Below are positions 1 through 64,000 of a stretch of 64,000 bases of DNA, piece after piece. Source of the DNA: Geodermatophilus ruber (GTDB taxonomy: Bacteria; Actinomycetota; Actinomycetes; Mycobacteriales; Geodermatophilaceae). The stretch covers positions 124,001 through 188,000 of the forward strand of contig NZ_FOSW01000002.1 in the NCBI RefSeq assembly GCF_900114385.1, written 5' to 3'. Numbering within the stretch: position 1 is the first letter of the stretch; the number at the start of each line of letters is the position of its first letter. Under the pieces are notes generated by a model. It did not search any database and was not told where the DNA came from. It was given only the letters and a program-made list of their open reading frames with translations. A program made the translations under genes and the position numbers.

Positions 1-344
1 CGCGGACGGTGACCGGCCTCGTTGCCCAGCCTCTCCGCGCGCTCGCCGAGCACGTAGACGGGGTCGAAGCGGGCCGCCTGCTCCACGAGGCCGGCGACGA
101 GGTCGCGCCCCTTGATGCCCGGGAACCCGGCGACGTCGTAGATCATCTTCTCCGGGTAGAGCGCCGTGACCTGGCCGCCCGGCTCGGGGAGGCTGTCGAC
201 GACCGCCGTCCGCAGGCCGCGGAAGCCGGCGTAGTAGGCGGCGTACAGCCCGGCCGGGCCGGCACCGACGACGAGCAGGTCGACGTCGACGGAGCGACCG
301 GGGGCGGCCACTCCCTCCAGCAGCAGGACGTCGGTCGCGGTCAT
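1..344 (-). CDS. Ferredoxin--NADP+ reductase, thioredoxin-reductase-like (partial, runs off window)
   Basis: Only the N-terminal 114 or so codons lie in the window. About 20 residues in is an FAD-binding [13 protein letters not shown] motif, followed by [13 protein letters not shown] and a VAGFPG segment, which together typify the TrxR-like (type 2) ferredoxin-NADP reductases; the TrxR CxxC would lie beyond the edge. Its ATG overlaps the stop of the upstream benzoate-CoA ligase gene (ATGA), so it is the last visible member of the box operon. By context (inference) it may move electrons from NADPH to the BoxB diiron oxygenase, a job done in the classical pathway by the reductase BoxA, which is not seen here. 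Confidence 0.85.
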
Positions 345-2014
345 GCGGGGCTCCCGGGTGCCGGGGTGAGGTCGGGCCGGGCGGCGCCGCCGAGCAGCTC
401 GAGCGCCAGCTCGCGGACGCGGAAGCGCTGCAGCTTCCCGGTGGCGGTGGTGGGCAGCTCCTCGAACACGAGGATGTGCCGGGGCCGCTTGAACGCAGCC
501 AGGCTGTCCCGGCAGAAGGCCACCAGCTCGTCGGGGGTCGTGGTGGCTCCGGGGAGCAGGACGACGCAGGCGACCGGCTTGTCGAGGCCCGCCTCGTCGG
601 GTACGGAGACGACGACGACCTGGTTGACCTGCGGATGTGCGCGCAGGCGCTCCTCGACCTCGGTGGGGGAGACCCAGATGCCGCCGGCCTTGATGATGTC
701 GTCGGTGCGGCCCAGCGAGGAGTAGAAGCCGTCGGCGCTGCGGACGTAGGTGTCGCCGGTGCGCACCCACTCGCCCTGGAACACCCGCCGGGTGACGTCC
801 ATGCGGGACCAGTAGCCGGTCGCTGCGGAGGAGCCCTTCACGTACAGGTTGCCGGGCGTCCCGTCGGGAACCGGTGCGCCGTCGTCGTCGACGATCCTGG
901 CCTCGTAGCCGGGAACGATCTCGCCGGTGGCCCCGGCGCGGGTCCGGCCGGGGCGGCCGCTGATGAAGATGTGCAGCATCTCGGTGGAACCGATGCCGTC
1001 GAGCATCTCGACCCCGAAGGTGCCCGTGAACCGCTCGAACAGGGCGGCAGGGAACGCCTCGCCGGCAGAGACGCAGGCCCGCACCCCGGCGAAGGCGTCG
1101 CCCGGTAGCCCGGCGGCCAGCAGCGCGGCGTAGTAGGTGGGCCCGGCGAAGAACAGCGTCGGCCGGTGCTCGCGGAGCACCCGCAGGGTGCCGGCGGGGC
1201 TGGGCCGGGAGCGGTCGAGCACCGTGCTCGCGCCGACCGAGAACGGGAAGGTGAGGGTGTTGCCCAGGCCGTAGGCGAAGAAGAACTTGGCCACCGAGAA
1301 GGTGACGTCGTCCGGGCCGATGGCCAGGACGTGCCGGGCGTAGGTCTCGGCCGTGTCGCGCAACGAGCCGTGCCGGTGCATCGCGCCCTTGGGCTTCCCG
1401 GTCGTGCCGGAGGTGTAGAGCCAGAAGGCCGGGGAGTCGGCGACGGTGGGGTAGGGCGTCGCGGCCTGCTCGAGGAAGTCGGCGCCGGCGGTGACGAAGG
1501 CGTCCCAGGTGCGCACCCGCGCGCCGGTGACCTCCGGGAGGTCGCCGGTGGTGAGCACGACGACGTCGGCGAGGTCACGGCACCCGCTCACCGCGGTGCC
1601 CAGCCCGGCGAACTCGGAGCTCAGCGCCACCAGCCGGGCCCGGCTGTCGGTGGCCAGCGTGGCGATGTCGGCGGGCTTGAGCATGGTGCTCACCGGCACG
1701 GGGACGGCGCCGATGCGCAGGCCGGCCAGGAACGCGGTGAGCAGCTCGGGGGTGTCGCCCATGCACAGCAGCAGCCGCTCCTCGGGGCGGACGCCGGAGG
1801 CGAGCAGCGCCGCGGCGAACCGGGTCACGGCGTCCTCGACCTGGGCGTAGGTGAGGGTGCGCACGCTGCCGTCGAGGTCGACCGCGGTGATCGCCCGCCG
1901 GTCCGGCGTCGCCCGGGCGTGCCGGGTGACCAGCCACTCGGCGGCGTTGAAGAGCTCCGGTGCCGGCGGTAGGGGGGCGGCGGGTGCTGCGGGGGCGGTG
2001 TCGAGGGTGGCCAC
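341..2014 (-). CDS. bclA: Benzoate--CoA ligase family protein
   Basis: A 557-residue acyl/aryl-CoA synthetase of the ANL superfamily, normal length for benzoate-CoA ligases. Visible motifs are the P-loop-like [14 protein letters not shown] (about residue 200), [18 protein letters not shown], the RTGDTYVR motif with its adenylate-binding Asp, and the C-terminal [16 protein letters not shown] and [10 protein letters not shown] with the catalytic Lys. It activates benzoate with ATP and CoA to benzoyl-CoA, the entry step of the box pathway; boxB and boxC lie just upstream on the same strand. The ATG start follows a GAAGGG-like site. Exact substrate (benzoate or a substituted benzoate) cannot be told from sequence. 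Confidence 0.92.
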
Positions 2015-2046
2015 GCTGCTCAGCCCTTCTCGTGACGTACTGCAAC

Positions 2047-2102
2047 GGCCCTCCTGCAGGGTCCCGCCGCGAGCGTGCGAGCGGTGGGGGGCAGGAGGGT
2101 CC
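2047..2102. repeat. Intergenic palindromic element between boxB and bclA
   Basis: The 90-base gap between boxB and the ligase gene holds a nested inverted repeat: CCCTCCTGC (2049-2057) pairs with GCAGGAGGG (2091-2099), enclosing a CGAGCG-rich core. It could form a long hairpin in the operon mRNA. The core resembles an element inside copA at 29264-29325, so it looks like a dispersed family rather than a simple terminator; there is no T-tract on either strand. Confidence 0.6.
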
Positions 2103-2104
2103 TT

Positions 2105-3589
<1,485 letters not shown>

Positions 3590-3591
3590 GG

Positions 3592-5322
3592 TCAGACCCG
3601 CTTCCTGTCGTAGTCGGCCCGCTTGCCGGTGCCGTAGCGGCGCAGCGCTCCTTCGGGGCCAGCGGCGTTGGGCCGCTGGAAGATCCAGTTCTGCCAGGCG
3701 GTGAGCCGCCCGAACACCTTCGTCTCCGGCGTCTCGCGGCCGGCGAAGCGCAGGTTGGCCTCCATGCCGGTGAGCGCGTCGGGGGAGAAGCTGGCCCGCT
3801 CCTCGACGGCCAGCCGGATCTCGTCGTCCCAGTCGATGTCGTCCGGGGTGGCCGTGACCACACCCAGCTCGGCGGCGTCGGCGGCGAGGAGGTCCCGGCC
3901 GAGCGCGGCCTCCGCGGCGGCGAGCTCGTCGGCGCTGCCGAGGAAGCGGACCTGCAGCCGGGTGAGGTCGTTGCTCATCGGCAGCAGCCCGGTGTTGAAC
4001 TCGTCCAGCCGGAGCACCGCCGGCGGCAACGGGTGCGCGTCGTCCTCGAACTGCCCGTCGAGCATGTACTGCCGGTCGGCGGCGAACGCGATCTCCGCCA
4101 GCGCCCCGACGAAGCAGGACCCGGGCTCGATGAGCGCGAACAGGCTGCGGCTGGTGGTGTCCAGCCGCTTCATCGTCCGGCGGTAGAAACCGATGGTCTC
4201 GTTGACCAGCCAGTCGTCGCGGTGGGCGAGGAGGAACCGGTCGTAGGCGGCGGCGGTGGCGGGGTCGCCCTCGGTGCGCAGCAGCCAGGTGCCGACGGCC
4301 AGCTCGTTGGTGCGCAGCCGCAGGATCGCGTCGTCCAGCTCCCGGGTGGCGGCCAGCAGCCAGGCGGCGTCGCCCTGCGCGTGCAGCTCCTCGACGCTGC
4401 CCGGCACGGCCGTGGGGCCGAGGACGCTGATCGTCGCGGTCCCCGACTCGCGGTCGAGGACCACCCGGACGTGCGCGTAGCGGACGGTGTCGCCGTCGAT
4501 CTCGCGGTGCAGCGGGGTCAGTGCCACCCCGGTCGCGCCGGCGCCCGGGCGGGACGAGCCGGCGGCCGCCTCCGCGGCCCGGCGGGCGATCTCGGCGTCG
4601 AAGTCGCGGGCCTTGACGGTGGCGTCGACCAGCCGCCACCGCACCGCCCGCTCGCCGCGGATCCCCTCGGCCGTGGTGGAGAAGACATCGGCCAGGTCGC
4701 GGCGGACGCCGCGCTTGTCCACCACCCGGGTCAGCCCACCGGTGCCCGGCAGCACGCCGAGCAGCGGCACCTCGGGCAGGGACACCACCGAGGAGTTGTC
4801 GTCGACCAGCACGATCTGGTCGCAGGCCAGCGCGAGCTCGTAGCCGCCGCCGGCCGCGGTGCCGTTGACCGCGGCGAGGAACGGCAGCCCGGAGCGGGCC
4901 GAGGCGTCCTCGATGCCGTTGCGGGTCTCGTTGGTGAACTTGCAGAAGTTCACCTTCCAGCTGTGCGGCGAGGCGGCCAGCATCTTGATGTTCGCCCCGG
5001 CGCAGAACATGCGGTCCTTGCCGCTGGTCACCACGACCGCCCGGACCTCGGGGTGCTCGAACCGGATGCGCTGCACCGCGTCGTGCAGCTCGATGTCCAC
5101 GCCCAGGTCGTAGCTGTTCATCTTCAGCTCGTAGCCCGGCACGATCCCGCCGTCCTCGGCCACGTCGAGAGTCAGCGTCGCCACCTCACCGTCGACCGAC
5201 AGCGTCCAGTGCCGGTACTGCTCGGGCGAGGTGTCGAAGGACACCTCGGTCGTCGGGACCGGCTCCTCGCCGGGGGCCGAGCCCTCCGCGCCGGGGACCG
5301 AGCGGGTGTCGAGGGTGGTCAC
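3592..5322 (-). CDS. boxC: 2,3-epoxybenzoyl-CoA dihydrolase BoxC
   Basis: A 576-residue protein with two crotonase-like halves, as in BoxC (about 555 residues). The first half has the oxyanion-hole type segments DRMFCAGANIKML and NGTAAGGGYELALACDQ. It hydrolyses the epoxide of 2,3-epoxybenzoyl-CoA, opening the ring to a C6 semialdehyde-CoA plus formate. The GTG start at 5322 is chosen because a strong GGAGG sits five bases upstream on the minus strand; a more upstream ATG (5355) would place that Shine-Dalgarno inside the gene. First gene of the minus-strand operon boxC-boxB-bclA-fnr. Confidence 0.94.
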   Translation of the reverse strand: MTTLDTRSVPGAEGSAPGEEPVPTTEVSFDTSPEQYRHWTLSVDGEVATLTLDVAEDGGIVPGYELKMNSYDLGVDIELHDAVQRIRFEHPEVRAVVVTSGKDRMFCAGANIKMLAASPHSWKVNFCKFTNETRNGIEDASARSGLPFLAAVNGTAAGGGYELALACDQIVLVDDNSSVVSLPEVPLLGVLPGTGGLTRVVDKRGVRRDLADVFSTTAEGIRGERAVRWRLVDATVKARDFDAEIARRAAEAAAGSSRPGAGATGVALTPLHREIDGDTVRYAHVRVVLDRESGTATISVLGPTAVPGSVEELHAQGDAAWLLAATRELDDAILRLRTNELAVGTWLLRTEGDPATAAAYDRFLLAHRDDWLVNETIGFYRRTMKRLDTTSRSLFALIEPGSCFVGALAEIAFAADRQYMLDGQFEDDAHPLPPAVLRLDEFNTGLLPMSNDLTRLQVRFLGSADELAAAEAALGRDLLAADAAELGVVTATPDDIDWDDEIRLAVEERASFSPDALTGMEANLRFAGRETPETKVFGRLTAWQNWIFQRPNAAGPEGALRRYGTGKRADYDRKRV

Positions 5323-5373
5323 GGTGCCTCCAGGGGGTGCGGGTGCGAGAACCACGCCGGCTGCCGAACGCCA

Positions 5374-5402
5374 TCGTTACGTGCTACATGAGCTTGCGCA
5401 AG
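5374..5402 (-). promoter_or_regulatory. Putative boxC promoter with overlapping palindromic operator
   Basis: Read on the minus strand, TTGCGC (5396-5401) and TAACGA (5374-5379) are spaced by 16 bases, about 50 bases before the boxC GTG. The perfect 10-bp palindrome CTTGCGCAAG (5393-5402) overlaps the -35-like element, where a repressor would block transcription. Which regulator binds is unknown; the PaaX gene at 6366 is the nearest candidate. Motif match only. Confidence 0.4.
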
Positions 5403-5493
5403 TGGCGTGTTCCTTGTAGACATGTGGTGCAGGTCACGCATGCTGGACGAGCCGCGGCCGGCCCGCGGCCCCGAGGAACGGACCGGTTCGGCC

Positions 5494-6147
5494 ATGGCTG
5501 TCACGGACGCAGTCACGAGTGGTCTGCACTGGGTGCGCGAGGACGACCCCCGGTGGGACGCCGACCGGCAGCGGGTCTTCGCCGCGGTCCCCGACGGCGT
5601 GTTCCCGACCGTGGCCCGCCGGCCCGGTGAGCGGCTCTCCAGCGACTGGTGGCGGGCCGAGCGCGACGGCCGCGTCGTCGGGTACGGCTGGCTGGACGAC
5701 GTCTGGGGGGATGCGGAGATCCTGCTCGCCGTCGAGGAGGGCGAGCGGGGCGCGGGCGTCGGGGCGTTCGTCCTCGGCCGGCTCGAGGAGGAGGCGGCCG
5801 CCCGCGGGCTCAACTACGTCCTCAACGTGGTCCGCGAGGGTCACCCGGAACGGGCGGCGGTCACCGCCTGGTTCGAGCGGCACGGCTTCGCGGCCACCGA
5901 GGACGGCCGGCTGCGCAAGCAGGTGGGCAGTCGGGGCCGCGACGTCGGCCAGCACCAGGACGGCCGCCCGGGGACCGGCCGGGCGCAGCCGCCCGACGGG
6001 ACGCGGCAGGCGCGCTACGCGGCCGAACGGGAGCGGGCGGCGGCCCGGCCGCACGACACTCCCGCGGGGGCTGCCGACGCCGAGCCGATGGGGCCCGGTC
6101 ACGAGGAGAGCGGCGGCTACGTCGACGTGGAGCGGCACCGGTTCTGA
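5494..6147 (+). CDS. GNAT family N-acetyltransferase
   Basis: The first 140 or so residues form a GNAT fold: a GYGWLDDVWGDAEILLAVEEGERG strand region leads into the acetyl-CoA loop ERGAGVGAFVLGRLEEEA, then a late WFERHGFAATEDGRLRK strand. The last 70 residues are a charged, Gly/Arg/Pro-rich tail without recognisable fold. The ATG at 5494 gives MAVTDAV; upstream in-frame starts exist, so the exact start is uncertain. Divergent from boxC and preceding paaX, so it may be carried with benzoyl-CoA catabolism, but its substrate cannot be named. Confidence 0.8.
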   Translation: MAVTDAVTSGLHWVREDDPRWDADRQRVFAAVPDGVFPTVARRPGERLSSDWWRAERDGRVVGYGWLDDVWGDAEILLAVEEGERGAGVGAFVLGRLEEEAAARGLNYVLNVVREGHPERAAVTAWFERHGFAATEDGRLRKQVGSRGRDVGQHQDGRPGTGRAQPPDGTRQARYAAERERAAARPHDTPAGAADAEPMGPGHEESGGYVDVERHRF

Positions 6148-6365
6148 GGGGACGACGGGGTCGGGGCCGGTGCTGTGGCACGGGGCGCTCCGGGCGGCGA
6201 CGGAAACGTGATACATGGCACCCTGTTTGATGCAAGAATCTGTAGCGTCAGCTTCTGGCGCGTCAGGCCTCACATCGGTGCCGGGTGGTCTCGTGGCGAA
6301 CTCGTGACCTGGCTGCCCGGTGGTGCCGGCAGCGCTCTCCGGCGCCGGCCGGGCCGGGTGTCACC

Positions 6366-7220
6366 ATGAGGGACGTGGAGGTCATGGAGGAGCCGTTCGT
6401 GACGCGGCGGCAGGAGCTCGGCGCGGCGAGCGCGCGCAGTCTGCTGCTGACGGTGCTCGGTGAGTTCGTGCTGCCCGGCGGCCGGCCGGTGTGGACCGCC
6501 ACGCTCATCGACCTGCTGGCCGAGCTGGACGTCGCCGAGAAGGCGGCCCGCCAGGCGATCATGCGCACCGCCGACAGCGGCTGGATCGCGGGGAGCCGGG
6601 TCGGCCGGGAGACCTGCTGGTCGCTCACCGAGGCCGGGACACGGCTGCTCAAGGAGGGCACGGACCGCATCTACGGGTTCGCCGCCGACGAGCGGACGTG
6701 GGACGGCCGCTGGCTGGTCCTGACCGTCGGCATCCCGGAGAACGCGCGGCCGCTGCGCCAGCGGCTGCGGACCCAGCTCGGGTGGGCCGGGCTCGGCTCG
6801 GTGAACGGGACCACCTGGGTCACCCCGCGGGTCGACCGCGAGCGCGAGGCGCGGCGGGTGCTCGAGGAGCTCGGGCTGGTCGAGGGCAGCTGGTCGTTCG
6901 TCGCCGCGGCCGGCGTCATCGGGGACGAGCGGTCGCTGACCCGCAGCGCCTGGGACCTGGACGCCATCGAGGCCCGCTACGAGGACTTCCTCGAGCTCGC
7001 CGCCCGCCGCCGCCCCCGCACCGACCTGCAGGCGCTGGTCGCCCAGGTCCGGCTGGTGCAGGAGTGGCGGCGCTTCCCGCTCCTCGACCCCCGGCTCCCG
7101 CGGGAGCTGCTGCCGCCGCGGTGGAGCGGCAACCGGGCGGCCGAGGTGTTCCGCGAGCGACACGCCGCCTGGGCCCCGCGGGCGCAGGCGGCCTGGGCGG
7201 AGCTGATCCGGGACCGCTGA
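6366..7220 (+). CDS. PaaX family transcriptional repressor (first copy)
   Basis: A 284-residue regulator with an N-terminal winged helix (SLLLTVLGEFVLPGG then LLAELDVAEKAARQAIMRTADSGWI) and the PaaX core WDGRWLVLTVGIPENARPLRQRLRTQLGWAGLG, followed by the C-terminal alpha-helical domain ending PPRWSGNRAAEVF. Family members bind aryl-CoA effectors such as phenylacetyl-CoA and derepress catabolic genes. Lying between the box operon and a P450 gene, it is the likely aryl-CoA sensor for one or both (inference). A second start at 6384 is possible. The leader 6148-6365 has an unusually AT-rich stretch near 6205-6250 likely holding its promoter. Confidence 0.9.
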   Translation: MRDVEVMEEPFVTRRQELGAASARSLLLTVLGEFVLPGGRPVWTATLIDLLAELDVAEKAARQAIMRTADSGWIAGSRVGRETCWSLTEAGTRLLKEGTDRIYGFAADERTWDGRWLVLTVGIPENARPLRQRLRTQLGWAGLGSVNGTTWVTPRVDREREARRVLEELGLVEGSWSFVAAAGVIGDERSLTRSAWDLDAIEARYEDFLELAARRRPRTDLQALVAQVRLVQEWRRFPLLDPRLPRELLPPRWSGNRAAEVFRERHAAWAPRAQAAWAELIRDR

Positions 7221-7304
7221 CCGGCGGGCGGATCGGGCCGGGTTCGCCGTCTCGTGGTCGCTCGGGTGTCCTGACGATCGGATCCCGCCCGGTGGCGGGG
7301 TGGG

Positions 7305-8540
7305 TCAGGCGCGGACGAAGTCCAGCGGGACCGAGCGGGTGCCCCACTCCGCCCAGATCGCCATCTCGGGCGAGCCGGCCATGGTGAACGAGGAGCTGCG
7401 CGCCAGGGCCTCCTCCAGCGTGATCGTCATCATCATCCGGGCCAGCGGCGCCCCGGGGCAGCTGTGCGTACCGCGGCCGAACGAGATGTGCTGGGAGATG
7501 TTCGGGCGGTCGAGGACGAACTGCTCACCGTTCGGGAACACGCGCTCGTCCCGGTTGGCGGAGGTGTAGACGAGGGCGATCGGGTCGTCCTTGCGGATGA
7601 GCTGACCGCTCAGCATGACGTCCTCGCGCGCGGTCCGGGCCATGCCGCGGTAGGGGGAGTAGAGCCGCAGGAACTCCTCGACCGCTGCGGGGATGAGGTG
7701 CGGCTGGTTGCGGAGCTGGTCCTGGAGCTCCGGGTCCCGGCTCAGGTGGACGAACATGTTCCCGATGAAGACGCTGGGCGCCACCATGCCGGTGACGATG
7801 AGCTGCCGGACGCAGCCGAGGACCATGTCGGCAGGCAGCGGGGCGCCCTGGTACTCCGCGGCGAGCAGGGCCGCCGTGAGGTCCTCGGCCGGGTCGTAGG
7901 AGTTGGCCCGCCGCTCGTCGATGACGCTCTGGGCGATCTCGTAGAGCCGGCGGCTCAGCCTGATCACGACCTCGTGGTTGAGCACCTGGATGGCGTCGAC
8001 GTAGGTGCCGCTGACCTGCTTGATCTCCTCGGACGTCTCGACCGAGAGGTTGAAGAAGTGGGCGAAGACGTGCGCCGGGAACTTCTGCGCGTACCCCTTG
8101 CAGACGTCCACCCACTGCTGGTCGATGAGCGGGTCGAGCAGCTCGACCGAGGCGGCCCGGACCTTCGGCTCGATCGCGCGCATCTTCGGTGGCGTGAAGA
8201 AGTGGTTGATCACGCGCCGGTAGGCCATGTGGTCCGGCGGGTCCAGGTGCAGTGGCGGCCGGACGCCGGTGAAGGCGAATTTCGGGATCGCGTTCTGCTT
8301 GGACGTCGTGAAGTGCTCGATGTCGGTGATCACCGACAGCACCTCGTCGTAGCCGAGGGCCGCCCAGAACCCGCCGTACTCCTGGCTGCGCGCGATCGGG
8401 CACCGGCTCCTCAGCTCCGCGAACTCCTCGTGCGCGCTGGTGAAGGTCTCGTCGGGCCGCACCGGGTCGAAGTCGTGCTCCGCGCGCCGGGCGTCGTCGG
8501 CCTCCAGGTCGACCTGGAACCGGGGGTGCTGGGCGGTCAT
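7305..8540 (-). CDS. Cytochrome P450 with non-canonical helix I (first copy)
   Basis: A 411-residue soluble bacterial P450. The ExxR motif EFLR is at 289-292 and the heme loop FGRGTHSCPG has Cys361. Helix I reads VTGMVAPSVFIG (about 249-260), where most P450s have AGxxT with an acid-alcohol pair for O2 activation; neither acid nor Thr is present. ATG at 8540 follows GAGGA with six-base spacing and is preferred over the ATG at 8546. Divergent from the ABC-transporter operon and paralogous to the P450 at 12682 (shared YGGFWA, RPPL-D-P-H, EEFLRLYxPYRGxAR). No ferredoxin partner is adjacent. The substrate is probably an acid or acyl-CoA by context. Confidence 0.93.
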   Translation of the reverse strand: MTAQHPRFQVDLEADDARRAEHDFDPVRPDETFTSAHEEFAELRSRCPIARSQEYGGFWAALGYDEVLSVITDIEHFTTSKQNAIPKFAFTGVRPPLHLDPPDHMAYRRVINHFFTPPKMRAIEPKVRAASVELLDPLIDQQWVDVCKGYAQKFPAHVFAHFFNLSVETSEEIKQVSGTYVDAIQVLNHEVVIRLSRRLYEIAQSVIDERRANSYDPAEDLTAALLAAEYQGAPLPADMVLGCVRQLIVTGMVAPSVFIGNMFVHLSRDPELQDQLRNQPHLIPAAVEEFLRLYSPYRGMARTAREDVMLSGQLIRKDDPIALVYTSANRDERVFPNGEQFVLDRPNISQHISFGRGTHSCPGAPLARMMMTITLEEALARSSSFTMAGSPEMAIWAEWGTRSVPLDFVRA

Positions 8541-8819
8541 CGGCATTCCTCGGATCGGTGAGCGGGTGGACCGACTGCGCCGGAGGCGCTCGGGTTCCTG
8601 CGGGTAGCTGCCGCCGCGATGTCGGCGGCCGACGGGAGCAGCCTGACACGGCCGCACTGATTTTCGCCAGAGTGTTGACGGCGGTGACTTGTTCGGCAAA
8701 CATTCGCAGCGGCCCGTCGGGTGATGCGGGTCACCGGACTGACGGCCCTAGCTGTGGTCCCCTACGACCGCCCAGGTCAGCGGGGTGCAACGCTTCGAAC
8801 GAACAGACAGGCGAGTGCA
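8541..8819. promoter_or_regulatory. Divergent control region between the two P450-module transcripts
   Basis: This 279-base region separates the minus-strand P450 from the plus-strand ABC operon. A plus-strand promoter-like pair is TTGACG at 8675-8680 and AAACAT at 8698-8703, spaced 17 bases. The 8660-8705 stretch is much less GC-rich than its surroundings. A TTCGAA-centred partial palindrome lies near 8796. PaaX products encoded on both sides are the obvious candidate regulators; no certain PaaX site could be picked by eye. Confidence 0.4.
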
Positions 8820-10019
8820 ATGCCGCTGGATGAGACCACCAGTTCCGCGACACCGGTCGTGGAAGTGAAGAACCTGATCAAGCGCTTCCGCCGGGAGAGC
8901 GGGGCCGTCGTCAACGCCATCGACGACGTGACCTTCGAGGTCGCGCAGGGCGACTTCGTCGTCCTCCTGGGCCCCAGCGGGTGCGGCAAGACCACGCTGC
9001 TGCGCACCATCGCCGGGCTCGAGACGCCGGACGAGGGCTCGATCGCCATCGCCGGGCGGACCCAGTTCTCGTCCCGGGAGGGGATCGAGGTCCCGCCCGA
9101 GCGGCGGGACATCAGCATGATCTTCCAGTCCTATGCGCTGTGGCCGCACATGACGGCGTTCAAGAACGTCGCCTATCCGCTGCTCAGCCGGCGCGGCCGG
9201 AAGGTCCCGAAGGACGAGGTCGCCCGGCGCGTGCGCGAGGCGCTCGAACTCGTCGGCGTCGGTGAGCTGGAGCGGCAGTACCCGGGCCAGATGAGCGGTG
9301 GCCAGCAGCAGCGGATCGCCCTCGCCCGCGCGCTGGTGAACAACGACGATCTGGTGCTCTTCGACGAACCCCTGTCGAACGTGGACGCCAAGGTCCGCGA
9401 GCAGCTGCGCTTCGAGCTGGTCTCCATGCAGCGCAAGCTCGGCTTCTCGGCCCTGTTCGTCACCCACGACCAGACCGAGGCCATGGAGCTGGCGCACCGG
9501 ATCGCGGTGCTCGACAGCGGGCGCATCGCCCAGTTCGGCAGCCCCCAGGAGATCTACCACCGGCCGGCGACCCGGTACGTCGCCAAGTTCATCGGTGCCA
9601 TCAACGAGTCGCTCGGCACCGTCTCCGCCGTCGACGGGGACACGGTCGTCGTCGACACCGGCCACGGGCGGGTCGTGGGCGCTCTGGTCGGGCAGCGCGT
9701 GGCGGTGGGCGACCGGGTGGCGGCGATGTGGCGTCCCGAGCGCGGCCTGCTCTCCCGTGAGGAGCCGCAGGCGGTCAACCGCTGGCTGGGCCGGGTCAAG
9801 GCGCCGATGTTCGTCGGCTCGCACACCGAGTACCTGCTCGCCGTGGGTGACGTCGACGTCCGCCTCTGGAGCCCTCGCTCCGATCTCGTCGACGCGGGAG
9901 CCGCGGCGTGGGTGTCCGTGGCGCCCGAGGACGTGCGGGTCCTGCCGCTCGACGGCGACGGCAGGCGCGCGGACGCCGAGCGCCCGAGTGCCGCACCGGC
10001 GATGGTCACGGCGTCGTGA
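8820..10019 (+). CDS. ABC transporter ATP-binding protein (FbpC/PotA type)
   Basis: A 399-residue ATPase with Walker A GPSGCGKTTL, Q-loop FQSYALWPHMT, signature MSGGQQQRIALARAL, Walker B LVLFDEPLSNVD and the switch His in VTHDQTEAME, followed by a C-terminal TOBE-like domain (about 290-380). This arrangement is found in Fe3+, thiamine, polyamine and some organic-anion importers. It starts the long operon that continues to 18688; its stop overlaps the permease GTG. In this setting it probably powers uptake of the organic substrate of the downstream enzymes rather than iron, but that is inference. Confidence 0.92.
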   Translation: MPLDETTSSATPVVEVKNLIKRFRRESGAVVNAIDDVTFEVAQGDFVVLLGPSGCGKTTLLRTIAGLETPDEGSIAIAGRTQFSSREGIEVPPERRDISMIFQSYALWPHMTAFKNVAYPLLSRRGRKVPKDEVARRVREALELVGVGELERQYPGQMSGGQQQRIALARALVNNDDLVLFDEPLSNVDAKVREQLRFELVSMQRKLGFSALFVTHDQTEAMELAHRIAVLDSGRIAQFGSPQEIYHRPATRYVAKFIGAINESLGTVSAVDGDTVVVDTGHGRVVGALVGQRVAVGDRVAAMWRPERGLLSREEPQAVNRWLGRVKAPMFVGSHTEYLLAVGDVDVRLWSPRSDLVDAGAAAWVSVAPEDVRVLPLDGDGRRADAERPSAAPAMVTAS

Positions 10020-11785
10020 GCGGCACCGGCGCCCTCCTCAGCGACCGGCCGGCGGGCCGGCACGCTCGGCTCTCGCGGCGGCTGCCCGGCCCCTTCGACG
10101 CCGTCACCCTGCTCATCGCGGCCGTCTTCATCGCCATCGTCGTCGTCCCGCTCGGCCGGGTGCTGACCCGGCTGTTCTGGGTCGACGGGGGCCTCACCCT
10201 GGAGCCGATCCGCAAGACGCTGGCCATCCCCGACCTGGGTTCGCTCCTGCTGGACACGCTGATCCTGGTCCTGGCCAGCTCGGCGCTGGCGTTCGTGATC
10301 GGCGTCGGGCTGGCCTGGCTCAACGAGCGCACCAACGCCCGGATGGGGCTGCTGACCGACGCGCTGCCGCTGCTGCCGTTCCTCCTGCCGCCGGTGGCCG
10401 GGGCGGTCGGCTGGACGATGCTGCTGTCGCCGCGCGCCGGCCTGCTCAACAGCTGGATCCGGGACGGCCTCGCCGTCTTCGGCATCGAGCTGCGCGAGGG
10501 CCCCTTCGACATCAACTCCTGGTACGGCCTGATCCTGGTCATGGCCTTCTACGCCGTCCCGTTCGTGTTCATGAACGCCTCGGCCGGCCTGCGGAACCTG
10601 GATCCGGCGCTCGAGGAGGCCTCGCGGCTCAGCGGGGCGGGCACGTTCCGGACGCTGCGCACGGTCACGCTCCCCGCGGTCGCGCCCAGCCTGGGTGCCG
10701 GGCTGCTGCTGGCCGTCTGGTTCGGCGTCGGGATGTTCTCGATCCCGGCGATCATCGGGACCCCGGCCGGCATCGACGTCATCTCCGTGCGGATCGTCGA
10801 GCTGCTGACCTTCACCTTCCCGGCGGAGACCGACGTGGCGATCGGGCTCAGTTTCTTCGTGGTCGTCTTCGTCGGGCTGGCCTACTGGCTGCAGCTGCGG
10901 ATCCTCCGGCGCGGCCGGCACGCCACCGTGGCGGGCAAGGGTGCCCGGGCGAAGACCATCGACCTGGGTGCGTGGAAGTGGCCGGCCCGGCTGCTGGTGC
11001 TCGGCTACGTCGTCTTCTCGACGATCCTGCCGATCGTCGCGCTGGTGCTGGTGTCGCTGAACGGCTTCTGGACGCCGGACATCGCCTGGTCCAACCTCAG
11101 CTTCACCGCGCTGCAGCGGGCCGTCTTCGACGACGCGACCACGCTCCAGGCGCTGGTGAACAGCCTCGGGCTCGGGCTGGTCGGCGGGCTGATCGGCATC
11201 CTCGGCGCGGCGATGATCGCCCTCTACGTGGCGCGCCGGCGGACCCTGCTCGCCAAGGGCATCGACGCGGCCATCAAGCTGCCCGCGGCGATCTCCAACA
11301 TGGTCATCGCCGTCGGCATCCTGCTGCTCCTGGCCGGTGCGCCGTTCTTCCTCTCCGGCACCCTGCTGATCCTGCTGATCGGCTACCTCGCGCTGTACCT
11401 GCCGCAGGCCTCGATCGCTGCCGATGCCGCGGTCAGCGGCGTCGGCAAGGAGCTGCCGGAGGCCTCGGCGGTCTCCGGGGCCCGGCCCTTCCGCACCTTC
11501 TCCCGGATCTACCTGCCGCTGATGATGCCGGGGCTGGTCGCCGGCTGGGCGCTGCTGTTCATCCGCATGGTGGGAGACCTGACCGCGTCGGCCATCCTGG
11601 CCGGCACGGCCAACCCGGTGGTCGGCTTCCGCATCCTCGAGGTGTTCACCAGCGGTTCCTTCGCCCTGCTGGCGTCCCTGTCGACCGTCCTCGTCCTCAT
11701 CACCGGCACGGTCCTGGTCGTCGTTCTCGCCTACACCCGGCGCAAGTCCAAGCTCGGTGTCGCCGCACGGGTCGGGGGTGTCTGA
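10016..11785 (+). CDS. ABC transporter permease, two fused membrane domains (FbpB type)
   Basis: A 589-residue integral membrane protein with about a dozen hydrophobic segments and two copies of the importer coupling motif: LEEASRLSGAGTFRTLRTVTLP in the first half and LPEASAVSGARPFRTFSRIYLP in the second. Fused permeases of this kind form the whole transmembrane channel in Fbp-like importers. The GTG at 10016 overlaps the ATPase stop (GTGA), showing translational coupling. The following paaX begins three bases after its stop. Substrate unknown; see the receptor at 17642. Confidence 0.92.
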   Translation: MSGTGALLSDRPAGRHARLSRRLPGPFDAVTLLIAAVFIAIVVVPLGRVLTRLFWVDGGLTLEPIRKTLAIPDLGSLLLDTLILVLASSALAFVIGVGLAWLNERTNARMGLLTDALPLLPFLLPPVAGAVGWTMLLSPRAGLLNSWIRDGLAVFGIELREGPFDINSWYGLILVMAFYAVPFVFMNASAGLRNLDPALEEASRLSGAGTFRTLRTVTLPAVAPSLGAGLLLAVWFGVGMFSIPAIIGTPAGIDVISVRIVELLTFTFPAETDVAIGLSFFVVVFVGLAYWLQLRILRRGRHATVAGKGARAKTIDLGAWKWPARLLVLGYVVFSTILPIVALVLVSLNGFWTPDIAWSNLSFTALQRAVFDDATTLQALVNSLGLGLVGGLIGILGAAMIALYVARRRTLLAKGIDAAIKLPAAISNMVIAVGILLLLAGAPFFLSGTLLILLIGYLALYLPQASIAADAAVSGVGKELPEASAVSGARPFRTFSRIYLPLMMPGLVAGWALLFIRMVGDLTASAILAGTANPVVGFRILEVFTSGSFALLASLSTVLVLITGTVLVVVLAYTRRKSKLGVAARVGGV

Positions 11786-11788
11786 GCC

Positions 11789-12685
11789 ATGACCCCGGAA
11801 ACCCTCGACGCCCTGGGCGTGCCGGAGCCGGGCACCGCGGCCGACGAGACCGTCCTCCGGCCGGAGAACCTGCTGCTGACCCTCTTCGGCGCGCACCTGC
11901 TCGGGCGTCCGGTGCTGCTCGCCGGCACCAGCATCATCGAGGCGATGCAGCGGGTCGGCGTCTCCCCGCACGCGACCCGCTCGGCCGTCGCGCGCATGGT
12001 CAAGAAGGGGCGCCTGGTCAGCCAGCGGCGGGGCCGGCCGGTCTACTACGGGCTCACCGCGCGCTCGCGGGAGGTGCTGCACGACGCGTACGTCCAGATC
12101 TGGCGGACCGGAGCGGTCAACCGGCACTGGGACGGCCGGTGGACGCTGCTCAGCTTCACCCTTCCCGAGTCCTGGCAGCGCCAGCGCCACGAGCTGAGGA
12201 CGCGCCTGATCTGGGCCGGCTTCGGGCCGCTCCAGGGCGGCCTCTGGATCGCGCCGTCGGCCGTGGACGTCGACCGGCTCCTGTCCGGCCTGGAGGCCGC
12301 CGAGCACGTCCGGCCCTTCGTCGCCCAGCCCCACGCCGGTCTGGACGTCGCCGGGATGGTGCGCGACGTCTGGGACATCCCGCACCTGGCCCACAAGTAC
12401 GAGCGGTTCGTCGAGCGCTGGGACGGCGGCGCCGCCGACCGCAGCCACACCGACCCCCTGGGCCGCCAGCTGGCGCTGCAGGAGGAGTGGCGGCTGGCCC
12501 TGCGGGAGGACCCCCAGCTGCCCGTCGAGCTGCTGCCCGCGCCGTGGCCCGCCGAACGGGCCCAGCAGCTGTTCCACCGGTTGCACGCCGAGATCGAGGT
12601 CGAGGCCCGCGCCGTCGCGGCGTCGGTATTCGACACCATCCCCGCGCCCGTCGGAGCGGGCGACCACGAGGAGGCCGCGCCGTGA
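11789..12685 (+). CDS. PaaX family transcriptional regulator (second copy)
   Basis: A 298-residue PaaX-type protein: winged-helix region LLLTLFGAHLLGRPVLLAG followed by GVSPHATRSAVARMVKKGRLVSQRRGRPVYY, then the core HWDGRWTLLSFTLPESWQRQRHELRTRLIWAGFGP and the C-terminal region ending LLPAPWPAERAQQLF. It is embedded in the operon between the permease and the P450, with the P450 GTG overlapping its stop. Family members respond to aryl-CoA thioesters, so its place inside the operon argues that the pathway intermediate is a CoA ester. It shares only the family fold with the PaaX at 6366. Confidence 0.9.
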   Translation: MTPETLDALGVPEPGTAADETVLRPENLLLTLFGAHLLGRPVLLAGTSIIEAMQRVGVSPHATRSAVARMVKKGRLVSQRRGRPVYYGLTARSREVLHDAYVQIWRTGAVNRHWDGRWTLLSFTLPESWQRQRHELRTRLIWAGFGPLQGGLWIAPSAVDVDRLLSGLEAAEHVRPFVAQPHAGLDVAGMVRDVWDIPHLAHKYERFVERWDGGAADRSHTDPLGRQLALQEEWRLALREDPQLPVELLPAPWPAERAQQLFHRLHAEIEVEARAVAASVFDTIPAPVGAGDHEEAAP

Positions 12686-13896
12686 CCGCCGTCCCGGGCC
12701 CGGTGCACCCGGACTTCGACCCCCTGGAGTCCGACGACCCGACCGTTGCCCACGGGCTGTACGCGCGGCTGCGCGCGGAGTGCCCGGTGGCGCACACGGA
12801 CGCGTACGGCGGTTTCTGGGCCCTGACCCGGCACGCCGACGTGGCCGCCGCGGCGGGTGACTCCGCCACCTTCATCTCCTCGGTCCGCGCGGTGGTGCCC
12901 AGCGACCCCCGCGGGCTGCGCCGCCCACCGCTCAACTTCGACGCGCCCGCGCACACGCCCTACCGCCGGGCACTGGACCGGACGCTGCAGCGGGCACGCA
13001 TCAGCCGGCTGGAGCCCCGGCTCCGGGCGCACGCCGCGCGCGAGCTGAGCCCGATGGTGGAGCGGGGGAGCGGGGACGTCGCCCAGGAGTTCGGCGCCCG
13101 CTTCCCGGCCTGGGTGACCACCGAGTGGCTCAACCTGCACCCCGGCATCGCACCGCAGCTGGCCGACACCGCGACAGCCTGGGTGCGGGCCTGGCGCCGG
13201 ATGGACGGTCCGGTGGTCAACGAGATGAGCGAGCGGATGTACCAGATCGCCCGCGACCTCGTCCGCGACCGCCGGCACGCCCCCCGGCCGGTGGAGGAGG
13301 ACCCGGCGAGCTCGCTGCTCGCCGAGCGTCTCGACGGCCGCCCGCTGGAGGAGGAGCACCTCGTCGGCGCCCTCCGGCAGAGCCTCGTCGTCGGCATGGT
13401 GGCGCCGCCGATCATCCTCGGGTCGATCTGCGTGCACCTGGCCCGCGACCCCGAGCTGCAGGCCCGGCTGCGGGCCCACCCGGAGCTCCTGCCGGACGCG
13501 CTGGAGGAGTTCCTGCGCCTGTACACGCCCTACCGGGGTTTCGCGCGGACGGTCTCCCGGGACGTCGAACTCCACGGTCGGGTGATCCGCCCCCGGGAGC
13601 CGGTGACCCTCGTCTACGCCTCGGCCAACCGCGACGCCGAGGTCTTCCCCGAGCCCGACGCCTTCGTCCTCGGCCGGCCGAACATCGCCCAGCACCTGGC
13701 GTTCGGGCGCGGCCGCCACCGCTGCGTCGGGATGCCCCTGGCCCGGCTGTCCCTGCGGATCGCGCTGGGGGAGCTGCTGTCCCGCACCACCCACTTCGCG
13801 CTGGACGGGCCACTCGAGGGCGCGCGCATGCCCGAGATCGGCTACGTGTCCGCGCCGCTGCGCCTCACGCCGGTGGACGAGCGGGGGCCCCGGTGA
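12682..13896 (+). CDS. Cytochrome P450 with non-canonical helix I (second copy)
   Basis: A 404-residue P450 starting at a GTG that overlaps the paaX stop. The ExxR motif is EFLR at 276-279 and the heme loop FGRGRHRCVG has Cys348. Helix I reads VVGMVAPPIILG (about 236-247), again without the acid-Thr pair, matching the divergent P450 at 7305. The pair therefore belongs to one unusual subfamily. The CoA-transferase start overlaps its stop, so the oxidation and CoA-transfer steps are made from the same message. No dedicated redox partner is encoded nearby. Confidence 0.93.
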   Translation: MTAVPGPVHPDFDPLESDDPTVAHGLYARLRAECPVAHTDAYGGFWALTRHADVAAAAGDSATFISSVRAVVPSDPRGLRRPPLNFDAPAHTPYRRALDRTLQRARISRLEPRLRAHAARELSPMVERGSGDVAQEFGARFPAWVTTEWLNLHPGIAPQLADTATAWVRAWRRMDGPVVNEMSERMYQIARDLVRDRRHAPRPVEEDPASSLLAERLDGRPLEEEHLVGALRQSLVVGMVAPPIILGSICVHLARDPELQARLRAHPELLPDALEEFLRLYTPYRGFARTVSRDVELHGRVIRPREPVTLVYASANRDAEVFPEPDAFVLGRPNIAQHLAFGRGRHRCVGMPLARLSLRIALGELLSRTTHFALDGPLEGARMPEIGYVSAPLRLTPVDERGPR

Positions 13897-15143
13897 CCGG
13901 CTCCGCGGGTGACCGGCCCCTGGCCGGCATGGTCGTCATCGACCTGACCAACGCCCTGGCCGGCCCGTACGCGACGCTCCTGCTCGCGGGGCTCGGCGCC
14001 CGCGTGGTCAAGGTCGAGAACCCGTCCCGCGGCGGCGACCCGGCGCGCAACAACTCGCCCTACCTGTCCGACGGCCGGCTCAGCGTCCGTCGCCAGGCAC
14101 CCGAGGACATGTCGGTCTCCATGCTGGTCCGCGGCCGCAACAAGGAGAGCCTCACCCTCGATCTGCGCACCGACGAGGGCCGCGAGGTGCTCGCCGATCT
14201 GGTCCGCAGCGCCGACATCCTGGTCGAGAACTACAGCGCCGGCGTCACCGCCCGGCTCGGCATCGACCACGCCTGGGCGCGGCAGCTCAACCCCCGGCTC
14301 GTCTACACCTCGATCAGCGGGTTCGGTGCCGGGGGCGGCCCCGGCACCGGCAAGGCCATGGACACGATCATCCAGGCGCTGAGCGGCGTGATGATGACCT
14401 CGGGGGCGCCGGGGGAGCCGCCGGTGCGCCTCGGCCTCCCGGTCGCCGACCTCCTCGCCCCGCTGTACGCCGTGATCGGGACGGTGGCCGCCGTGCTGCA
14501 GGCCGAGCGGACCGGCGTCGGGCAGCACGTCGACGTCTCCATGCTCGGTGCCCTCACGTCCCTCGTCGCCTGCGAGCCGTTCGACGCCTTCGAGCAGATC
14601 GGGCTGCCGCTGCGCACCGGCGCGACCGTGCCCCGGCTCGCCCCGTTCGGCACCTTCGAGGCGAAGGACGGCTGGTTCGCGCTGTGCGCGCCGGTCGACC
14701 CGCTGGCCCACGGGCTCCTGCGTGCCATCGGGCGGGAAGACCTCGTCGAGGACCCGCGCTTCGCCGGCCGCGACGGCCGGGTCGCCCACGCCGACGAGCT
14801 GCACGGACTGATCGCGGCGTGGTCCGCCGACCGCAGCCTGGCCGAGGTGCTCTCCGCGCTCGACGCCGCGGGCGCGCCGGCGGCCGAGGTCCGGGACCCC
14901 AGCAGCGCGGTGCGCGACCCGCTGGTCCTCGCCCGGGGCGAGGTCGTCCGGCTCACCGAGGCGACCGGCCCGGACGTCGTCGAGCTGTACGGGACCGGGA
15001 TCCCGATCGTGATGTCCGGCAGCGGCACGACGCTGGACCGACCGGCACCGCAGCTCGGCGAGCACACCCGCAGCGTGTTGCGCGAGCTGTGCGGCTACCC
15101 GGAGGAGCGCATCGACGCCCTGGCCGAGGGCGGGGTGGTCTGA
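13893..15143 (+). CDS. CaiB/BaiF family (family III) CoA-transferase
   Basis: A 416-residue family III CoA-transferase. Typical segments are the N-terminal MVVIDLTNALAGPYAT and LGARVVKVENP, then NKESLTLDLRTDEGREVL, SISGFGAGG, and AMDTIIQALSGVM, whose Asp (about 157) aligns with the catalytic aspartate that forms the acyl anhydride. These enzymes move CoA between carboxylic acids, giving the substrate a CoA thioester without ATP. Starts at a GTG overlapping the P450 stop. It presumably charges the imported acid or recycles CoA from the product; donor and acceptor are unknown. Confidence 0.92.
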   Translation: MTGSAGDRPLAGMVVIDLTNALAGPYATLLLAGLGARVVKVENPSRGGDPARNNSPYLSDGRLSVRRQAPEDMSVSMLVRGRNKESLTLDLRTDEGREVLADLVRSADILVENYSAGVTARLGIDHAWARQLNPRLVYTSISGFGAGGGPGTGKAMDTIIQALSGVMMTSGAPGEPPVRLGLPVADLLAPLYAVIGTVAAVLQAERTGVGQHVDVSMLGALTSLVACEPFDAFEQIGLPLRTGATVPRLAPFGTFEAKDGWFALCAPVDPLAHGLLRAIGREDLVEDPRFAGRDGRVAHADELHGLIAAWSADRSLAEVLSALDAAGAPAAEVRDPSSAVRDPLVLARGEVVRLTEATGPDVVELYGTGIPIVMSGSGTTLDRPAPQLGEHTRSVLRELCGYPEERIDALAEGGVV

Positions 15144-15144
15144 C

Positions 15145-16302
15145 GTGGACGTGACGACAGCGGCTGCCGCGCTGGACCGGCTGGAGCAGGTCTACTCCTC
15201 CCGCCCCGGGACCGTTCGGGCCCTGGCCGAGCAGGGGCGCCGCGTCATCGGGGTGGTCGGTGCGGACGTCCCGGTGGAGCTGGTGGAGGCCGCCGGCGCC
15301 GTGGCCTACCGGCTGCACGGGCACCCCGACGTGCTCAGCGCGGAGGCGCAGGAGGTCCTGGGCGCCTCGCTCGACCCGGTCGCCCACTCGGTGCTGACGC
15401 AGGTGCTCGGCGGGTCGCTGACCTTCCTCGACGGCCTGGTGGTCTCCCGCGACTCGCAGGCATCCCTCCAGCTGTTCTACGCGCTGCGGGAGCTTCGCCG
15501 GCTGGAACCGCACCGGGCGATCCCACCGCTCCACCTGCTCGACCTGCTGCACCTCCCGACCGAGCCCACGGCACGGTACGACGAGGTGCGGCTGGGCCGG
15601 CTGGCCGACGTGCTCGGCTCGTGGACCGGGCAGCCGGTGACCGCCGGCCTCACCGCCTCGGTGGCCGCGGTGGCGGAACTGCGGCATCTCCTGCGGGAGG
15701 TCAGCGACCTCCGGCGCGGCCCCCGGCCGGTCCTCACCGGCACCCGGGTGCTGCGCGTCCTCGGTGCTGCAGCCGCCCTTCCGACGGATGTGAGCCTCCC
15801 CCTGCTCCGCCGCCTGGTGGACGGCGCCGGAGCGCTGCCCGCGCTGCCGCAGGGCCGGCGGGTCTACCTCACCGGCAGCGCCCAGGACCACGACGAGGTG
15901 TACGTCGCCCTGGAGGCGGCGCTCGGCTGTCTCGTCGTCGGGGAGGACACCGACTGGGGGGACCTCGCACTCTCCGCCGACGTCGGCGGCGCCGACCTCG
16001 GGGCGCTCGCACGGGCCTACCGTGACCGCGGCCCGGCTGCGGCGACCGCGTCGCTGCCCCGGCGAGCGGCGTGGACCGCCGAGCAGGTGCGTCGCAGTGC
16101 CGCGGAGGTCCTGCTGGGCGTCGTCCGCGAGCACGACGAGGCGCCGGCCTGGGACTTCCCGGCCCAGCGGGCGGCAGTGGCAGCCGACGGGGTGCCGAGC
16201 GCGCTCCTGGCGCGCCAGCCGTACCGGGTCCTCGCGACGGACCTCCGTTCGGCGCTGGGCTCCGCGACCTGCGAGCCGGTCCTCTCGGGAGCACGGGCAT
16301 GA
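15145..16302 (+). CDS. 2-hydroxyacyl-CoA dehydratase D-component/BcrC-like protein lacking cluster cysteines (subunit 1)
   Basis: A 385-residue member of the HgdB/FldC/BcrC-like family. The layout is recognisable: GVVGADVPVELVEAAGAVAYRL, SLTFLDGLVVSRDSQASLQLFYALREL, RRVYLTGSAQDHDEVYVALEAALG and a terminal ADGVPSALL. In family enzymes three conserved cysteines hold a [4Fe-4S] cluster. Here the equivalent places read SLDPVAHS, VVSRDSQAS and GEDTDWGD; the only cysteines are C262 and C376. So it probably keeps the acyl-CoA-binding fold but not the radical dehydratase/reductase chemistry. GTG start one base after the CoA-transferase stop; its stop overlaps the next ATG. No ATP-dependent activator gene is nearby. 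Confidence 0.8.
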   Translation: MDVTTAAAALDRLEQVYSSRPGTVRALAEQGRRVIGVVGADVPVELVEAAGAVAYRLHGHPDVLSAEAQEVLGASLDPVAHSVLTQVLGGSLTFLDGLVVSRDSQASLQLFYALRELRRLEPHRAIPPLHLLDLLHLPTEPTARYDEVRLGRLADVLGSWTGQPVTAGLTASVAAVAELRHLLREVSDLRRGPRPVLTGTRVLRVLGAAAALPTDVSLPLLRRLVDGAGALPALPQGRRVYLTGSAQDHDEVYVALEAALGCLVVGEDTDWGDLALSADVGGADLGALARAYRDRGPAAATASLPRRAAWTAEQVRRSAAEVLLGVVREHDEAPAWDFPAQRAAVAADGVPSALLARQPYRVLATDLRSALGSATCEPVLSGARA

Positions 16303-17546
16303 CCCGCCTGGAGTCGGCGCTGGCCGCGACGGCATACCAGCGCGAGTGGTTCGCCGGCATCCGCGCCCGCGTGGCGGCAGGGGAACCGCTCGCGCTGGTC
16401 AACGCCGATGCCCCGCAGGAGGTCCTCCGGGCCATGGGCATCCCGTACGTGGTCAACCAGTGGTGGGCCTCGGTGGTCTCGGCCCGGCAGCGGGCGGACG
16501 CGAGCCTCCAGGTGCTGCGCGACCGCGGGTACCCGGACTACAGCCGCCAGTACGACGCGATCTCGCTCGGCTCCCACTTCCTGGCCGAGGACGAGGCCCC
16601 GTGGGGTGGCCTGCCCCGGCCGACCGTCGTCGTCGCCGAGACCAGCGGCGATGCCGCGCGCAAGGTCTTCGACCTCTGGGACGAGCTGGACGGCACGAGT
16701 TTCTACCCGATCGAGCGTTCCTCCGCCGTCGAGGCGCCGAGCCGCTGGTGGGAGCTGGTCCCGCACCGCTGGGAGGAGGCGTTCGGACCCGAGCGGCTGG
16801 ACCTGCTCTCGTCGGAGATCGAGGGCCTGGCGGCGTTCCTCGAGGAGCGCACCGGCCGCCGGCTGGACCTCGACCGGCTCGCCGAGGTCATGGACCTGGT
16901 CAACGAGCAGGCCGAGTGGAACCGGCGCACCCGCGACCTGATCGCCGCGGCCCGGCCGACCCCCGTGGCGGTCGGCGACACGATCCCCAGCGTGATGATC
17001 CCGCAGTGGCACCGCGGGACGCCGTGGGCACGTGACGCGGCGCGCCGGCTCTACGAGGAGGTCGCCGACCTGGTCGACCGCGGCGCCGCGGTGGCGCCGG
17101 GGGAGCGGCTGCGGCTCATGTGGCTGGGCCGGGGCCTCTGGTACGACCTGGGCCTCTACCGGCGCTTCCAGGAGCGCTACGGCGCGGTCTTCGTCTGGTC
17201 GATGTACCTGGCCATCGCCGCCGACGGTTACGCCCGCTACGGAACCGACCCGATCCGCACGCTGGCCGCCCGATTCGCCGGCCTGACCGACCAGCTGTAC
17301 ACGCCGCCGTGGAGCACCGAGTGGTACGTCAAGGAGGCCCTGAGCCACGGCGTCGACGGCGTCGTGCACCTGGTCGCCGACGACGTGCCGGGCAGTTGGT
17401 TCACCACCCGAGCGCTCGAGGCCGCCGGCATCCCCGTCCTCGAGGTCCGCGCCAACAACGCCGATCCGCGCGGGGACGGCGGGACGCGGCTGGAGCGGGC
17501 GGTCTGCGACTTCATCGAACGACGACTCCTACCCAGCCGGCCGTGA
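16299..17546 (+). CDS. 2-hydroxyacyl-CoA dehydratase-like protein lacking cluster cysteines (subunit 2)
   Basis: A 415-residue partner of the preceding protein, translationally coupled to it (ATGA). Family layout: AGEPLALVNADAPQEVLRAMGIPYV, PRPTVVVAETSGDAARKVFDLW, a central helical region with PQWHRGTPWARDAARRLYEE, and a C-terminal HGVDGVVHLVADDVPGSWFTTRALEAAGIPVLEV. Cysteines expected in a cluster-bearing enzyme are replaced (ETSGDA where NGCD is usual, ADDVPGS where a Cys is usual); only one Cys remains, about residue 403 near the C-terminus. Two adjacent Cys-free paralogues imply a conserved heterodimer with new chemistry or a binding role rather than random decay: both frames are intact. 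Confidence 0.78.
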   Translation: MTRLESALAATAYQREWFAGIRARVAAGEPLALVNADAPQEVLRAMGIPYVVNQWWASVVSARQRADASLQVLRDRGYPDYSRQYDAISLGSHFLAEDEAPWGGLPRPTVVVAETSGDAARKVFDLWDELDGTSFYPIERSSAVEAPSRWWELVPHRWEEAFGPERLDLLSSEIEGLAAFLEERTGRRLDLDRLAEVMDLVNEQAEWNRRTRDLIAAARPTPVAVGDTIPSVMIPQWHRGTPWARDAARRLYEEVADLVDRGAAVAPGERLRLMWLGRGLWYDLGLYRRFQERYGAVFVWSMYLAIAADGYARYGTDPIRTLAARFAGLTDQLYTPPWSTEWYVKEALSHGVDGVVHLVADDVPGSWFTTRALEAAGIPVLEVRANNADPRGDGGTRLERAVCDFIERRLLPSRP

Positions 17547-17641
17547 CCCGCCGGCACCACCCCAGCACGGCCCCCGGACGCCGTCCGGCCCTCGCACCAC
17601 CCACCCGCGGCAGTGCCGCGGACGACCGAGAGAGCAGGAAC

Positions 17642-18688
17642 ATGCCCACCAGACGTACCCGTTACGAGGCCCTCGGGATGGGACTCGCCCTCACCCTCGT
17701 CCTGGCCGCGTGCGGCGGGGGCGAGGACGACGCCTCCGCCGAGGAGCCCGCCGCTCCCACGCTGGAGAGCTCGGCGGAGCTCGACGAGCTCATCGCCGCC
17801 GCCCAGGAGGAGAACTGCCTGACGCTCTACGGCGTCCCGGACGAGGCGGCACTGCAGGCCGTGACCGACGAGTTCACCGCGCAGTACGACATCCCGGTGT
17901 CGTTCGTCCGACTGGTCTCCGCCGACCTGCAGCAGCGCTACTCCTCCGAGGCGGAGGCGGGCGCGGTGGCAGCCGACGTCATCCTGCTGACCCACTCTCC
18001 GTTCTACGAGCAGGCGTACGCCAACGGTTGGCTGACCCCGGTGAGCGAGGCCGAGCTGCCCAGCTACCCGGAGGGCTTCCCCGCGGACTACACCGCCGAC
18101 GACGGCGCGACGCCGCTGGTCCAGCTGGTCCCGACCACCATGGTCTACAACACCGGGCTGGTGTCCGAGCCGCCCTCGTCGTGGGAGGACTACGCGGACC
18201 CGGCCTACCAGGGCGAGCTGCTGTTCGCCGAGCCGACGTCGTCCCCGGCGAACGTGGCGTTCTGGACGCTCATGCGGGAGACCTACGGGGACGACTTCCT
18301 GGAGGCCGTCGCCGCCAACCAGCCCAGCTGGTACAACAGCGCCGTCCCTGCCACTCAGGGCGTCGCGGCCGGCGAGGGGTCGCTCGGCTTCCCCGGGGTC
18401 ACCGCGATCGTGCGGAGCCTGCAGGCCGCCAACGCGCCGGTCGACGCGGTCCAGCTGTCCCCGACGACCGGGCCGCAGATCGCTCTGGGCCTCACCGCCG
18501 GCAGCGAGTGCTCGAACGCCGCCCGCCTGTTCGCCAACTTCGTCCTCTCGGAGGAGGGCAACACCTACCTCAACGAGCAGACCGGTGACATCTCCCCATA
18601 CGCCCCCGAGGCCGAGGACTTCGTCCGGCCGACGCCGGTCCCGGAGGAGCAGGCCGAGGAGATCCGCACCCTGCTGGGCGCTCCCTGA
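17642..18688 (+). CDS. ABC transporter substrate-binding lipoprotein
   Basis: A 348-residue extracytoplasmic solute-binding protein. A short positively charged N-terminus and hydrophobic core end in the lipobox LAAC with Cys24, so it should be lipid-anchored. The mature part resembles the Fe3+/2-aminoethylphosphonate/thiamine-type receptors (EENCLTLYGVPDEAALQAVTDEFTAQY, then DVILLTHSPFYEQAY, TTMVYNTGLV, PTSSPANVAFW and a late ASEC-like AGSECSNAARLFANFVLSEEG). It lacks an obvious Tyr-rich Fe site seen by eye, so an organic ligand is plausible. AGGAA precedes the ATG. Last gene of the operon starting at 8820, completing the importer. Confidence 0.9.
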   Translation: MPTRRTRYEALGMGLALTLVLAACGGGEDDASAEEPAAPTLESSAELDELIAAAQEENCLTLYGVPDEAALQAVTDEFTAQYDIPVSFVRLVSADLQQRYSSEAEAGAVAADVILLTHSPFYEQAYANGWLTPVSEAELPSYPEGFPADYTADDGATPLVQLVPTTMVYNTGLVSEPPSSWEDYADPAYQGELLFAEPTSSPANVAFWTLMRETYGDDFLEAVAANQPSWYNSAVPATQGVAAGEGSLGFPGVTAIVRSLQAANAPVDAVQLSPTTGPQIALGLTAGSECSNAARLFANFVLSEEGNTYLNEQTGDISPYAPEAEDFVRPTPVPEEQAEEIRTLLGAP

Positions 18689-18726
18689 CCGAGCCCAGGC
18701 CGTCGGACAGCCCCACGTGACGGCAC

Positions 18727-18761
18727 GGCGGGTGGGCCCGGCCGGACCGGGCCCACCCGCC
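18727..18761. terminator. Convergent hairpin terminator
   Basis: A perfect 15-bp stem (GGCGGGTGGGCCCGG at 18727-18741 with its complement at 18747-18761) and a five-base loop, just after the receptor gene and before the end of the convergent nitroreductase. No U-tract, as is common in GC-rich actinobacteria. Confidence 0.75.
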
Positions 18762-18781
18762 CTCAGCGCCGCCCCGTCGCC

Positions 18782-19300
18782 CTACCAGCGGCCCCAGTGC
18801 ACGACCTCCTCGAAGGGCCGGCGGTTCGGCCTGGCGATCGGCCGCAGGGGCCGATCGGCCGGATAACCCAGGCCGATCAGGTAGACGGCCAGGTAGCCGT
18901 CGGGGAACCCCAGCACGCGCTGCGCCTGCTCCTGGTCGACCACCGCCGAGTGACCGGATCCGATGCCGAGGTCGGTCGCGGTCAGCATCATGTTCATCGT
19001 CGCCTGGCCGAAGTCGTACAGCATCGTCTCGCGCTGCCGCTGGTCCTCCTGCTGCCGGCCGACGAGGGCGATCGTCGCCGCCGAGCGGGCGATGTGCCGG
19101 CCGCCCTGCGGCCAGACCTTCGCCAGCTCGACGAGCTGGTCGCGGTCGGTCACGGCCACGAAGTCCCACGGCTGCCAGTTCTGCGACGACGGTGACCGCC
19201 GTCCCGCCTCGAGGATGCGCTCGAGGTCCTCGCGGGGGATGGGCTGGTCGGTGTACTCGCGCACGTTGCGGCGCGCCCGAACGGCGTCCCATGTCTCCAT
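18782..19300 (-). CDS. Nitroreductase family protein
   Basis: A 172-residue FMN-dependent nitroreductase-like protein: N-terminal RRNVREYTDQPIPREDLERILEAGRRSPSSQNWQPW is the FMN phosphate-binding region, and the ATMNMMLTATDLGIGSGHS and FPDGYLAVYLIGLGYPAD segments follow the family pattern. It is probably a soluble NAD(P)H-dependent reductase of nitro, quinone or flavin substrates. Transcribed away from the DODA-like gene upstream by about 90 bases on the same strand; a shared operon is possible. Confidence 0.88.
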   Translation of the reverse strand: METWDAVRARRNVREYTDQPIPREDLERILEAGRRSPSSQNWQPWDFVAVTDRDQLVELAKVWPQGGRHIARSAATIALVGRQQEDQRQRETMLYDFGQATMNMMLTATDLGIGSGHSAVVDQEQAQRVLGFPDGYLAVYLIGLGYPADRPLRPIARPNRRPFEEVVHWGRW

Positions 19301-19390
19301 GGCCTCGTTCTAGCGCAGGGCCGGCCCCGCCGAGCACCGGTCAGGACGGGTGGGCATCCGGCTGCGGCGGGACCGGACGCGTCGTCACTG

Positions 19391-20269
19391 TCAGGCGACC
19401 TCGAACGACCGCTTGGCCATGCCGATCTGGAAGTCGTCGATGACCGTGGTCGGCGCGGCCGTCGGGTCCGTGGCAGCACCGAGGGTGACGAACAGCGGAG
19501 TGAAGTGCTCGACCGTCGGATGGGCGTAGGGCATGCCCGGGGCACGGCGGAAGTCGGCGAGGGTGTCGAGGTCGCCCCGGGCGAGCGCCTCGGCGACCCA
19601 GGCGTCGAACTCGCCGGACCACCCGGGGACGACGTTGTGCTCGAGCATGTCGCGGGTGACGAACGGCAGCCCGTGCGTCATGAAGCCCGAGCCGATCACG
19701 AGCACCCCCTCGTCACGCAGCGGGCGCAGCCGCCGGCCGAGGTCGAGCAGGCGGGCGGGCTCGTGCGTGGGAAGGCTCATCTGGAGCACCGGCACATCGG
19801 CGTAGGGGTACATCACCTTGAGCGGGACCCAGGCGCCGTGGTCGAGGCCGCGCCGGGCGGAGGCGTGCACGGGTTCGGTCGCGGGCATCGCCGCGGCCAC
19901 CCGCTGCGCCAGCGCGGTGGCGTCCGGGGTCTCGTACGTCATCTCGTAGTACCGGCGGTGGAAGCCGCCGAAGTCGTAGACCAGCGGCGTGCCGGCGGCC
20001 GGCGCGCTGAGCGCCAGCGGCGCGGACTCCCAGTGCGCGCTGACGATGAGGATCGCCCGCGGCCTGGGCATCGACTGCGCCCAGCCGAAGAGCTGGTTCA
20101 TCCAGTGCGGGTCATCGAAGACCGGCGGCGCACCGTGGCTGAGGTACAGCGCAGGCATGCGGCCGTCCTCGGGCGTCCAGGTGCGCCGGTCGCGACCGGC
20201 CGGCGCCGTCTCCCGCAGGAACTCGTCGAAGGCTCCGGCGGGGACGGCGGGGTGCAGGAAGGAGGACAT
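19391..20269 (-). CDS. DODA-type extradiol ring-cleavage dioxygenase family protein
   Basis: A 292-residue LigB-superfamily protein. Metal-ligand and active-site histidines are in LYLSHGAPPVF, IVSAHWES, GLDHGAWVPL and AHPTVEHFTPLF. Relatives cleave catechols such as DOPA, and some act on other aromatics, in a class III extradiol reaction. The DoxX gene lies 13 bases upstream on the same strand with a MarR regulator divergent, an arrangement typical for DODA/DoxX pairs under MarR control. The N-terminal 35 residues extend beyond usual family members, which begin near MPALYLSHG, so an internal start is possible. Confidence 0.88.
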   Translation of the reverse strand: MSSFLHPAVPAGAFDEFLRETAPAGRDRRTWTPEDGRMPALYLSHGAPPVFDDPHWMNQLFGWAQSMPRPRAILIVSAHWESAPLALSAPAAGTPLVYDFGGFHRRYYEMTYETPDATALAQRVAAAMPATEPVHASARRGLDHGAWVPLKVMYPYADVPVLQMSLPTHEPARLLDLGRRLRPLRDEGVLVIGSGFMTHGLPFVTRDMLEHNVVPGWSGEFDAWVAEALARGDLDTLADFRRAPGMPYAHPTVEHFTPLFVTLGAATDPTAAPTTVIDDFQIGMAKRSFEVA

Positions 20270-20282
20270 CGCGGTGCGCGGG

Positions 20283-20657
20283 TCAGAACGCGTACGGTCC
20301 GAACCGGCCCCAGGCGACGACGGCCGCGAGGACCAGCAGCACCACGTTGACGACGATCATCTGCGACTCCCCGCGGCGGGCGTGGACCACCGCGGCACCC
20401 AGCATGAGCAGCACCAGGCCGGTCGCCGCGAGGGGCACGAGGACCGGGGCGATGCCCAGCGCCGCCGGCAGGATCAGCCCGATCGCCGCCAGCACCTCCA
20501 GCGCGCCGATGGCCTTGACCGCGCCGGGGGAGAAGTCCTCCACCCAGCCCATGCCGGAGTCGGCGAGCTTCTTCTTCGGTTGCCCGAGCTTCATCAGCCC
20601 GGCGCTCAGGAAGGCGGCGGCGAGCACTCCGGCGATGATCCACAGGACGACGTTCAT
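20283..20657 (-). CDS. DoxX family membrane protein
   Basis: A 124-residue protein with four hydrophobic segments and the DoxX-like pattern AAAFLSAGLMKLGQPKKKLADSGMGWVEDFSPGAVKAIGALEVLAAIGLILP. The ATG at 20657 is chosen over one at 20666 because GGAGAGGG lies nine bases before it; for the other the ribosome site would abut the start. Function of small DoxX proteins is mostly unknown; it is probably co-transcribed with the dioxygenase gene and controlled from the two operators upstream. Confidence 0.85.
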   Translation of the reverse strand: MNVVLWIIAGVLAAAFLSAGLMKLGQPKKKLADSGMGWVEDFSPGAVKAIGALEVLAAIGLILPAALGIAPVLVPLAATGLVLLMLGAAVVHARRGESQMIVVNVVLLVLAAVVAWGRFGPYAF

Positions 20658-20678
20658 GGGGCCCATCCCTCTCCGATG

Positions 20679-20728
20679 ACTTGATACGTCAAGTAACCTA
20701 GCGAGGTATTACTTGAGCCGTCAAGTAA
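20679..20728. promoter_or_regulatory. Paired MarR-type operators between doxX and marR
   Basis: Two inverted repeats with the same half-site and 4-base spacer: ACTTGA-N4-TCAAGT at 20679-20694 and TTACTTGA-N4-TCAAGTAA at 20709-20728. Their centres are 32 bp apart, about three helix turns, so two dimers could bind the same DNA face. They sit between the divergent starts of doxX and marR and are strong candidates for autoregulated MarR binding. Confidence 0.8.
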
Positions 20729-20761
20729 TTTGCCGTCGTGCGTCCTGGATAGGTTGGGGGC

Positions 20762-21256
20762 ATGGAGAAACCTGCCGAGCCGCGCTGGCTGACCGAGGAG
20801 GAGATGCAGGCGTGGCTCGCGCTGGGCGGTGTGCTGATGTGGCTGCCCTCCGCGCTGGATGCCCAGCTCCAGCGCGACGCCGGGATCACGCACTTCGAGT
20901 ACCAGGTGCTGGCGGGCCTGTCGATGTCGCCCGGGGGCACCCTGCGGATGAGCGAGCTGGCGGCGTTCTCCAACGGCTCGTTGTCCCGCCTCTCGCGGGT
21001 GGTCGACCGGCTCGAGAAGCGCGGGTGGGTGGAGCGCCGTCCGGACCCGGACGACGGCCGGTACACCCTGGCCGTCCTCACCGAGGCCGGCAGGGAGAAG
21101 GTCGAGCAGACTGCGCCCGGCCACGTGGAGGAGGTGCGCCGGCTCGTCTTCGACCCGCTGACCCAGGCCCAGGCCCGGCAGCTGCGCGAGATCAGCCGCC
21201 GCATCGGGCAGGCCATCGATCCCGACGGCGGCTGGCCGCCCACCGCGGCGCCCTGA
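20762..21256 (+). CDS. MarR family transcriptional regulator
   Basis: A 164-residue winged-helix regulator: GITHFEYQVLAGLSMSPGGTLRMSELAAFSNGSLSRLSRVVDRLEKRGWVERRPDPDDGRYTLAVLTEAG is the classical MarR recognition helix and wing. Flanking helices form the dimer interface. It lies 34 bases after the second TCAAGTAA inverted repeat, so it most likely represses itself and the divergent doxX-dioxygenase genes; the ligand may be a phenolic or oxidant (inference). Confidence 0.92.
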   Translation: MEKPAEPRWLTEEEMQAWLALGGVLMWLPSALDAQLQRDAGITHFEYQVLAGLSMSPGGTLRMSELAAFSNGSLSRLSRVVDRLEKRGWVERRPDPDDGRYTLAVLTEAGREKVEQTAPGHVEEVRRLVFDPLTQAQARQLREISRRIGQAIDPDGGWPPTAAP

Positions 21257-21270
21257 CGTCGGGGGAGGGG

Positions 21271-21657
21271 TCAGGCGACGGGCTGTGCGCGCCGGGCGTC
21301 GTAGGCCTCGCGCGCGGCGAGGACGTCGGCCATGTGGTCGAGCGCCCACTGCTCCAGGGCCGCGATCGGGGCGCGCAGCGTCCGCCCGAGCGCGGTCAGC
21401 TCGTAGTCGACCCGCGGCGGCACGGTGGCGTGGACCGTGCGGGTGACCAGGCCGTCCCGCTCCAGGCCGCGCAGGGTCTGGGTGAGCATCTTCTGGCTGA
21501 CACCCTCGATCCGCCGGGCGAGCTCGGTGAAGCGCCGGGGGCCGGCGGCGAGGGCGCCGACGACGAGGATCGTCCAGCGGTCCCCGATCCGGTCCAGCGC
21601 CTGGCGGCTCGGGCACGCCGCGACGTACGGGTCGAACGGCGGCATCGGCTCGGGCAT
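21271..21657 (-). CDS. HxlR family transcriptional regulator
   Basis: A 128-residue winged-helix protein with the HxlR pattern CPSRQALDRIGDRWTILVVGALAAGPRRFTELARRIEGVSQKMLTQTLRGLERDGLVTR and a terminal dimer helix. The single Cys near residue 15 is at the position used by redox- or aldehyde-sensing relatives (QorR/YodB-like). ATG at 21657 has GAGG nine bases upstream. It follows the NmrA/QorB-like gene on the same strand; pairing of HxlR regulators with such oxidoreductases suggests an electrophile-response unit. Confidence 0.9.
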   Translation of the reverse strand: MPEPMPPFDPYVAACPSRQALDRIGDRWTILVVGALAAGPRRFTELARRIEGVSQKMLTQTLRGLERDGLVTRTVHATVPPRVDYELTALGRTLRAPIAALEQWALDHMADVLAAREAYDARRAQPVA

Positions 21658-21750
21658 CACGATCTCCTCATCGGTTCCCGGACAGGCTGCCACTTCCCAA
21701 CAGGAACTGACTGCCGTCCGTTCCCGCAGGTCCCGGTGGCCACCGGGAGC

Positions 21751-21780
21751 GGCCGGCCCGGCGCAGGTGCCGGGCCGGCC
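21751..21780 (-). terminator. Hairpin terminator after the NmrA-like gene
   Basis: A perfect 12-bp stem GGCCGGCCCGGC (21751-21762, complement 21769-21780) with a six-base loop, directly after the stop of the minus-strand gene at 21788. It separates that gene from hxlR, so the latter probably has its own promoter in 21658-21750. Confidence 0.7.
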
Positions 21781-21787
21781 GGGCGGA

Positions 21788-22651
21788 TCAGCCGCGCAGG
21801 CCCGCCACGGCGGCGGCCACGGCGTCGGCCGGGGACGTCGGCGTGCGGCCGATGAGCGTCGCCAGGTCCTGGCTCTCGACGAACAGCTCGCCGGCCGCGA
21901 CACCGCGGTCGCCGTCGGCGAACACCGCCGCGACGGGCTCGGGCAGACCCGCGCCGACCAGGACCGCCTGGTACTGCTCGAGCGGCAGGTCGGTGTAGGT
22001 CACCGTCCGGCCGGTGGCCGCCGAGACGATCTCGGCGAGCTCGGTCATGGTGAACGGCTCGCCGCCCAGCTCGTAGACGGCACCGGCGTGCCCCTCGCCG
22101 GTGAGCACTGCCGCGGCGGCCTCGGCGTAGTCGGCGCGGGTCGCGGCGCTCACCTTGCCGGTGCCGGCCGCGCCGGCGATGCCGTGCTCGAGGTACACCG
22201 GCAGCTGCCCGGTGTAGTTCTCCAGGTACCAGCCGTTGCGCAGCAGTGCGTGAGGCACGCCCGCCTCGGCCAGCAGCCGCTCGGTGGCCCGGTGGTCCTC
22301 GGCCAGCAGCAGCGTGGAGGTGTCGGCGTGGGCGATGCTGGTGTAGGCGATGAACTGCACGCCGGCGGCCTTCGCGGCGTCGATCGCGTTGCCGTGCTGC
22401 CGGGGGCGCTGGCCCACCTCGCTGCCGGAGACCAGCAGCAGCTTCTCCGCCCCCGTGAATGCCTCGCGCAGCGAGGCCGGGTCGTCGAAGTCCGCGCGCC
22501 GGACCACGACGCCGCGCTCGGCCAGGTCGGCGAGGGTCTCGGTGCGCCGTCCGGTGGCGATGATCTGCTCGGCCGGGACCCCTCGGTCCAGCAGGGCCTC
22601 GACGGCCAGTCGGCCCAGGTGTCCGGTGGCGCCGGTGACGATGATCGGCAT
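21788..22651 (-). CDS. NAD(P)H-binding NmrA/QorB-like oxidoreductase (atypical SDR)
   Basis: A 287-residue atypical short-chain dehydrogenase. The N-terminal nucleotide-binding motif is TGATGHLGRLAVEALLDRG with an ATGRR second-strand end that favours NADP(H); further segments are FIAYTSIAHADTS, PHALLRNGWYLENY and AVYELGGEPFTMTELAEIVS, as in quinone reductase QorB and NmrA-like sensors. The ATG has AGAAGGAG seven bases upstream. Likely reduces quinones or senses redox state; the HxlR gene lies downstream. Confidence 0.88.
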   Translation of the reverse strand: MPIIVTGATGHLGRLAVEALLDRGVPAEQIIATGRRTETLADLAERGVVVRRADFDDPASLREAFTGAEKLLLVSGSEVGQRPRQHGNAIDAAKAAGVQFIAYTSIAHADTSTLLLAEDHRATERLLAEAGVPHALLRNGWYLENYTGQLPVYLEHGIAGAAGTGKVSAATRADYAEAAAAVLTGEGHAGAVYELGGEPFTMTELAEIVSAATGRTVTYTDLPLEQYQAVLVGAGLPEPVAAVFADGDRGVAAGELFVESQDLATLIGRTPTSPADAVAAAVAGLRG

Positions 22652-22760
22652 GTGCTGTGCTCCTTCTGGGGCTGCTCGGTCTGACCAGTTCGGCCGCGGC
22701 GAGCCGCGGTCCACGACCAGCAACCAGACCGTGACCCGGTCACTTCCCATCGGAGAGTGG

Positions 22761-22774
22761 GCACTTGCAAGTGC
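22761..22774. promoter_or_regulatory. Palindrome upstream of the NmrA/QorB-like gene
   Basis: GCACTTGCAAGTGC is a perfect 14-bp palindrome about 110 bases upstream of the minus-strand start at 22651. A nearby CACTTCCCA (22741-22749) also occurs upstream of hxlR (about 21692-21700). These are candidate operator parts for the HxlR regulator, but no promoter could be fixed with confidence. The rest of 22652-22948 shows no gene. Confidence 0.4.
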
Positions 22775-22948
22775 TGTACTCACCCTTGGGTAAGTAGTGC
22801 GCGGGGAGGTCGCCGTCGTCGTCGTGGGCGCGGGCCGGCCTCCGCGGTGCGGGGTCCGCATGGGACGGGGCGCCGTCGGTGCCCTGCGGCCTCCGGAACG
22901 AGGCCGTAACCCGTTGATGCGCAGGGACCGGCGGACGATGCTGCCGTC

Positions 22949-23797
22949 ATGAGGACTGCTCCGGCCCAGCCGTCCGTCGAGGAAGCCCCGCAGGCGGTCG
23001 CGAAGGTCAGCACCAAGTACTACGAGCAGGAGCTGGCGCGGTTGCAGGTGGAGCTGGTCAAGCAGCAGGAGTACATCCGCGCCCAGGGGCTGCGGGTGGT
23101 CGTGATCTTCGAGGGCCGCGACGCCGCGGGCAAGGGTGGAGCGATCCAGCGCATCACGGAGACGCTCAACCCCCGCGCCGCCCACGTCGTCGCGCTCGCC
23201 GCACCGACCGAGCGCGAGCGGGCCCAGTGGTACTTCCAGCGCTACGTCGCCCACCTGCCCGCCCGCGGTGAGATGGTCCTGTTCGACCGCTCCTGGTACA
23301 ACCGCGCCGGCGTGGAGTGGGTCATGGGCTTCTGCACCGAGCAGGAGTACGAGGAGTTCCTGCGCTCCTGCCCGGAGTTCGAGCGGATGCTCGTCCGCAG
23401 CGGCATCACGCTGATCAAGTACTGGTTCTCCGTCAGCGACACCGAGCAGGAGAAGCGGTTCCAGGCGCGGCTGAAGGACCCGACCAGGCGCTGGAAGCTC
23501 AGCCCCATGGACCTCGAGGCGCGCAACCGCTGGGTCGACTTCTCCCGCGCCAAGGACGTCATGTTCGCCGCCACGGACATCCCTCAGGCGCCGTGGTGGG
23601 TGGTCGAGGCCGATGTCAAGAAGCGCGCCCGGCTGAACGTGATCACCCACCTGCTCGGCCAGGTGCCCTACGAGGACCTCACCCCGGAGGCGCCACCGAA
23701 GCTGCCGCTCCGGCCGCCGGCGCGTGACGACTACCTCCGGCCGCCCAAGGAGAGCCAGCACCTCGTCCCCGACGTCGTTCCCCAGGTGCCCGCCTGA
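22949..23797 (+). CDS. ppk2: Polyphosphate kinase 2 family protein
   Basis: A 282-residue single-domain PPK2. Walker A is GRDAAGKGGAIQRITE, the lid/Walker B region is VLFDRSWYNRAGVEWVMGFC, and LIKYWFSVSDTEQEKRFQARLKDPTRRWKLSPMDLEARNRW is family-typical. It transfers phosphate between polyphosphate and nucleoside mono- or diphosphates, making (d)NTPs or storing polyP. N- and C-terminal 20-30 residues are Pro-rich and variable. Stands alone with its own hairpin terminator; the subclass cannot be assigned by eye. Confidence 0.93.
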   Translation: MRTAPAQPSVEEAPQAVAKVSTKYYEQELARLQVELVKQQEYIRAQGLRVVVIFEGRDAAGKGGAIQRITETLNPRAAHVVALAAPTERERAQWYFQRYVAHLPARGEMVLFDRSWYNRAGVEWVMGFCTEQEYEEFLRSCPEFERMLVRSGITLIKYWFSVSDTEQEKRFQARLKDPTRRWKLSPMDLEARNRWVDFSRAKDVMFAATDIPQAPWWVVEADVKKRARLNVITHLLGQVPYEDLTPEAPPKLPLRPPARDDYLRPPKESQHLVPDVVPQVPA

Positions 23798-23909
23798 TCG
23801 GGCCGCCTGGCGCTGCAGGGCGGGGACCTCGGGCCCCAGGTCTGGCGGCCTGAGCACCCCCGCTCTGGGGGTGGGTGCCGGCCTGCCGGGCCGTCAGAGT
23901 AGTGATGTG

Positions 23910-23942
23910 CGGGCCGCCCGCTTCCCCCGGGCGGGCGGCCCG
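23910..23942. terminator. Bidirectional hairpin terminator
   Basis: A 12-bp perfect stem CGGGCCGCCCGC (23910-23921, complement 23931-23942) with a nine-base loop between the ends of the convergent ppk2 and ABM-like genes. A second, smaller CACCCCC/GGGGGTG hairpin lies at about 23859-23878. Confidence 0.7.
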
Positions 23943-23982
23943 TGACACCTCTCCAGCCGACGGCGGGCCGGGGGGCCGCTGA

Positions 23983-24603
23983 TCAGACGGTCTCGGGCAC
24001 CCGGAGGTGGGCGAGGGCGAGGTCGAACTCCGCGACCTCGAGGATCTCCATCCCCATCCGCTGCGTGAACTCCTGCCGCAGCGTCGTGAACTGGTCGCGG
24101 GTGTCTGCCATCGCCTCGCGGCTGTCGAACACGACGGCCGAGGCGCAGCGTCCCTCCCGCCGGTCGATGAGGAAACTGTTGCTGCAGAACCCGGGCGTCT
24201 GCTCCCACCAGGGCATGAGGCTCTCCCGGTAGGCGGCGACGACACGGTCGAGGTTGCCGGGGTCGGTGCGGGTCCAGGTCACCCGCGCGCAGGCGCCGTC
24301 CCCGACCTGCTGCGCCCGGTGCAGCACGGCGATCTCCCACTCGTGCACCTCGGGGACGACGCCGAACTTCTGGGCGGCGAGATCCCAGGCGGTGCGGTCC
24401 TGCTCGGTGCCGGCGTACATCGCCTCCTCGGTCTCCCAGGCGGTGGTCGCGATGCAGCGGCCGGTGTGGGGGTCGACCAGGACCGAGAGGCCGACGCAGC
24501 CCGCCAGCCGCGTGACCGCCGGCATGAGCTGGTCGCGGACGTGCACGACGAAGTCGTCGACGGTGTGGGGCCTGACCCGCATGGTGGCAGTTCGGGCGTA
24601 CAT
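23983..24603 (-). CDS. Protein with two antibiotic-biosynthesis-monooxygenase (ABM)-like halves
   Basis: A 206-residue protein without a clear named family. It appears to have two ferredoxin-like repeats: MYARTATMRVRPHTVDDFVVHVRDQLMPAVTRLAGCVGLSVLVD and, in the second half, DRVVAAYRESLMPWWEQTPGFCSNSFLIDRREGRCASAVVFDSREAMADTR, the pattern of ABM/dimeric alpha-beta-barrel domains. Such proteins can be heme- or cofactor-less monooxygenases or simply binding proteins. It is divergent from a flavin hydroxylase across a promoter region, so a linked aromatic-oxidation role is possible. Start ATG follows GGAGGGAGGG. Confidence 0.65.
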   Translation of the reverse strand: MYARTATMRVRPHTVDDFVVHVRDQLMPAVTRLAGCVGLSVLVDPHTGRCIATTAWETEEAMYAGTEQDRTAWDLAAQKFGVVPEVHEWEIAVLHRAQQVGDGACARVTWTRTDPGNLDRVVAAYRESLMPWWEQTPGFCSNSFLIDRREGRCASAVVFDSREAMADTRDQFTTLRQEFTQRMGMEILEVAEFDLALAHLRVPETV

Positions 24604-24770
24604 GCCACCCTCCCTCCAGGTGACGGCGACGCCCCTGCGGCACCGCCGCTGCGCCCACTGTCCTCGCCACCGCGGAGCCCGGGCAACAGTCCGGCGCAGT
24701 CCCGGCGAGGGGCGCGGCGCCGGGGGAGCCCGTATCGGCGACCGGCCGGTGCGCCACCCCGATGTGGCCC

Positions 24771-24831
24771 TTGACACAGCCCGGGCGGCTCACTCCAATG
24801 GACGCTGACCGTGACGCGGACATCTGTCCGC
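24771..24831 (+). promoter_or_regulatory. Promoter and palindromic operator for the flavin hydroxylase gene
   Basis: TTGACA (24771-24776) and TCCAAT (24794-24799) are spaced 17 bases, one of the best sigma-A-like matches in the window. Downstream is the 16-bp inverted repeat GCGGACA-TC-TGTCCGC (24816-24831), placed where a repressor would block initiation, 25 bases before the ATG. The regulator is unknown. The rest of 24604-24770 shows no gene. Confidence 0.6.
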
Positions 24832-24855
24832 AATCCGATCCCAGAGAGGCTGTCG

Positions 24856-26655
24856 ATGACCGCTCCCACGACGGAGACCTCGCCCCCTGCTCAGCCGGCC
24901 GTCACCACCGACGTCCTGGTCGTGGGCTCCGGCCCGGCCGGTGCCTCGGCGGCCCTGTTCCTCGCCACGTACGGCACGTCGACCGTCCTGGTGACGAAGT
25001 ACGGCCGGTTGTCCGACACCCCCCGGGCGCACATCACCAACCAGCGCACGATGGAAGCGATGCGCGACATGGGCATCGAGGACCGCCTGATGCGCGAGGC
25101 GACGCCCTGGGAGTACATGGGTAACACGACCTTCTGCACGAGCCTGGCCGGTGACGAGCTGGGCCGGATCCCGTCGTGGGGCACCGACACCGTCCGGCAC
25201 GCCGACTACGAGCTGCAGAGCCCGTGCACCATGCTCGACGCGCCCCAGACGATCACCGAGCCGATCCTCGTGCAGGCGGCCCAGGAGCGCGGCGCGCGCG
25301 TGCGGTTCGACACCGAGTACCTGGGACACGTGCAGGACGACGAGGGGGTCACGACCACCGTCCGCGACCGCTTGACCGGCGCGGAGTACACGATCCGGTC
25401 GAAGTACCTCGTCGGGGCCGACGGCGCCCGCAGCAAGGTCGCCGCCGACCTGGGGCTGCCGTTCGAGGGCCCCGGCGCCGTGGCCGGTGCGCTGAGCATC
25501 GTCTTCGAAGCCGACCTCTCGCGCTTCGTCGCGCACCGCCCCTCCGTCCTGTACTGGATGCTCCAGCCCGGCGCCGAGCGCGAGGGCGTCGGCCTCGGCG
25601 TGCTGCGCATGATCAAGCCCTGGAACGAGTGGATGCTCATGTGGGGCTACGAGGTGGCCGGCGGCCCGCCGGACCTGACCGACGAGGTGGTGCGGGAGCT
25701 CGCCGTGGCGCTGGTCGGCACCGACGACTTCGAGATGCGCGTGAAGTCCCGCTCGCCGTGGACGGTGAACCACCACTACGCCACCACGATCTCCCGCGGA
25801 CGGGTCTTCTGCGCCGGCGACGCGATCCACCGCCACCCGCCGACGAACGGGCTGGGGTCCAACACCTCGATCCAGGACAGCTACAACCTGGCCTGGAAGC
25901 TGGCGCACGTCGTCTCCGGGGCGGCCTCGCCGGCCCTGCTGGACACCTACGACGCCGAGCGCGCCCCGGTCGCCCGCCAGATCGTCGAGCGGGCCAACCA
26001 GAGCATCGCGGACACCGGGAAGATCCTCACCGCGCTGGACCTGTCCGACACCACGGACGTCGACAAGCTCGAGCAGCAGCTGGCGCTGCGCAAGGCGCCG
26101 GGGCCGGAGGGGGAGAAGGTCCGCGCCGCGCTGCGGGAGGCCATTGCCTACAAGGCCTACGAGTTCGACGCCCACGGCGTCGAGCACAACCACCGGTACG
26201 CCTCCGCGGCGGTCGTGGGCGACGGGACGCCGATGCCGGAGTACCGGCGCGATCCGGAGCTGTACGCGCAGCCGACCACCTGGCCCGGCGCCAAGATCCC
26301 GCACACCTGGGTCACCCGGCACGGGGTGCGCACCTCCACCCTCGACCTGGTCGGCCGGGGCCGGTTCAGCGTCGTGACCGGCATCGGCGGGGAGGCGTGG
26401 CTGGAGGCGGCCCGGGCCCTCGGCGACGAGTTCGGGTTGACGATCACCGCTGTCTCCATCGGCCCGGGGCAGGAGATCGAGGACCCGTACGGCACCTGGG
26501 CCGAGTTGCGGGAGATCGAGGACGGCGGCGTGCTGCTCGTGCGCCCCGACCTGCACGTCGCCGCCCGGCAGCTCTCCTCGCCCTCCTCGGCGCAGCAGGC
26601 GCACGACTGGCTCCGCGCGGCGCTGGCCGCCGTCCTGGGGCGCGCCGAGGGCTGA
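24856..26655 (+). CDS. FAD-dependent aromatic hydroxylase (phenol/2,4-dichlorophenol monooxygenase type)
   Basis: A 599-residue group A flavoprotein monooxygenase. The N-terminal Rossmann motif is VLVVGSGPAGASAALFLATYG, the DG motif is YLVGADGARSKVAADLGL and the FAD ribityl-binding motif is VFCAGDAIHRHPPTNGLGSNTSIQDSYNLAWKLA; the C-terminal 170 residues have the thioredoxin-like fold of TfdB/PheA enzymes. Such enzymes ortho-hydroxylate phenols with NAD(P)H and O2. The ATG is six bases after AGAGAGG. Single-gene transcript between the promoter above and a double hairpin; the substrate is not predictable. Confidence 0.9.
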   Translation: MTAPTTETSPPAQPAVTTDVLVVGSGPAGASAALFLATYGTSTVLVTKYGRLSDTPRAHITNQRTMEAMRDMGIEDRLMREATPWEYMGNTTFCTSLAGDELGRIPSWGTDTVRHADYELQSPCTMLDAPQTITEPILVQAAQERGARVRFDTEYLGHVQDDEGVTTTVRDRLTGAEYTIRSKYLVGADGARSKVAADLGLPFEGPGAVAGALSIVFEADLSRFVAHRPSVLYWMLQPGAEREGVGLGVLRMIKPWNEWMLMWGYEVAGGPPDLTDEVVRELAVALVGTDDFEMRVKSRSPWTVNHHYATTISRGRVFCAGDAIHRHPPTNGLGSNTSIQDSYNLAWKLAHVVSGAASPALLDTYDAERAPVARQIVERANQSIADTGKILTALDLSDTTDVDKLEQQLALRKAPGPEGEKVRAALREAIAYKAYEFDAHGVEHNHRYASAAVVGDGTPMPEYRRDPELYAQPTTWPGAKIPHTWVTRHGVRTSTLDLVGRGRFSVVTGIGGEAWLEAARALGDEFGLTITAVSIGPGQEIEDPYGTWAELREIEDGGVLLVRPDLHVAARQLSSPSSAQQAHDWLRAALAAVLGRAEG

Positions 26656-26663
26656 CCCCGCTC

Positions 26664-26748
26664 CTCCCCGGGCGCCGGCCCGGGGAGACCGGGCACACCG
26701 AGGCGAGAGGCGGCGTCCCCGCTGCAGGGCTACGGGGACGCCGCCTCT
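26664..26748 (+). terminator. Tandem hairpin terminators after the flavin hydroxylase
   Basis: Two hairpins in series: a 9-bp stem CTCCCCGGG (26664-26672 with 26679-26687) and a perfect 15-bp stem AGAGGCGGCGTCCCC (26706-26720 with 26734-26748). Together they should stop transcription from the hydroxylase gene. Between 26749 and 26992 no gene is seen, apart from leader sequence for the small reading frame that follows. Confidence 0.75.
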
Positions 26749-26992
26749 GTCGCGTTCCTGCGACCGGACTCCTCACCTGCGTTCCGCGAACGGCCGGCAG
26801 CAACCGGGGCCCGGCGCCGGCTCCGGGCCCGCTGTCCGGGCCTCCGTCACCGTCGGCGGCATCGCGAGCGGATCGTGGCCGAGCTGACCTACCGGCGCAG
26901 GAAACGGCCCGTACGCGCTCCCGTGCCAGCTCGGTGCGCGAGCTCGGCTGAGGTAGCTTCGAGCGCCGCACCGGGCAGAGGGAGGGGGTGTC

Positions 26993-27220
26993 ATGTCGGA
27001 GCCCAGCAGAGGGTCCGGGCGTTCGGTCGCCTCCCGCGCGCTGGCGTTGCTCGATGCCTCCGACGGCCGCCACCGGTACCTCACGCTGAGCCAGATCGCG
27101 CGCCGGGCCGACCCCGCCCTCGCCCGGGGCCTCAACACCCACGACGGGCAGGTGACGAACGAGGCCGTGGCCGCCGCCCACGGGCTGGACGTCGTCGCAC
27201 CCGAGCACCTGCTGCGCTGA
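26993..27220 (+). pseudogene. Chimeric remnant: IclR N-terminus fused to alanine dehydrogenase C-terminus
   Basis: An intact 75-codon frame made of two unrelated pieces. Residues about 11-38 (SVASRALALLDASDGRHRYLTLSQIARRA) match the start of IclR-type helix-turn-helix domains. Residues about 39-75 (DPALARGLNTHDGQVTNEAV then AAAHGLDVV) match the extreme C-terminus of alanine dehydrogenase. The simplest reading is an in-frame deletion that removed the rest of an iclR gene and most of an ald gene, leaving a junction near the RRAD codons. The ATG keeps a good ribosome site (GGGAGGGGG). Product probably has no function. Confidence 0.75.
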
Positions 27221-27234
27221 GGAACCCCGGAACG

Positions 27235-27277
27235 CGACCGACCGCGGTGGAGCTGTGCGCTCCACCGCGGTCGGTCG
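27235..27277. terminator. Strong bidirectional hairpin terminator
   Basis: A perfect 19-bp stem (27235-27253 with 27259-27277) and loop TGTGC between the chimeric remnant and the end of copA, serving both convergent units. Confidence 0.85.
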
Positions 27278-27283
27278 TGTGCG

Positions 27284-29578
27284 TCAGGCGGCGCGGAACC
27301 GGCGCAGCCGCAGGCTGTTGCTCACCACGAACACCGAGGAGAAGGCCATCGCGGCGCCGGCGATCATCGGGTTGAGCAGCCCCGTCGCGGCGAGGGGCAG
27401 GGCCGCCACGTTGTAGGCGAAGGCCCAGAACAGGTTGCCCTTGATCGTGGCCAGCGTGCGGCGGGAGAGCCGGATGGCGTCGGCCGCGGCGCGCAGGTCG
27501 CCTCGGACGAGGGTGAGGTCGGAGGCCTCGATGGCGACGTCGGAGCCGGTGCCCATGCTCAGCCCGAGGTCGGCCCGGGCGAGGGCGGCGGCATCGTTGA
27601 CGCCGTCGCCGACCATCGCCACGGTCCGGCCCTCGGCCTGCAGCCGGCGGACCACCTCGACCTTCTCGGCCGGGAGCACCTCGGCGATGACATCGCCCGC
27701 CTCGATGCCCACCTGAGCGGCGACCGCGGCGGCGGCCCGGGCGTTGTCGCCGGTCAGCAGGACCGGGCGCAGGCCGAGGGAGCGGAACCGGGCGATCGCC
27801 TCCGCGGAGGTGGGCTTGACGGTGTCGGCGACGACCACGACGCCGCGGACGGCGCCGTCCCAGCCCACCCACACCGGCGTGCGGCCCTGCTCCTCGGCCG
27901 CGCGGACGGCGGCGACCAGCGCCTGCGGCGCGGCCAGCGACCACTCCTCGGCCAGCCAGCTGCCCCGGCCGACCACGACCGCGCAGCCCTCGACGACGCC
28001 GGACACGCCGCGTCCCTCGGCGTTGGTGAACCCCTCCACCGCGGGCAGCGGGCCGAGGCGCTCGCGGGCGCCGGCGGCGACCGCCTGCGCGATCGGGTGC
28101 TCGGAGGCGTCCTCCAGGGCGCCGGCGAACCGCAGCACCTCGTCGGCGTCCTCCCCGGGGGCCGGGACCACGTCCACGAGGCTCATCCGGCCGGTGGTGA
28201 CCGTGCCGGTCTTGTCCAGCACGACCGTGTCGACCCGGCGGGTGGACTCCAGCACCTCCGGCCCCTTGATCAGGATGCCCAGCTGGGCGCCGCGGCCGGT
28301 GCCGACCATCAGCGCGGTCGGCGTGGCCAGCCCCAGCGCGCAGGGGCAGGCGATGATCAGCACGGCGACCGCGGCGGTGAAGGCGACCTCGGCGGGCGCG
28401 CCGTTGCCGAGCCAGAAGCCCAGCGTGGCCAGGGCGAGGGCGATGACGATCGGCACGAAGACCGCCGACACCCGGTCGGCCAGCCGCTGCACCTGCGCCT
28501 TGCCGTTCTGCGCGTCCTCGACCAGGCGGGCCATCTGGGCCAGCTGGGTGTCGGAGCCGACGCGGGTGGCCCGCACGACCAGCCGGCCGCCGGCGTTGAC
28601 CGTGGCGCCGATGACGGCGTCCCCGGGGCCGACCTCGACCGGCACCGACTCGCCGGTGAGCAGCGAGGCGTCGACCGCGGAGGTGCCGGCGACCACGACA
28701 CCGTCGGTCGCGAGCTTCTCGCCCGGGCGGACGACGAACTCGTCGCCGAGGGCCAGCTGCTCGACCGGCACCCGGGTCTCGATCCCGGCGCGCAGCACGG
28801 CGACGTCCTTGGCGCCCAGCTCCATCAGCGCCCGCAGCGCGGCGCCGGAGCGGCGCTTGGCCCGGGCCTCGAACCAGCGACCGGCGAGGATGAACATGGT
28901 GACCGCGGCGGCCACCTCGAGGTAGATCTCGGCCGAGCCGTGCCCCCGGGAGGGCAGCAGGGTGAACGGCATCGTCATCCCGGTCACGCCGGCCCCGCCG
29001 AGGAACAGCGCATACAGCGACCAGCCGAACGCCGCGAGCACGCCGAGGGAGATGAGGGTGTCCATGGTGGCGGCGCCGTGCCGCAGGTTGGTCCAGGCCG
29101 CCTTGTGGAACGGCCAGGCGGCCCAGGTCACCACCGGCGCGGTGAGGGTGAGGGTCAGCCACTGCCAGTGGTCGAACTGGAGGGCGGGGACCATGGCCAT
29201 CGCGATGACCGGCACGGTCAGCGCGATGCTGGTGACCAGCCGGCGGCGCAGCGGCTGAAGGGCCCCGTCCTCCTCACCCCTCGCAAGCTCGGTGCGAGCC
29301 TCGGGACGGGGTCGTGCCGGCTCGATGAGCGCGGCGGTGTAGCCGGTGGCCTCGACGGTGGCGATGAGGTCGTCGACCGTGACGCCGTCGGCGACGGTGA
29401 CCTTGGCCTTCTCGGTGGCGTAGTTGACCGTCGCGCTCACGCCGTCCATCCGGTTGAGCTTCTTCTCCACCCGCGCCTGGCAGGAGGCGCAGGTCATCCC
29501 GCCGATGGCGAGCTCGACGGTGCGCCCCTGCACGGGCGTGGCGGAACCCGGCGTGGCCGTCGGGGTGGGCGTACTCAC
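27284..29578 (-). CDS. copA: Copper-translocating P1B-type ATPase
   Basis: A 764-residue heavy-metal ATPase. Order: one N-terminal metal-binding domain with GMTCASC (about 27-33), an odd linker (about 88-108), eight hydrophobic segments with the CPC metal site in [17 protein letters not shown], phosphorylation motif [15 protein letters not shown] nucleotide-binding motif, TGDN and [13 protein letters not shown] plus NVAALP and SNSLRLRRF near the C-terminus indicate Cu+ export. The GTG start has GGAG eight bases upstream. It is followed upstream on the same strand by the His-rich protein and CopZ genes, forming a copper-resistance block under CsoR-like operators. Confidence 0.95.
29264..29325. 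repeat. Palindromic repeat element inside the copA coding sequence
   Basis: Within copA, between the metal-binding domain and the first membrane segment, is a nested inverted repeat: GGCCCCGTCC pairs with GGACGGGGTC, and inside it CTCGCA pairs with TGCGAG. It is translated as the [18 protein letters not shown] linker. Its core (CTCGCAnGCTCG) matches the core of the intergenic element at 2047-2102 read on the opposite strand, which points to a dispersed mobile-like palindrome family that can insert in frame. Confidence 0.6.
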
Positions 29579-29630
29579 GGAAGTTTCTCCTGTTCCTGGG
29601 AGCCCGAGCGCAGCTCGGGGGCGAGGGAGG

Positions 29631-30608
29631 TCAGTCCTCGTGCGGGATGGCGTCGTGGGCGGCGGGATCGGAGGCCGGGAGCTCCGGCGCGGCCGGGGCG
29701 CCCACCGTCACGGTGAACTCCGCCGTGTGGACGCGGCCGCCGTGCGCGAAGTCGAGGAACAGCCGGTAGGAGCCGTTGGTGGGGAAGGTCGTGGCGAACT
29801 GCACGGCGGGGCCGCCGGTCTCGTCACCGTGGGCCTCCTGGGCCGGGTGGGTGTGCAGGTAGGCCAGGTCGCCGGTGCGCAGGGAGACCAGGTGCCCGAA
29901 CGCGCCCAGGTAGGCCTCCAGGTCGGTGACCTCGCGGCCGTTCCGGCTGACGGTGAAGGTCAGCTCGGACTCCCGGCCGGCCACCGGGGTGCCCGCGAGG
30001 CGGATCTCGTAGCCGTCCACGGCCGCGGTGGCCGCGGGCGCGGGCAGCGGCTCGGGCGCGTAGTCGCCGGCGACGGACAGGTCGGTGCCCAGGGTCAGGC
30101 CCTCGCCGAGGGCGGCCGGGGTGAAGTCGGCGAAGACGCGGTAGCTGCCCCCCTGCGCGAGGTCGAGCGGCACGCTCCACGTGCCGGCGGCGTCGCGGGC
30201 CGGGTGCACGTGCTGGAACCCGGCGAGGTCCCGGCGGACGACGATCAGGTGCAGCTCCTTCTCGTGCTCCTCGGTGAACTCCTGGACCGGCGCGCCGTCG
30301 GGCCCGGTGACGGTGAACGCGAACGGCACCGAGCTCCCGGCCGGGAGGCTGCCCGCGGCCGGGGCCAGGGTGTAGCCGCGCTCGGAGACGGCCAGCCCGG
30401 CCGGGGGCGTGGCGGCGTCGGCGGCACCGTGGCCGTCGTCGTGCCCGCCCGCGTCGGTCTCCTCGTGCTCGGCCGAGCCGGCCGGAGCGGCCGCGGCGGT
30501 GTCGGTGACCGGGTCGAGCGCGCTGCCGACCGTGAAGGCAGCGGCGAAGGCGACGGCGAGCCCGCCGGCGTAGGCGCCGAGCTTCACCGGCGTGCTGGAG
30601 AGCCTCAT
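29631..30608 (-). CDS. Secreted or membrane-anchored His-rich protein of the copper block
   Basis: A 325-residue protein with an N-terminal hydrophobic segment (about 10-30), then a His/Asp-rich stretch ([14 protein letters not shown]). Two similar beta-rich halves each carry a matching signature: [17 protein letters not shown] (120-136) and [17 protein letters not shown] (239-255). The duplicated HxHP ends and flanking His suggest two metal sites facing the outside of the cell. It overlaps the stop of the CopZ remnant gene and precedes copA, so copper binding is the likely role, though the family has no firm function known to me. Confidence 0.75.
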
Positions 30609-30754
30609 CGCGCGCCGCCCGTGGCCTCGTGGCCGGCCTCGTCGATGGCCGCCCGGACGGCGTGCGTGGCGAGCGGCGCGTCGCTGAGGACGGTCACGGC
30701 GGACACGCAGTGGCCGCAGGTCATACCGGACGCGGTGGAGCGGGCGGTGGGCAC
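30605..30754 (-). CDS. Internally shortened CopZ-like heavy-metal-associated domain
   Basis: A 49-residue frame starting at a GTG with AGGGAG six bases upstream. It keeps the metal site SGMTCGHCVSAV at the start and the TVLSDAPLATHAVRAAIDEAGHEA end of a heavy-metal-associated domain, but the middle 20-25 residues (first helix end and second strand of a normal 68-70 residue CopZ) are missing. The frame is open, so the deletion was in phase. It may still bind Cu+ through CxxC but should not fold as a normal beta-alpha-beta-beta-alpha-beta domain. Its stop overlaps the next ATG (ATGA). Confidence 0.75.
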   Translation of the reverse strand: MPTARSTASGMTCGHCVSAVTVLSDAPLATHAVRAAIDEAGHEATGGAR

Positions 30755-30782
30755 GTGGACTCCCTGTCTTCTCCGTCAAGTC

Positions 30783-30833
30783 TACCCCCTGGGGGTACTG
30801 CTCTGCAGGGCGGACTATACGGGTGGGGGGTAT
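30783..30833. promoter_or_regulatory. CsoR-like copper operators
   Basis: Two GC-tract inverted repeats upstream of the CopZ-like gene: TACCCCC-T-GGGGGTA at 30783-30797 and a less symmetric ATAC...GTAT site with a G-tract centre at about 30817-30833. This fits the known CsoR pattern of G/C tracts flanked by TAC/GTA ends. No csoR gene lies in the window, so the repressor would act from elsewhere. Confidence 0.7.
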
Positions 30834-30968
30834 CCGCCGCAAGCGGATCTCCGGTGTGCCGCCGCCGCGGACCCGCACGGGTGCCTTCCGCTCCGGGGGC
30901 GGGAGGGGAACCATCGGCAGCGGGGCAGGGGCCCGGACCGCTGAACCGAGCCCGGCGGGAGACGTGCG

Positions 30969-31937
30969 ATGACCACCGACGAGGCACCCACCGACGTCGC
31001 CGTCCGAACGGCGGCGGCCTGGCCGGACCTGCCCTACCCCTCCTGGGCGGAGACGCTGGCGACGCTCCACCGGTTCGCCCAGCTGGTCGGCAAGATCCGG
31101 CTTGCCGCGTCCCCGCGCCGCAACCACTGGTGGAACGTGCCCTTCCACGTCACCGGCCGCGGGATCACCACCCGCCCGATGGGCGCGGACCCGATCTTCA
31201 CCATCGACTTCGACTTCCTCGACCACCGGCTCGACCTGACCACGATCGAGGGGCTGCGCTTCGCCTTCCCCCTCCCCGGGAAGTCCGTCGCCGACTTCAC
31301 CCGCGAGCTGCTGCGGGGGCTCGACGCCGTCGGGGTGCGGGCGCGGCCGGCGCTCCCGCATCCCTACGACCTCGCCGACACCGACCGGCAGTTCGCCGAC
31401 GACCACGAGCACGCCACCTACGACCCGGCCGCGGTCACCCGCTACTGGCAGACGCTGAGCCGGGTCAGCCTGCTCCTGGAGGAGTTCGCCGGGGACTGGG
31501 CCGGCAAGACCAGCCCGGTCCACCACTTCTGGCACACCTTCGACGTCGCGGTCACCCGGTTCTCCGACCGGCACGTCGATCTCGGGCCGGAGACCGACCC
31601 GGTCACCCGCGAGGCCTACTCCCGCGAGGTCATCAGCTTCGGCTTCTGGTTCGGCGACGAGGCGTTCCCCGAGCCGGCGTTCTACTCCTACACCGCGCCG
31701 GAACCGGACGGGCTGGCCGACGAACCCCTCGCGCCGCCGGCGGCCCGGTGGACCGAGCGGAACGGCAGTCACCTGGCGGTGCTGACCTACGACGACGCCC
31801 GCCGGGAGGCCGATCCGCGCGCTGCGGTGCTGGACTTCTACGGCAGCGCGTTCCGGGCCGGGGCGGCACGAGCCGGTTGGGACGTCGCCCGCGACGCCTC
31901 ACGGAACGGCGTCACCGACCCCCACGCGCGGACGTGA
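30969..31937 (+). CDS. DUF5996 family protein
   Basis: A 322-residue conserved protein of unknown function recognised by WPDLPYPSWAETLATLHRFAQLVGKIRL, NHWWNVPFHVTGRGITTRPM, SPVHHFWHTFDVAVTRFSDR and EVISFGFWFGDE, all family hallmarks. The many conserved Trp and His residues suggest an enzyme or ligand-binding fold, but no reaction is known. The LtrA gene begins at a GTG overlapping its stop, so the two are co-translated. Divergent from the copper block. Confidence 0.88.
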   Translation: MTTDEAPTDVAVRTAAAWPDLPYPSWAETLATLHRFAQLVGKIRLAASPRRNHWWNVPFHVTGRGITTRPMGADPIFTIDFDFLDHRLDLTTIEGLRFAFPLPGKSVADFTRELLRGLDAVGVRARPALPHPYDLADTDRQFADDHEHATYDPAAVTRYWQTLSRVSLLLEEFAGDWAGKTSPVHHFWHTFDVAVTRFSDRHVDLGPETDPVTREAYSREVISFGFWFGDEAFPEPAFYSYTAPEPDGLADEPLAPPAARWTERNGSHLAVLTYDDARREADPRAAVLDFYGSAFRAGAARAGWDVARDASRNGVTDPHART

Positions 31938-33187
31938 TCGGCTCACCGGTCCACCACCGCCTGCGCATGGGCGGGCGCGACCCGGACCAGGAGCACCGCG
32001 CAGCCACGCCGCTGGAGCTCCTGTTCGACCTGACGTTCGTCATCGCGTTCGGCTCGGCCGCCGACGAGCTGGCGCACGCCCTCGCCGAGGGCCACGTCGC
32101 AGCCGGCCTGGCCGGCTTCCTGTTCAGCACGTTCGCGATCGCCTGGGCGTGGATCAACTTCTCGTGGTTCGCGTCGGCCTACGACACCGACGACTGGGTC
32201 TTCCGGCTGGCCACGATGGTGCAGATGGTCGGCGTGCTGGTCCTCGCGCTGGGCCTGCCGGCGGTGTTCGCGTCCCTCGACCGGGGCGACACCGTCGACA
32301 ACGGGGTCATGGTCGCCGGGTACGTCGTCATGCGGATCGCGATGGTGTTCCAGTGGCTGCGCGCGGCCCGTCAGGATCCCGGCCGGCGCAGCGCCTGCCT
32401 CACCTACGCCACCACGATCCTCCTCGCCCAGGCCGGCTGGATGGGGTTGCTGCTGGCCCGGACGTCGATCGGGGTGATGTTCCTGTGGGCGGCGCTGCTC
32501 GTGCTCGTCGAGCTCGCCGGGCCGGTGATCGCCGAGACCCGCACGGGCGGTACGCCCTGGCACGCCCGCCACATCGCGGAGCGCTACGGGCTGGTGGTCG
32601 TCATCGCGCTGGGCGAGGTCCTGCTCGGCACGACCGTCGTCCTCGCCGCCCTGATCGGGCCGGAGGGTCCGGGCTGGTCGGTGGACGTCGCCGTGCTGGG
32701 TCTGGCCGGCACGGCGCTGTCCTTCGGCATGTGGTGGGTCTACTTCGTCCTGCCCTGCGGCGAGATCCTGCGGGTGCACCGGGAGCGCAGCTTCGGATGG
32801 GGGTACGGCCACATCGTCCTGTTCGGCGCCACGGTCGCCGTCGGCGCCGGCCTGCACGTCGTCGCTCTCCACCTGGAGCACCGGAGCGTCCTCGACACCC
32901 GGGCCACGGTGCTCACGGTGGCGGTCCCCGTCGTCCTGTACGTCGCCTCGGTGTTCGGCGTCTACAGCCAGCTCACGCACTCGTTCGACCCGTTCCACCT
33001 GCTGCTCGTGGCCGGCTCGGTCCTGCTGGTGGCGGCCTCCCTGGCCATGGCGGTCACGGGAACGGCGGTGGTGTGGTGCCTGGCGGTCCTCGCCCTGACG
33101 CCGTGGGTGACCGTCGTGGGCTACGAGACGATCGGCCACCGCCACGAGGAGCAGGTGCTCGCGCGCCTCCTCAGGCGAGCGTCCTGA
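31934..33187 (+). CDS. Low temperature requirement A (LtrA) family membrane protein
   Basis: A 417-residue polytopic membrane protein with about 11-12 hydrophobic segments. Family signatures are TPLELLFDLTFVIAFGSAADELAHAL near the N-terminus and HIAERYGLVVVIALGEVLLGTT in the middle. LtrA was named for a Listeria cold-growth gene; its biochemical role is not known. GTG start overlaps the DUF5996 stop, indicating a two-gene operon. The end is 18 bases from the convergent zinc-ribbon gene. Confidence 0.88.
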   Translation: MIGSPVHHRLRMGGRDPDQEHRAATPLELLFDLTFVIAFGSAADELAHALAEGHVAAGLAGFLFSTFAIAWAWINFSWFASAYDTDDWVFRLATMVQMVGVLVLALGLPAVFASLDRGDTVDNGVMVAGYVVMRIAMVFQWLRAARQDPGRRSACLTYATTILLAQAGWMGLLLARTSIGVMFLWAALLVLVELAGPVIAETRTGGTPWHARHIAERYGLVVVIALGEVLLGTTVVLAALIGPEGPGWSVDVAVLGLAGTALSFGMWWVYFVLPCGEILRVHRERSFGWGYGHIVLFGATVAVGAGLHVVALHLEHRSVLDTRATVLTVAVPVVLYVASVFGVYSQLTHSFDPFHLLLVAGSVLLVAASLAMAVTGTAVVWCLAVLALTPWVTVVGYETIGHRHEEQVLARLLRRAS

Positions 33188-33205
33188 CCCACGGAGCTGC
33201 GTGGC

Positions 33206-33379
33206 TCAGTCGCCGGCACCCGGCAGCGCGGACGGTGCGCCGAACAGAGCTGCCACCTGCCTGGAGGACAGCGGACACCCCCTCGGGCAGTCGAACTCGA
33301 CCGGGTCACGGTCGACCCAGCCGACGGCGGCGGCATGTCCGCACCCGGGGCAGGTCTCCCAGGTGACTCGCTCGCTCAC
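33206..33379 (-). CDS. Small zinc-ribbon-like protein
   Basis: A 57-residue protein with two Cys pairs, CPGCGHAAAVGW and CPRGCPLS, spaced to bind one Zn. A GTG start is supported by GAGGAGG eight bases upstream, which makes it more likely to be real than the length alone suggests. No function is known; the second half has a predicted helix (SSRQVAALFG). The neighbouring 33380-33586 shows nothing recognisable. Confidence 0.6.
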   Translation of the reverse strand: MSERVTWETCPGCGHAAAVGWVDRDPVEFDCPRGCPLSSRQVAALFGAPSALPGAGD

Positions 33380-33586
33380 GGCAGTGCCTCCTCGTCTCCG
33401 TCGACGCCCGGTCCGGCGGACCGCCGGCCGGATCCCTCTCTGCAGCATCCGACGAGGTGTGCCGCGGGGCAATCGACCGCGCTCGCTGGCGGCCATCGAC
33501 GAGGGCAGGTGCCGCCGCAGGGGACCCTGTTCCCGCCGGCCGGTCTCGTCGCCCCCGCCGCTCGACCGCCGCGGCCCGTCCGGGGT

Positions 33587-35293
33587 TCAGGGTTCGCCGC
33601 GGAGGGTCTGCCAGGCCCGGGCCGCGACGTGCAGGTTGAGCCGGGTGTCGACGCAGCCCAGGTTCTGGCCGCTGATCTCCCGGATGCGCCGGAGCCGGTA
33701 CCGAAGGGTGCTGCGGTGGATGAGAAGGGCCCGGGCCGCGGCGTCGTAGTTCCCCCCGCACTCGAGGTACTGGAGGAGGGTCATGACCAGGTCGGACCGG
33801 TTGGTGGCGTCGTAGTCGAGCAGCGGGCCGAGCCACGCGCGGACGAACTGCCGCAGCTCGCGGTCGTCGTCCCCGAGGGTGAGCAGCCGGTAGATGCCGA
33901 GGTCGGCATCCACCGTGATCCCGTCCGGGGTCAGCGATCCCAGGCGTACGCGCAGGGCCCGCCGCCCCTCGGCGTAGGACTTCGGGATCTCGGACGGCGC
34001 GTGGCAGACGCCGCCGACGCCGATCGCGCCCGCCGTCGGCCGCAGGCGCTCGGCCACGACCCGGTACAGCTGCCCCCACGGGCGTCGGTCCCCACGCTCG
34101 TCGGGCCACGGGAGGACGAGCACCACCCCGTCCGGCCTGTGCGCCAGCAGCACCCGGGCGTGCAGCACCCGGGTCGTGGCGTTCTCGACGGCATGGACCA
34201 GCGCGTCCTCCGACGGCGCGCCCGGCCAGTGCACGACCAGGACCTGGTGCGGTCGGTGCAGGTCGTGACCGAGCGCCTGCGAGCGGGACAGCGCGCTCTC
34301 GTCGTCGGTGCCGGTGAGCAGGTCGTCCACCAGATCACGGCGGAGCCGCAGCTCGGTCTCCACCAGGCTGCGCTGGTGCGCCAGCTCGATCGTCAGCGCC
34401 CGGGCGCCGTGCTCCAGGGCGAACAACTCGTGCTCACCGGCCCGGCGGTCGGGATCGAGGAGAGCGAGCACGCCGAGCACCTCGTCACGCTGCTGGGCCA
34501 CTGCGACGAGCCGGTCCCCGTCGCGGAGCGGGCGCGGGCTGCGGCGGGCGTGGTCGAGCACCGCGGCCCGGTGCCGGGCCGGTGGTCGGGGACAGGGCTC
34601 CGGCGGGCCGGGGCCGGCCCAGGTGAGCAGGTTGCCGAAGCCGTCCTCGGCCGTCACCCCGAACCCGGTGAGCTGGTGCACGGCGGTGGCGACCCCGGCT
34701 TCGCCGCTGCCCGCGGCGGCCGCGGCGGCCAGCGTCTCGTGCACCCGGCGGCGCCACTCCAGGTCGGCGACGCTCGCGCCGAGGCGCTCGTTGACCTCGG
34801 CGAGCCGGGCGTTGAGCTTGCGCAGCTCGCTCGCCGACTCCCGCTCCCGGCGCTGGACCGCCGCGGTGGTGAGCGCGCAGCCGGCCTGCCGGGCGAGCAT
34901 GCACAGCACGTGGACCTGGTCGTCCGAGGGCTCGGCGTCGGCGGCGACGACGAGGTGGCCGACGATGCCGTCGGGGCCGCACAGGGCGAAGGCGTGCGCC
35001 CAGGCGGACCCGCTCCCGGTCACCCGCCCGTCGACACCACCCAGTCCGGCCAGCTGCGCCTCCAGCCCCGGCCAGCTCAGCGTGCTGCCGTCGGCCGCGC
35101 GCAGGCCCTCGCCGTCCGTGGTCAGGTAGCTGGCGAGGGGACGGCAGGAGGTGAGCGAGGCGACCGAGGCGGCGGCCAGCTCGACGATCTGCCTTTCCCC
35201 ACGCCCGTCAGACATCACCAGCGACACCGCGAGCAGGCTGCACACGGGGGACAGCTGCTCCTGCAGCACCGGCACCGACGGATGGCCGCTCAT
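33587..35293 (-). CDS. PucR/CdaR family transcriptional regulator
   Basis: A 568-residue regulator. The N-terminal half looks GAF-like, with a coiled helix SELRKLNARLAEVNERLGASVADLEWRRRVHETLA around 160-195; a central GGDEF-related domain follows, and the C-terminus has the PucR helix-turn-helix: LLQYLECGGNYDAAARALLIHRSTLRYRLRRIREISG. Such proteins often respond to small metabolites. It is divergent from the stress operon beginning at 35864 across a 570-base region, so it could regulate that operon, but nothing in the sequence proves it. Confidence 0.88.
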   Translation of the reverse strand: MSGHPSVPVLQEQLSPVCSLLAVSLVMSDGRGERQIVELAAASVASLTSCRPLASYLTTDGEGLRAADGSTLSWPGLEAQLAGLGGVDGRVTGSGSAWAHAFALCGPDGIVGHLVVAADAEPSDDQVHVLCMLARQAGCALTTAAVQRRERESASELRKLNARLAEVNERLGASVADLEWRRRVHETLAAAAAAGSGEAGVATAVHQLTGFGVTAEDGFGNLLTWAGPGPPEPCPRPPARHRAAVLDHARRSPRPLRDGDRLVAVAQQRDEVLGVLALLDPDRRAGEHELFALEHGARALTIELAHQRSLVETELRLRRDLVDDLLTGTDDESALSRSQALGHDLHRPHQVLVVHWPGAPSEDALVHAVENATTRVLHARVLLAHRPDGVVLVLPWPDERGDRRPWGQLYRVVAERLRPTAGAIGVGGVCHAPSEIPKSYAEGRRALRVRLGSLTPDGITVDADLGIYRLLTLGDDDRELRQFVRAWLGPLLDYDATNRSDLVMTLLQYLECGGNYDAAARALLIHRSTLRYRLRRIREISGQNLGCVDTRLNLHVAARAWQTLRGEP

Positions 35294-35863
35294 TCGGTGT
35301 TCCCCGGCTTCCCGCTCCGTGCGCACGAGGGGGCAGGAACCCAGCGTGCCACCGCGCCCCCGGGGGCTCCCCGGGCCCCCGGAGGGAGCCCGGTGGGCGG
35401 GCTCCCCGGGTGTCCGCGGCACCGGGAGGAAAGGCGCGGAACGCTTCGAGTCGCGTCATGACGGCGTCCCCTCCCGGGCGCATCGACGTAGGATGCCGCC
35501 TCCTTCCACGTACCAGCCGGCCGTCCGGCACGGTCCCGCCGGGAGGGACCCGGCCGGCAGGGCGGCGACGAAGACGGTGCACGTGGACGGTGACCGCAGC
35601 TCATGACACCGCTCACCGTCCCCCGAGTCGATCGGCAGAACGTCCGATCCGGCCGCTTCTCGCGCGGCAGGAGGTGCTGGCCGCTGCGCGGGGGCCGCCG
35701 GCCCCGCCGCCGGGACCGGCGCGAGAAGGCCCAGGTCACGGCACGCGGATCACCCTGACAGGCCTAATGCCGGGGCACGGTTGCGCCCGTCGGACCGATG
35801 CGCCGCCCCGACGGCGCTGCGACGGTCGGATCAGGTTGGTGAATCCCGATCCGGAGGTGCGGC
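35294..35863. other. Long intergenic control region upstream of the stress operon
   Basis: No convincing gene is seen. It has GC-rich palindromic stretches (around 35360-35405 and 35685-35725) and the inverted repeat at 35631-35648 listed separately. Promoter-like TAGGAT lies near 35490 and TAAT near 35765. Neither a CIRCE element (TTAGCACTC repeat) nor a HAIR element (CTTGAGT repeat), the usual heat-shock operators for dnaK/clpB in actinobacteria, was found. Confidence 0.5.
35631..35648. promoter_or_regulatory. Shared inverted repeat ATCGG-N8-CCGAT, copy 1
   Basis: ATCGGCAGAACGTCCGAT has perfect 5-bp arms separated by eight bases. It is 216 bases upstream of the hsp20 GTG. Matching or near-matching 18-mers are at 46538, 52743, 52802 and 59123, all in intergenic DNA ahead of stress or respiratory genes, so it is a candidate binding site for a common regulator. 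Confidence 0.6.
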
Positions 35864-36361
35864 GTGACTTCTCTCATGCGATTCGACCCGTTCCGCGAAC
35901 TCGACCGGCTGGCCGAACAGACCCTGACGGCCGGCACCCGCGTCGCCCGCACCCTGCCCATGGAGGCATTGCGCCGCGGCGACATGCTGCTGGTCTACCT
36001 CGACGTCCCCGGCGTCCTACCGGACGACATCGACCTCACCGTCGAGCGCAATGTCGTCACCGTGCGGGTCCGCCGGACGCCTGCCCGCCAGGAGGGCGAC
36101 GAGGTGATCATCGACGAGCGACCCTACGGCGAGTTCACCCGCCAGCTGTTCCTCGGCGACAACCTGGACCCCGACCGCATGACCGCGGACACGAGCAACG
36201 GCGTGCTCTCGCTCACGATCCCGGTCAGCGAGAAGAGCAAGCCACGGCGGATCCCGCTGGGCTCCGGGGCCACCACCTCCAGCGACGCCGGCGGCGCCGG
36301 CTCGACCGTCACGGCGGAGGCGGCGACCGCCTCGGCGACCGACCGCTCGTCCGCCGTCTGA
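35864..36361 (+). CDS. Hsp20/alpha-crystallin family small heat-shock protein
   Basis: A 165-residue small chaperone. The N-terminus MRFDPFRELDRLAEQTL is typical, and the alpha-crystallin domain spans about 40-130 (MLLVYLDVPGVLPDDIDLTVERNVVTVRVRR, then YGEFTRQLFLGDNLD and the GVLSLTIPV strand). A Ser/Ala-rich tail follows. The GTG at 35864 has GGAGG seven bases upstream; the later ATG would lack this. First gene of a long plus-strand operon of chaperones. It holds unfolding proteins for DnaK and ClpB encoded downstream. Confidence 0.92.
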   Translation: MTSLMRFDPFRELDRLAEQTLTAGTRVARTLPMEALRRGDMLLVYLDVPGVLPDDIDLTVERNVVTVRVRRTPARQEGDEVIIDERPYGEFTRQLFLGDNLDPDRMTADTSNGVLSLTIPVSEKSKPRRIPLGSGATTSSDAGGAGSTVTAEAATASATDRSSAV

Positions 36362-36374
36362 TCCGGAGAACCTC

Positions 36375-36923
36375 ATGACAGAACAGCCGCGACAGCGTGC
36401 AGACTCCACCGTCGGCCCCCCCGGCGGAGTCACCACCACCCCGTGGTCGCCCGGCAGCCCGGGTCACCCGACCCGGTCGGCCCGGCGGGCGATCGCCTCG
36501 TTCACCCGGTACGAGGACGCCGAACGCGCCGTCGACCGGCTCGCCGACATGGACTTCCCGGTCGAGCGCGTGGCCATCATCGGCCAGGACCTGCAGACCA
36601 TCGAGCAGGTCACCGGGAAGCTGAACTACCCCCGCGCCGCCTGGCGCGGCGCACTGAGCGGCGCGATCCCCGGCGCGCTCATCGGCTGGATCTTCGGGTT
36701 GTTCAACTGGACCGACCCGCTGATCTCCAGCCTGCTGCTCGCCCTCTACGGCCTGGTCTTCGGTGCCGTGCTGGGCGCGATCATCGGGGTCATCATCTAC
36801 GCCCTGCAGGGCGGCCGTCGCGACTTCGAGTCGGTGACGGTGATGCGCCCGCAACGCTACGAGATCGTCGTCGACGACGAGGTCGCCGAACAGGCCGCCC
36901 GGTTGCTGGGAACGGGGGTCTGA
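36375..36923 (+). CDS. General stress protein with membrane segment (YflT-like domain)
   Basis: A 182-residue protein. Residues about 37-75 (RAIASFTRYEDAERAVDRLADMDFPVERVAIIGQDLQ) resemble the general-stress-protein 17M/YflT domain; two hydrophobic segments with Gly-rich faces follow (ALSGAIPGALIGWIFGLF and LVFGAVLGAIIGVIIYAL), then a FESVTVMRPQRYEIVVDDEVAEQAARLL end. It could be a stress-related membrane-associated protein; molecular role unknown. Lies 13 bases after hsp20 and 3 before dnaK, clearly in one operon. Confidence 0.8.
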   Translation: MTEQPRQRADSTVGPPGGVTTTPWSPGSPGHPTRSARRAIASFTRYEDAERAVDRLADMDFPVERVAIIGQDLQTIEQVTGKLNYPRAAWRGALSGAIPGALIGWIFGLFNWTDPLISSLLLALYGLVFGAVLGAIIGVIIYALQGGRRDFESVTVMRPQRYEIVVDDEVAEQAARLLGTGV

Positions 36924-36926
36924 GCG

Positions 36927-38816
36927 ATGGCGCGTGCAGCGGGTATCGACCTGGGCACGACGAACTCCGTCATCGCCGCGTGGGAGGGGGGCGAGTCGCA
37001 GGTCGTCCCCAACGCCGAGGGCTCGCGAACGACGCCGTCGGTGGTGGCGTTCACCGAGAGCGGTGAGCGGCTGGTGGGACAGCTGGCCAAACGGCAGGCC
37101 ATCTTGAACCCCAAGGGCACGATCTACTCGGTCAAACGCTTCATCGGCCGCCGCTTCGAGGAGGTCGAGGAGGAGGCGAAACAGGTCACCTACGACGTCG
37201 TGCCCGACGAGCATGGGAACGCCCGGATCAAGGTGCGGGACAAGCTGTACGCCCCGGAGGAGATCTCCGCGCTGATCCTGCGCAAGCTCGCCGACGACGC
37301 CGGCCGCAACCTCGGCGAGAAGGTCACCGAGGCGGTCATCACCGTCCCGGCCTACTTCAATGACGCCCAGCGGACGGCCACCCGGGACGCCGGGAAGATC
37401 GCCGGCCTCGAGGTCCTGCGGATCATCAACGAGCCGACGGCCGCGGCGCTCGCCTACGGGCTGGACAAGCGCCAGCACGAGACCGTGCTGGTGTTCGACC
37501 TCGGCGGCGGGACCTTCGACGTCAGCATCCTCGACGTCGGTGACGGCGTGGTCGAGGTGCGCGCGACCGCTGGTGACACCCATCTCGGCGGAGACGACTT
37601 CGACCGGCGGATCGTCGACTACCTGGCCGACCAGTTCCAGAAGGAGCACGGCATCGACCTGCGCAAGGACCCGCAGGCGCTGCAGCGGCTCTCCGAGGCC
37701 GCGGAGAGGGCGAAGGTCGAGCTGAGCTCGGTCACCCAGACCCAGATCAACCTGCCCTTCATCACCGCGGACGCGAGCGGGCCCAAGCACCTGACGATGA
37801 CGCTGACGCGGGCGACGTTCGAGGAGCTCACCCACGACCTCGTCGAGCGGACGATGGGGCCGGTCCGGCAGGCGATGTCGGACGCCAAGGTCTCGGCCGA
37901 CGACATCGACGAGGTCATCCTGGTCGGCGGGTCCACCCGGATCCCGGCGGTGCAGGCGCTGGTGAAGCGCCTCACCGGCGGCAAGGACCCGAACATGACG
38001 GTCAACCCCGACGAGGTCGTCGCCGTCGGTGCGGGGATCCAGGCCGGCGTGCTCAAGGGCGACGTGTCCGACGTCGTGCTGCTCGACGTCACGCCGCTGT
38101 CCCTGGGAGTGGAGACCCAGGGCGGCCTGATGACCAGGCTCGTCGACCGCAACACGACGATCCCGGTCCGGCGCACCGAGACGTTCACGACGGCCGCGGA
38201 CGACCAGCCCGCCGTCGACGTGGTGGTGCTCCAGGGCGAGCGGGAACGGGCGGCGGACAACCGCGTGCTCGGCCGGTTCCAGCTCACCGGCATCCGGCCG
38301 GCCGCGCGTGGGGAGCCGCAGATCGAGGTGATCACCGACATCGACGCCAACGGCATCCTCAACATCACCGCCCGGGACAAGGGCACCGGCGCCGAGCAGG
38401 GCATCACCATCTCCGAGAGCACCAACCTGGATGCCTCCGAGGTCGAGCGGATGGTGCAGGAGGCCGAGCGCAACCGGGCCTCCGACCAGCAGTTGCGCGA
38501 GGAGGTCGACGCGCGCAACCAGCTCGACACCCTCGCGTACCAGGTGCAACGCCGCCTCGACGAGCTCGGGGACGCGGCGCCCTCGCACGAGCGCGCCCGG
38601 GCCGAGATGCTCGTCTCCGAGGCTCGCCAGGCGGTGCAGGACCAGGCGCCGATGGACCGGATCCGTGACCTGACCGGCGAGCTCCAGCAGGTCCTGGCCG
38701 GCCTGAGCGCGGTGTCGGCCGGCGGCGGGGGCGGCGAGGCGACCGCCGGAGCGGCCGCCGGCGCGCCCGGTGGGTCCGACGACGACGTGATCGACGCCGA
38801 GTTCGACCGGGGCTGA
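36927..38816 (+). CDS. dnaK: Molecular chaperone DnaK (Hsp70)
   Basis: A 629-residue Hsp70. ATPase motifs are [17 protein letters not shown] (start), [53 protein letters not shown] and [16 protein letters not shown]; the substrate-binding domain begins at [27 protein letters not shown]. Lid helix and acidic tail ([12 protein letters not shown]) are present. Differences from the house-keeping actinobacterial pattern (IAAWEGG for VAVLEGG, for example) suggest an additional, stress-specific paralogue. Co-transcribed with grpE and a DnaJ relative. Confidence 0.96.
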
Positions 38817-38823
38817 TCCTCCG

Positions 38824-39399
38824 ATGACGGATCCGGCACCGAACACGACCTCCGGTCAGCAGCCCTCCGGCGCGGCGGCCGATGCCGAGACCCGGGCAGC
38901 GGCGGAGCAGGCCACGGCTCCACCGGAGGACGCGTCCCCCGCGGGCGCGACGATGGAAGGGCCCGACGCTGCCGAGCTGGAGGACCGCTGGCGGCGGGCC
39001 CTCGCCGATCTGGACAACCTGCGCAAGCGGTACGCCCGGGAGCTGGGGCGGGAGCGCTCGGCCGAGCGGGAAATGGTGACGACGGCCTTCCTGCCCGTGC
39101 TCGACAACCTCGACCGCGCGCTCGAGCACGCCGATGCCGACCCCCGGTCGATCATCGAGGGCGTCCGTTCGCTGCGCGAGCAGGCCCTCGCCGTCGTCTC
39201 GGGACTGGGGTTCCGCCGCGAGGACGAGGCCGGCGTGCCCTTCGACCCGACCCGCCACGAGGTGGTGGGCGTGGTGCAGACCGACGGCAGCGAGGCGGCC
39301 CCGGGCTCGGTCGTCGCGGTCGTACGGCCCGGCTACGGCGCTCCGGGCCACCAGCTGCGGCCGGCCGCGGTCACCGTGGCGCAGCGTCCGGAAAGCTGA
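38824..39399 (+). CDS. grpE: Nucleotide exchange factor GrpE
   Basis: A 191-residue GrpE. A disordered Ala/Pro-rich N-terminus of about 45 residues precedes the long coiled-coil LEDRWRRALADLDNLRKRYARELGRERSAEREM and the beta-domain (VSGLGFRREDEAGVPFDPTRHEVVGVVQ). It releases ADP from DnaK. Eight bases after dnaK and four before the DnaJ gene, so part of the operon. The C-terminal PGYGAPGHQLRPAAVTV is the usual GY.....LRPA.V motif. Confidence 0.94.
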   Translation: MTDPAPNTTSGQQPSGAAADAETRAAAEQATAPPEDASPAGATMEGPDAAELEDRWRRALADLDNLRKRYARELGRERSAEREMVTTAFLPVLDNLDRALEHADADPRSIIEGVRSLREQALAVVSGLGFRREDEAGVPFDPTRHEVVGVVQTDGSEAAPGSVVAVVRPGYGAPGHQLRPAAVTVAQRPES

Positions 39400-40790
<1,391 letters not shown>

Positions 40791-40808
40791 CCAGGAGCGA
40801 AGTCCACG

Positions 40809-43460
40809 ATGGACCTGAACCGCTTGACCCAGAAGTCACAGGAGGCACTCGCCGCCGCCCAGGCCCTGGCCATCCAGCACGGCCACACCGAGGTCGACGT
40901 CGAGCACCTGCTGCTCGCGCTGCTCGACCAGTCCGAGGGGCTGGTTCCCCGGCTGCTCGCCGCCATGGACGTCGACCTGGCCGCGCTGCGCCGGGATGTC
41001 GAGGCGGAGGTCTCGCGCAAGCCGCGCACGACGGGCGCGGCCCCGCAGCCCGGGCAGGTCTCGCTCACGCAGCGGGTGGCCCGGGTGCTCGAGACTGCCG
41101 ACCGTGAAGCTCGCCGCATGAAGGACGAGTACGTCTCGGTCGAGCACCTGCTCGTCGCACTGGTGGAGACGGGACAGACGACCGGCGCCGGACGGGTGTT
41201 GGCCCAGCACGGCGTCACCCGTGACGCGTTCCTCTCGGCGCTGACGCAGATTCGCGGCAACCAGCGGGTCACCTCCGCGACCCCGGAGGGCACCTACGAG
41301 GCGCTGGCGAAGTACGGGATGGACCTCGTGGAAGCGGCGCGCACCGGCCGGATGGACCCGGTGATCGGGCGCGACGCCGAGATCCGCCGCGTGATCCAGA
41401 TCCTGTCCCGGAAGTCCAAGAACAATCCGGTGCTGCTCGGCGAGCCGGGCGTCGGCAAGACCGCGATCGTCGAGGGGCTCGCCCAGCGCATCGTCAACGG
41501 GGACGTCCCCGAGGGGCTGCGCGACCGCACGATCTTCGCCCTCGACATGGGCCTGCTCGTGGCAGGGGCGAAGTACCGCGGCGAATTCGAGGAACGGCTC
41601 CAGGCGGTGCTGACCGAGGTGAAGGCAGCCGAGGGCCGGGTCCTGCTGTTCATCGACGAGGTGCACAACGTGGTCGGGGCCGGTGCCTCCGAGGGCGCGA
41701 TGGACGCCGGCAACATGCTCAAGCCGATGCTCGCCCGCGGTGAGCTGCACATGATCGGCGCGACCACGCTCACCGAGTACCGCAAGTACATCGAGAAGGA
41801 CGCCGCGCTCGAGCGCCGCTTCCAGCCCGTCTTCGTCGAGGAGCCGAGCGTCGAGGACACGATCTCGATCCTGCGCGGGCTGCGGGAGCGGTTCGAGGTG
41901 TTCCACGGCGTGCGGATCCTGGACGGCGCGCTGGTCGCGGCGGCGACGCTGAGCCATCGCTACCTCACCGACCGGTTCCTGCCGGACAAAGCCATCGACC
42001 TGGTCGACGAGGCGTGCGCCCGGCTGCGCACCGAGATCGACTCCATGCCCGCCGAGCTCGACGAGATCACCCGCAGGGTGATGCGGCTGGAGATCGAGGA
42101 GGCCGCGCTCGAGAAGGAGGACGATCCCGCATCCATCGCCCGGCTCGACCAGCTCCGCCGCGAGCTGGCCGACCTGCGCGCCGAGGCCGACGCCATGCGC
42201 GCCCAGTGGAATGCCGAGCGCCAGGCGATCCAGCGGGTCCAGGAACTGCGGGCGGAACTGGAGCAGGTACGCCGCGAGATCGAGGAGGCCGAGCGGTCCT
42301 ACGACCTCAACCGCGCCGCCGAGCTGCGCTACGGCCGGCTCGCCGAGCTGGAGCGGAAGCTGGAGGCGGAGGAGCAGCGGCTCGCCGCGAAGCAGGGGGA
42401 GAACAGGCTGCTGCGCGAGGTGGTCACGCCCGAGGAGATCGCCGAGATCGTCTCCTCCTGGACCGGCATCCCGGTGTCCCGGCTCACCGAGGGGGAACGG
42501 GAGAAGCTGCTGCGCCTCGACGAGTTGCTGCACCAGCGGGTCATCGGCCAGGAAGAAGCGGTGCAGGCGGTCGCGGACGCGATCATCCGTGCCCGCTCCG
42601 GGGTCAAGGACCCGCGCCGGCCGACCGGCTCGTTCATCTTCCTGGGCCCCACCGGCGTCGGGAAGACGGAGCTGGCCAAGGCGCTGGCCGAGGCACTGTT
42701 CGACTCCGAGGAGAACATCGTCCGGATCGACATGAGCGAGTACCAGGAGCGTCACACGGTGTCCCGCCTGGTCGGCGCCCCGCCCGGTTATGTGGGCTAC
42801 GAGGAGGGCGGGCAGCTCACCGAGGCGGTGCGCCGCCGGCCGTACGCCGTCGTCCTCTTCGACGAGATCGAGAAGGCCCACCCGGACGTGTTCAACACGT
42901 TGCTGCAGGTCCTCGACGACGGCCGGCTGACCGACGCACAGGGCCGCACCGTCGACTTCCGCAACACCGTGATCATCATGACCTCGAACATCGGGTCGCA
43001 GTACCTGCTCGACGGCGTCACTGCCGACGGCCAGCTCAAGCCCGAGGCCCGCGACCTGGTGCTGGCGGAGCTGCGGAGCCACTTCCGTCCCGAGTTCCTC
43101 AACCGGGTCGACGACACCGTGCTGTTCAAGCCGCTCACGCCGGCCCAGATCGAGCACATCGTCGAGCTCATGCTCGCCGACCTGCGCAAACGGCTGGCCG
43201 AACGCAACATCACGCTGGAGGTCACCGACGAGGCCCGTCGCTTCATAGCGCGTGAGGGGTACGACCCGGTGTACGGCGCCCGGCCGCTGCGCCGGTTCAT
43301 CGCGAAGGAAGTGGAGACCCGCGTCGCCCGCGCGCTGCTGCGCGCCGGAGCGCTCGAGGGCGAGACCATCCGGGTCGACGTCGAGGGCGGCCACCTCGTC
43401 GTCGCCGTCCAGGCCCCGACCGGAGCACAGGCCGACCAGCAGGCCGGAGCGCAGGTATGA
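40809..43460 (+). CDS. clpB: ATP-dependent disaggregase ClpB
   Basis: An 883-residue Hsp100. Order: N-terminal ClpN repeats (1-150), first AAA+ with [18 protein letters not shown] and [28 protein letters not shown], a long middle coiled coil (about 400-530, [23 protein letters not shown]) and second AAA+ with [19 protein letters not shown] and [16 protein letters not shown], then the C-terminal ClpB domain. The middle domain marks it as ClpB, not ClpC. Working with DnaK, GrpE and the J-protein of the same operon, it extracts proteins from aggregates. Last four bases overlap the thioredoxin start. Confidence 0.96.
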
Positions 43461-43942
43461 GCGCCCCGACGATGCCGCGCACGAGCATCGTCACCTGCCC
43501 GAACTGCGGCAAGAAGAACCGGGTGCCGGCTGCGGCGGACAGCATCCCGAAGTGCGGGAACTGCCACCAGCCCCTGCCGTGGATCGCCGACGCGGGCGAC
43601 GACGACTTCGCCGAGATCGCCGAACGGTCGCCGGTCCCGGTGGTCGTGGACCTGTGGGCGACGTGGTGTGCACCCTGCCGGATGGTGAGCCCGGCGCTGG
43701 AACAGCTGGCCACCGAGCGGGCCGGGCAGATCAAGCTCGTCAAGGTCGACGTCGACGCCGCGCCCCGGCTGTCGCAGCGCTTCCAGGTGCGCGCCGTCCC
43801 GACCCTGATGGTGCTGCGCGACGGCGAGGTGATCGCCCGCCAGCCCGGCGCCGCCCCGGTGGAGGCCCTGCGCAGCTGGCTGGACCAGGCGCTGCAGGCG
43901 CAGGAACCGGGCACGCCGGCGAAGGAGGCGGGCGGCGCATGA
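43457..43942 (+). CDS. Thioredoxin 2-type protein with N-terminal zinc ribbon
   Basis: A 161-residue protein. An N-terminal [11 protein letters not shown] and [10 protein letters not shown] pair makes a Zn ribbon as in TrxC; the thioredoxin domain has active site WCAPC (about residue 70-74) and cis-Pro in AVPTLMVL. It reduces protein disulfides and is usually induced by oxidative stress. ATGA overlap with clpB. A short 18-codon frame (43939-43995) bridges its stop to the next gene's GTG and may only serve translational coupling. Confidence 0.92.
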
Positions 43943-43991
43943 GCACGCACGGCCCGGTCCGGTGGACGCGGCGTCCCGAGGGGGGACTGCG

Positions 43992-44267
43992 GTGACCACC
44001 GGCATGCCGCTCCGGCCGGATCCGCACGTGAGCTTCATCCAGGACGTCGTGCCGCGGACCCCGCAGGGCTGCGAGGACTGCCTGCGCATCGGCTCGCCCT
44101 GGGTGCACCTGCGGCTGTGCCTGACCTGCGGGCACGTCGGGTGCTGCGACTCCTCACCCAACCGGCACGCCCGCGCGCACGCCGGCCTGGTCGGCCACCC
44201 GATCGTGCAGTCCTTCGAACCGGGCGAGGACTGGCGCTGGTGCTACGTCGACGAGGCACTGGTGTGA
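43992..44267 (+). CDS. UBP-type zinc-finger domain protein
   Basis: A 91-residue protein. The Cys/His pattern CEDCLRIGSPWVHLRLCLTCGHVGCCDSSPNRHARAHAG followed by HPIVQSF is the UBP (ZnF-ubiquitin-carboxyl-hydrolase) finger found in many actinobacteria without a ubiquitin system. GTG at 43992 preceded by GAGGGGGG is preferred. The downstream flavoprotein starts at a GTG overlapping its stop. In other genomes this finger often accompanies the same kind of cNMP/TrxR-like flavoprotein, suggesting a functional pair; the ligand is unknown. Confidence 0.88.
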   Translation: MTTGMPLRPDPHVSFIQDVVPRTPQGCEDCLRIGSPWVHLRLCLTCGHVGCCDSSPNRHARAHAGLVGHPIVQSFEPGEDWRWCYVDEALV

Positions 44268-45982
44268 CGGCCGGCTCGGCGGCCGCGGAGAGGCGCCCGT
44301 GGGTCGAGGACCTGCTCGCCCAGGTGCCGCCGGGGGAGACCCCGGACCTGCACGGGGCCTTCCCGCGGCTGGAGGAGGAACGGCTCCGGGCGCTGGAGGT
44401 CGTGGGGGAGCGCCGCCCGACCGCGCGTGGTGAGGTGCTCATCGCCGAGGGCCAACGGGAGACCGCCTTCTACACGGTGCTCTCCGGCCGGGTCGCCGTG
44501 GCCGAGGCGTTCGGGACGCCGGCCCAACGGGTCGTCCGGGTCCACGGACCGGGTCGCTTCCTCGGCGAGCTCGGCATCCTGACGGGGCAGCCGGCCTTCC
44601 TGACCAACGTGGTCGCCGACCCGGGGGAGGTGCTGGTGGTCCCTGCCGACCAGCTGCGCGCCCTCGCCCTCCGGGATCCCGCCTTCGGCGACCTGGTGCT
44701 GCGCGCGTTCCTGGTCCGCCGCTCGCTGGCACTCGGCGAGGGGATCGGGTTCCGGATCATCGGCTCCCGGTACTCCGCCGCCACGCGGCAGCTGCGCGAG
44801 TTCGCCGCCCGCAACCGGCTGCCGCACCGGTTCGTCGACCTGGAGAGCGATCCGTCGGCCGAGCAGCTGCTGCGCGGGCTCGGGCTCGGCCCCGAGGACA
44901 CGCCGGTCGTGCTCTACCAGGGCCGGGTGCTGCGCAATCCGTCGACCGACGAGCTGGCTCATGTGTTCGGTCTGCGTGACGTCGGCACGGCCGAGGAGGT
45001 CTGCGATCTCGTGGTGGTCGGTGCCGGGCCGGCCGGGCTCGCCGCCACGGTGTACGGCGCCTCGGAGGGCCTCCGCACCACGCTGCTCGATGCCGTCGCG
45101 ACCGGCGGTCAGGCGGGCCGGACGTCGAGCATCGAGAACTACCTCGGCTTCCCCACCGGCATCTCGGGGGGCGAGCTCGCCGATCGGGCGGTGCTCCAGA
45201 CCGAGAAATTCGGGGCCCACCGGAGCGTGCCGGCCGAGGTGGTGGGCATGGGCGAGCGCGAGGGGAACCACGACCTGTGGCTCGCCGACGGTGGCCACGT
45301 CGTGGCGCGCTGCGTGATCGTCGCGTCCGGTGTCCGCGTCCGCCGGCTCCCGGTACCGCGGCTGGAGGAGTTCGAGGCCACCTGCGTGTACTACGCGGCC
45401 ACGCCGCTGGAGGCCCAGGCGTGCGTCGGCGACCCGGTGGTGGTCGTGGGCGGCGGCAACTCGGGCGGCCAGGCCGCGACCTTCCTCGCCGATCACGCGG
45501 CCGAGGTCCGGCTGGTGGTCCTGGAGTCCCGGCTCGACGAGAACATGTCGCGCTACCTGGCCGACCGGATCATGCAGGACCCGCGCATCGAGGTGTACCT
45601 GCACAGCCGGGTCGAGGACCTGGAGGGCGAGAACGGGCGGCTGGAGGCCGTGATCGTCAGGGACCTCGTCACCGGTGAGCAGACGCGCCTGCCCGCCCGC
45701 GACCTGATGGTGTTCATCGGCGGGGTCCCGAGCACGTCATGGCTGCCCGACGAGGTCAGCCTGGACACCGGTGGTTACGTCATCACCGGCGCTGCGGCGC
45801 GCCGGACCACCGAGTCGGGGGAGGCCGACGGCCCCGAGCCGCTGCTGCTCGAGACCAGCGTGCCCGGCGTCTTCGCCGCTGGCGACGTGCGCAGCGGCTC
45901 GGTCAAACGGGTGGCCTCGGCGGTGGGGGAGGGCTCCATGGCCGTGCGCCTGGTGCACGAGCACCTGGCGAGGACGCGGTGA
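44264..45982 (+). CDS. Cyclic-nucleotide-binding/thioredoxin-fold/TrxR-like fusion flavoprotein without CxxC
   Basis: A 572-residue three-part protein. Residues about 40-150 are a cNMP-binding fold (RGEVLIAEGQRETAFYTVLSGRVAVAE, FLGELGILTGQPA). About 155-240 is a thioredoxin/glutaredoxin-like fold (FRIIGSRYSAATRQLREFAARNRLPHRFVDLE) without its CxxC. From about 245 it is a TrxR-like flavoprotein: [56 protein letters not shown] and GVFAAGDVRSGSVKRVASAVGEG. The TrxR CxxC site reads AATPLE instead. So it is unlikely to reduce thioredoxin; a cNMP-gated NAD(P)H oxidoreductase is inferred. Confidence 0.88.
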   Translation: MTAGSAAAERRPWVEDLLAQVPPGETPDLHGAFPRLEEERLRALEVVGERRPTARGEVLIAEGQRETAFYTVLSGRVAVAEAFGTPAQRVVRVHGPGRFLGELGILTGQPAFLTNVVADPGEVLVVPADQLRALALRDPAFGDLVLRAFLVRRSLALGEGIGFRIIGSRYSAATRQLREFAARNRLPHRFVDLESDPSAEQLLRGLGLGPEDTPVVLYQGRVLRNPSTDELAHVFGLRDVGTAEEVCDLVVVGAGPAGLAATVYGASEGLRTTLLDAVATGGQAGRTSSIENYLGFPTGISGGELADRAVLQTEKFGAHRSVPAEVVGMGEREGNHDLWLADGGHVVARCVIVASGVRVRRLPVPRLEEFEATCVYYAATPLEAQACVGDPVVVVGGGNSGGQAATFLADHAAEVRLVVLESRLDENMSRYLADRIMQDPRIEVYLHSRVEDLEGENGRLEAVIVRDLVTGEQTRLPARDLMVFIGGVPSTSWLPDEVSLDTGGYVITGAAARRTTESGEADGPEPLLLETSVPGVFAAGDVRSGSVKRVASAVGEGSMAVRLVHEHLARTR

Positions 45983-46035
45983 TCCACGACGCGGTGATCC
46001 AGGCCGCGGTGATCCAGGACGCGGTGACGAACGAT
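45976..46035 (+). repeat. 15-bp tandem repeat
   Basis: Three full copies of GCGGTGATCCASGMC (45976-45990, 45991-46005, 46006-46020) and a degenerate fourth run from the last codons of the flavoprotein gene into the spacer before the DUF1931 gene. Each unit has a GGTGATCC. It is a small slippage-prone array; no function is evident. Confidence 0.8.
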
Positions 46036-46051
46036 CGCGGAGGAGACGGAC

Positions 46052-46495
46052 ATGACCGGCATACCCGACCTGGAGCGGTTCTTCCGCGCGGCCGGCGGCA
46101 TCGACGTGGACAAGGCGGACGTGGATCGCTTCCGGACGTTCGTCGACGAGAAGGTCGACGACATCGCGATCGCCGGCCGCAACTCCGCGCGCTGGAACGC
46201 CCGGGACGTGATCGCCCCGCAGGACCTGCCGATCACCAAGGGCCTGCAGGAGCGGATGCGGGAGTTCGACAAGCTCGAGGAGGCCACCGAGATCCGTGAA
46301 CTGCTGCGCGGCACCCTGCGCCGTCCCCCCGACGACATCACGTTCGGGGAGGAGACCGAGGACGTGCTCGTCGAGGTGTTCGGCGGCATCAGCCTGGCGC
46401 TGGCACGGACGTTCCGGATCATCGATCCGGAGCTGAAGAACCCGCAGTCCCGGCACTGGGACCGCGCGTTCGAGCTGTTCCGGTTGCTCCTCTAG
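46052..46495 (+). CDS. DUF1931 family protein (histone-fold-like)
   Basis: A 147-residue conserved protein. It begins GIPDLERFFRAAGGIDVDKADVDRFRTFVDEKVDDIAIAGRNSARWNARDVIAPQDLPITKGLQERMREF and ends SRHWDRAFELFRLLL, typical of DUF1931, whose known structure has two histone-fold pairs. Function is not established; it may bind DNA. GAGGAG lies nine bases before the ATG. Last gene of the stress operon by spacing. Confidence 0.88.
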   Translation: MTGIPDLERFFRAAGGIDVDKADVDRFRTFVDEKVDDIAIAGRNSARWNARDVIAPQDLPITKGLQERMREFDKLEEATEIRELLRGTLRRPPDDITFGEETEDVLVEVFGGISLALARTFRIIDPELKNPQSRHWDRAFELFRLLL

Positions 46496-46537
46496 GTGCG
46501 GATGAGGACCGCCGGACCGGGAGAACCGCCGGCGCAG

Positions 46538-46555
46538 ATCGGCACATCTCCCGAT
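46538..46555. promoter_or_regulatory. Shared inverted repeat ATCGG-N8-CCGAT, copy 2
   Basis: ATCGGCACATCTCCCGAT: perfect arms and the same 8-base spacer as the copy at 35631, but a different core. It lies 43 bases after the DUF1931 stop and about 230 before the cytochrome oxidase start. Nothing else is recognised in 46496-46787 apart from Shine-Dalgarno GGGAG before the GTG at 46788. Confidence 0.45.
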
Positions 46556-46787
46556 GCGTCGCCGCGCGTGGTCGGCGTCTGATGGATGGCGGTACAGGGC
46601 GCAGCGACGTGCCCACGGCCGAGACGATCCGTGCACGGGGGTGGCGCGACGGTGGGGCGCTCCGACACGAGCGGCAGCGGAGCCGGCCGACGCAGGTGCT
46701 CGTCGCCGCATGCCGAGAACTCCGTGAACCGCCGGTGCGCGGTCCCGTCTCACGCTGCAGTCGTCATCGGAGCCCGGGAGCGTTGGC

Positions 46788-48542
46788 GTGACCGCACTAG
46801 CCCCGCAGCCCATCGTCAGCCGGCCGTCCGGTATCGAGCCGCCCACCCGCGGTTCCCGGTTCCTCGAATTCCTCCGGACGACCGATCACAAGACGATCGG
46901 CCTGATGTACATGGGCACGAGCTTCGTGTACTTCTTCGCCGCCGGCTTCATGGCGTTGCTGATGCGCGCCGAACTGGCCCGTCCCGGACTGCAGTTCCTC
47001 TCTCCGGAGCAGTACAACCAGCTGCTCACCATGCACGGGTCGGTGATGTTGCTGCTGTTCGCGACACCGCTGGTGTTCGCCTTCGCCAACATGATCCTGC
47101 CGCTGCAGATCGGGGCTCCGGATGTCGCTTTCCCGCGGCTGAACGCCCTCTCCTACTGGCTCTACCTGGTCGGCGCCACGATGGTGATGGCGACGTTCCT
47201 GACACCGGGGGGAGCACCGGACTTCGGGTGGTACGCCTACGCACCGCTGTCCACGTCCGCACACACGCCCGGCGTGGGCGCGAACATGTGGATCGTCGGG
47301 TTGATCATCGCGGGTGTCGGGACGATCCTCGGCGCGGTCAACATGCTGACGACGCTGGTGTGCCTTCGCGCGCCCGGGATGACCCTGTTCCGGATGCCGA
47401 TCTTCTGCTGGGGCATCTTCGTCACCAGCCTGCTCATCCTCGTGGCGTTCCCGCCGCTCACCTCGGCGTTCTTCGCACTCCTGTCCGACCGGGAACTCCG
47501 CTCCCGGGTCTTCAGCCGGGAGAACGGCGGTGGGGTGCTGTGGCAGCACCTGTTCTGGTTCTTCGGCCACCCCGAGGTGTACATCGTCGCGCTGCCGTTC
47601 TTCGCGATCATCAGCGAGATCGTGCCGGTGTTCAGCCGGAAGCCGTTGTTCGGCTACAAGGGGATGATCTTCGCCCTGCTGGCGATCGGGTTCCTGTCCT
47701 TCTCGGTGTGGGCCCACCACATGTACGCCACGGGTGTCGTGCTGCTGCCCTTCTTCTCGTTCCTGACGTACATGATCGCGGTCCCGACCGGGATCAAGTT
47801 CTTCAACTGGATCGGCACCATGTGGCGGGGCCAGCTGACGTTCGAGACCCCGATGCTGTGGTCGATCGGGTTCATGGTGACCTTCCTGCTGGGCGGCCTG
47901 ACCGGCGTGCTGCTCGCCTCCCCGCCCCTGGACTGGCACCTCAACGACAGCTACTTCGTCGTCGCCCACTTCCACTACGTCCTCTTCGGGACCATCGTCT
48001 TCGCGACGTTCGCGGGGATCTACTTCTGGTTCCCGAAGATGACCGGCCGGTTCATGGACGAGCGGCTGGGGAAGCTGCACTTCTGGCTGACCCTGGTCGG
48101 CTTCCACACCACGTTCCTGGTGCAGCACTGGATGGGCGACGCGGGCATGCCGCGCCGGTACGCCAACTACCTGGAGAGCGACGGGTTCACCACGCTGCAC
48201 ACCGTCTCGACGATCGGTTCCTTCATCCTCGGCGCGGCGTCCTTCCCGTTCGTCTACAACGTCATCAGGTCGTGGCGGCACGGGAAGCTCGCCCTGCGGG
48301 ACGACCCGTGGGGTTACGGGAACTCCCTGGAGTGGGCGACGTCGAGCCCGCCGCCGCGGCACAACTTCGTGGAGATCCCCAGGATCCGCTCCGAGCGGCC
48401 GGCCTTCGAGGCCCACCACCCCCACCTGCTGGACCGCCTGGACGCCGAGGCGCACGCGGGCCGCAGGCGCGAGCCCTACGTGAGCGGGCTCGTCGAGGGA
48501 ACGGGCCCCCGGCAGGGGCCCAAGGACCCCGACCCCACCTGA
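46788..48542 (+). CDS. ctaD: Cytochrome c oxidase subunit I (stand-alone copy)
   Basis: A 584-residue heme-copper oxidase subunit I with 12 membrane segments. Key motifs: [11 protein letters not shown] at the start, [15 protein letters not shown] (CuB His and cross-linked Tyr), WAHHMYATG (two CuB His) and [12 protein letters not shown] (heme ligands). Length and motifs match aa3-type CtaD. No subunit II, III or cytochrome c gene is adjacent, so partners must come from another locus or this is an alternative catalytic subunit. GTG start has GGGAG eight bases upstream. The nearby inverted repeat suggests stress or oxygen control. Confidence 0.94.
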
Positions 48543-48569
48543 GTCCGGCGGGAACGTCCGGCTGGAACG

Positions 48570-49595
48570 TCAGGGCCGGCGGGGCGGTGCCAGGGTGAGC
48601 GGGGGGACGTAGAGCCCGTCCCGCTCGGCACGCACGGCGGCGAGCGTCCTGGTCTGCGATCCGAGCTTGACGAGGATGTGCTCGAGGTGCGCGGCCACGG
48701 TGCGCGGGGCCACCACGAGGTGGCTGGCGATCGCGTGGTTCGAGCACCCGTTGACCAGCAGCCCCAGCACCTCCAGCTCGCGCGGCGTGAGCCCGCGCAG
48801 GTACGGCGGCGGGGAGAGCAGCACCATCCCCGTCAGCACCGCCGGGACGTCGTCGGCGCTCGCCAGGGCGGTGACGCGGGTGTGACCGTCCGGCGCGTGA
48901 CGGCCGCCCACGGGCCACAGGAAGGACGTGTAGACGTGGCCGGCGCCGATCTCGGCGTGCGCGATGCCGACGACGGGGGAGCCTGCGGCGAGCAGGGCGT
49001 GGTCGGCCAGTCCCGGTAGTGGCTGGGTGCCGCCGTCCGCGCGGACCACCGCCCCCGCGGTGGCCCCCCGCACGAGACGGGCGGCGGGCAGCAGGGAGCG
49101 CATCGGGTCGATCCCGTGCGCGAGCACCGAGGTGAGCCGGCCGAGCCGGTGGCGCATCTCCGGGGAGGGCGGCTCCTTGCTCCCGGAGAGAACGGTCACG
49201 AACCCGACCTGGCGCCCTCCCGGGCCGAACAGTGCGACCCCCAGGCCCTCGCGGAAACCGGCGGGGAGCAGGCACTCCGTCCAGGTGGGCACTTCCTCGG
49301 CCGGGTACGGCAGGTCGGACGGTCCGATGGGGAAACGGGCCTGGTTGGCGCCGGTCATCTCGATGTCGCGGGCCGTCACCGGCCCGCCCAGGAACTCCAG
49401 CGTCGAGTCGTCCAGGTCGACACTGGCCAGGGAGGTGTAGCCGCTGCTCAGGGGCTCGGCGAGAGCAACCCAGGCGGCATCGAACGGGACCAGGCGCCGG
49501 AGCCCGCCGAGCAGTGCCTCCGCGCGTTCCGGGATCGGCGCGGAGGAGGCCGCGATCTCGATCAGCGCGAGACTCGCGGCCGAAAGGTCCGGCAT
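48570..49595 (-). CDS. LuxR family regulator with N-terminal GAF-like sensor
   Basis: A 341-residue protein. The C-terminal LuxR helix-turn-helix reads LTPRELEVLGLLVNGCSNHAIASHLVVAPRTVAAHLEHILVKLGSQTRTLAAVRA; the first 250 residues resemble a GAF-type sensor (LVPFDAAWVALAEP, VGFVTVLSGS) and lack a receiver Asp site, so it is not a classical response regulator. ATG at 49595 has GGGAG eight bases upstream. Divergent from a LysR gene and convergent with the oxidase gene. It is one of three candidate regulators for the shared inverted-repeat regulon. Confidence 0.88.
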   Translation of the reverse strand: MPDLSAASLALIEIAASSAPIPERAEALLGGLRRLVPFDAAWVALAEPLSSGYTSLASVDLDDSTLEFLGGPVTARDIEMTGANQARFPIGPSDLPYPAEEVPTWTECLLPAGFREGLGVALFGPGGRQVGFVTVLSGSKEPPSPEMRHRLGRLTSVLAHGIDPMRSLLPAARLVRGATAGAVVRADGGTQPLPGLADHALLAAGSPVVGIAHAEIGAGHVYTSFLWPVGGRHAPDGHTRVTALASADDVPAVLTGMVLLSPPPYLRGLTPRELEVLGLLVNGCSNHAIASHLVVAPRTVAAHLEHILVKLGSQTRTLAAVRAERDGLYVPPLTLAPPRRP

Positions 49596-49810
49596 GGTCA
49601 CACTCCCACCGTCGAGCCTCGTCAAGAGCTGGCAGCACACCGTCGACGACTCCGTCCACGGCGGACGAGGCCGACGCAGAGATGGCGGAGGGGTACCTCC
49701 GCGGCACGGGCTTAGTCCTCGGCCCGGTGACGTAAAGGCACAGGGGGATGAGGCCGGGCCTAACGCTTCCGATCCAGCCGCATCGACACCGACGGGAGGT
49801 ACCGTCGATC

Positions 49811-50794
49811 ATGGAGCTGCGCCAGCTGAGGTACCTCCTCGCGGTGGCCGATGAGGGGCGCTTCGCCCGGGCCGCCGAACGACTGCACATCGCGGCCCCC
49901 TCGCTCTCCCAGCAGATCCAGGCCCTGGAGCGGGAACTGCGGGTCACCCTGTTCGAGCGCACGCCGCAGCGGATCCACCTGACTCCCGCGGGCGAGGCGC
50001 TCGTGTGGCGGGCCAGGGTGATCCTCGCCGAGGTCGACCGGGCCCGGGAGGACGTCCGGGCCACGGGGGACGGTCGTCGTGAGCACTTGAGCCTGCGGGT
50101 CTGCAACATGGCCGAGCTCGTCCTGGACGGCCCGCTGCGGGGTGCGGCCATGGGCATTCCGGGGATCGACGTCTCCGTGGCCTCCAGCCCGGGGGACGAC
50201 GCGATCGAGGCGGTCCGGCAGGCGCGTGCGGACGCAGCGGTGGTCTGGAGCCGGTCGCACGACCAGCGGGACCTCGACGGGGTGGTCCTCGGCTCGGTGG
50301 TCTTCGGTGTCGTGCTGCCGCGGGGCCACCCGCTGACCGTCGCCCCGCGGGTGCCGGTCGCGGCCCTCGGTCACGAGGCGCTGGTCATGTTTCCGCGGCA
50401 ACCCTTCGCCGGGATCTGGGAGCGCACGGTCGATCACCTGCTGCCCGAGGGAGCACTCCCCGGGCAGGTGACCCTGGAGCCGGACCTGCTCAACGCGCCC
50501 GAGGCGGTGCTGCGCGCGGTCGCCGCGGGCGCGGGGGTCGCGGCCGGGATCCTCGGGGTGGCCGACCACATGGGCATCGGCGGCATCGAGGTCCGGCCGC
50601 TGGAACCCGAGCTCCGGCTGGACCTGGAGGTCGTGTGGCGAGGGCCGGCCCAGTCGTCGGTTCGTCGACTCATCGACTTCCTCGTCGAATCGGCCGACGA
50701 CCCGCACGCCGTCATCGACCCGCCCGCGCGCCCGGTCGGCGGCACGGCGGGGGAGCCGATCAGCGCCCGCGCCGCTCGCGGCCGCTCGCGGTGA
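49811..50794 (+). CDS. LysR family transcriptional regulator
   Basis: A 327-residue LTTR. The DNA-binding domain is MELRQLRYLLAVADEGRFARAAERLHIAAPSLSQQIQALERELRVTLFERTPQRIHLTPAGEAL; the effector domain follows (SVASSPGDDAIEAVRQARADAAVV, VVLPRGHPLTVAPRV). The target may include the GDPD gene, whose GTG overlaps its stop, although coupling to a downstream enzyme gene is unusual for the family. The 215-base gap to luxR holds no other gene. Confidence 0.92.
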   Translation: MELRQLRYLLAVADEGRFARAAERLHIAAPSLSQQIQALERELRVTLFERTPQRIHLTPAGEALVWRARVILAEVDRAREDVRATGDGRREHLSLRVCNMAELVLDGPLRGAAMGIPGIDVSVASSPGDDAIEAVRQARADAAVVWSRSHDQRDLDGVVLGSVVFGVVLPRGHPLTVAPRVPVAALGHEALVMFPRQPFAGIWERTVDHLLPEGALPGQVTLEPDLLNAPEAVLRAVAAGAGVAAGILGVADHMGIGGIEVRPLEPELRLDLEVVWRGPAQSSVRRLIDFLVESADDPHAVIDPPARPVGGTAGEPISARAARGRSR

Positions 50795-51636
50795 CCGTGC
50801 CCGGCTCGCCCCGGTACCGGTCGGACGGCGGCGTCTTCGGCGAGGGACCGGCGCTCATCGGGCACCGGGGCCTGGGCTGCGGCGTCGTGTGGGGACACCG
50901 GGAGAACACGCTCGACTCCTTCGCCACCGCGGCCGGCCTCGGGATCGCCTGGGTGGAGGCCGACGTCCGCAGGACGAGCGACGACGTCCTGGTCGTCGCT
51001 CACGACGCGGCCTACCCCGACGGCACGTACCTGGCCGACCTCCGGGCCGAGGAGGCCGATCGGCGCGGCAGCCTGCGGCTTTCGGCCCTGCTCGAGCATC
51101 TGCCGGCCGACGTGGGGTTGAACGTGGACCTCAAGTCCTCGATCGACGACAGCGTGCGCCGGGCGCCGTGCACCACCGCCGGCCTCCTCGGGCCCGTGGT
51201 GGAGGTCGAGGCGGCCAGGCGGCGCCTGATGGTGTCCTCGTTCGACCCCGGCGCCCTGTGCCGCCTGCGCCGGCAGGCCCCCCGGGTCCCGCTGGGATGG
51301 CTCACGTGGCGCTCCTTCCCGCTGGAGGCGGCGGTGGCCGGCTGCGCGCACATGGACGTCGACGTCCTCGGTCTGCACGTCGGCTCGCTCGGGTGGGATC
51401 CGGCGACCGGCACCGTGGACCGGACCGCCGTGTCCCGCACGCTCTCCTTCGTCCACGGCTCGGGACGGCAACTGCTCGTGTGGTGCCCGGAGGCCCAGCC
51501 TGCCCGCGTGCTCGTCGAGGCGGGCACCGACGCCGTGGTCGTCGACGAGGTACCCGGCATCCTGGGCGCCCTGGCGGACGGGGCTCCCGGCCGGTCAGGA
51601 CGCCCGGACCCGGGACCGGTCCGCCCGGGGGAGTGA
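50791..51636 (+). CDS. Glycerophosphodiester phosphodiesterase family protein
   Basis: A 281-residue GDPD. Catalytic features are GHRGLGCGVVWGHRENTLDSF (His, Arg, Glu, Asn), VEADVRRTSDDVLVVAHD (Glu, Asp, His) and NVDLKSS (Lys). It would hydrolyse glycerophosphodiesters to glycerol-3-phosphate and an alcohol. No signal peptide is seen. Starts at a GTG overlapping the lysR stop. Its last 42 bases overlap the convergent glycosyltransferase gene. Confidence 0.9.
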   Translation: MTVPGSPRYRSDGGVFGEGPALIGHRGLGCGVVWGHRENTLDSFATAAGLGIAWVEADVRRTSDDVLVVAHDAAYPDGTYLADLRAEEADRRGSLRLSALLEHLPADVGLNVDLKSSIDDSVRRAPCTTAGLLGPVVEVEAARRRLMVSSFDPGALCRLRRQAPRVPLGWLTWRSFPLEAAVAGCAHMDVDVLGLHVGSLGWDPATGTVDRTAVSRTLSFVHGSGRQLLVWCPEAQPARVLVEAGTDAVVVDEVPGILGALADGAPGRSGRPDPGPVRPGE

Positions 51637-52659
51637 CCGCGGGCCGGCCAGGAGCTCCCGGTAGAACCGCACGTGCTCGCTGACCATGCGCCTGGTGTCG
51701 AACCGCCGGGCCGCGACCGCACGGCACGCGGTCCGGTCCAGGTCCGCGGCGGCCAGCAGCGCCGAGGCGAGGGGGCGGCGCCCCGTGCGCAGGTAGCCGG
51801 TCACCCCGTCGTGGACGATCTCGGGGGCGGACCCGGCCGGCGTGCCCACCACCGGGGTTCCCGTGGCCAGCGACTCGATCATGACCAGACCGAAGGGCTC
51901 GGCCCACTGGATCGGGTTGAGCAGGGCGAACGAGGTTCCCAGCAGCGCCAGCTTGTCCGCCCAGCCGAGTTCACCGACGTACTCGACGTCGGAGCACAGC
52001 AGCGGCCTGACCTCGGCGTCGAAGTACTCCTGCTCCTCGGGTTCGCGCAGCTTGGCGGCCATGCGCAGCGGCACGCCCGCGGCCCGCGCGGTCAGGGCCG
52101 CTTGACGGGGACCCTTCTCCGGGCTCATCCGCCCGAGGAAGCTCGCGTAGCCACCGTCGCCGCGACCCACGGGGACGGCGCCGACGTCGATGCCGTGGTG
52201 GATCACGCCGGCGAGAGGGATGCCCGCGGCGCTCGCGGCCTGGTGGCGGGAGATGCCCAGGATCGAGACTTCCTGCATGGCCCGGTAGATGGGCGCGAAC
52301 GTCGCGTCGAACGGGCCGTGCGCGGTGGTCACCACCGGCGTGTCCGGGCACCGCTGCCGGTACAGCGGCCCGGTGAGGGTGTGGTCGTGCACCAGGCCCA
52401 CGTCGCTCATGGCGGCGTAGCTGGTGATGACGTGCCGCAGCTCGGTGACGCCGTTCCCGCACACCGGGGCGGACGTGGGGGCCTCGTCGGTGCCGGGCAC
52501 CCGGGGCACCGGGCAGGAGCTGTTCGCCGGGGCGGCGAGCAGCACGTCGTAGCCGGCGGCGACGAGGCCGCGGGCCAGACCGTCCACCACCGACTCCGTG
52601 CCGCCGTAGGCCGGCGGTGGGACGGGCACCCACGGTGGGGCGATGAGACCGATGCGCAT
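51595..52659 (-). CDS. Family 4-type glycosyltransferase
   Basis: A 354-residue GT-B enzyme. N-terminal IAPPWVPVPPPAYGGTESVVDGLARGLVAAGYDV is the usual GT4 start and PFGLVMIESLATGTPVVGTPAGSAPEIVHDGVTG is the donor-binding EX7E-type region with its E-S-L pattern. The domains join at about residue 165 (SFLGRMSPEKGP). Donor and acceptor are unknown. It ends inside the GDPD gene. Divergent from an alcohol dehydrogenase, with two copies of the shared inverted repeat in between. Confidence 0.88.
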   Translation of the reverse strand: MRIGLIAPPWVPVPPPAYGGTESVVDGLARGLVAAGYDVLLAAPANSSCPVPRVPGTDEAPTSAPVCGNGVTELRHVITSYAAMSDVGLVHDHTLTGPLYRQRCPDTPVVTTAHGPFDATFAPIYRAMQEVSILGISRHQAASAAGIPLAGVIHHGIDVGAVPVGRGDGGYASFLGRMSPEKGPRQAALTARAAGVPLRMAAKLREPEEQEYFDAEVRPLLCSDVEYVGELGWADKLALLGTSFALLNPIQWAEPFGLVMIESLATGTPVVGTPAGSAPEIVHDGVTGYLRTGRRPLASALLAAADLDRTACRAVAARRFDTRRMVSEHVRFYRELLAGPRSLPRADRSRVRAS

Positions 52660-52742
52660 GGACAGGTCCAGGGGGAGACGCGGAAGGTGCCCGCGGCTCG
52701 GGCGCACGGGCCCATGACAGTCGACCGGGCGGCTCTCCCTCC

Positions 52743-52819
52743 ATCGGCAGAGCGACCCATTCCCGCCCGGCGACCGCCCGAGACGGGCCGGCACAGCCGG
52801 GATGGGTAGGTCTGCCGAT
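52743..52819. promoter_or_regulatory. Two opposed copies of the shared inverted repeat
   Basis: ATCGGCAGAGCGACCCAT (52743-52760, plus strand) and, on the minus strand, ATCGGCAGACCTACCCAT (52802-52819). Each keeps the ATCGGCAGA arm and has one mismatch in the second arm. They face each other 41 bases apart inside the 270-base region between the divergent glycosyltransferase and alcohol dehydrogenase genes, fitting control of both promoters. Confidence 0.6.
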
Positions 52820-52929
52820 GCATTCCGGCCCCGCGCGGCACTGGAATCGAGCTGCGTCTCCCCCGCATCCGGTGCAGGTACCGGCCTGCCGGCGGGGCCG
52901 ACGCGAGCCACGACCATCGAGGAGGCGCG

Positions 52930-54090
52930 ATGAGAGCCGTCGTCTACGAGGGGCCGCGCAAGGTGAGCGTCAAGGATGTACCCGACGCCCGGATCGAGCG
53001 GCCGACGGACGTCCTGGTGCGGATCACCACGACCAACATCTGCGGGTCGGACCTGCACATGTACGAGGGGCGGACCGACTTCGAGACCGGCCGCTGGTTC
53101 GGCCACGAGAACATGGGCCAGGTCATCGAGGTCGGCGAGGGCGTCGACAAGGTGAAGGTCGGGGAGTACGTCGTCCTGCCGTTCAACGTCGCCTGCGGGC
53201 ACTGCAAGAACTGCGAGCGCGGCTACACCAACTACTGCCTCACCGCCCAGCCGGTGCCCAACTGGGCCGGAGCGGCCTACGGCTTCGCCGACATGGGCCC
53301 CTGGCCCGGAGGCCAGGCCGAGCTGCTGCGGGTGCCCTGGGGCGACTTCAACTGCCTGCGCCTGGGCGAGGACGCCCAGGAGAAGCAGACCGACTACGTG
53401 ATGCTGGCCGACATCTGGCCGACCGGCTACCACGCCACCGAGATGGCCAACGTGAAGCCCGGTGACCAGACCGTCATCTACGGCGCCGGCCCCGTCGGCT
53501 GCATGGCCGCCTACTCCGCGGTGATCAAGGGTGCGAGCAGGGTGATGGTGGTCGACCGGCACCCCGACCGGCTGGCGAAGGCCGAGGAGATCGGCGCCAT
53601 CCCCATCGACGACTCCAAGGTCGACCCGGTCGAGGCCGTCACCGAGATGACCATGGGGCTCGGGGCGGACAACGGCTGCGAGTGCGTCGGATACCAGGCG
53701 CACGACCCGCAGGGCAACGAGCACCCGAACATGACGCTGAACCGGCTGGTCAAGTCGGTGCGGTTCACCGGGGAGATCGGCGTCGTCGGCGTCTTCGTCC
53801 CCGAGGACCCGGGGTCGCCGGACCCGCTGTACAAGGAGGGGTACGTCGCCTTCGACTACGGCGAGCACTGGTTCCGCGGCCAGAAGATGGGCACCGGCCA
53901 GTGCCCGGTGAAGCGGTACAACCGGCAGCTGCGCGACCTCATCGCCGGCGGCAAGGCCAAGCCCTCCTGGATCGTCAGCCACGAGCTGCCGCTGGACCAG
54001 GCGCCGCAGGGCTACGAGCACTTCGACAAGCGCGACCAGGGATGGACGAAGGTCGTCCTCCACCCGAACGGTGCGCTGGCGGGAGCGTGA
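52930..54090 (+). CDS. Zinc-dependent alcohol dehydrogenase, formaldehyde-dehydrogenase-like (copy 1)
   Basis: A 386-residue medium-chain dehydrogenase. Catalytic zinc ligands are in NICGSDLHMYEG and GHENMGQVIEVG; the structural zinc loop CGHCKNCERGYTNYC has its four Cys; the NAD-binding motif is VIYGAGPVGCMAAYSAVIKG with VVDRHPDR. The insertion pattern (DYVMLADIWPTGYHATEMANV) matches glutathione-independent formaldehyde dehydrogenases. GAGGAGG is seven bases before the ATG. Likely oxidises an aldehyde or alcohol with NAD. First gene of a run ending at 55859. Confidence 0.92.
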   Translation: MRAVVYEGPRKVSVKDVPDARIERPTDVLVRITTTNICGSDLHMYEGRTDFETGRWFGHENMGQVIEVGEGVDKVKVGEYVVLPFNVACGHCKNCERGYTNYCLTAQPVPNWAGAAYGFADMGPWPGGQAELLRVPWGDFNCLRLGEDAQEKQTDYVMLADIWPTGYHATEMANVKPGDQTVIYGAGPVGCMAAYSAVIKGASRVMVVDRHPDRLAKAEEIGAIPIDDSKVDPVEAVTEMTMGLGADNGCECVGYQAHDPQGNEHPNMTLNRLVKSVRFTGEIGVVGVFVPEDPGSPDPLYKEGYVAFDYGEHWFRGQKMGTGQCPVKRYNRQLRDLIAGGKAKPSWIVSHELPLDQAPQGYEHFDKRDQGWTKVVLHPNGALAGA

Positions 54091-54091
54091 C

Positions 54092-54169
54092 ATGGCAGGC
54101 GAACTGAACGGACGCCGGGTCGCGATCCTCGCGACCCGCACGCCGGCCGGTGCGGGGAGCGGCGCATGA
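54092..54169 (+). pseudogene. Remnant of a DJ-1/PfpI family gene (N-terminal codons only)
   Basis: A 25-codon frame starting one base after the dehydrogenase stop reads MAGELNGRRVAILATRTPAG to its stop. The first 15 residues match the start of PfpI/DJ-1-type proteases and glyoxalases (MAxxLNGKRVAILAT); the rest of that about 180-residue domain is missing and a GC-rich tail leads straight to the next ATG (ATGA). It looks like a large deletion that left the translational coupling in place. Confidence 0.55.
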
Positions 54170-54687
54170 CGAGCACGCTGGAACACCGCATGACCACCAC
54201 CCTGGAACACGTGGCCACGCTGGCCGCCCGTGCGGGCGGGAGCGTCGTCCGTCAGGTCCGTTCGGTCCTCGAACCCGGCGCGCTGCCGACGGCCGGCGCC
54301 GCGGTGGAGCCGGCGTCCCGGTGGCTCGTGGTGACCGTGTACCGGGAGCGGGCCGAGATCGACACCGGAAACCTGCCGGCACCACTGGCCGAGTACGGCG
54401 ACGAGATCGAGGTGCTGGTCCGCGAGGCCGCGGACGCGAAGGGCACCGAGCTCGGTGCCCGGCTGCGCACGCCGCCGCCGTCCGGGATCTCCGGTGCGGC
54501 CGCGAAGGTGCGTGGGGACGATCCGCGGGCCAAGCTGCGCTCCGCGCTGCGCAGGGCCAAGCAGCTGCTCGAGGTGGGGGAGGTGCTGAAGGTCGACCCC
54601 GTGCCGCACGGCAAACGGAGCGCCACACCCGGCGGTCTGGTGCTGGAGGCGGTCACCCGCCGGGCGGACAGGGAGGGGGTGCTGTGA
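54166..54687 (+). CDS. Conserved protein of unknown function
   Basis: A 173-residue protein with no family I recognise. An N-terminal Thr/Ala-rich helix (about 1-30) is followed by a strand-rich stretch SRWLVVTVYRERAEI, an acidic segment DEIEVLVREAADAKGTELGARL and a basic helix PRAKLRSALRRAKQLLEVGEVLKVD. It could be a small ligand-binding or regulatory protein. It overlaps the PfpI remnant at its start and the next dehydrogenase at its end, so it is expressed with them. Confidence 0.6.
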   Translation: MTSTLEHRMTTTLEHVATLAARAGGSVVRQVRSVLEPGALPTAGAAVEPASRWLVVTVYRERAEIDTGNLPAPLAEYGDEIEVLVREAADAKGTELGARLRTPPPSGISGAAAKVRGDDPRAKLRSALRRAKQLLEVGEVLKVDPVPHGKRSATPGGLVLEAVTRRADREGVL

Positions 54688-55859
54688 AGGCGGCGACCTG
54701 GCGGGGCATCAACGAGATCGGGGTCGAGGACGTCCCGGAACCCACGATCCTCAACTCGCACGACCTCATCCTGGAGGTGAACCTCTCCGCGACGTGCGGC
54801 TCGGACCTCCACCTGCTCGGCGGGTACATCCCCGCGATGCGCTCCGGCGACGTGCTGGGGCACGAGTTCATGGGCACGGTCGCGGAGGTGGGGTCCGGCG
54901 TCACCCGGCACCAGGTCGGGGACCGGGTGGTGGTGTGCTCGTTCATCAGTTGCGGGCAGTGCTGGTACTGCGACAACCAGCTGTGGTCGCTGTGCGACAA
55001 CGGCAACCCCAACCCGGGCATCACCGAGGCGCTGTGGGGCCAGTCCATCGGCGGCTGCTACGGCTACTCCCACGCCCTGGGCGGGTTCGCCGGCAGCCAC
55101 GCGCCCTACATCCGCGTGCCCTACGCCGACCGCGGCGCCTTCCCGATCCCGGACGGCGTCCCCGACGAGCGGGCCCTGTTCGCTTCCGACGCCGCGCCCA
55201 CCGGGTGGACCGGGGCGCACCAGGCGGAGGTGAAGCCGGGTGACGTCGTCGCGGTGTGGGGTGCCGGCGGCGTCGGGCAGATGGCCGCGCGGGCGTCGAT
55301 GCACATGGGTGCCGAGCGGGTCATCGTCATCGACCGCTTCGACAACCGGCTCGAGCAGGTCCGCACCCACATCGGCGCGGAGACACTCGACTACGAGGAG
55401 GTCAACGTGGTCGCGGAACTGCGGGAGAGGTCCGGCGGGCGCGGTCCGGACGTCTGCATCGAGGCGGTGGGCATGGAGGCCCACAGCCCCGGCCCGCAGT
55501 ACATCTACGACCAGGTCAAGCAGCAGATGAGGCTGCAGACCGACCGCCCCACCGCCGTCCGGGAGGCGATCTACGCCTGCCGCAAGGGCGGCACGGTGTT
55601 CACGCTCGGGGTCTTCGCCGGCCTGGTGGACAAGTTCCCGCTGGGGGCGGTGATGAACAAGGCACTGACCCTGCGCGGGGCCCAGCAGCACGGGCACCGC
55701 TACATCCCCGAGATCCTCGACCTGATGAGCCGCGACGAGGTCAGGACCGAGCATCTCGCGACCCATGTGATGCCCCTCGACCAGGCACCCAAGGGCTACG
55801 AGATGTTCAAGAACAAGGAGGACGGCTGCGTGCGCGCCGTCTTCACGACCCAGAACTGA
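54684..55859 (+). CDS. Zinc-dependent alcohol dehydrogenase (copy 2)
   Basis: A 391-residue medium-chain dehydrogenase. Catalytic zinc region SATCGSDLHLLGG and LGHEFMGTVAEVG; structural zinc loop CGQCWYCDNQLWSLC; NAD motif VWGAGGVGQMAARASMHMG with VIDRFDNR. A Tyr/Gly-rich GGCYGYSHALGGFAGSHAPYIRVPYAD insertion resembles the copy at 59293. Starts at a GTG overlapping the previous stop. Substrate not predictable. Followed by a strong hairpin. Confidence 0.92.
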   Translation: MKAATWRGINEIGVEDVPEPTILNSHDLILEVNLSATCGSDLHLLGGYIPAMRSGDVLGHEFMGTVAEVGSGVTRHQVGDRVVVCSFISCGQCWYCDNQLWSLCDNGNPNPGITEALWGQSIGGCYGYSHALGGFAGSHAPYIRVPYADRGAFPIPDGVPDERALFASDAAPTGWTGAHQAEVKPGDVVAVWGAGGVGQMAARASMHMGAERVIVIDRFDNRLEQVRTHIGAETLDYEEVNVVAELRERSGGRGPDVCIEAVGMEAHSPGPQYIYDQVKQQMRLQTDRPTAVREAIYACRKGGTVFTLGVFAGLVDKFPLGAVMNKALTLRGAQQHGHRYIPEILDLMSRDEVRTEHLATHVMPLDQAPKGYEMFKNKEDGCVRAVFTTQN

Positions 55860-55885
55860 CCCGGGTCGGTCCGCAGTTCCGATCC

Positions 55886-55923
55886 GGGCGCCGACGCCGG
55901 CTCAGCGGCCGGCGTCGGCGCCC
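55886..55923 (+). terminator. Hairpin terminator after alcohol dehydrogenase copy 2
   Basis: A perfect 16-bp stem (55886-55901 with 55908-55923) and loop TCAGCG, ending the 52930-55859 transcript 16 bases before the DUF1345 start. Some read-through is likely because the next ATG is so close. Confidence 0.8.
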
Positions 55924-55938
55924 GCGGGAGCAAGGCCC

Positions 55939-56604
55939 ATGGCCACTCAGACCCGCGACCGGCAGGCCGCCCGTGCCGAGCGCATCCTCTCCTGGCGGCG
56001 CCTGCTGGTGTGCCTGGCCGCCGGTCTGATCGCCGCGACCGCGGTGATCGTCGCCGGCGCACCGGAGCTGGCGGTCCTGACCGGCTGGGCCGTGGCGGCC
56101 AGCTGCCTGCTCACCTGGGTGTGGTGGGTCAGCTGGCCGCTGGACCACCGGGGCACCAAGCGCCTGGCCGAGCAGGAGGGGAGGACGCACGTCACCGACA
56201 CGGTCGTGCTGGTCGCGGCGGTGGCCAGCCTGGCCGCCGTCGTCGAGGCCCTCGTCCGGGCCAGCTCGCAGGACGTCGTCAGCATCGCCACGGTGGTGCT
56301 GGGCATCGCCGTCGTGATCCTCTCCTGGGCCACGGTCAACACGGTCTTCGCGCTGAAGTACGCCCGCCTGTACTACGCCGGCGGGGACGGCGGCATCGAG
56401 TTCCATCAGAAGGAGCCACCGTCCTACAGCGACTTCGCCTACATGGCGTTCACCATCGGCATGAGCTACGCCGTCTCGGAGACCGAGCCCCAGTCCACCG
56501 CCGTCCGCAAGGTGGCCCTCGGCCACTCCCTGCTCTCCTACGTCTTCGGGACCGTCCTCATCGCGGTGGCCATCAACCTGGTCACCAACCTCGGGCAGGG
56601 CTGA
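55939..56604 (+). CDS. DUF1345 family membrane protein
   Basis: A 221-residue protein with five or so membrane segments. The signature FALKYARLYYAGG...PSYSDFAYMAFTIGMSYAVSETE is typical of DUF1345. Function is unknown; the family often lies near respiratory or stress genes. It precedes the cytochrome bd genes by 76 bases and may be transcribed with them. Confidence 0.9.
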   Translation: MATQTRDRQAARAERILSWRRLLVCLAAGLIAATAVIVAGAPELAVLTGWAVAASCLLTWVWWVSWPLDHRGTKRLAEQEGRTHVTDTVVLVAAVASLAAVVEALVRASSQDVVSIATVVLGIAVVILSWATVNTVFALKYARLYYAGGDGGIEFHQKEPPSYSDFAYMAFTIGMSYAVSETEPQSTAVRKVALGHSLLSYVFGTVLIAVAINLVTNLGQG

Positions 56605-56680
56605 GCCGGGGGCGCTGCCGTTGCGGCCCTACGGACCGGGGCCCATGCTGCAGATACCCGGCTCGTGAGCGGAGATCCCG

Positions 56681-58066
56681 ATGGATCCCTCGGTCGTGCT
56701 CGCCGACGCGGCGGAGAACCTCGTCCCGGCCCGGATGCAGATGGCGTTGTCCCTGGGCTGGCACATCGTCTTCGCCTGCTTCGGGATCGCCTTCCCGCTG
56801 ATCACCGTGTTCACCGAGTGGCGCGGCCACCGGCGTGACGACGCGGCGCGGCTGGAGCTCGCGCACACCTGGGCCCGGGCGATGGGCGTGCTCTTCGCGG
56901 CGGGGGCGGTGTCAGGCACGCTGCTCTCCTTCGAGATGGGGATCCTCTGGCCGGGGCTGATGGCCCGCTTCGGCGAGGTGTTCGGGTTCCCGTTCGTGCT
57001 GGAGGGGTTCGCCTTCTTCGTCGAGGCGATCTTCGTGGGCGTCTACCTGTTCGGCTGGAACCGGCTCTCGCCGCGGGCGCACATGCTCAGCGCCGTGCCG
57101 ATGATCGTGTCCGGCATGGCCGGTGCCTTCTTCGTGGTCGCGGCCAACGCCTGGATGAACAACCCCACCGGCTTCCGGCTGGACGAGGACGGGCGCGTCG
57201 TGGACGCGCGGCCGTGGGCGGCGATGTTCGGGCCGTCCACCTGGCCGCAGGTGACGCACATGCTGCTGGCGGCGTACATGGTCACCGGGTTCACCATCGC
57301 GTCGGTGTACGCCGTCGGGATGCTCCGGGGACGCCGGGAGCGGCGGCACTACCTGGGCCTGGTGATCCCGCTCGCGTTCGCGGCCGTGGTCACCCCGGTG
57401 CAGATCGGCGTGGGTGACTGGATCGCCAAGGCCGTGGCGACCAACCAGCCGGCCAAGCTGGCGGCGATGGAGGGGCTGTTCCGGACGACGGCCGGCGCAC
57501 CGCTGTCGGTCGGCGGTCTCTACCGCGACGACGAGCTGCACGGCGCCCTGGAGCTCCCCAACGGTCTCTCCCTGCTCATCCACCACGACCCGGGCGGCGT
57601 GGTGACCGGCCTCGACGCGTTCCCGCCCGATGAGCGGCCGCCGGTCAACGTCGTGCACCTGGCCTTCGACACGATGGTCTCGCTCGGGTTCGCGCTGCTG
57701 CTCGTGTCCGCGTGGTTCGGCTGGACCTGGTGGAGGCGCCGCCGGATCCCGCAGACCCCGTGGTTCCTGCGGGCGGTGGCGGTCGCCGGGGCCGCCTCGA
57801 TCGTGGCGATGGAGGCCGGCTGGATCGTCACCGAGGTCGGCCGCCAGCCCTGGACCGTCTACGGCATCCTGCGCACCGCCGAGGCGGTCAGCCCCGCACC
57901 CGGGCTCTATTTCGGCCTCTACGGCGTGGCCGCGGTGTACGCGGTGCTGACCGTGCTCACCGTCTACGTGCTGCGGCGGCTGGCCCGCAGTCCCGACACC
58001 CGCGCCCCGCAGGAGGTGGACGCCCCGCCCCCCGACCGGAGCACCGGCGAGGCGGCGGTTCGATGA
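56681..58066 (+). CDS. cydA: Cytochrome bd-type ubiquinol/menaquinol oxidase subunit I
   Basis: A 461-residue CydA. Heme-ligand region SLGWHIVFACFGIAFPL near the N-terminus, FPFVLEGFAFFVEAIFVGVYLFGW, and the quinol-site motif GRQPWTVYGILRT near 400 are present. The Q-loop between is short, as in cyanide-insensitive (CIO-like) oxidases. It oxidises quinol and reduces O2 with high affinity, without proton pumping. The cydB ATG overlaps its stop. No cydDC exporter genes follow in the window. Confidence 0.94.
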   Translation: MDPSVVLADAAENLVPARMQMALSLGWHIVFACFGIAFPLITVFTEWRGHRRDDAARLELAHTWARAMGVLFAAGAVSGTLLSFEMGILWPGLMARFGEVFGFPFVLEGFAFFVEAIFVGVYLFGWNRLSPRAHMLSAVPMIVSGMAGAFFVVAANAWMNNPTGFRLDEDGRVVDARPWAAMFGPSTWPQVTHMLLAAYMVTGFTIASVYAVGMLRGRRERRHYLGLVIPLAFAAVVTPVQIGVGDWIAKAVATNQPAKLAAMEGLFRTTAGAPLSVGGLYRDDELHGALELPNGLSLLIHHDPGGVVTGLDAFPPDERPPVNVVHLAFDTMVSLGFALLLVSAWFGWTWWRRRRIPQTPWFLRAVAVAGAASIVAMEAGWIVTEVGRQPWTVYGILRTAEAVSPAPGLYFGLYGVAAVYAVLTVLTVYVLRRLARSPDTRAPQEVDAPPPDRSTGEAAVR

Positions 58067-59112
58067 CCCTGGCGGAGGTGGTCCTGAGCGCCATGTTCGT
58101 CGGCCTGATCGCCTACGGGCTGTTCGGCGGGGCCGACTTCGGGGCCGGCATCTGGGACCTGCTCGCCGGCGGCACGCGGGGCGGCGCCCGCCAGCGGGAC
58201 CTCATCGAGCGCTCCATCGCCCCGGTCTGGGAGGCCAACCACGTCTGGCTGATCTTCGTCCTCGTCGTCCTGTGGACGGCGTTCCCCACGGCGTTCGCCG
58301 CCGTGGTGACCACGCTCTACATCCCGCTCACGCTCGCCGCGTTCGGCATGATCGCCCGCGGGGCGGCCTTCGCGTTCCGCAAGAGCATCAGCACCGCCGG
58401 CATGCGGCGCTTCCTGGGGGCCTCGTTCGCGCTGTCGTCGCTGGGCACCCCGTACTTCCTCGGTGCCGTCGTCGGCGGTGTCGCCTCCGGCCGGGTACCG
58501 CCGGGCATCGCGGCCGGCGACGTCCTCACCAGCTGGCTCAACCCGACCTCCGTGCTCGGCGGGGTGCTCGCCGTGCTGGTCTGCGCCTACCTCGCCGCCG
58601 TGTTCCTCTGCGCCGACGCCCGCCGGGAGGGCGCTGAGGACCTGCTGCGACAGTTCCGCGCCCGCGCCCTCGGGACGGCGGCGCTGACCGGCGCGGTCGG
58701 CATCGTCGGCCTCTTCGTGCTCCGGGCCGACGCCCCTCTGCTGTTCGACGGCCTCACCGGCCGGGCCCTCCCGGTGGTCCTGCTGTCGGTGGTCGCGGGC
58801 CTCGCCGCCCTGGTGCTGCTCTGGACCGGGCGCTACGTGGCCGCCCGGGCGGCCTCGGCGCTGGCGGTGACCGCGATCCTCCTCGGGTGGGCGGTCGCCC
58901 AGTACCCGTACGTCCTGGTGCCCGAGCTGACCATCGAGGAGGCCGCCGGCGGCCGGACCACGCTGGTCGCGCTGCTGGTGGCGCTCGGGGTCGGGGCACT
59001 GGTCCTGCTGCCCTCGCTCGTGTACCTCTACTGGCTGTTCCAGCGGTCGGTCGAACGGCCCGCGGCCGGTGGCGCGGCACGGATGGGGGTCACCGACGCC
59101 GCCGCCTCCTGA
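58063..59112 (+). CDS. cydB: Cytochrome bd-type oxidase subunit II
   Basis: A 349-residue CydB with about eight or nine membrane segments. MFVGLIAYGLFGGADFGAGIWDLLAGG, ERSIAPVWEANHVWLIFVLVVLWTAFPTAFA and the late AQYPYVLVPELTIEEAA are family hallmarks. ATGA overlap with cydA means balanced synthesis of the two subunits. It scaffolds the CydA hemes. The end is close to the inverted repeat at 59123. Confidence 0.94.
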   Translation: MTLAEVVLSAMFVGLIAYGLFGGADFGAGIWDLLAGGTRGGARQRDLIERSIAPVWEANHVWLIFVLVVLWTAFPTAFAAVVTTLYIPLTLAAFGMIARGAAFAFRKSISTAGMRRFLGASFALSSLGTPYFLGAVVGGVASGRVPPGIAAGDVLTSWLNPTSVLGGVLAVLVCAYLAAVFLCADARREGAEDLLRQFRARALGTAALTGAVGIVGLFVLRADAPLLFDGLTGRALPVVLLSVVAGLAALVLLWTGRYVAARAASALAVTAILLGWAVAQYPYVLVPELTIEEAAGGRTTLVALLVALGVGALVLLPSLVYLYWLFQRSVERPAAGGAARMGVTDAAAS

Positions 59113-59122
59113 CCGCGGAGCC

Positions 59123-59140
59123 ATCGGCAGAACGACCGAT
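59123..59140. promoter_or_regulatory. Shared inverted repeat ATCGG-N8-CCGAT, copy 5
   Basis: ATCGGCAGAACGACCGAT, differing from the copy at 35631 in a single core base. It is 153 bases upstream of the third alcohol dehydrogenase ATG, in a 180-base gap without another gene. Confidence 0.6.
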
Positions 59141-59292
59141 TTCGGGGCGCGCCACGCTGGGCGGACCCGGCTCCGACTGGCCTCCGGATGCCGCGTGGCG
59201 CAAGGTCGAGGAGCCGGTGAGCCGGGCCGGCGGGCTGGACCGGAGCCGCGCGGTGCCCGGCACCGGACATCGCTCGCGAGGAGGCCGTACCG

Positions 59293-60444
59293 ATGCGAGC
59301 AATGGTCTACCGAGGGCCCTACAAGGTCAGGGTCGAGGAGAAGGACGTCCCCCCGATCGAGCACCCGAACGACGCGATCGTCCGGGTGACGCTGGCCGCC
59401 ATCTGCGGCTCGGACCTGCACCTATACCACGGGCTCATGCCCGACACCCGGGTCGGGATGACCTTCGGCCACGAGTTCATCGGCGTGGTGCACGAGGTCG
59501 GGTCGTCGGTCCAGAACCTGCAGCCGGGCGACCGGGTGATGGTGCCGTTCAACATCTACTGCGGCTCGTGCTGGTTCTGCAAGCGGGGACTGTTCGGCAA
59601 CTGCAACAACACGAACGCCAACAACTACGCCGTCGGCGCCTACTACGGCTACTCGCACACCGCCGGGGGGTACGACGGCGCGCAGGCGGAGTACGTCCGC
59701 GTGCCCTTCGCCGACGTCGGCCCGAGCCGGATACCGGACTGGATGGACGACGAGGACGCCGTCACGCTGACCGACGCGTGCCCCACCGGGTACTTCGGCG
59801 CCCAGTGCGGCGACATCGTGGAGGGCGACGTGGTGATCGTGTTCGGGGCCGGGCCGGTGGGCCTGTACGCGGCGAGGTCCGCGTGGCTGATGGGCGCCGG
59901 CCGGGTGATCGTCATCGACCACCTCGACTACCGGCTGGAGAAGGCGCGCGAGTTCGCCTTCGCCGAGACCTACAACTTCACCCAGTACGGCGACATCGTC
60001 CTCGAGATGAAGAAGACCACCGACTTCTTCGGGGCCGACGTCGCCATCGACGCCGTCGGGTGCGAGGCCGACGGGGCCTTCTTCCAGCACGTCACCGCGG
60101 CCAAGCTCAAGCTGCAGGGCGGGGGATCGCCGGTGGCGCTGAACTGGGCGATCGACTCGGTCCGCAAGGGCGGGACGATCTCGGTGATGGGCGGCTACGG
60201 GCCCCTCTTCAGCAACGTCAAGACCGGCGACCTGATGAACAAGGGCATCACCCTGCACACCAACCAGTGCCCGGTGAAGCGCCAGTGGCCGCGGCTGTTC
60301 GACCACGTCCGCAACGGTTACCTCAAGCCCGGCGAGCTCGTCACCCACCGCGTCCCGCTGGAGCACATCGCGGAGGGGTACCACATCTTCTCTGCCAAGC
60401 TCGACGGCTGCATCAAGCCGCTCGTCGTCCCGACCGCGGTCTGA
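59293..60444 (+). CDS. Zinc-dependent alcohol dehydrogenase (copy 3)
   Basis: A 383-residue medium-chain dehydrogenase. Catalytic zinc region AAICGSDLHLYHG and FGHEFIGVVHEVG; structural zinc loop CGSCWFCKRGLFGNC; NAD motif VFGAGPVGLYAARSAWLMG with VIDHLDYR. A long insertion (YAVGAYYGYSHTAGGYDGAQAEYVRV) resembles copy 2. GAGGAGG lies about nine bases upstream of the ATG. Followed after 16 bases by an uncharacterised gene. Confidence 0.92.
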   Translation: MRAMVYRGPYKVRVEEKDVPPIEHPNDAIVRVTLAAICGSDLHLYHGLMPDTRVGMTFGHEFIGVVHEVGSSVQNLQPGDRVMVPFNIYCGSCWFCKRGLFGNCNNTNANNYAVGAYYGYSHTAGGYDGAQAEYVRVPFADVGPSRIPDWMDDEDAVTLTDACPTGYFGAQCGDIVEGDVVIVFGAGPVGLYAARSAWLMGAGRVIVIDHLDYRLEKAREFAFAETYNFTQYGDIVLEMKKTTDFFGADVAIDAVGCEADGAFFQHVTAAKLKLQGGGSPVALNWAIDSVRKGGTISVMGGYGPLFSNVKTGDLMNKGITLHTNQCPVKRQWPRLFDHVRNGYLKPGELVTHRVPLEHIAEGYHIFSAKLDGCIKPLVVPTAV

Positions 60445-60460
60445 GCCGCAGGAGTCTGCC

Positions 60461-61045
60461 ATGACCGACACAGGGCCCTACACCGCGCAGAAGCCCCCCA
60501 TCGCCGAGTCGCCCGAGCGGCTGCGGGAGCGCATCCCCGGCTGGGGCGCCGACCTCGATCCGATCAACCGCCCGTCGGCGACCCGGCTGCAGTGGCAGGA
60601 GGACACCGGCGCGCACTGGGAGTTCCCCGAGCGTCAACCGGAGAAGTGGCCGCGGGAGCGGTCGGTCGAGCACAAGATGCTCACCCCGGTCTTCGGGACC
60701 GCCTGCCCGCCGAGGTGGCTGTCCGGCGCCATCCGGAGGTACTCGTACGCCAGGTACAGCGAGGGGCGGTCCGCACGCTGGCTGCTCTTCGTGCTCGCCG
60801 ACCGCATCGACGCCTTCGAGAACCACGTGGAGTCCTTCCTCAGGCTGCGTCCGGACAACCCGATCACCGAGACCGGCGTGAAGAGCGAGTTCACCCACCA
60901 CGGGTTGCGTTCCCGCCTGGGCCAGCACCGGGCGGACCTCAAGCACCAGCCGCTCGACCCGATCATCGTGGCCGGCCCGTGGGCGGCGGCCGCCGGCGGC
61001 GCGTACGTCGGCGCCCGCCGCCTCGTCGACTCCCTGCGGGGCTGA
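60461..61045 (+). CDS. Conserved protein of unknown function downstream of alcohol dehydrogenase copy 3
   Basis: A 194-residue protein I do not recognise. It is rich in Arg, Pro and Trp, with a segment TPVFGTACPPRWLSGAIRRYSYARYSEGRSARWLLFVLADRIDAFENHVESFL in the centre and a hydrophobic Gly/Ala stretch (IIVAGPWAAAAGGAYVGARRLV) near the C-terminus that could be one membrane helix. AGGAG is upstream of the ATG. Probably co-transcribed with the dehydrogenase. Confidence 0.6.
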   Translation: MTDTGPYTAQKPPIAESPERLRERIPGWGADLDPINRPSATRLQWQEDTGAHWEFPERQPEKWPRERSVEHKMLTPVFGTACPPRWLSGAIRRYSYARYSEGRSARWLLFVLADRIDAFENHVESFLRLRPDNPITETGVKSEFTHHGLRSRLGQHRADLKHQPLDPIIVAGPWAAAAGGAYVGARRLVDSLRG

Positions 61046-61272
61046 CGCCGACCGCTGCTGCCCGCCGGGCCGATGATCGACCTGCCGCGGGGCTGGAGGG
61101 CCCGCGATCTGTTCGACCGGATGCTCGAGGAGCGGGCCTGACCCGCCCGGTGCGTCTCGAGGTCAGACGAGTGGTTCGGCGTCCTCACGATGGCGGCGGC
61201 GGCTGACCCGCGCGCATCACCCATATTGTGGAACCGGATCAAGCGGAAGGCCGGCGGTGTCGATGCTTCCGC

Positions 61273-63408
61273 ATGACCCCGGCCCCGCTGCGCAGCACCG
61301 TCTACGAGTCGCTGTTCGTGCACGGCGTCGACGGGGTGCTCATCACCTCGGCCGATGGGCAGACCCTGGCGGCGAATGCGAGAGCCTGCGAGCTGCTGGG
61401 CTGGTCCGAGGCCGAGCTGCTCGAACTGGGCCGTGACGGGGTCGTCGACCAGGGGGACCGGCGATGGACCGAGGCGCTCGAGACGCGGGCCCGGGACGGC
61501 GCCTTCCGCGGCACGTTCCGGCTGCGGAGGAGGGACGGCACCAGTTTTCCCGCCGAGGTGACCACCGCGACCTTCCTCGACGGCGGCGTCCGCCGCGCCT
61601 TCGTCAGCTTCCGGGACATCACCGAGGCGGAGGCCGAGGCGGCGCGGACGGCGGAGACCAGGCGTGCAGCCGCGGAGGTCATCGACAGCCTCGAGGCCAC
61701 CAGCGACATGTACATCGGCGTCGACGCCAGCTGGAGGGTGACCTACATCAACGCGCAGGCCGAGTTCCGGCTGGGCGTCGTCCGGGACCACGTCATCGGC
61801 GGTGACCTCTGGACGGTGTTCCCCACACTCCTCGGCACCCCCTTCGAGGAGGCCTACCGGCGGGTCGTCCGCACCGGTGCGCCCACGACCTTCGAGGAGC
61901 ACTACGCGGCGGCCGACCTCTGGTGCGAGGTGCGTGTGTACCCGCTGCGCCGGGGCGGGATCGGCATCTACTTCCGCGACATCGCCGAGCGGCGGGCGAT
62001 GGAGCAGGAGCGGGAGCGGCTGCTCCTCGCCGAGCGGCAGGCGCGCACCGTCGCCGAGCGGGCGCAGCTCGACCTGGCGCACCGGGCCAGCCACGACGAG
62101 CTGACCGGGCTGCTCAACCGCGCCGGGCTGGTGCAGCACGTCGCGTCCGTCCAGGCCAAGTGGCCGGCAACCGGGCTGACCGTCCTGTTCATCGACCTCG
62201 ACCGGTTCAAGCTGGTGAACGACAGCCTCGGGCACGGCACCGGCGACCACCTGCTGGCCGCCTTCGCGCGGCGCCTGGCGGCGCTGGCCGGCCCGACGGA
62301 CATGGTCGCCCGCTTCGGCGGCGACGAGTTCGTCGTGGTGATGTTCGACGTCCCGACCGCGGCGGCCGCCCGGATGGCCGAGGCGGTGATCGCCACCAGC
62401 CGCGAGCCGGTGGACATCGGCGCCCGCCTGCTGGTCACCGCGAGCGTCGGGCTCTCCTCGGCCGCCGGGCCCGCCGACCTGGACACCCTGCTCCGGGAGG
62501 CCGACGCGGCGCTGTACCGGGCGAAGGACGCCGGCCGGGAGCAGTTCGCCTGGTTCGACGAGCAGATGCACCGGGACTCGGTGCACCGGGTGCAGACCGA
62601 GCAGGACCTGCGCCAGGCCCTGGACCGGGACGAGTTGCTGGTGGAGTACCAGCCCGCCTTCGACCTGAGGTTCGAGCGGATCAGCCACGTCGAGGCCCTG
62701 GTCCGCTGGCAGCACCCCCTGCGTGGCCTCGTCCCCCCGCTGGACTTCATCCCCGTCGCCGAGGAGTCCGGGCTCATCCAGCGGGTCGGCGAGTGGGTGC
62801 TCGCCCGCGCCGTCGCGCAGGCCACGCGGTGGAGCCACATCCCCGATCTGCGGGTGTGGGTCAACGTGTCCCCGCACCAGCTGGCCGACGCCGGCCTGCC
62901 GGAGCGGCTCGCCGCGCAGTTGCACCGCGCCGGCCTGCCCGGCGATCGCCTCGGGATCGAGGTGACCGAGTCCGCCCTGGCCGACGTGTCGCGACTGGCC
63001 GAGGTGCTGGGCCGGATCCGGGCGCTCGGCGTGGCGATCGCCATCGACGACTTCGGCACCGGCTACAGCTCCCTCGCCCGGCTCAACGCCCTCCCCGTGG
63101 ACGTCATCAAGATCGACCAGATGTTCGTCGCCGACCTGGGCACGGCGCGCGGGGAGGCCGTGGTGGCCGGCATCGTGACCCTCGCGCACGCCATCGGCGC
63201 CGAGGTCATCGCCGAGGGGGTCGAGACGCTGCCGCAGCTGACGACGCTCAGCGCCCTGGGGGTGGACTCCGCCTGCGGCTACCTGCTCGCCCGCCCCTCG
63301 GCGCCAGAACACCTGCCCATGACGGTCCCGGCCGAGTCGTCCTTCTGCTGGCGGGCCGGGATGCACCCCTCGGTGGCGAGGGTGCCGCCCGGGCTGCGCC
63401 CGCACTGA
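61273..63408 (+). CDS. PAS-PAS-GGDEF-EAL cyclic-di-GMP signalling protein
   Basis: A 711-residue cytoplasmic protein. Two PAS domains (about 1-120 and 125-255), a short coiled coil (ERRAMEQERERLLLAERQARTVAERAQL), a GGDEF domain with intact RFGGDEFVVVM (about 350) and an EAL domain with intact VEALVRWQHPL, IDDFGTGYSSLARL and EVIAEGVET. Both c-di-GMP synthase and phosphodiesterase sites look active. No membrane segment, so the PAS pair may sense an internal signal such as redox or oxygen. The ATG is not preceded by a clear ribosome site; an in-frame GTG at 61228 is an alternative. The leader 61046-61272 has an AT-rich CATATTGTGG and no sure gene. Confidence 0.92.
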   Translation: MTPAPLRSTVYESLFVHGVDGVLITSADGQTLAANARACELLGWSEAELLELGRDGVVDQGDRRWTEALETRARDGAFRGTFRLRRRDGTSFPAEVTTATFLDGGVRRAFVSFRDITEAEAEAARTAETRRAAAEVIDSLEATSDMYIGVDASWRVTYINAQAEFRLGVVRDHVIGGDLWTVFPTLLGTPFEEAYRRVVRTGAPTTFEEHYAAADLWCEVRVYPLRRGGIGIYFRDIAERRAMEQERERLLLAERQARTVAERAQLDLAHRASHDELTGLLNRAGLVQHVASVQAKWPATGLTVLFIDLDRFKLVNDSLGHGTGDHLLAAFARRLAALAGPTDMVARFGGDEFVVVMFDVPTAAAARMAEAVIATSREPVDIGARLLVTASVGLSSAAGPADLDTLLREADAALYRAKDAGREQFAWFDEQMHRDSVHRVQTEQDLRQALDRDELLVEYQPAFDLRFERISHVEALVRWQHPLRGLVPPLDFIPVAEESGLIQRVGEWVLARAVAQATRWSHIPDLRVWVNVSPHQLADAGLPERLAAQLHRAGLPGDRLGIEVTESALADVSRLAEVLGRIRALGVAIAIDDFGTGYSSLARLNALPVDVIKIDQMFVADLGTARGEAVVAGIVTLAHAIGAEVIAEGVETLPQLTTLSALGVDSACGYLLARPSAPEHLPMTVPAESSFCWRAGMHPSVARVPPGLRPH

Positions 63409-63505
63409 CCGTCCGGGCTCTGCCCGCACCCGCCGTCGCCCCCGGTTCCAGACCGGGAGCGCGGGGGAATCCCTGACGGCCCGGTCGCGTGAGGGGCGCT
63501 GACGG

Positions 63506-64000
63506 TCAGCCGCTGACCGCCCGGTCGCGCCCGGCGGCCTCCAGGGCCTGCCGCTGCGGCACCACCACGTACCGGGGGTCCTTGGTGGACTCGACGCCGG
63601 CCTCGAAGACCCCGAACCGCTGCAGCGCGCTGCCGGCCAGCAGGGCGATCCCGGACACGGCGGCGCCGATCCTGCTGCGCGGCGCGGCGAGCACGGTGCC
63701 CGCCAGCCCGGCGGCGGTGAGCAGGTCGGCGCCCCTGCGGCGGCGTCCGGCCGCACCGTGGTGGTACACCTCCCGGATCAGGCCCATGCGCCGCTCCATC
63801 ACCTGGGACGCCACGAGCTCTCCGGCCGCGCCGATCGCCGCGAAGGCGCGGGCCGGGCCGGCCTCCGACGGCGGGGCGGCCACCATGCCGAAGCCGCCGC
63901 CGCTGGCCGCCGCGGACCCGGCGAACACGAACGGCAGCTCCTCGCGGACCTCCTGCCAGCCGGGCACGGCCGTCTGGGACAGCAGCGCGGCGGTGTACGT
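63506..64000 (-). CDS. NrfD/PsrC-like membrane protein (C-terminal part, runs off window)
   Basis: The frame is open to the window edge; 164 codons are visible. Reading from the edge, YTAALLSQTAVPGWQEVREELPFVFAGSAAASGG is typical of the late part of NrfD-type membrane anchors, and the end SGIALLAGSALQRFGVFEAGVESTKDPRYVVVPQR fits actinobacterial versions. Several hydrophobic segments are separated by charged loops (MERRMGLIREVYHHGAAGRRRR). Such subunits pass electrons between quinones and an iron-sulfur/molybdenum partner, which would be encoded beyond the window. Confidence 0.75.
   Translation of the reverse strand, partial: TYTAALLSQTAVPGWQEVREELPFVFAGSAAASGGGFGMVAAPPSEAGPARAFAAIGAAGELVASQVMERRMGLIREVYHHGAAGRRRRGADLLTAAGLAGTVLAAPRSRIGAAVSGIALLAGSALQRFGVFEAGVESTKDPRYVVVPQRQALEAAGRDRAVSG

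Follow-up and report, generated by a model that had tools for sequence, protein, structure and literature searches.

Two cytochrome P450 genes of Geodermatophilus ruber encode paralogous enzymes in which neither member of the helix I acid-threonine pair is present, and the replacement, with Ala-Pro where the threonine and its successor would stand, runs through a whole family of relatives in several phyla. The acid-alcohol pair is a textbook feature of P450 oxygen activation, and the known exceptions to it are few and scattered. What, then, would bring protons to the iron? The reading that we favour, though it stops a little short of being probable, is that both enzymes are monooxygenases of a carboxylic-acid catabolic pathway, with protons arriving via water and substrate and not from helix I. 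The genes and motifs lie in the window, i.e., the whole 64,000-nucleotide stretch of DNA analysed, as follows.

7305..8540, complement strand: P450A, a 411-residue member of the G[MIL][VI]AP family of heme-thiolate cytochromes P450 (PF00067, 5.2e-24)
7773..7790, complement strand: P450A helix I GMVAPS, residues 251-256, with Val at the acid position, Ala at the Thr position and Pro next
7458..7460, complement strand: P450A heme-ligand Cys361
12682..13896, forward strand: P450B, 404 residues, a paralogue of P450A (41% identical) in the same family (PF00067, 1.5e-20)
13393..13410, forward strand: P450B helix I GMVAPP, residues 238-243

P450A has its ATG at 8540 and its stop at 7305, the reading frame having been checked, and P450B starts with GTG at 12682; no NCBIfam P450 model scored above its cut-off. 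The AlphaFold2 model of P450A (mean pLDDT 93.3) has the P450 fold, like P450cin and P450cam with Z about 45 (best match P450cin, Z 45.7, 25% identity), so that in the predicted model the nearest folds are those of ordinary monooxygenases. With phmmer the stretch aligns, ungapped across helix I, to GHLTT, to GNETT and to the GIDAT of P450cin N242A (3bdz), and the register puts Val at Asp241, Ala at residue 242 and Pro at Thr243 of P450cin. The original prediction, that GMVAPS at 251-256 and GMVAPP at 238-243 stand where the acid-Thr pair is expected, was exact to the residue, and in this register the pair is indeed absent from both enzymes. A register shift that would place a Thr one residue off is ruled out by the ungapped alignments to solved P450s, and a sequencing error or pseudogene by conservation of the motif and the open frames.

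How widely is the substitution shared? A scan of the contigs of species genomes returned 78 family loci, from the best 80 of the 239 relatives confirmed, and one of these (L073) is frameshifted, leaving 77 intact; G[MIL][VI]AP was read in all 77, from several phyla, and is also kept in the relatives G027, G035, G133 and G315. Two search patterns were used, one including helix I (..GM[VI]) and the other not, and the 33 of 77 loci with Ile or Leu in place of Met, findable by the second pattern only, have Ala-Pro without exception (33/33). For residue counts, 104 distinct members were assembled with Ala-Pro as a selection criterion, and among these the acid position is Val or Ile in 104/104, no acid occurs in helix I residues 246-259 (P450A numbering) and no hydroxyl is conserved family-wide in the same segment. 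When helix I variants were aligned and listed, as had been proposed, the family thus proved uniformly without the pair, and the conserved Thr or acid at the oxygen-binding groove that would have told against the prediction was not found by alignment among the 104. The superfamily motifs, E289 and R292 of ExxR and the heme Cys361, are retained in every member. As Ala-Pro is conserved family-wide with ExxR and the heme Cys intact, the sequences indicate selection on these genes, not decay. A tree of the family needs two changes for the motif, and its presence in both P450A and P450B is evidently one inheritance from a common ancestor; the emphasis placed earlier on two paralogues was right as to the motif being in both genes, but the tree and the 77 of 77 loci do not allow it to be counted as two independent losses.

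Among controls, 30 P450 loci from 60 genomes of the same phylum yielded 28 readable ORFs, with an acid in 22, Thr or Ser at the Thr position in 24, and there or one residue later in 27; one control of another lineage, L133, has V-A-P. Ten other P450s were found in this genome, eight with Thr or Ser at the Thr position, while L008 reads Glu-Ala-Thr and L012 GAMQEPGH. A CYP family name calls for over 40% identity to a named member; WP_041551821.1 of Novosphingobium aromaticivorans is 48% identical, and a CYP name was not found. CYP203A was considered as a family name, and the available part of PMC7780096 gave no helix I information. Open-access searches found no paper on this family, by which absence is not proven.

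Loss of the pair would be tolerable if the family were peroxygenases or users of the peroxide shunt, as is CYP152, for which the pair is unneeded. That reading is unlikely. In CYP152 Arg-Pro replaces the pair, as the accessible text of PMC5818669 has it, and a Pro also follows the Thr position here; however, at the acid position the Arg of CYP152 is absent (Val or Ile in 104/104), the Pro is one residue later, and the nearest folds are the monooxygenases already mentioned. CYP152 membership itself is ruled out by Val-Ala-Pro in place of Arg-Pro. As to electrons, crude motif scanning turned up 3Fe-4S-type ferredoxins in none of 87 family loci and a 2Fe-2S motif next to none of the family P450s. 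In counts, 0/78 family loci have ferredoxin neighbours against 4/40 control P450 loci, which span just some 4 kb each (Fisher p 0.012), a family count that omits a 2Fe-2S gene beside a Thr-bearing P450 (L046) and an unlikely match in L035. Lack of an adjoining ferredoxin gene is slight evidence for peroxide or for electrons from another source, but 36 of the 40 control loci lack one too and several Fer2 and Fer4_15 proteins are encoded elsewhere in the genome.

It is rather unlikely that these are ordinary monooxygenases in which a nearby hydroxyl substitutes for the lost one, Thr250 in the P450A subgroup and Ser/Thr256 in many others. Residue 250, which precedes the Gly and is Ala in the usual motif, is Thr in 35 of 104 members, and residue 256 is Ser or Thr in 66; yet Val takes the former position in 67 and Pro the latter in 19, P450B included. 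Since neither hydroxyl is family-wide, this cannot be the common solution.

Other residues are more constant than those two, and bear on the substrate.

7803..7808, complement strand: P450A Arg245-Gln246 in helix I, at the positions of CYP199A4 Arg243-Ser244
13375..13380, forward strand: P450B Arg232-Gln233, equivalent to Arg245-Gln246 of P450A
7644..7652, complement strand: P450A Tyr297-Arg298-Gly299, after the ExxR motif, in 104/104 family members
13531..13539, forward strand: P450B Tyr284-Arg285-Gly286

Arg245 is present in 104/104 members and Gln246 in 102/104, the register with Arg243-Ser244 being seen by alignment to the genome's own CYP199A-type P450. The Tyr-Arg-Gly triad, which was not a selection criterion, occurs outside the family only in L059:8829 among 19 other rows, and a family definition of Ala-Pro plus the triad takes in both window P450s. 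Arg245 is also found in 11 of those 19 rows, Thr-bearing relatives among them, and so does not track loss of the pair; nor does a V-x-P helix demand Arg298, as L133 (V-A-P), L082x (V-V-P) and G315_2 (V-G-P) lack the triad. According to the accessible parts of PMC11854964 and PMC11530827, CYP199A enzymes bind benzoate carboxylates at the Arg243-Ser244 site. Given this positional match, and an importer and CoA-transferase in the cluster, a carboxylate substrate is plausible for both P450s. A site of CYP199A type keeps the carboxylate away from the iron, which argues for an acid substrate and not for that carboxylate as proton donor; the suggestion that a carboxylate supplies the missing group is to that extent only half sustained.

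The genes around the P450s are these.

6366..7220, forward strand: PaaX1, a putative second PaaX-like regulator, start by inspection; same PaaX loci in relatives, 31-38% identity
8820..10019, forward strand: ABC importer ATP-binding subunit (PF00005), divergent from P450A; conserved in the four relatives named above
10016..11785, forward strand: ABC importer permease, start codon provisional; 63-89% identical in the four relatives
11789..12685, forward strand: PaaX2, a PaaX-family regulator (PF20803, PF07848, PF08223), its last 4 bases shared with the start of P450B
13893..15143, forward strand: type III CoA-transferase (PF02515, 1.1e-106), its first 4 bases shared with the end of P450B
15145..16302, forward strand: H1, a BzdN-like subunit of the 2-hydroxyacyl-CoA dehydratase/benzoyl-CoA reductase family (PF06050, 1.9e-24; BzdN, 4.2e-8)
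16299..17546, forward strand: H2, a BzdO/HadB-like subunit of the same family (PF06050, 4.8e-36; BzdO, 2e-12)
17642..18688, forward strand: ABC importer solute-binding lipoprotein (PF13416 and others), in the same place in the four relatives

ABC importer, PaaX, type III CoA-transferase and benzoyl-CoA-reductase-fold pair recur near family P450s across phyla: in the 78 loci, some of them short and all from the best 80 of 239 relatives, a permease homologue is present in 20, a CoA-transferase homologue in 25 and genes like those for 2-hydroxyacyl-CoA dehydratase in 24. Some members have genes of aromatic ring cleavage for neighbours: on pNL2 of N. aromaticivorans, family members sit beside catechol 1,2-dioxygenase, muconate cycloisomerase and beta-ketoadipate genes, and in L028 beside catechol-2,3-dioxygenase-like and 4-oxalomesaconate tautomerase genes. 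Homologues of BoxB, BoxC and BCL were found in none of the 78 at the thresholds used, relatives showing weak ligase and crotonase similarities only, and for want of recurrence the adjacent box genes are ruled out as part of the system; PaaX1 may instead serve them. Inverted-repeat (operator-like) and promoter scans between P450A and the ABC genes gave nothing notable.

Does the overlapping CoA-transferase gene mean that the P450s see its acyl-CoA product, a thioester or pantetheine amide providing the proton path? Gene overlap and recurrence speak for it, but such transferases may act before or after P450s, Arg245/Gln246 match a small-acid site, and no CoA-binding feature was identified, making this decidedly unlikely. 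Loss of both pair members is typical of P450s with peroxide substrates or rearrangement chemistry, but with ExxR and the heme Cys in 104/104 members, and conservation strong, a heme isomerase or dehydratase, or a decayed non-catalytic partner, with no O2 activation, is very improbable.

H1 and H2 have lost something as well. The dehydratase/reductase fold is assigned to H2 by its model (pLDDT 89.7; Z 40.0 to 3o3m_A and 39.2 to 8s02_C) and to H1 by sequence, and H2 has one Cys in the entire protein. In the alignment columns that we take, partly on general background, to be the Fe-S ligand cysteines, the first is kept in 0/13 H1 and 0/16 H2 rows, the second in 0/13 and 3/16, and the third in 6/13 and 2/16, so that the three ligand cysteines per subunit of a class I benzoyl-CoA reductase are lacking. 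No activator ATPase of BcrAD/BadFG type scored above the PF01869 cut-off in the genome, with two partial matches below it. The continued recurrence of a CoA-transferase with this pair points to an uncharacterised catabolic route.

In the monooxygenase reading that we favour, the cassette would import a carboxylic acid, probably aromatic or hydroaromatic, which the CoA-transferase would activate and the Fe-S-free H1 and H2 would process. Arg245/Gln246, and perhaps Tyr297-Arg298, may hold the acid, while ordered water and a substrate group would bring protons to the iron in place of Asp/Glu-Thr, Ala254-Pro255 leaving an open, kinked groove for their delivery. We infer the acid substrate, a monooxygenase reaction whose electrons come from NAD(P)H, the route of the protons and the order of steps. 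A bolder version, conceivable though doubtful, would make this the aerobic equivalent of the pathway that runs through benzoyl-CoA reductase/2-hydroxyacyl-CoA dehydratase. H1 and H2 would then have shed clusters and activator, to hold the substrate or to do CoA chemistry without redox, and oxidation would pass to one or two relay-less P450s whose active site the acid substrate completes. Were that so, the family would let one ask of nature whether P450s can in principle do without the acid-alcohol pair. In any case, the family offers no fewer than 104 distinct natural enzymes, spread over several phyla, that have neither residue and keep Ala-Pro fixed; with these the proton source can be traced, and Thr-bearing close relatives can serve as controls.

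How does this compare with known systems? BzdNO and HadBC share the fold with H1/H2 (by the H2 model) and distant sequence similarity, but H1/H2 are without Fe-S ligand cysteines and the genome is without an activator ATPase over the cut-off. CYP199A2/A4 and PbdA resemble the window P450s in having Arg at the Arg243 position, a polar residue at the Ser244 position and a likely acid substrate; however, CYP199A keeps the acid and Thr252 and has Ser where the window P450s have Val, Ala and Gln, and P450A shares 29% identity with the CYP199A-type enzyme of this genome, below the 40% that CYP199A membership calls for. In CYP152 (BSbeta, OleT) the pair is also replaced, with Pro, but by Arg-Pro at the pair itself, against Val-Ala and then Pro here, and that Arg binds the fatty-acid carboxylate above the heme (PMC5818669, in its accessible part). 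As exceptions to the acid-alcohol pair, the part of PMC9366932 available names peroxygenases, P450cin and P450eryF. P450cin (CYP176A1) has Asn242 and its N242A mutant is active (PMC8398027, accessible text); it shares lack of Thr at the 252-equivalent and is the best fold match of P450A, but retains Asp241 and Thr243, at positions that are Val/Ile and Pro in this family, and the Asp-Asn-Thr of CYP176 is here Val-Ala-Pro. P450eryF (CYP107A1), from what the accessible text of PMC10741444 gives, has Ala245, as Ala254 of P450A and Ala241 of P450B, and its substrate's 5-OH is thought to donate the proton; it differs in keeping the acid (Glu244), in having no Pro after the Ala and in its macrolide substrate. 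The earlier appeal to substrate assistance of this type gains from family-wide loss of the pair and from such working Thr-less precedents, but both P450eryF and P450cin retain the acid that these enzymes have replaced with Val or Ile.

What stands, in the two P450s of the window, where the acid-Thr pair of helix I is expected? The features concerned are as follows.

341-5322, box genes: BoxC and a ligase by NCBIfam, with BoxB, we presume, among them
7305-8540, minus strand, P450A (Pfam P450)
12682-13896, plus strand, P450B (Pfam P450)
15145-17546, plus strand, H1 (15145-16302) and H2 (16299-17546), dehydratase/benzoyl-CoA-reductase-fold subunits (PF06050; distant BzdN and BzdO matches)

Just as the original prediction had it, P450A reads GMVAPS at 251-256 and P450B GMVAPP at 238-243. 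With phmmer, helix I of the window P450s aligns ungapped with solved P450s, Val lying over the acid, Ala over the Thr and Pro over the next residue; the clearest register is that of 3bdz (P450cin N242A), whose GIDAT falls over GMVAP. The AlphaFold2 model of P450A (mean pLDDT 93.3), to which P450cin and P450cam are the closest folds (Z ~45), has helix I at 237-267 with an unbroken DSSP string. For comparison, 28 P450 ORFs were readable in 30 control loci, the best-scoring among the matches listed, from 60 genomes of the phylum, one ORF being from the own genome (GCF_900114385.1). The acid is present in 22, Thr or Ser is at the Thr position in 24, and there or next to it in 27. One control, L133, has AGHVAPR and its closest relatives among the sequences compared are other P450s (39% to L005 of the own genome), and V-A-P thus arose more than once. 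Further helix I variants are V-V-P (L082x) and V-G-P (G315_2), and CYP113A1 (7ayx), with GYLPAS at the aligned stretch, is a solved P450 lacking the usual pair here.

Among 60 relatives and the own genome, both P450s occur also in two genomes of the same taxonomic family, G027 and G035, and in a third such genome, G001, a related P450 reads GHATT; the 396 genomes of the phylum yielded close relatives in two more, G133 and G315. Scanning 84,980 species genomes yielded 239 relatives, and the best 80 among them, in 78 loci, were retained; by record titles these are from Actinomycetota, Bacillota, Chloroflexota, Pseudomonadota and Myxococcota. All 77 intact loci of these best 80 have G[MIL][VI]AP (GMVAP 36, GIVAP 17, GIIAP 14, GMIAP 8, GLIAP 1, GLVAP 1), and 33 of the 77 are loci that the search pattern containing helix I was unable to retrieve. 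The motif is thus a family trait and no oddity. On a quick-method tree of 87 P450s, with the motif columns left out, the Ala-Pro state, present in 68 rows and absent from 19, changes twice, by one gain and a later drift to IGA in L059:8829, and two well supported subclades hold P450A and P450B separately. Such a two-change tree argues for a single ancestral loss, common to both window genes.

Is there a replacement group nearby? The alignment of 104 distinct Ala-Pro members has no acid at 246-259 (P450A numbering here and below). Thr occupies position 250 in 35, with Val there in 67 and Ala in 2; at position 256 the counts are 50 for Ser, 16 for Thr and 19 for Pro, and neither Thr250 nor Ser/Thr256 is common to the whole family. 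What is constant is Arg245 and each of Tyr297-Arg298-Gly299 (104/104), Arg94 (103/104) and Gln246 (102/104), along with the usual P450 residues Arg108, E289, R292, R302 and Cys361. Of the 19 other rows, L059:8829 is the only one with the Tyr-Arg-Gly triad, while 11 have Arg245. The original prediction had gone on from the motif to substrate-assisted proton delivery or to peroxide or other chemistry, and this mechanistic part is supported only partially. Judging from residue loss and conservation, the most likely mechanism would be substrate-assisted or water-mediated: protons would arrive via substrate or water, rather than via the helix I acid-Thr pair. Peroxide chemistry may also be used by family P450s, and that motif scans found no ferredoxin adjoining any of them lends it weak support; such scans found one in 4 of 40 control loci, and since most control loci are also without one, its absence is weak evidence. 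None of the own genome's Fer2/Fer4_15 matches falls inside the window. In L046 a 2Fe-2S gene adjoins the Thr-bearing P450 of that locus, ~8 kb from the family P450, and a ferredoxin motif match in L035 looks spurious. Elsewhere in the own genome, P450 L012 (C27:12385-12849; helix I GAMQEPGH) has an adjoining Fer2 protein, a pair which we take to resemble GcoA/GcoB.

By tblastn, G027, G035, G133 and G315 all have P450(s), ABC ATPase, permease, PaaX, solute-binding protein and the dehydratase-like H2, with CoA-transferase in the first three; in G133 and G315 a single open frame spans H1 and H2. Within the 78 family loci (from the best 80 of 239 relatives; 58 are at least 15 kb) CoA-transferase is present in 25, H1/H2 in 24, PaaX in 23, and permease and solute-binding protein in 20 each; 23 of the loci of that length are actinobacterial, and among these the counts are 12, 13, 20, 16 and 16. 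Homologues of BoxB, BoxC or benzoate-CoA ligase over the thresholds used were absent from the 78, and so the box genes, as neighbours in the own genome only, are ruled out as part of the P450 system. For Croceicoccus marinus, the annotation places a CoA-transferase and a member of the 2-hydroxyacyl-CoA dehydratase family near the P450, and on pNL2 of N. aromaticivorans the P450 of that species adjoins catechol and beta-ketoadipate genes.

Other neighbours recur. A CapA-like protein (PF09587; e.g., L084:5943-7082) represents a community of 34 ORFs from 28 family loci. PurU, formyltetrahydrofolate deformylase (L028:2182-3501), adjoins P450A in Blastococcus haudaquaticus, clusters with ORFs in L043 and L057, and might be a sign of one-carbon release. 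Six loci (L026, L027, L030, L031, L048, L061) share an SDR cluster, which in several of them has amidohydrolase (PF04909, L027), CoA-ligase and, by inspection, small MaoC-like ORFs close by and is possibly a second module. Proteobacterial members (L092, L096, L098 and neighbours) have secreted ester hydrolases nearby, namely tannase/feruloyl esterase (PF07519), S15-type and a weak PETase-like match, which suggests an esterified natural substrate.

The H2 model (pLDDT 89.7) matches 3o3m_A (Z 40.0) and 8s02_C (Z 39.2), the next unrelated fold being at Z 7.8. There are two cysteines in H1 and a single one in H2. In a comparison with 12 Fe-S-type relatives, none of 29 rows retains the first ligand cysteine, 3 retain the second and 8 the third. 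Some remain in L055, L062 and L065, so the loss seems to have been gradual. The own genome, which is of aerobic type, has no PF06050 gene besides H1/H2 and no activator over the cut-off; of 8 genomes sampled from its order or class none has a PF06050 gene, and of 100 from the phylum 37 do. It may be that Fe-S-ligand-free H1/H2 are more unusual than the motif of the P450s.

A known system bears on the substrate. L006, ~20 kb from the window (C19:104275-105384), is a CYP199A-type P450 (480 bits to 2fr7) with helix I order Arg-Ser-x-x-x-x-x-x-Asp-Thr, and in the register based on it family Arg245-Gln246 match Arg243-Ser244 of CYP199A4. We do not take a bound carboxylate to be the proton donor, as the iron of CYP199A-type enzymes faces the substrate's other end. 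In CYP199A4 the carboxylate of the substrate is handled by Arg243-Ser244 together with Arg92 and Ser95 (PMC11854964), and the corresponding Arg236-Ser237 of PbdA hold carboxylate and ordered water (PMC11530827); by analogy, with Arg245-Gln246 at these positions, the family substrate would be an acid.
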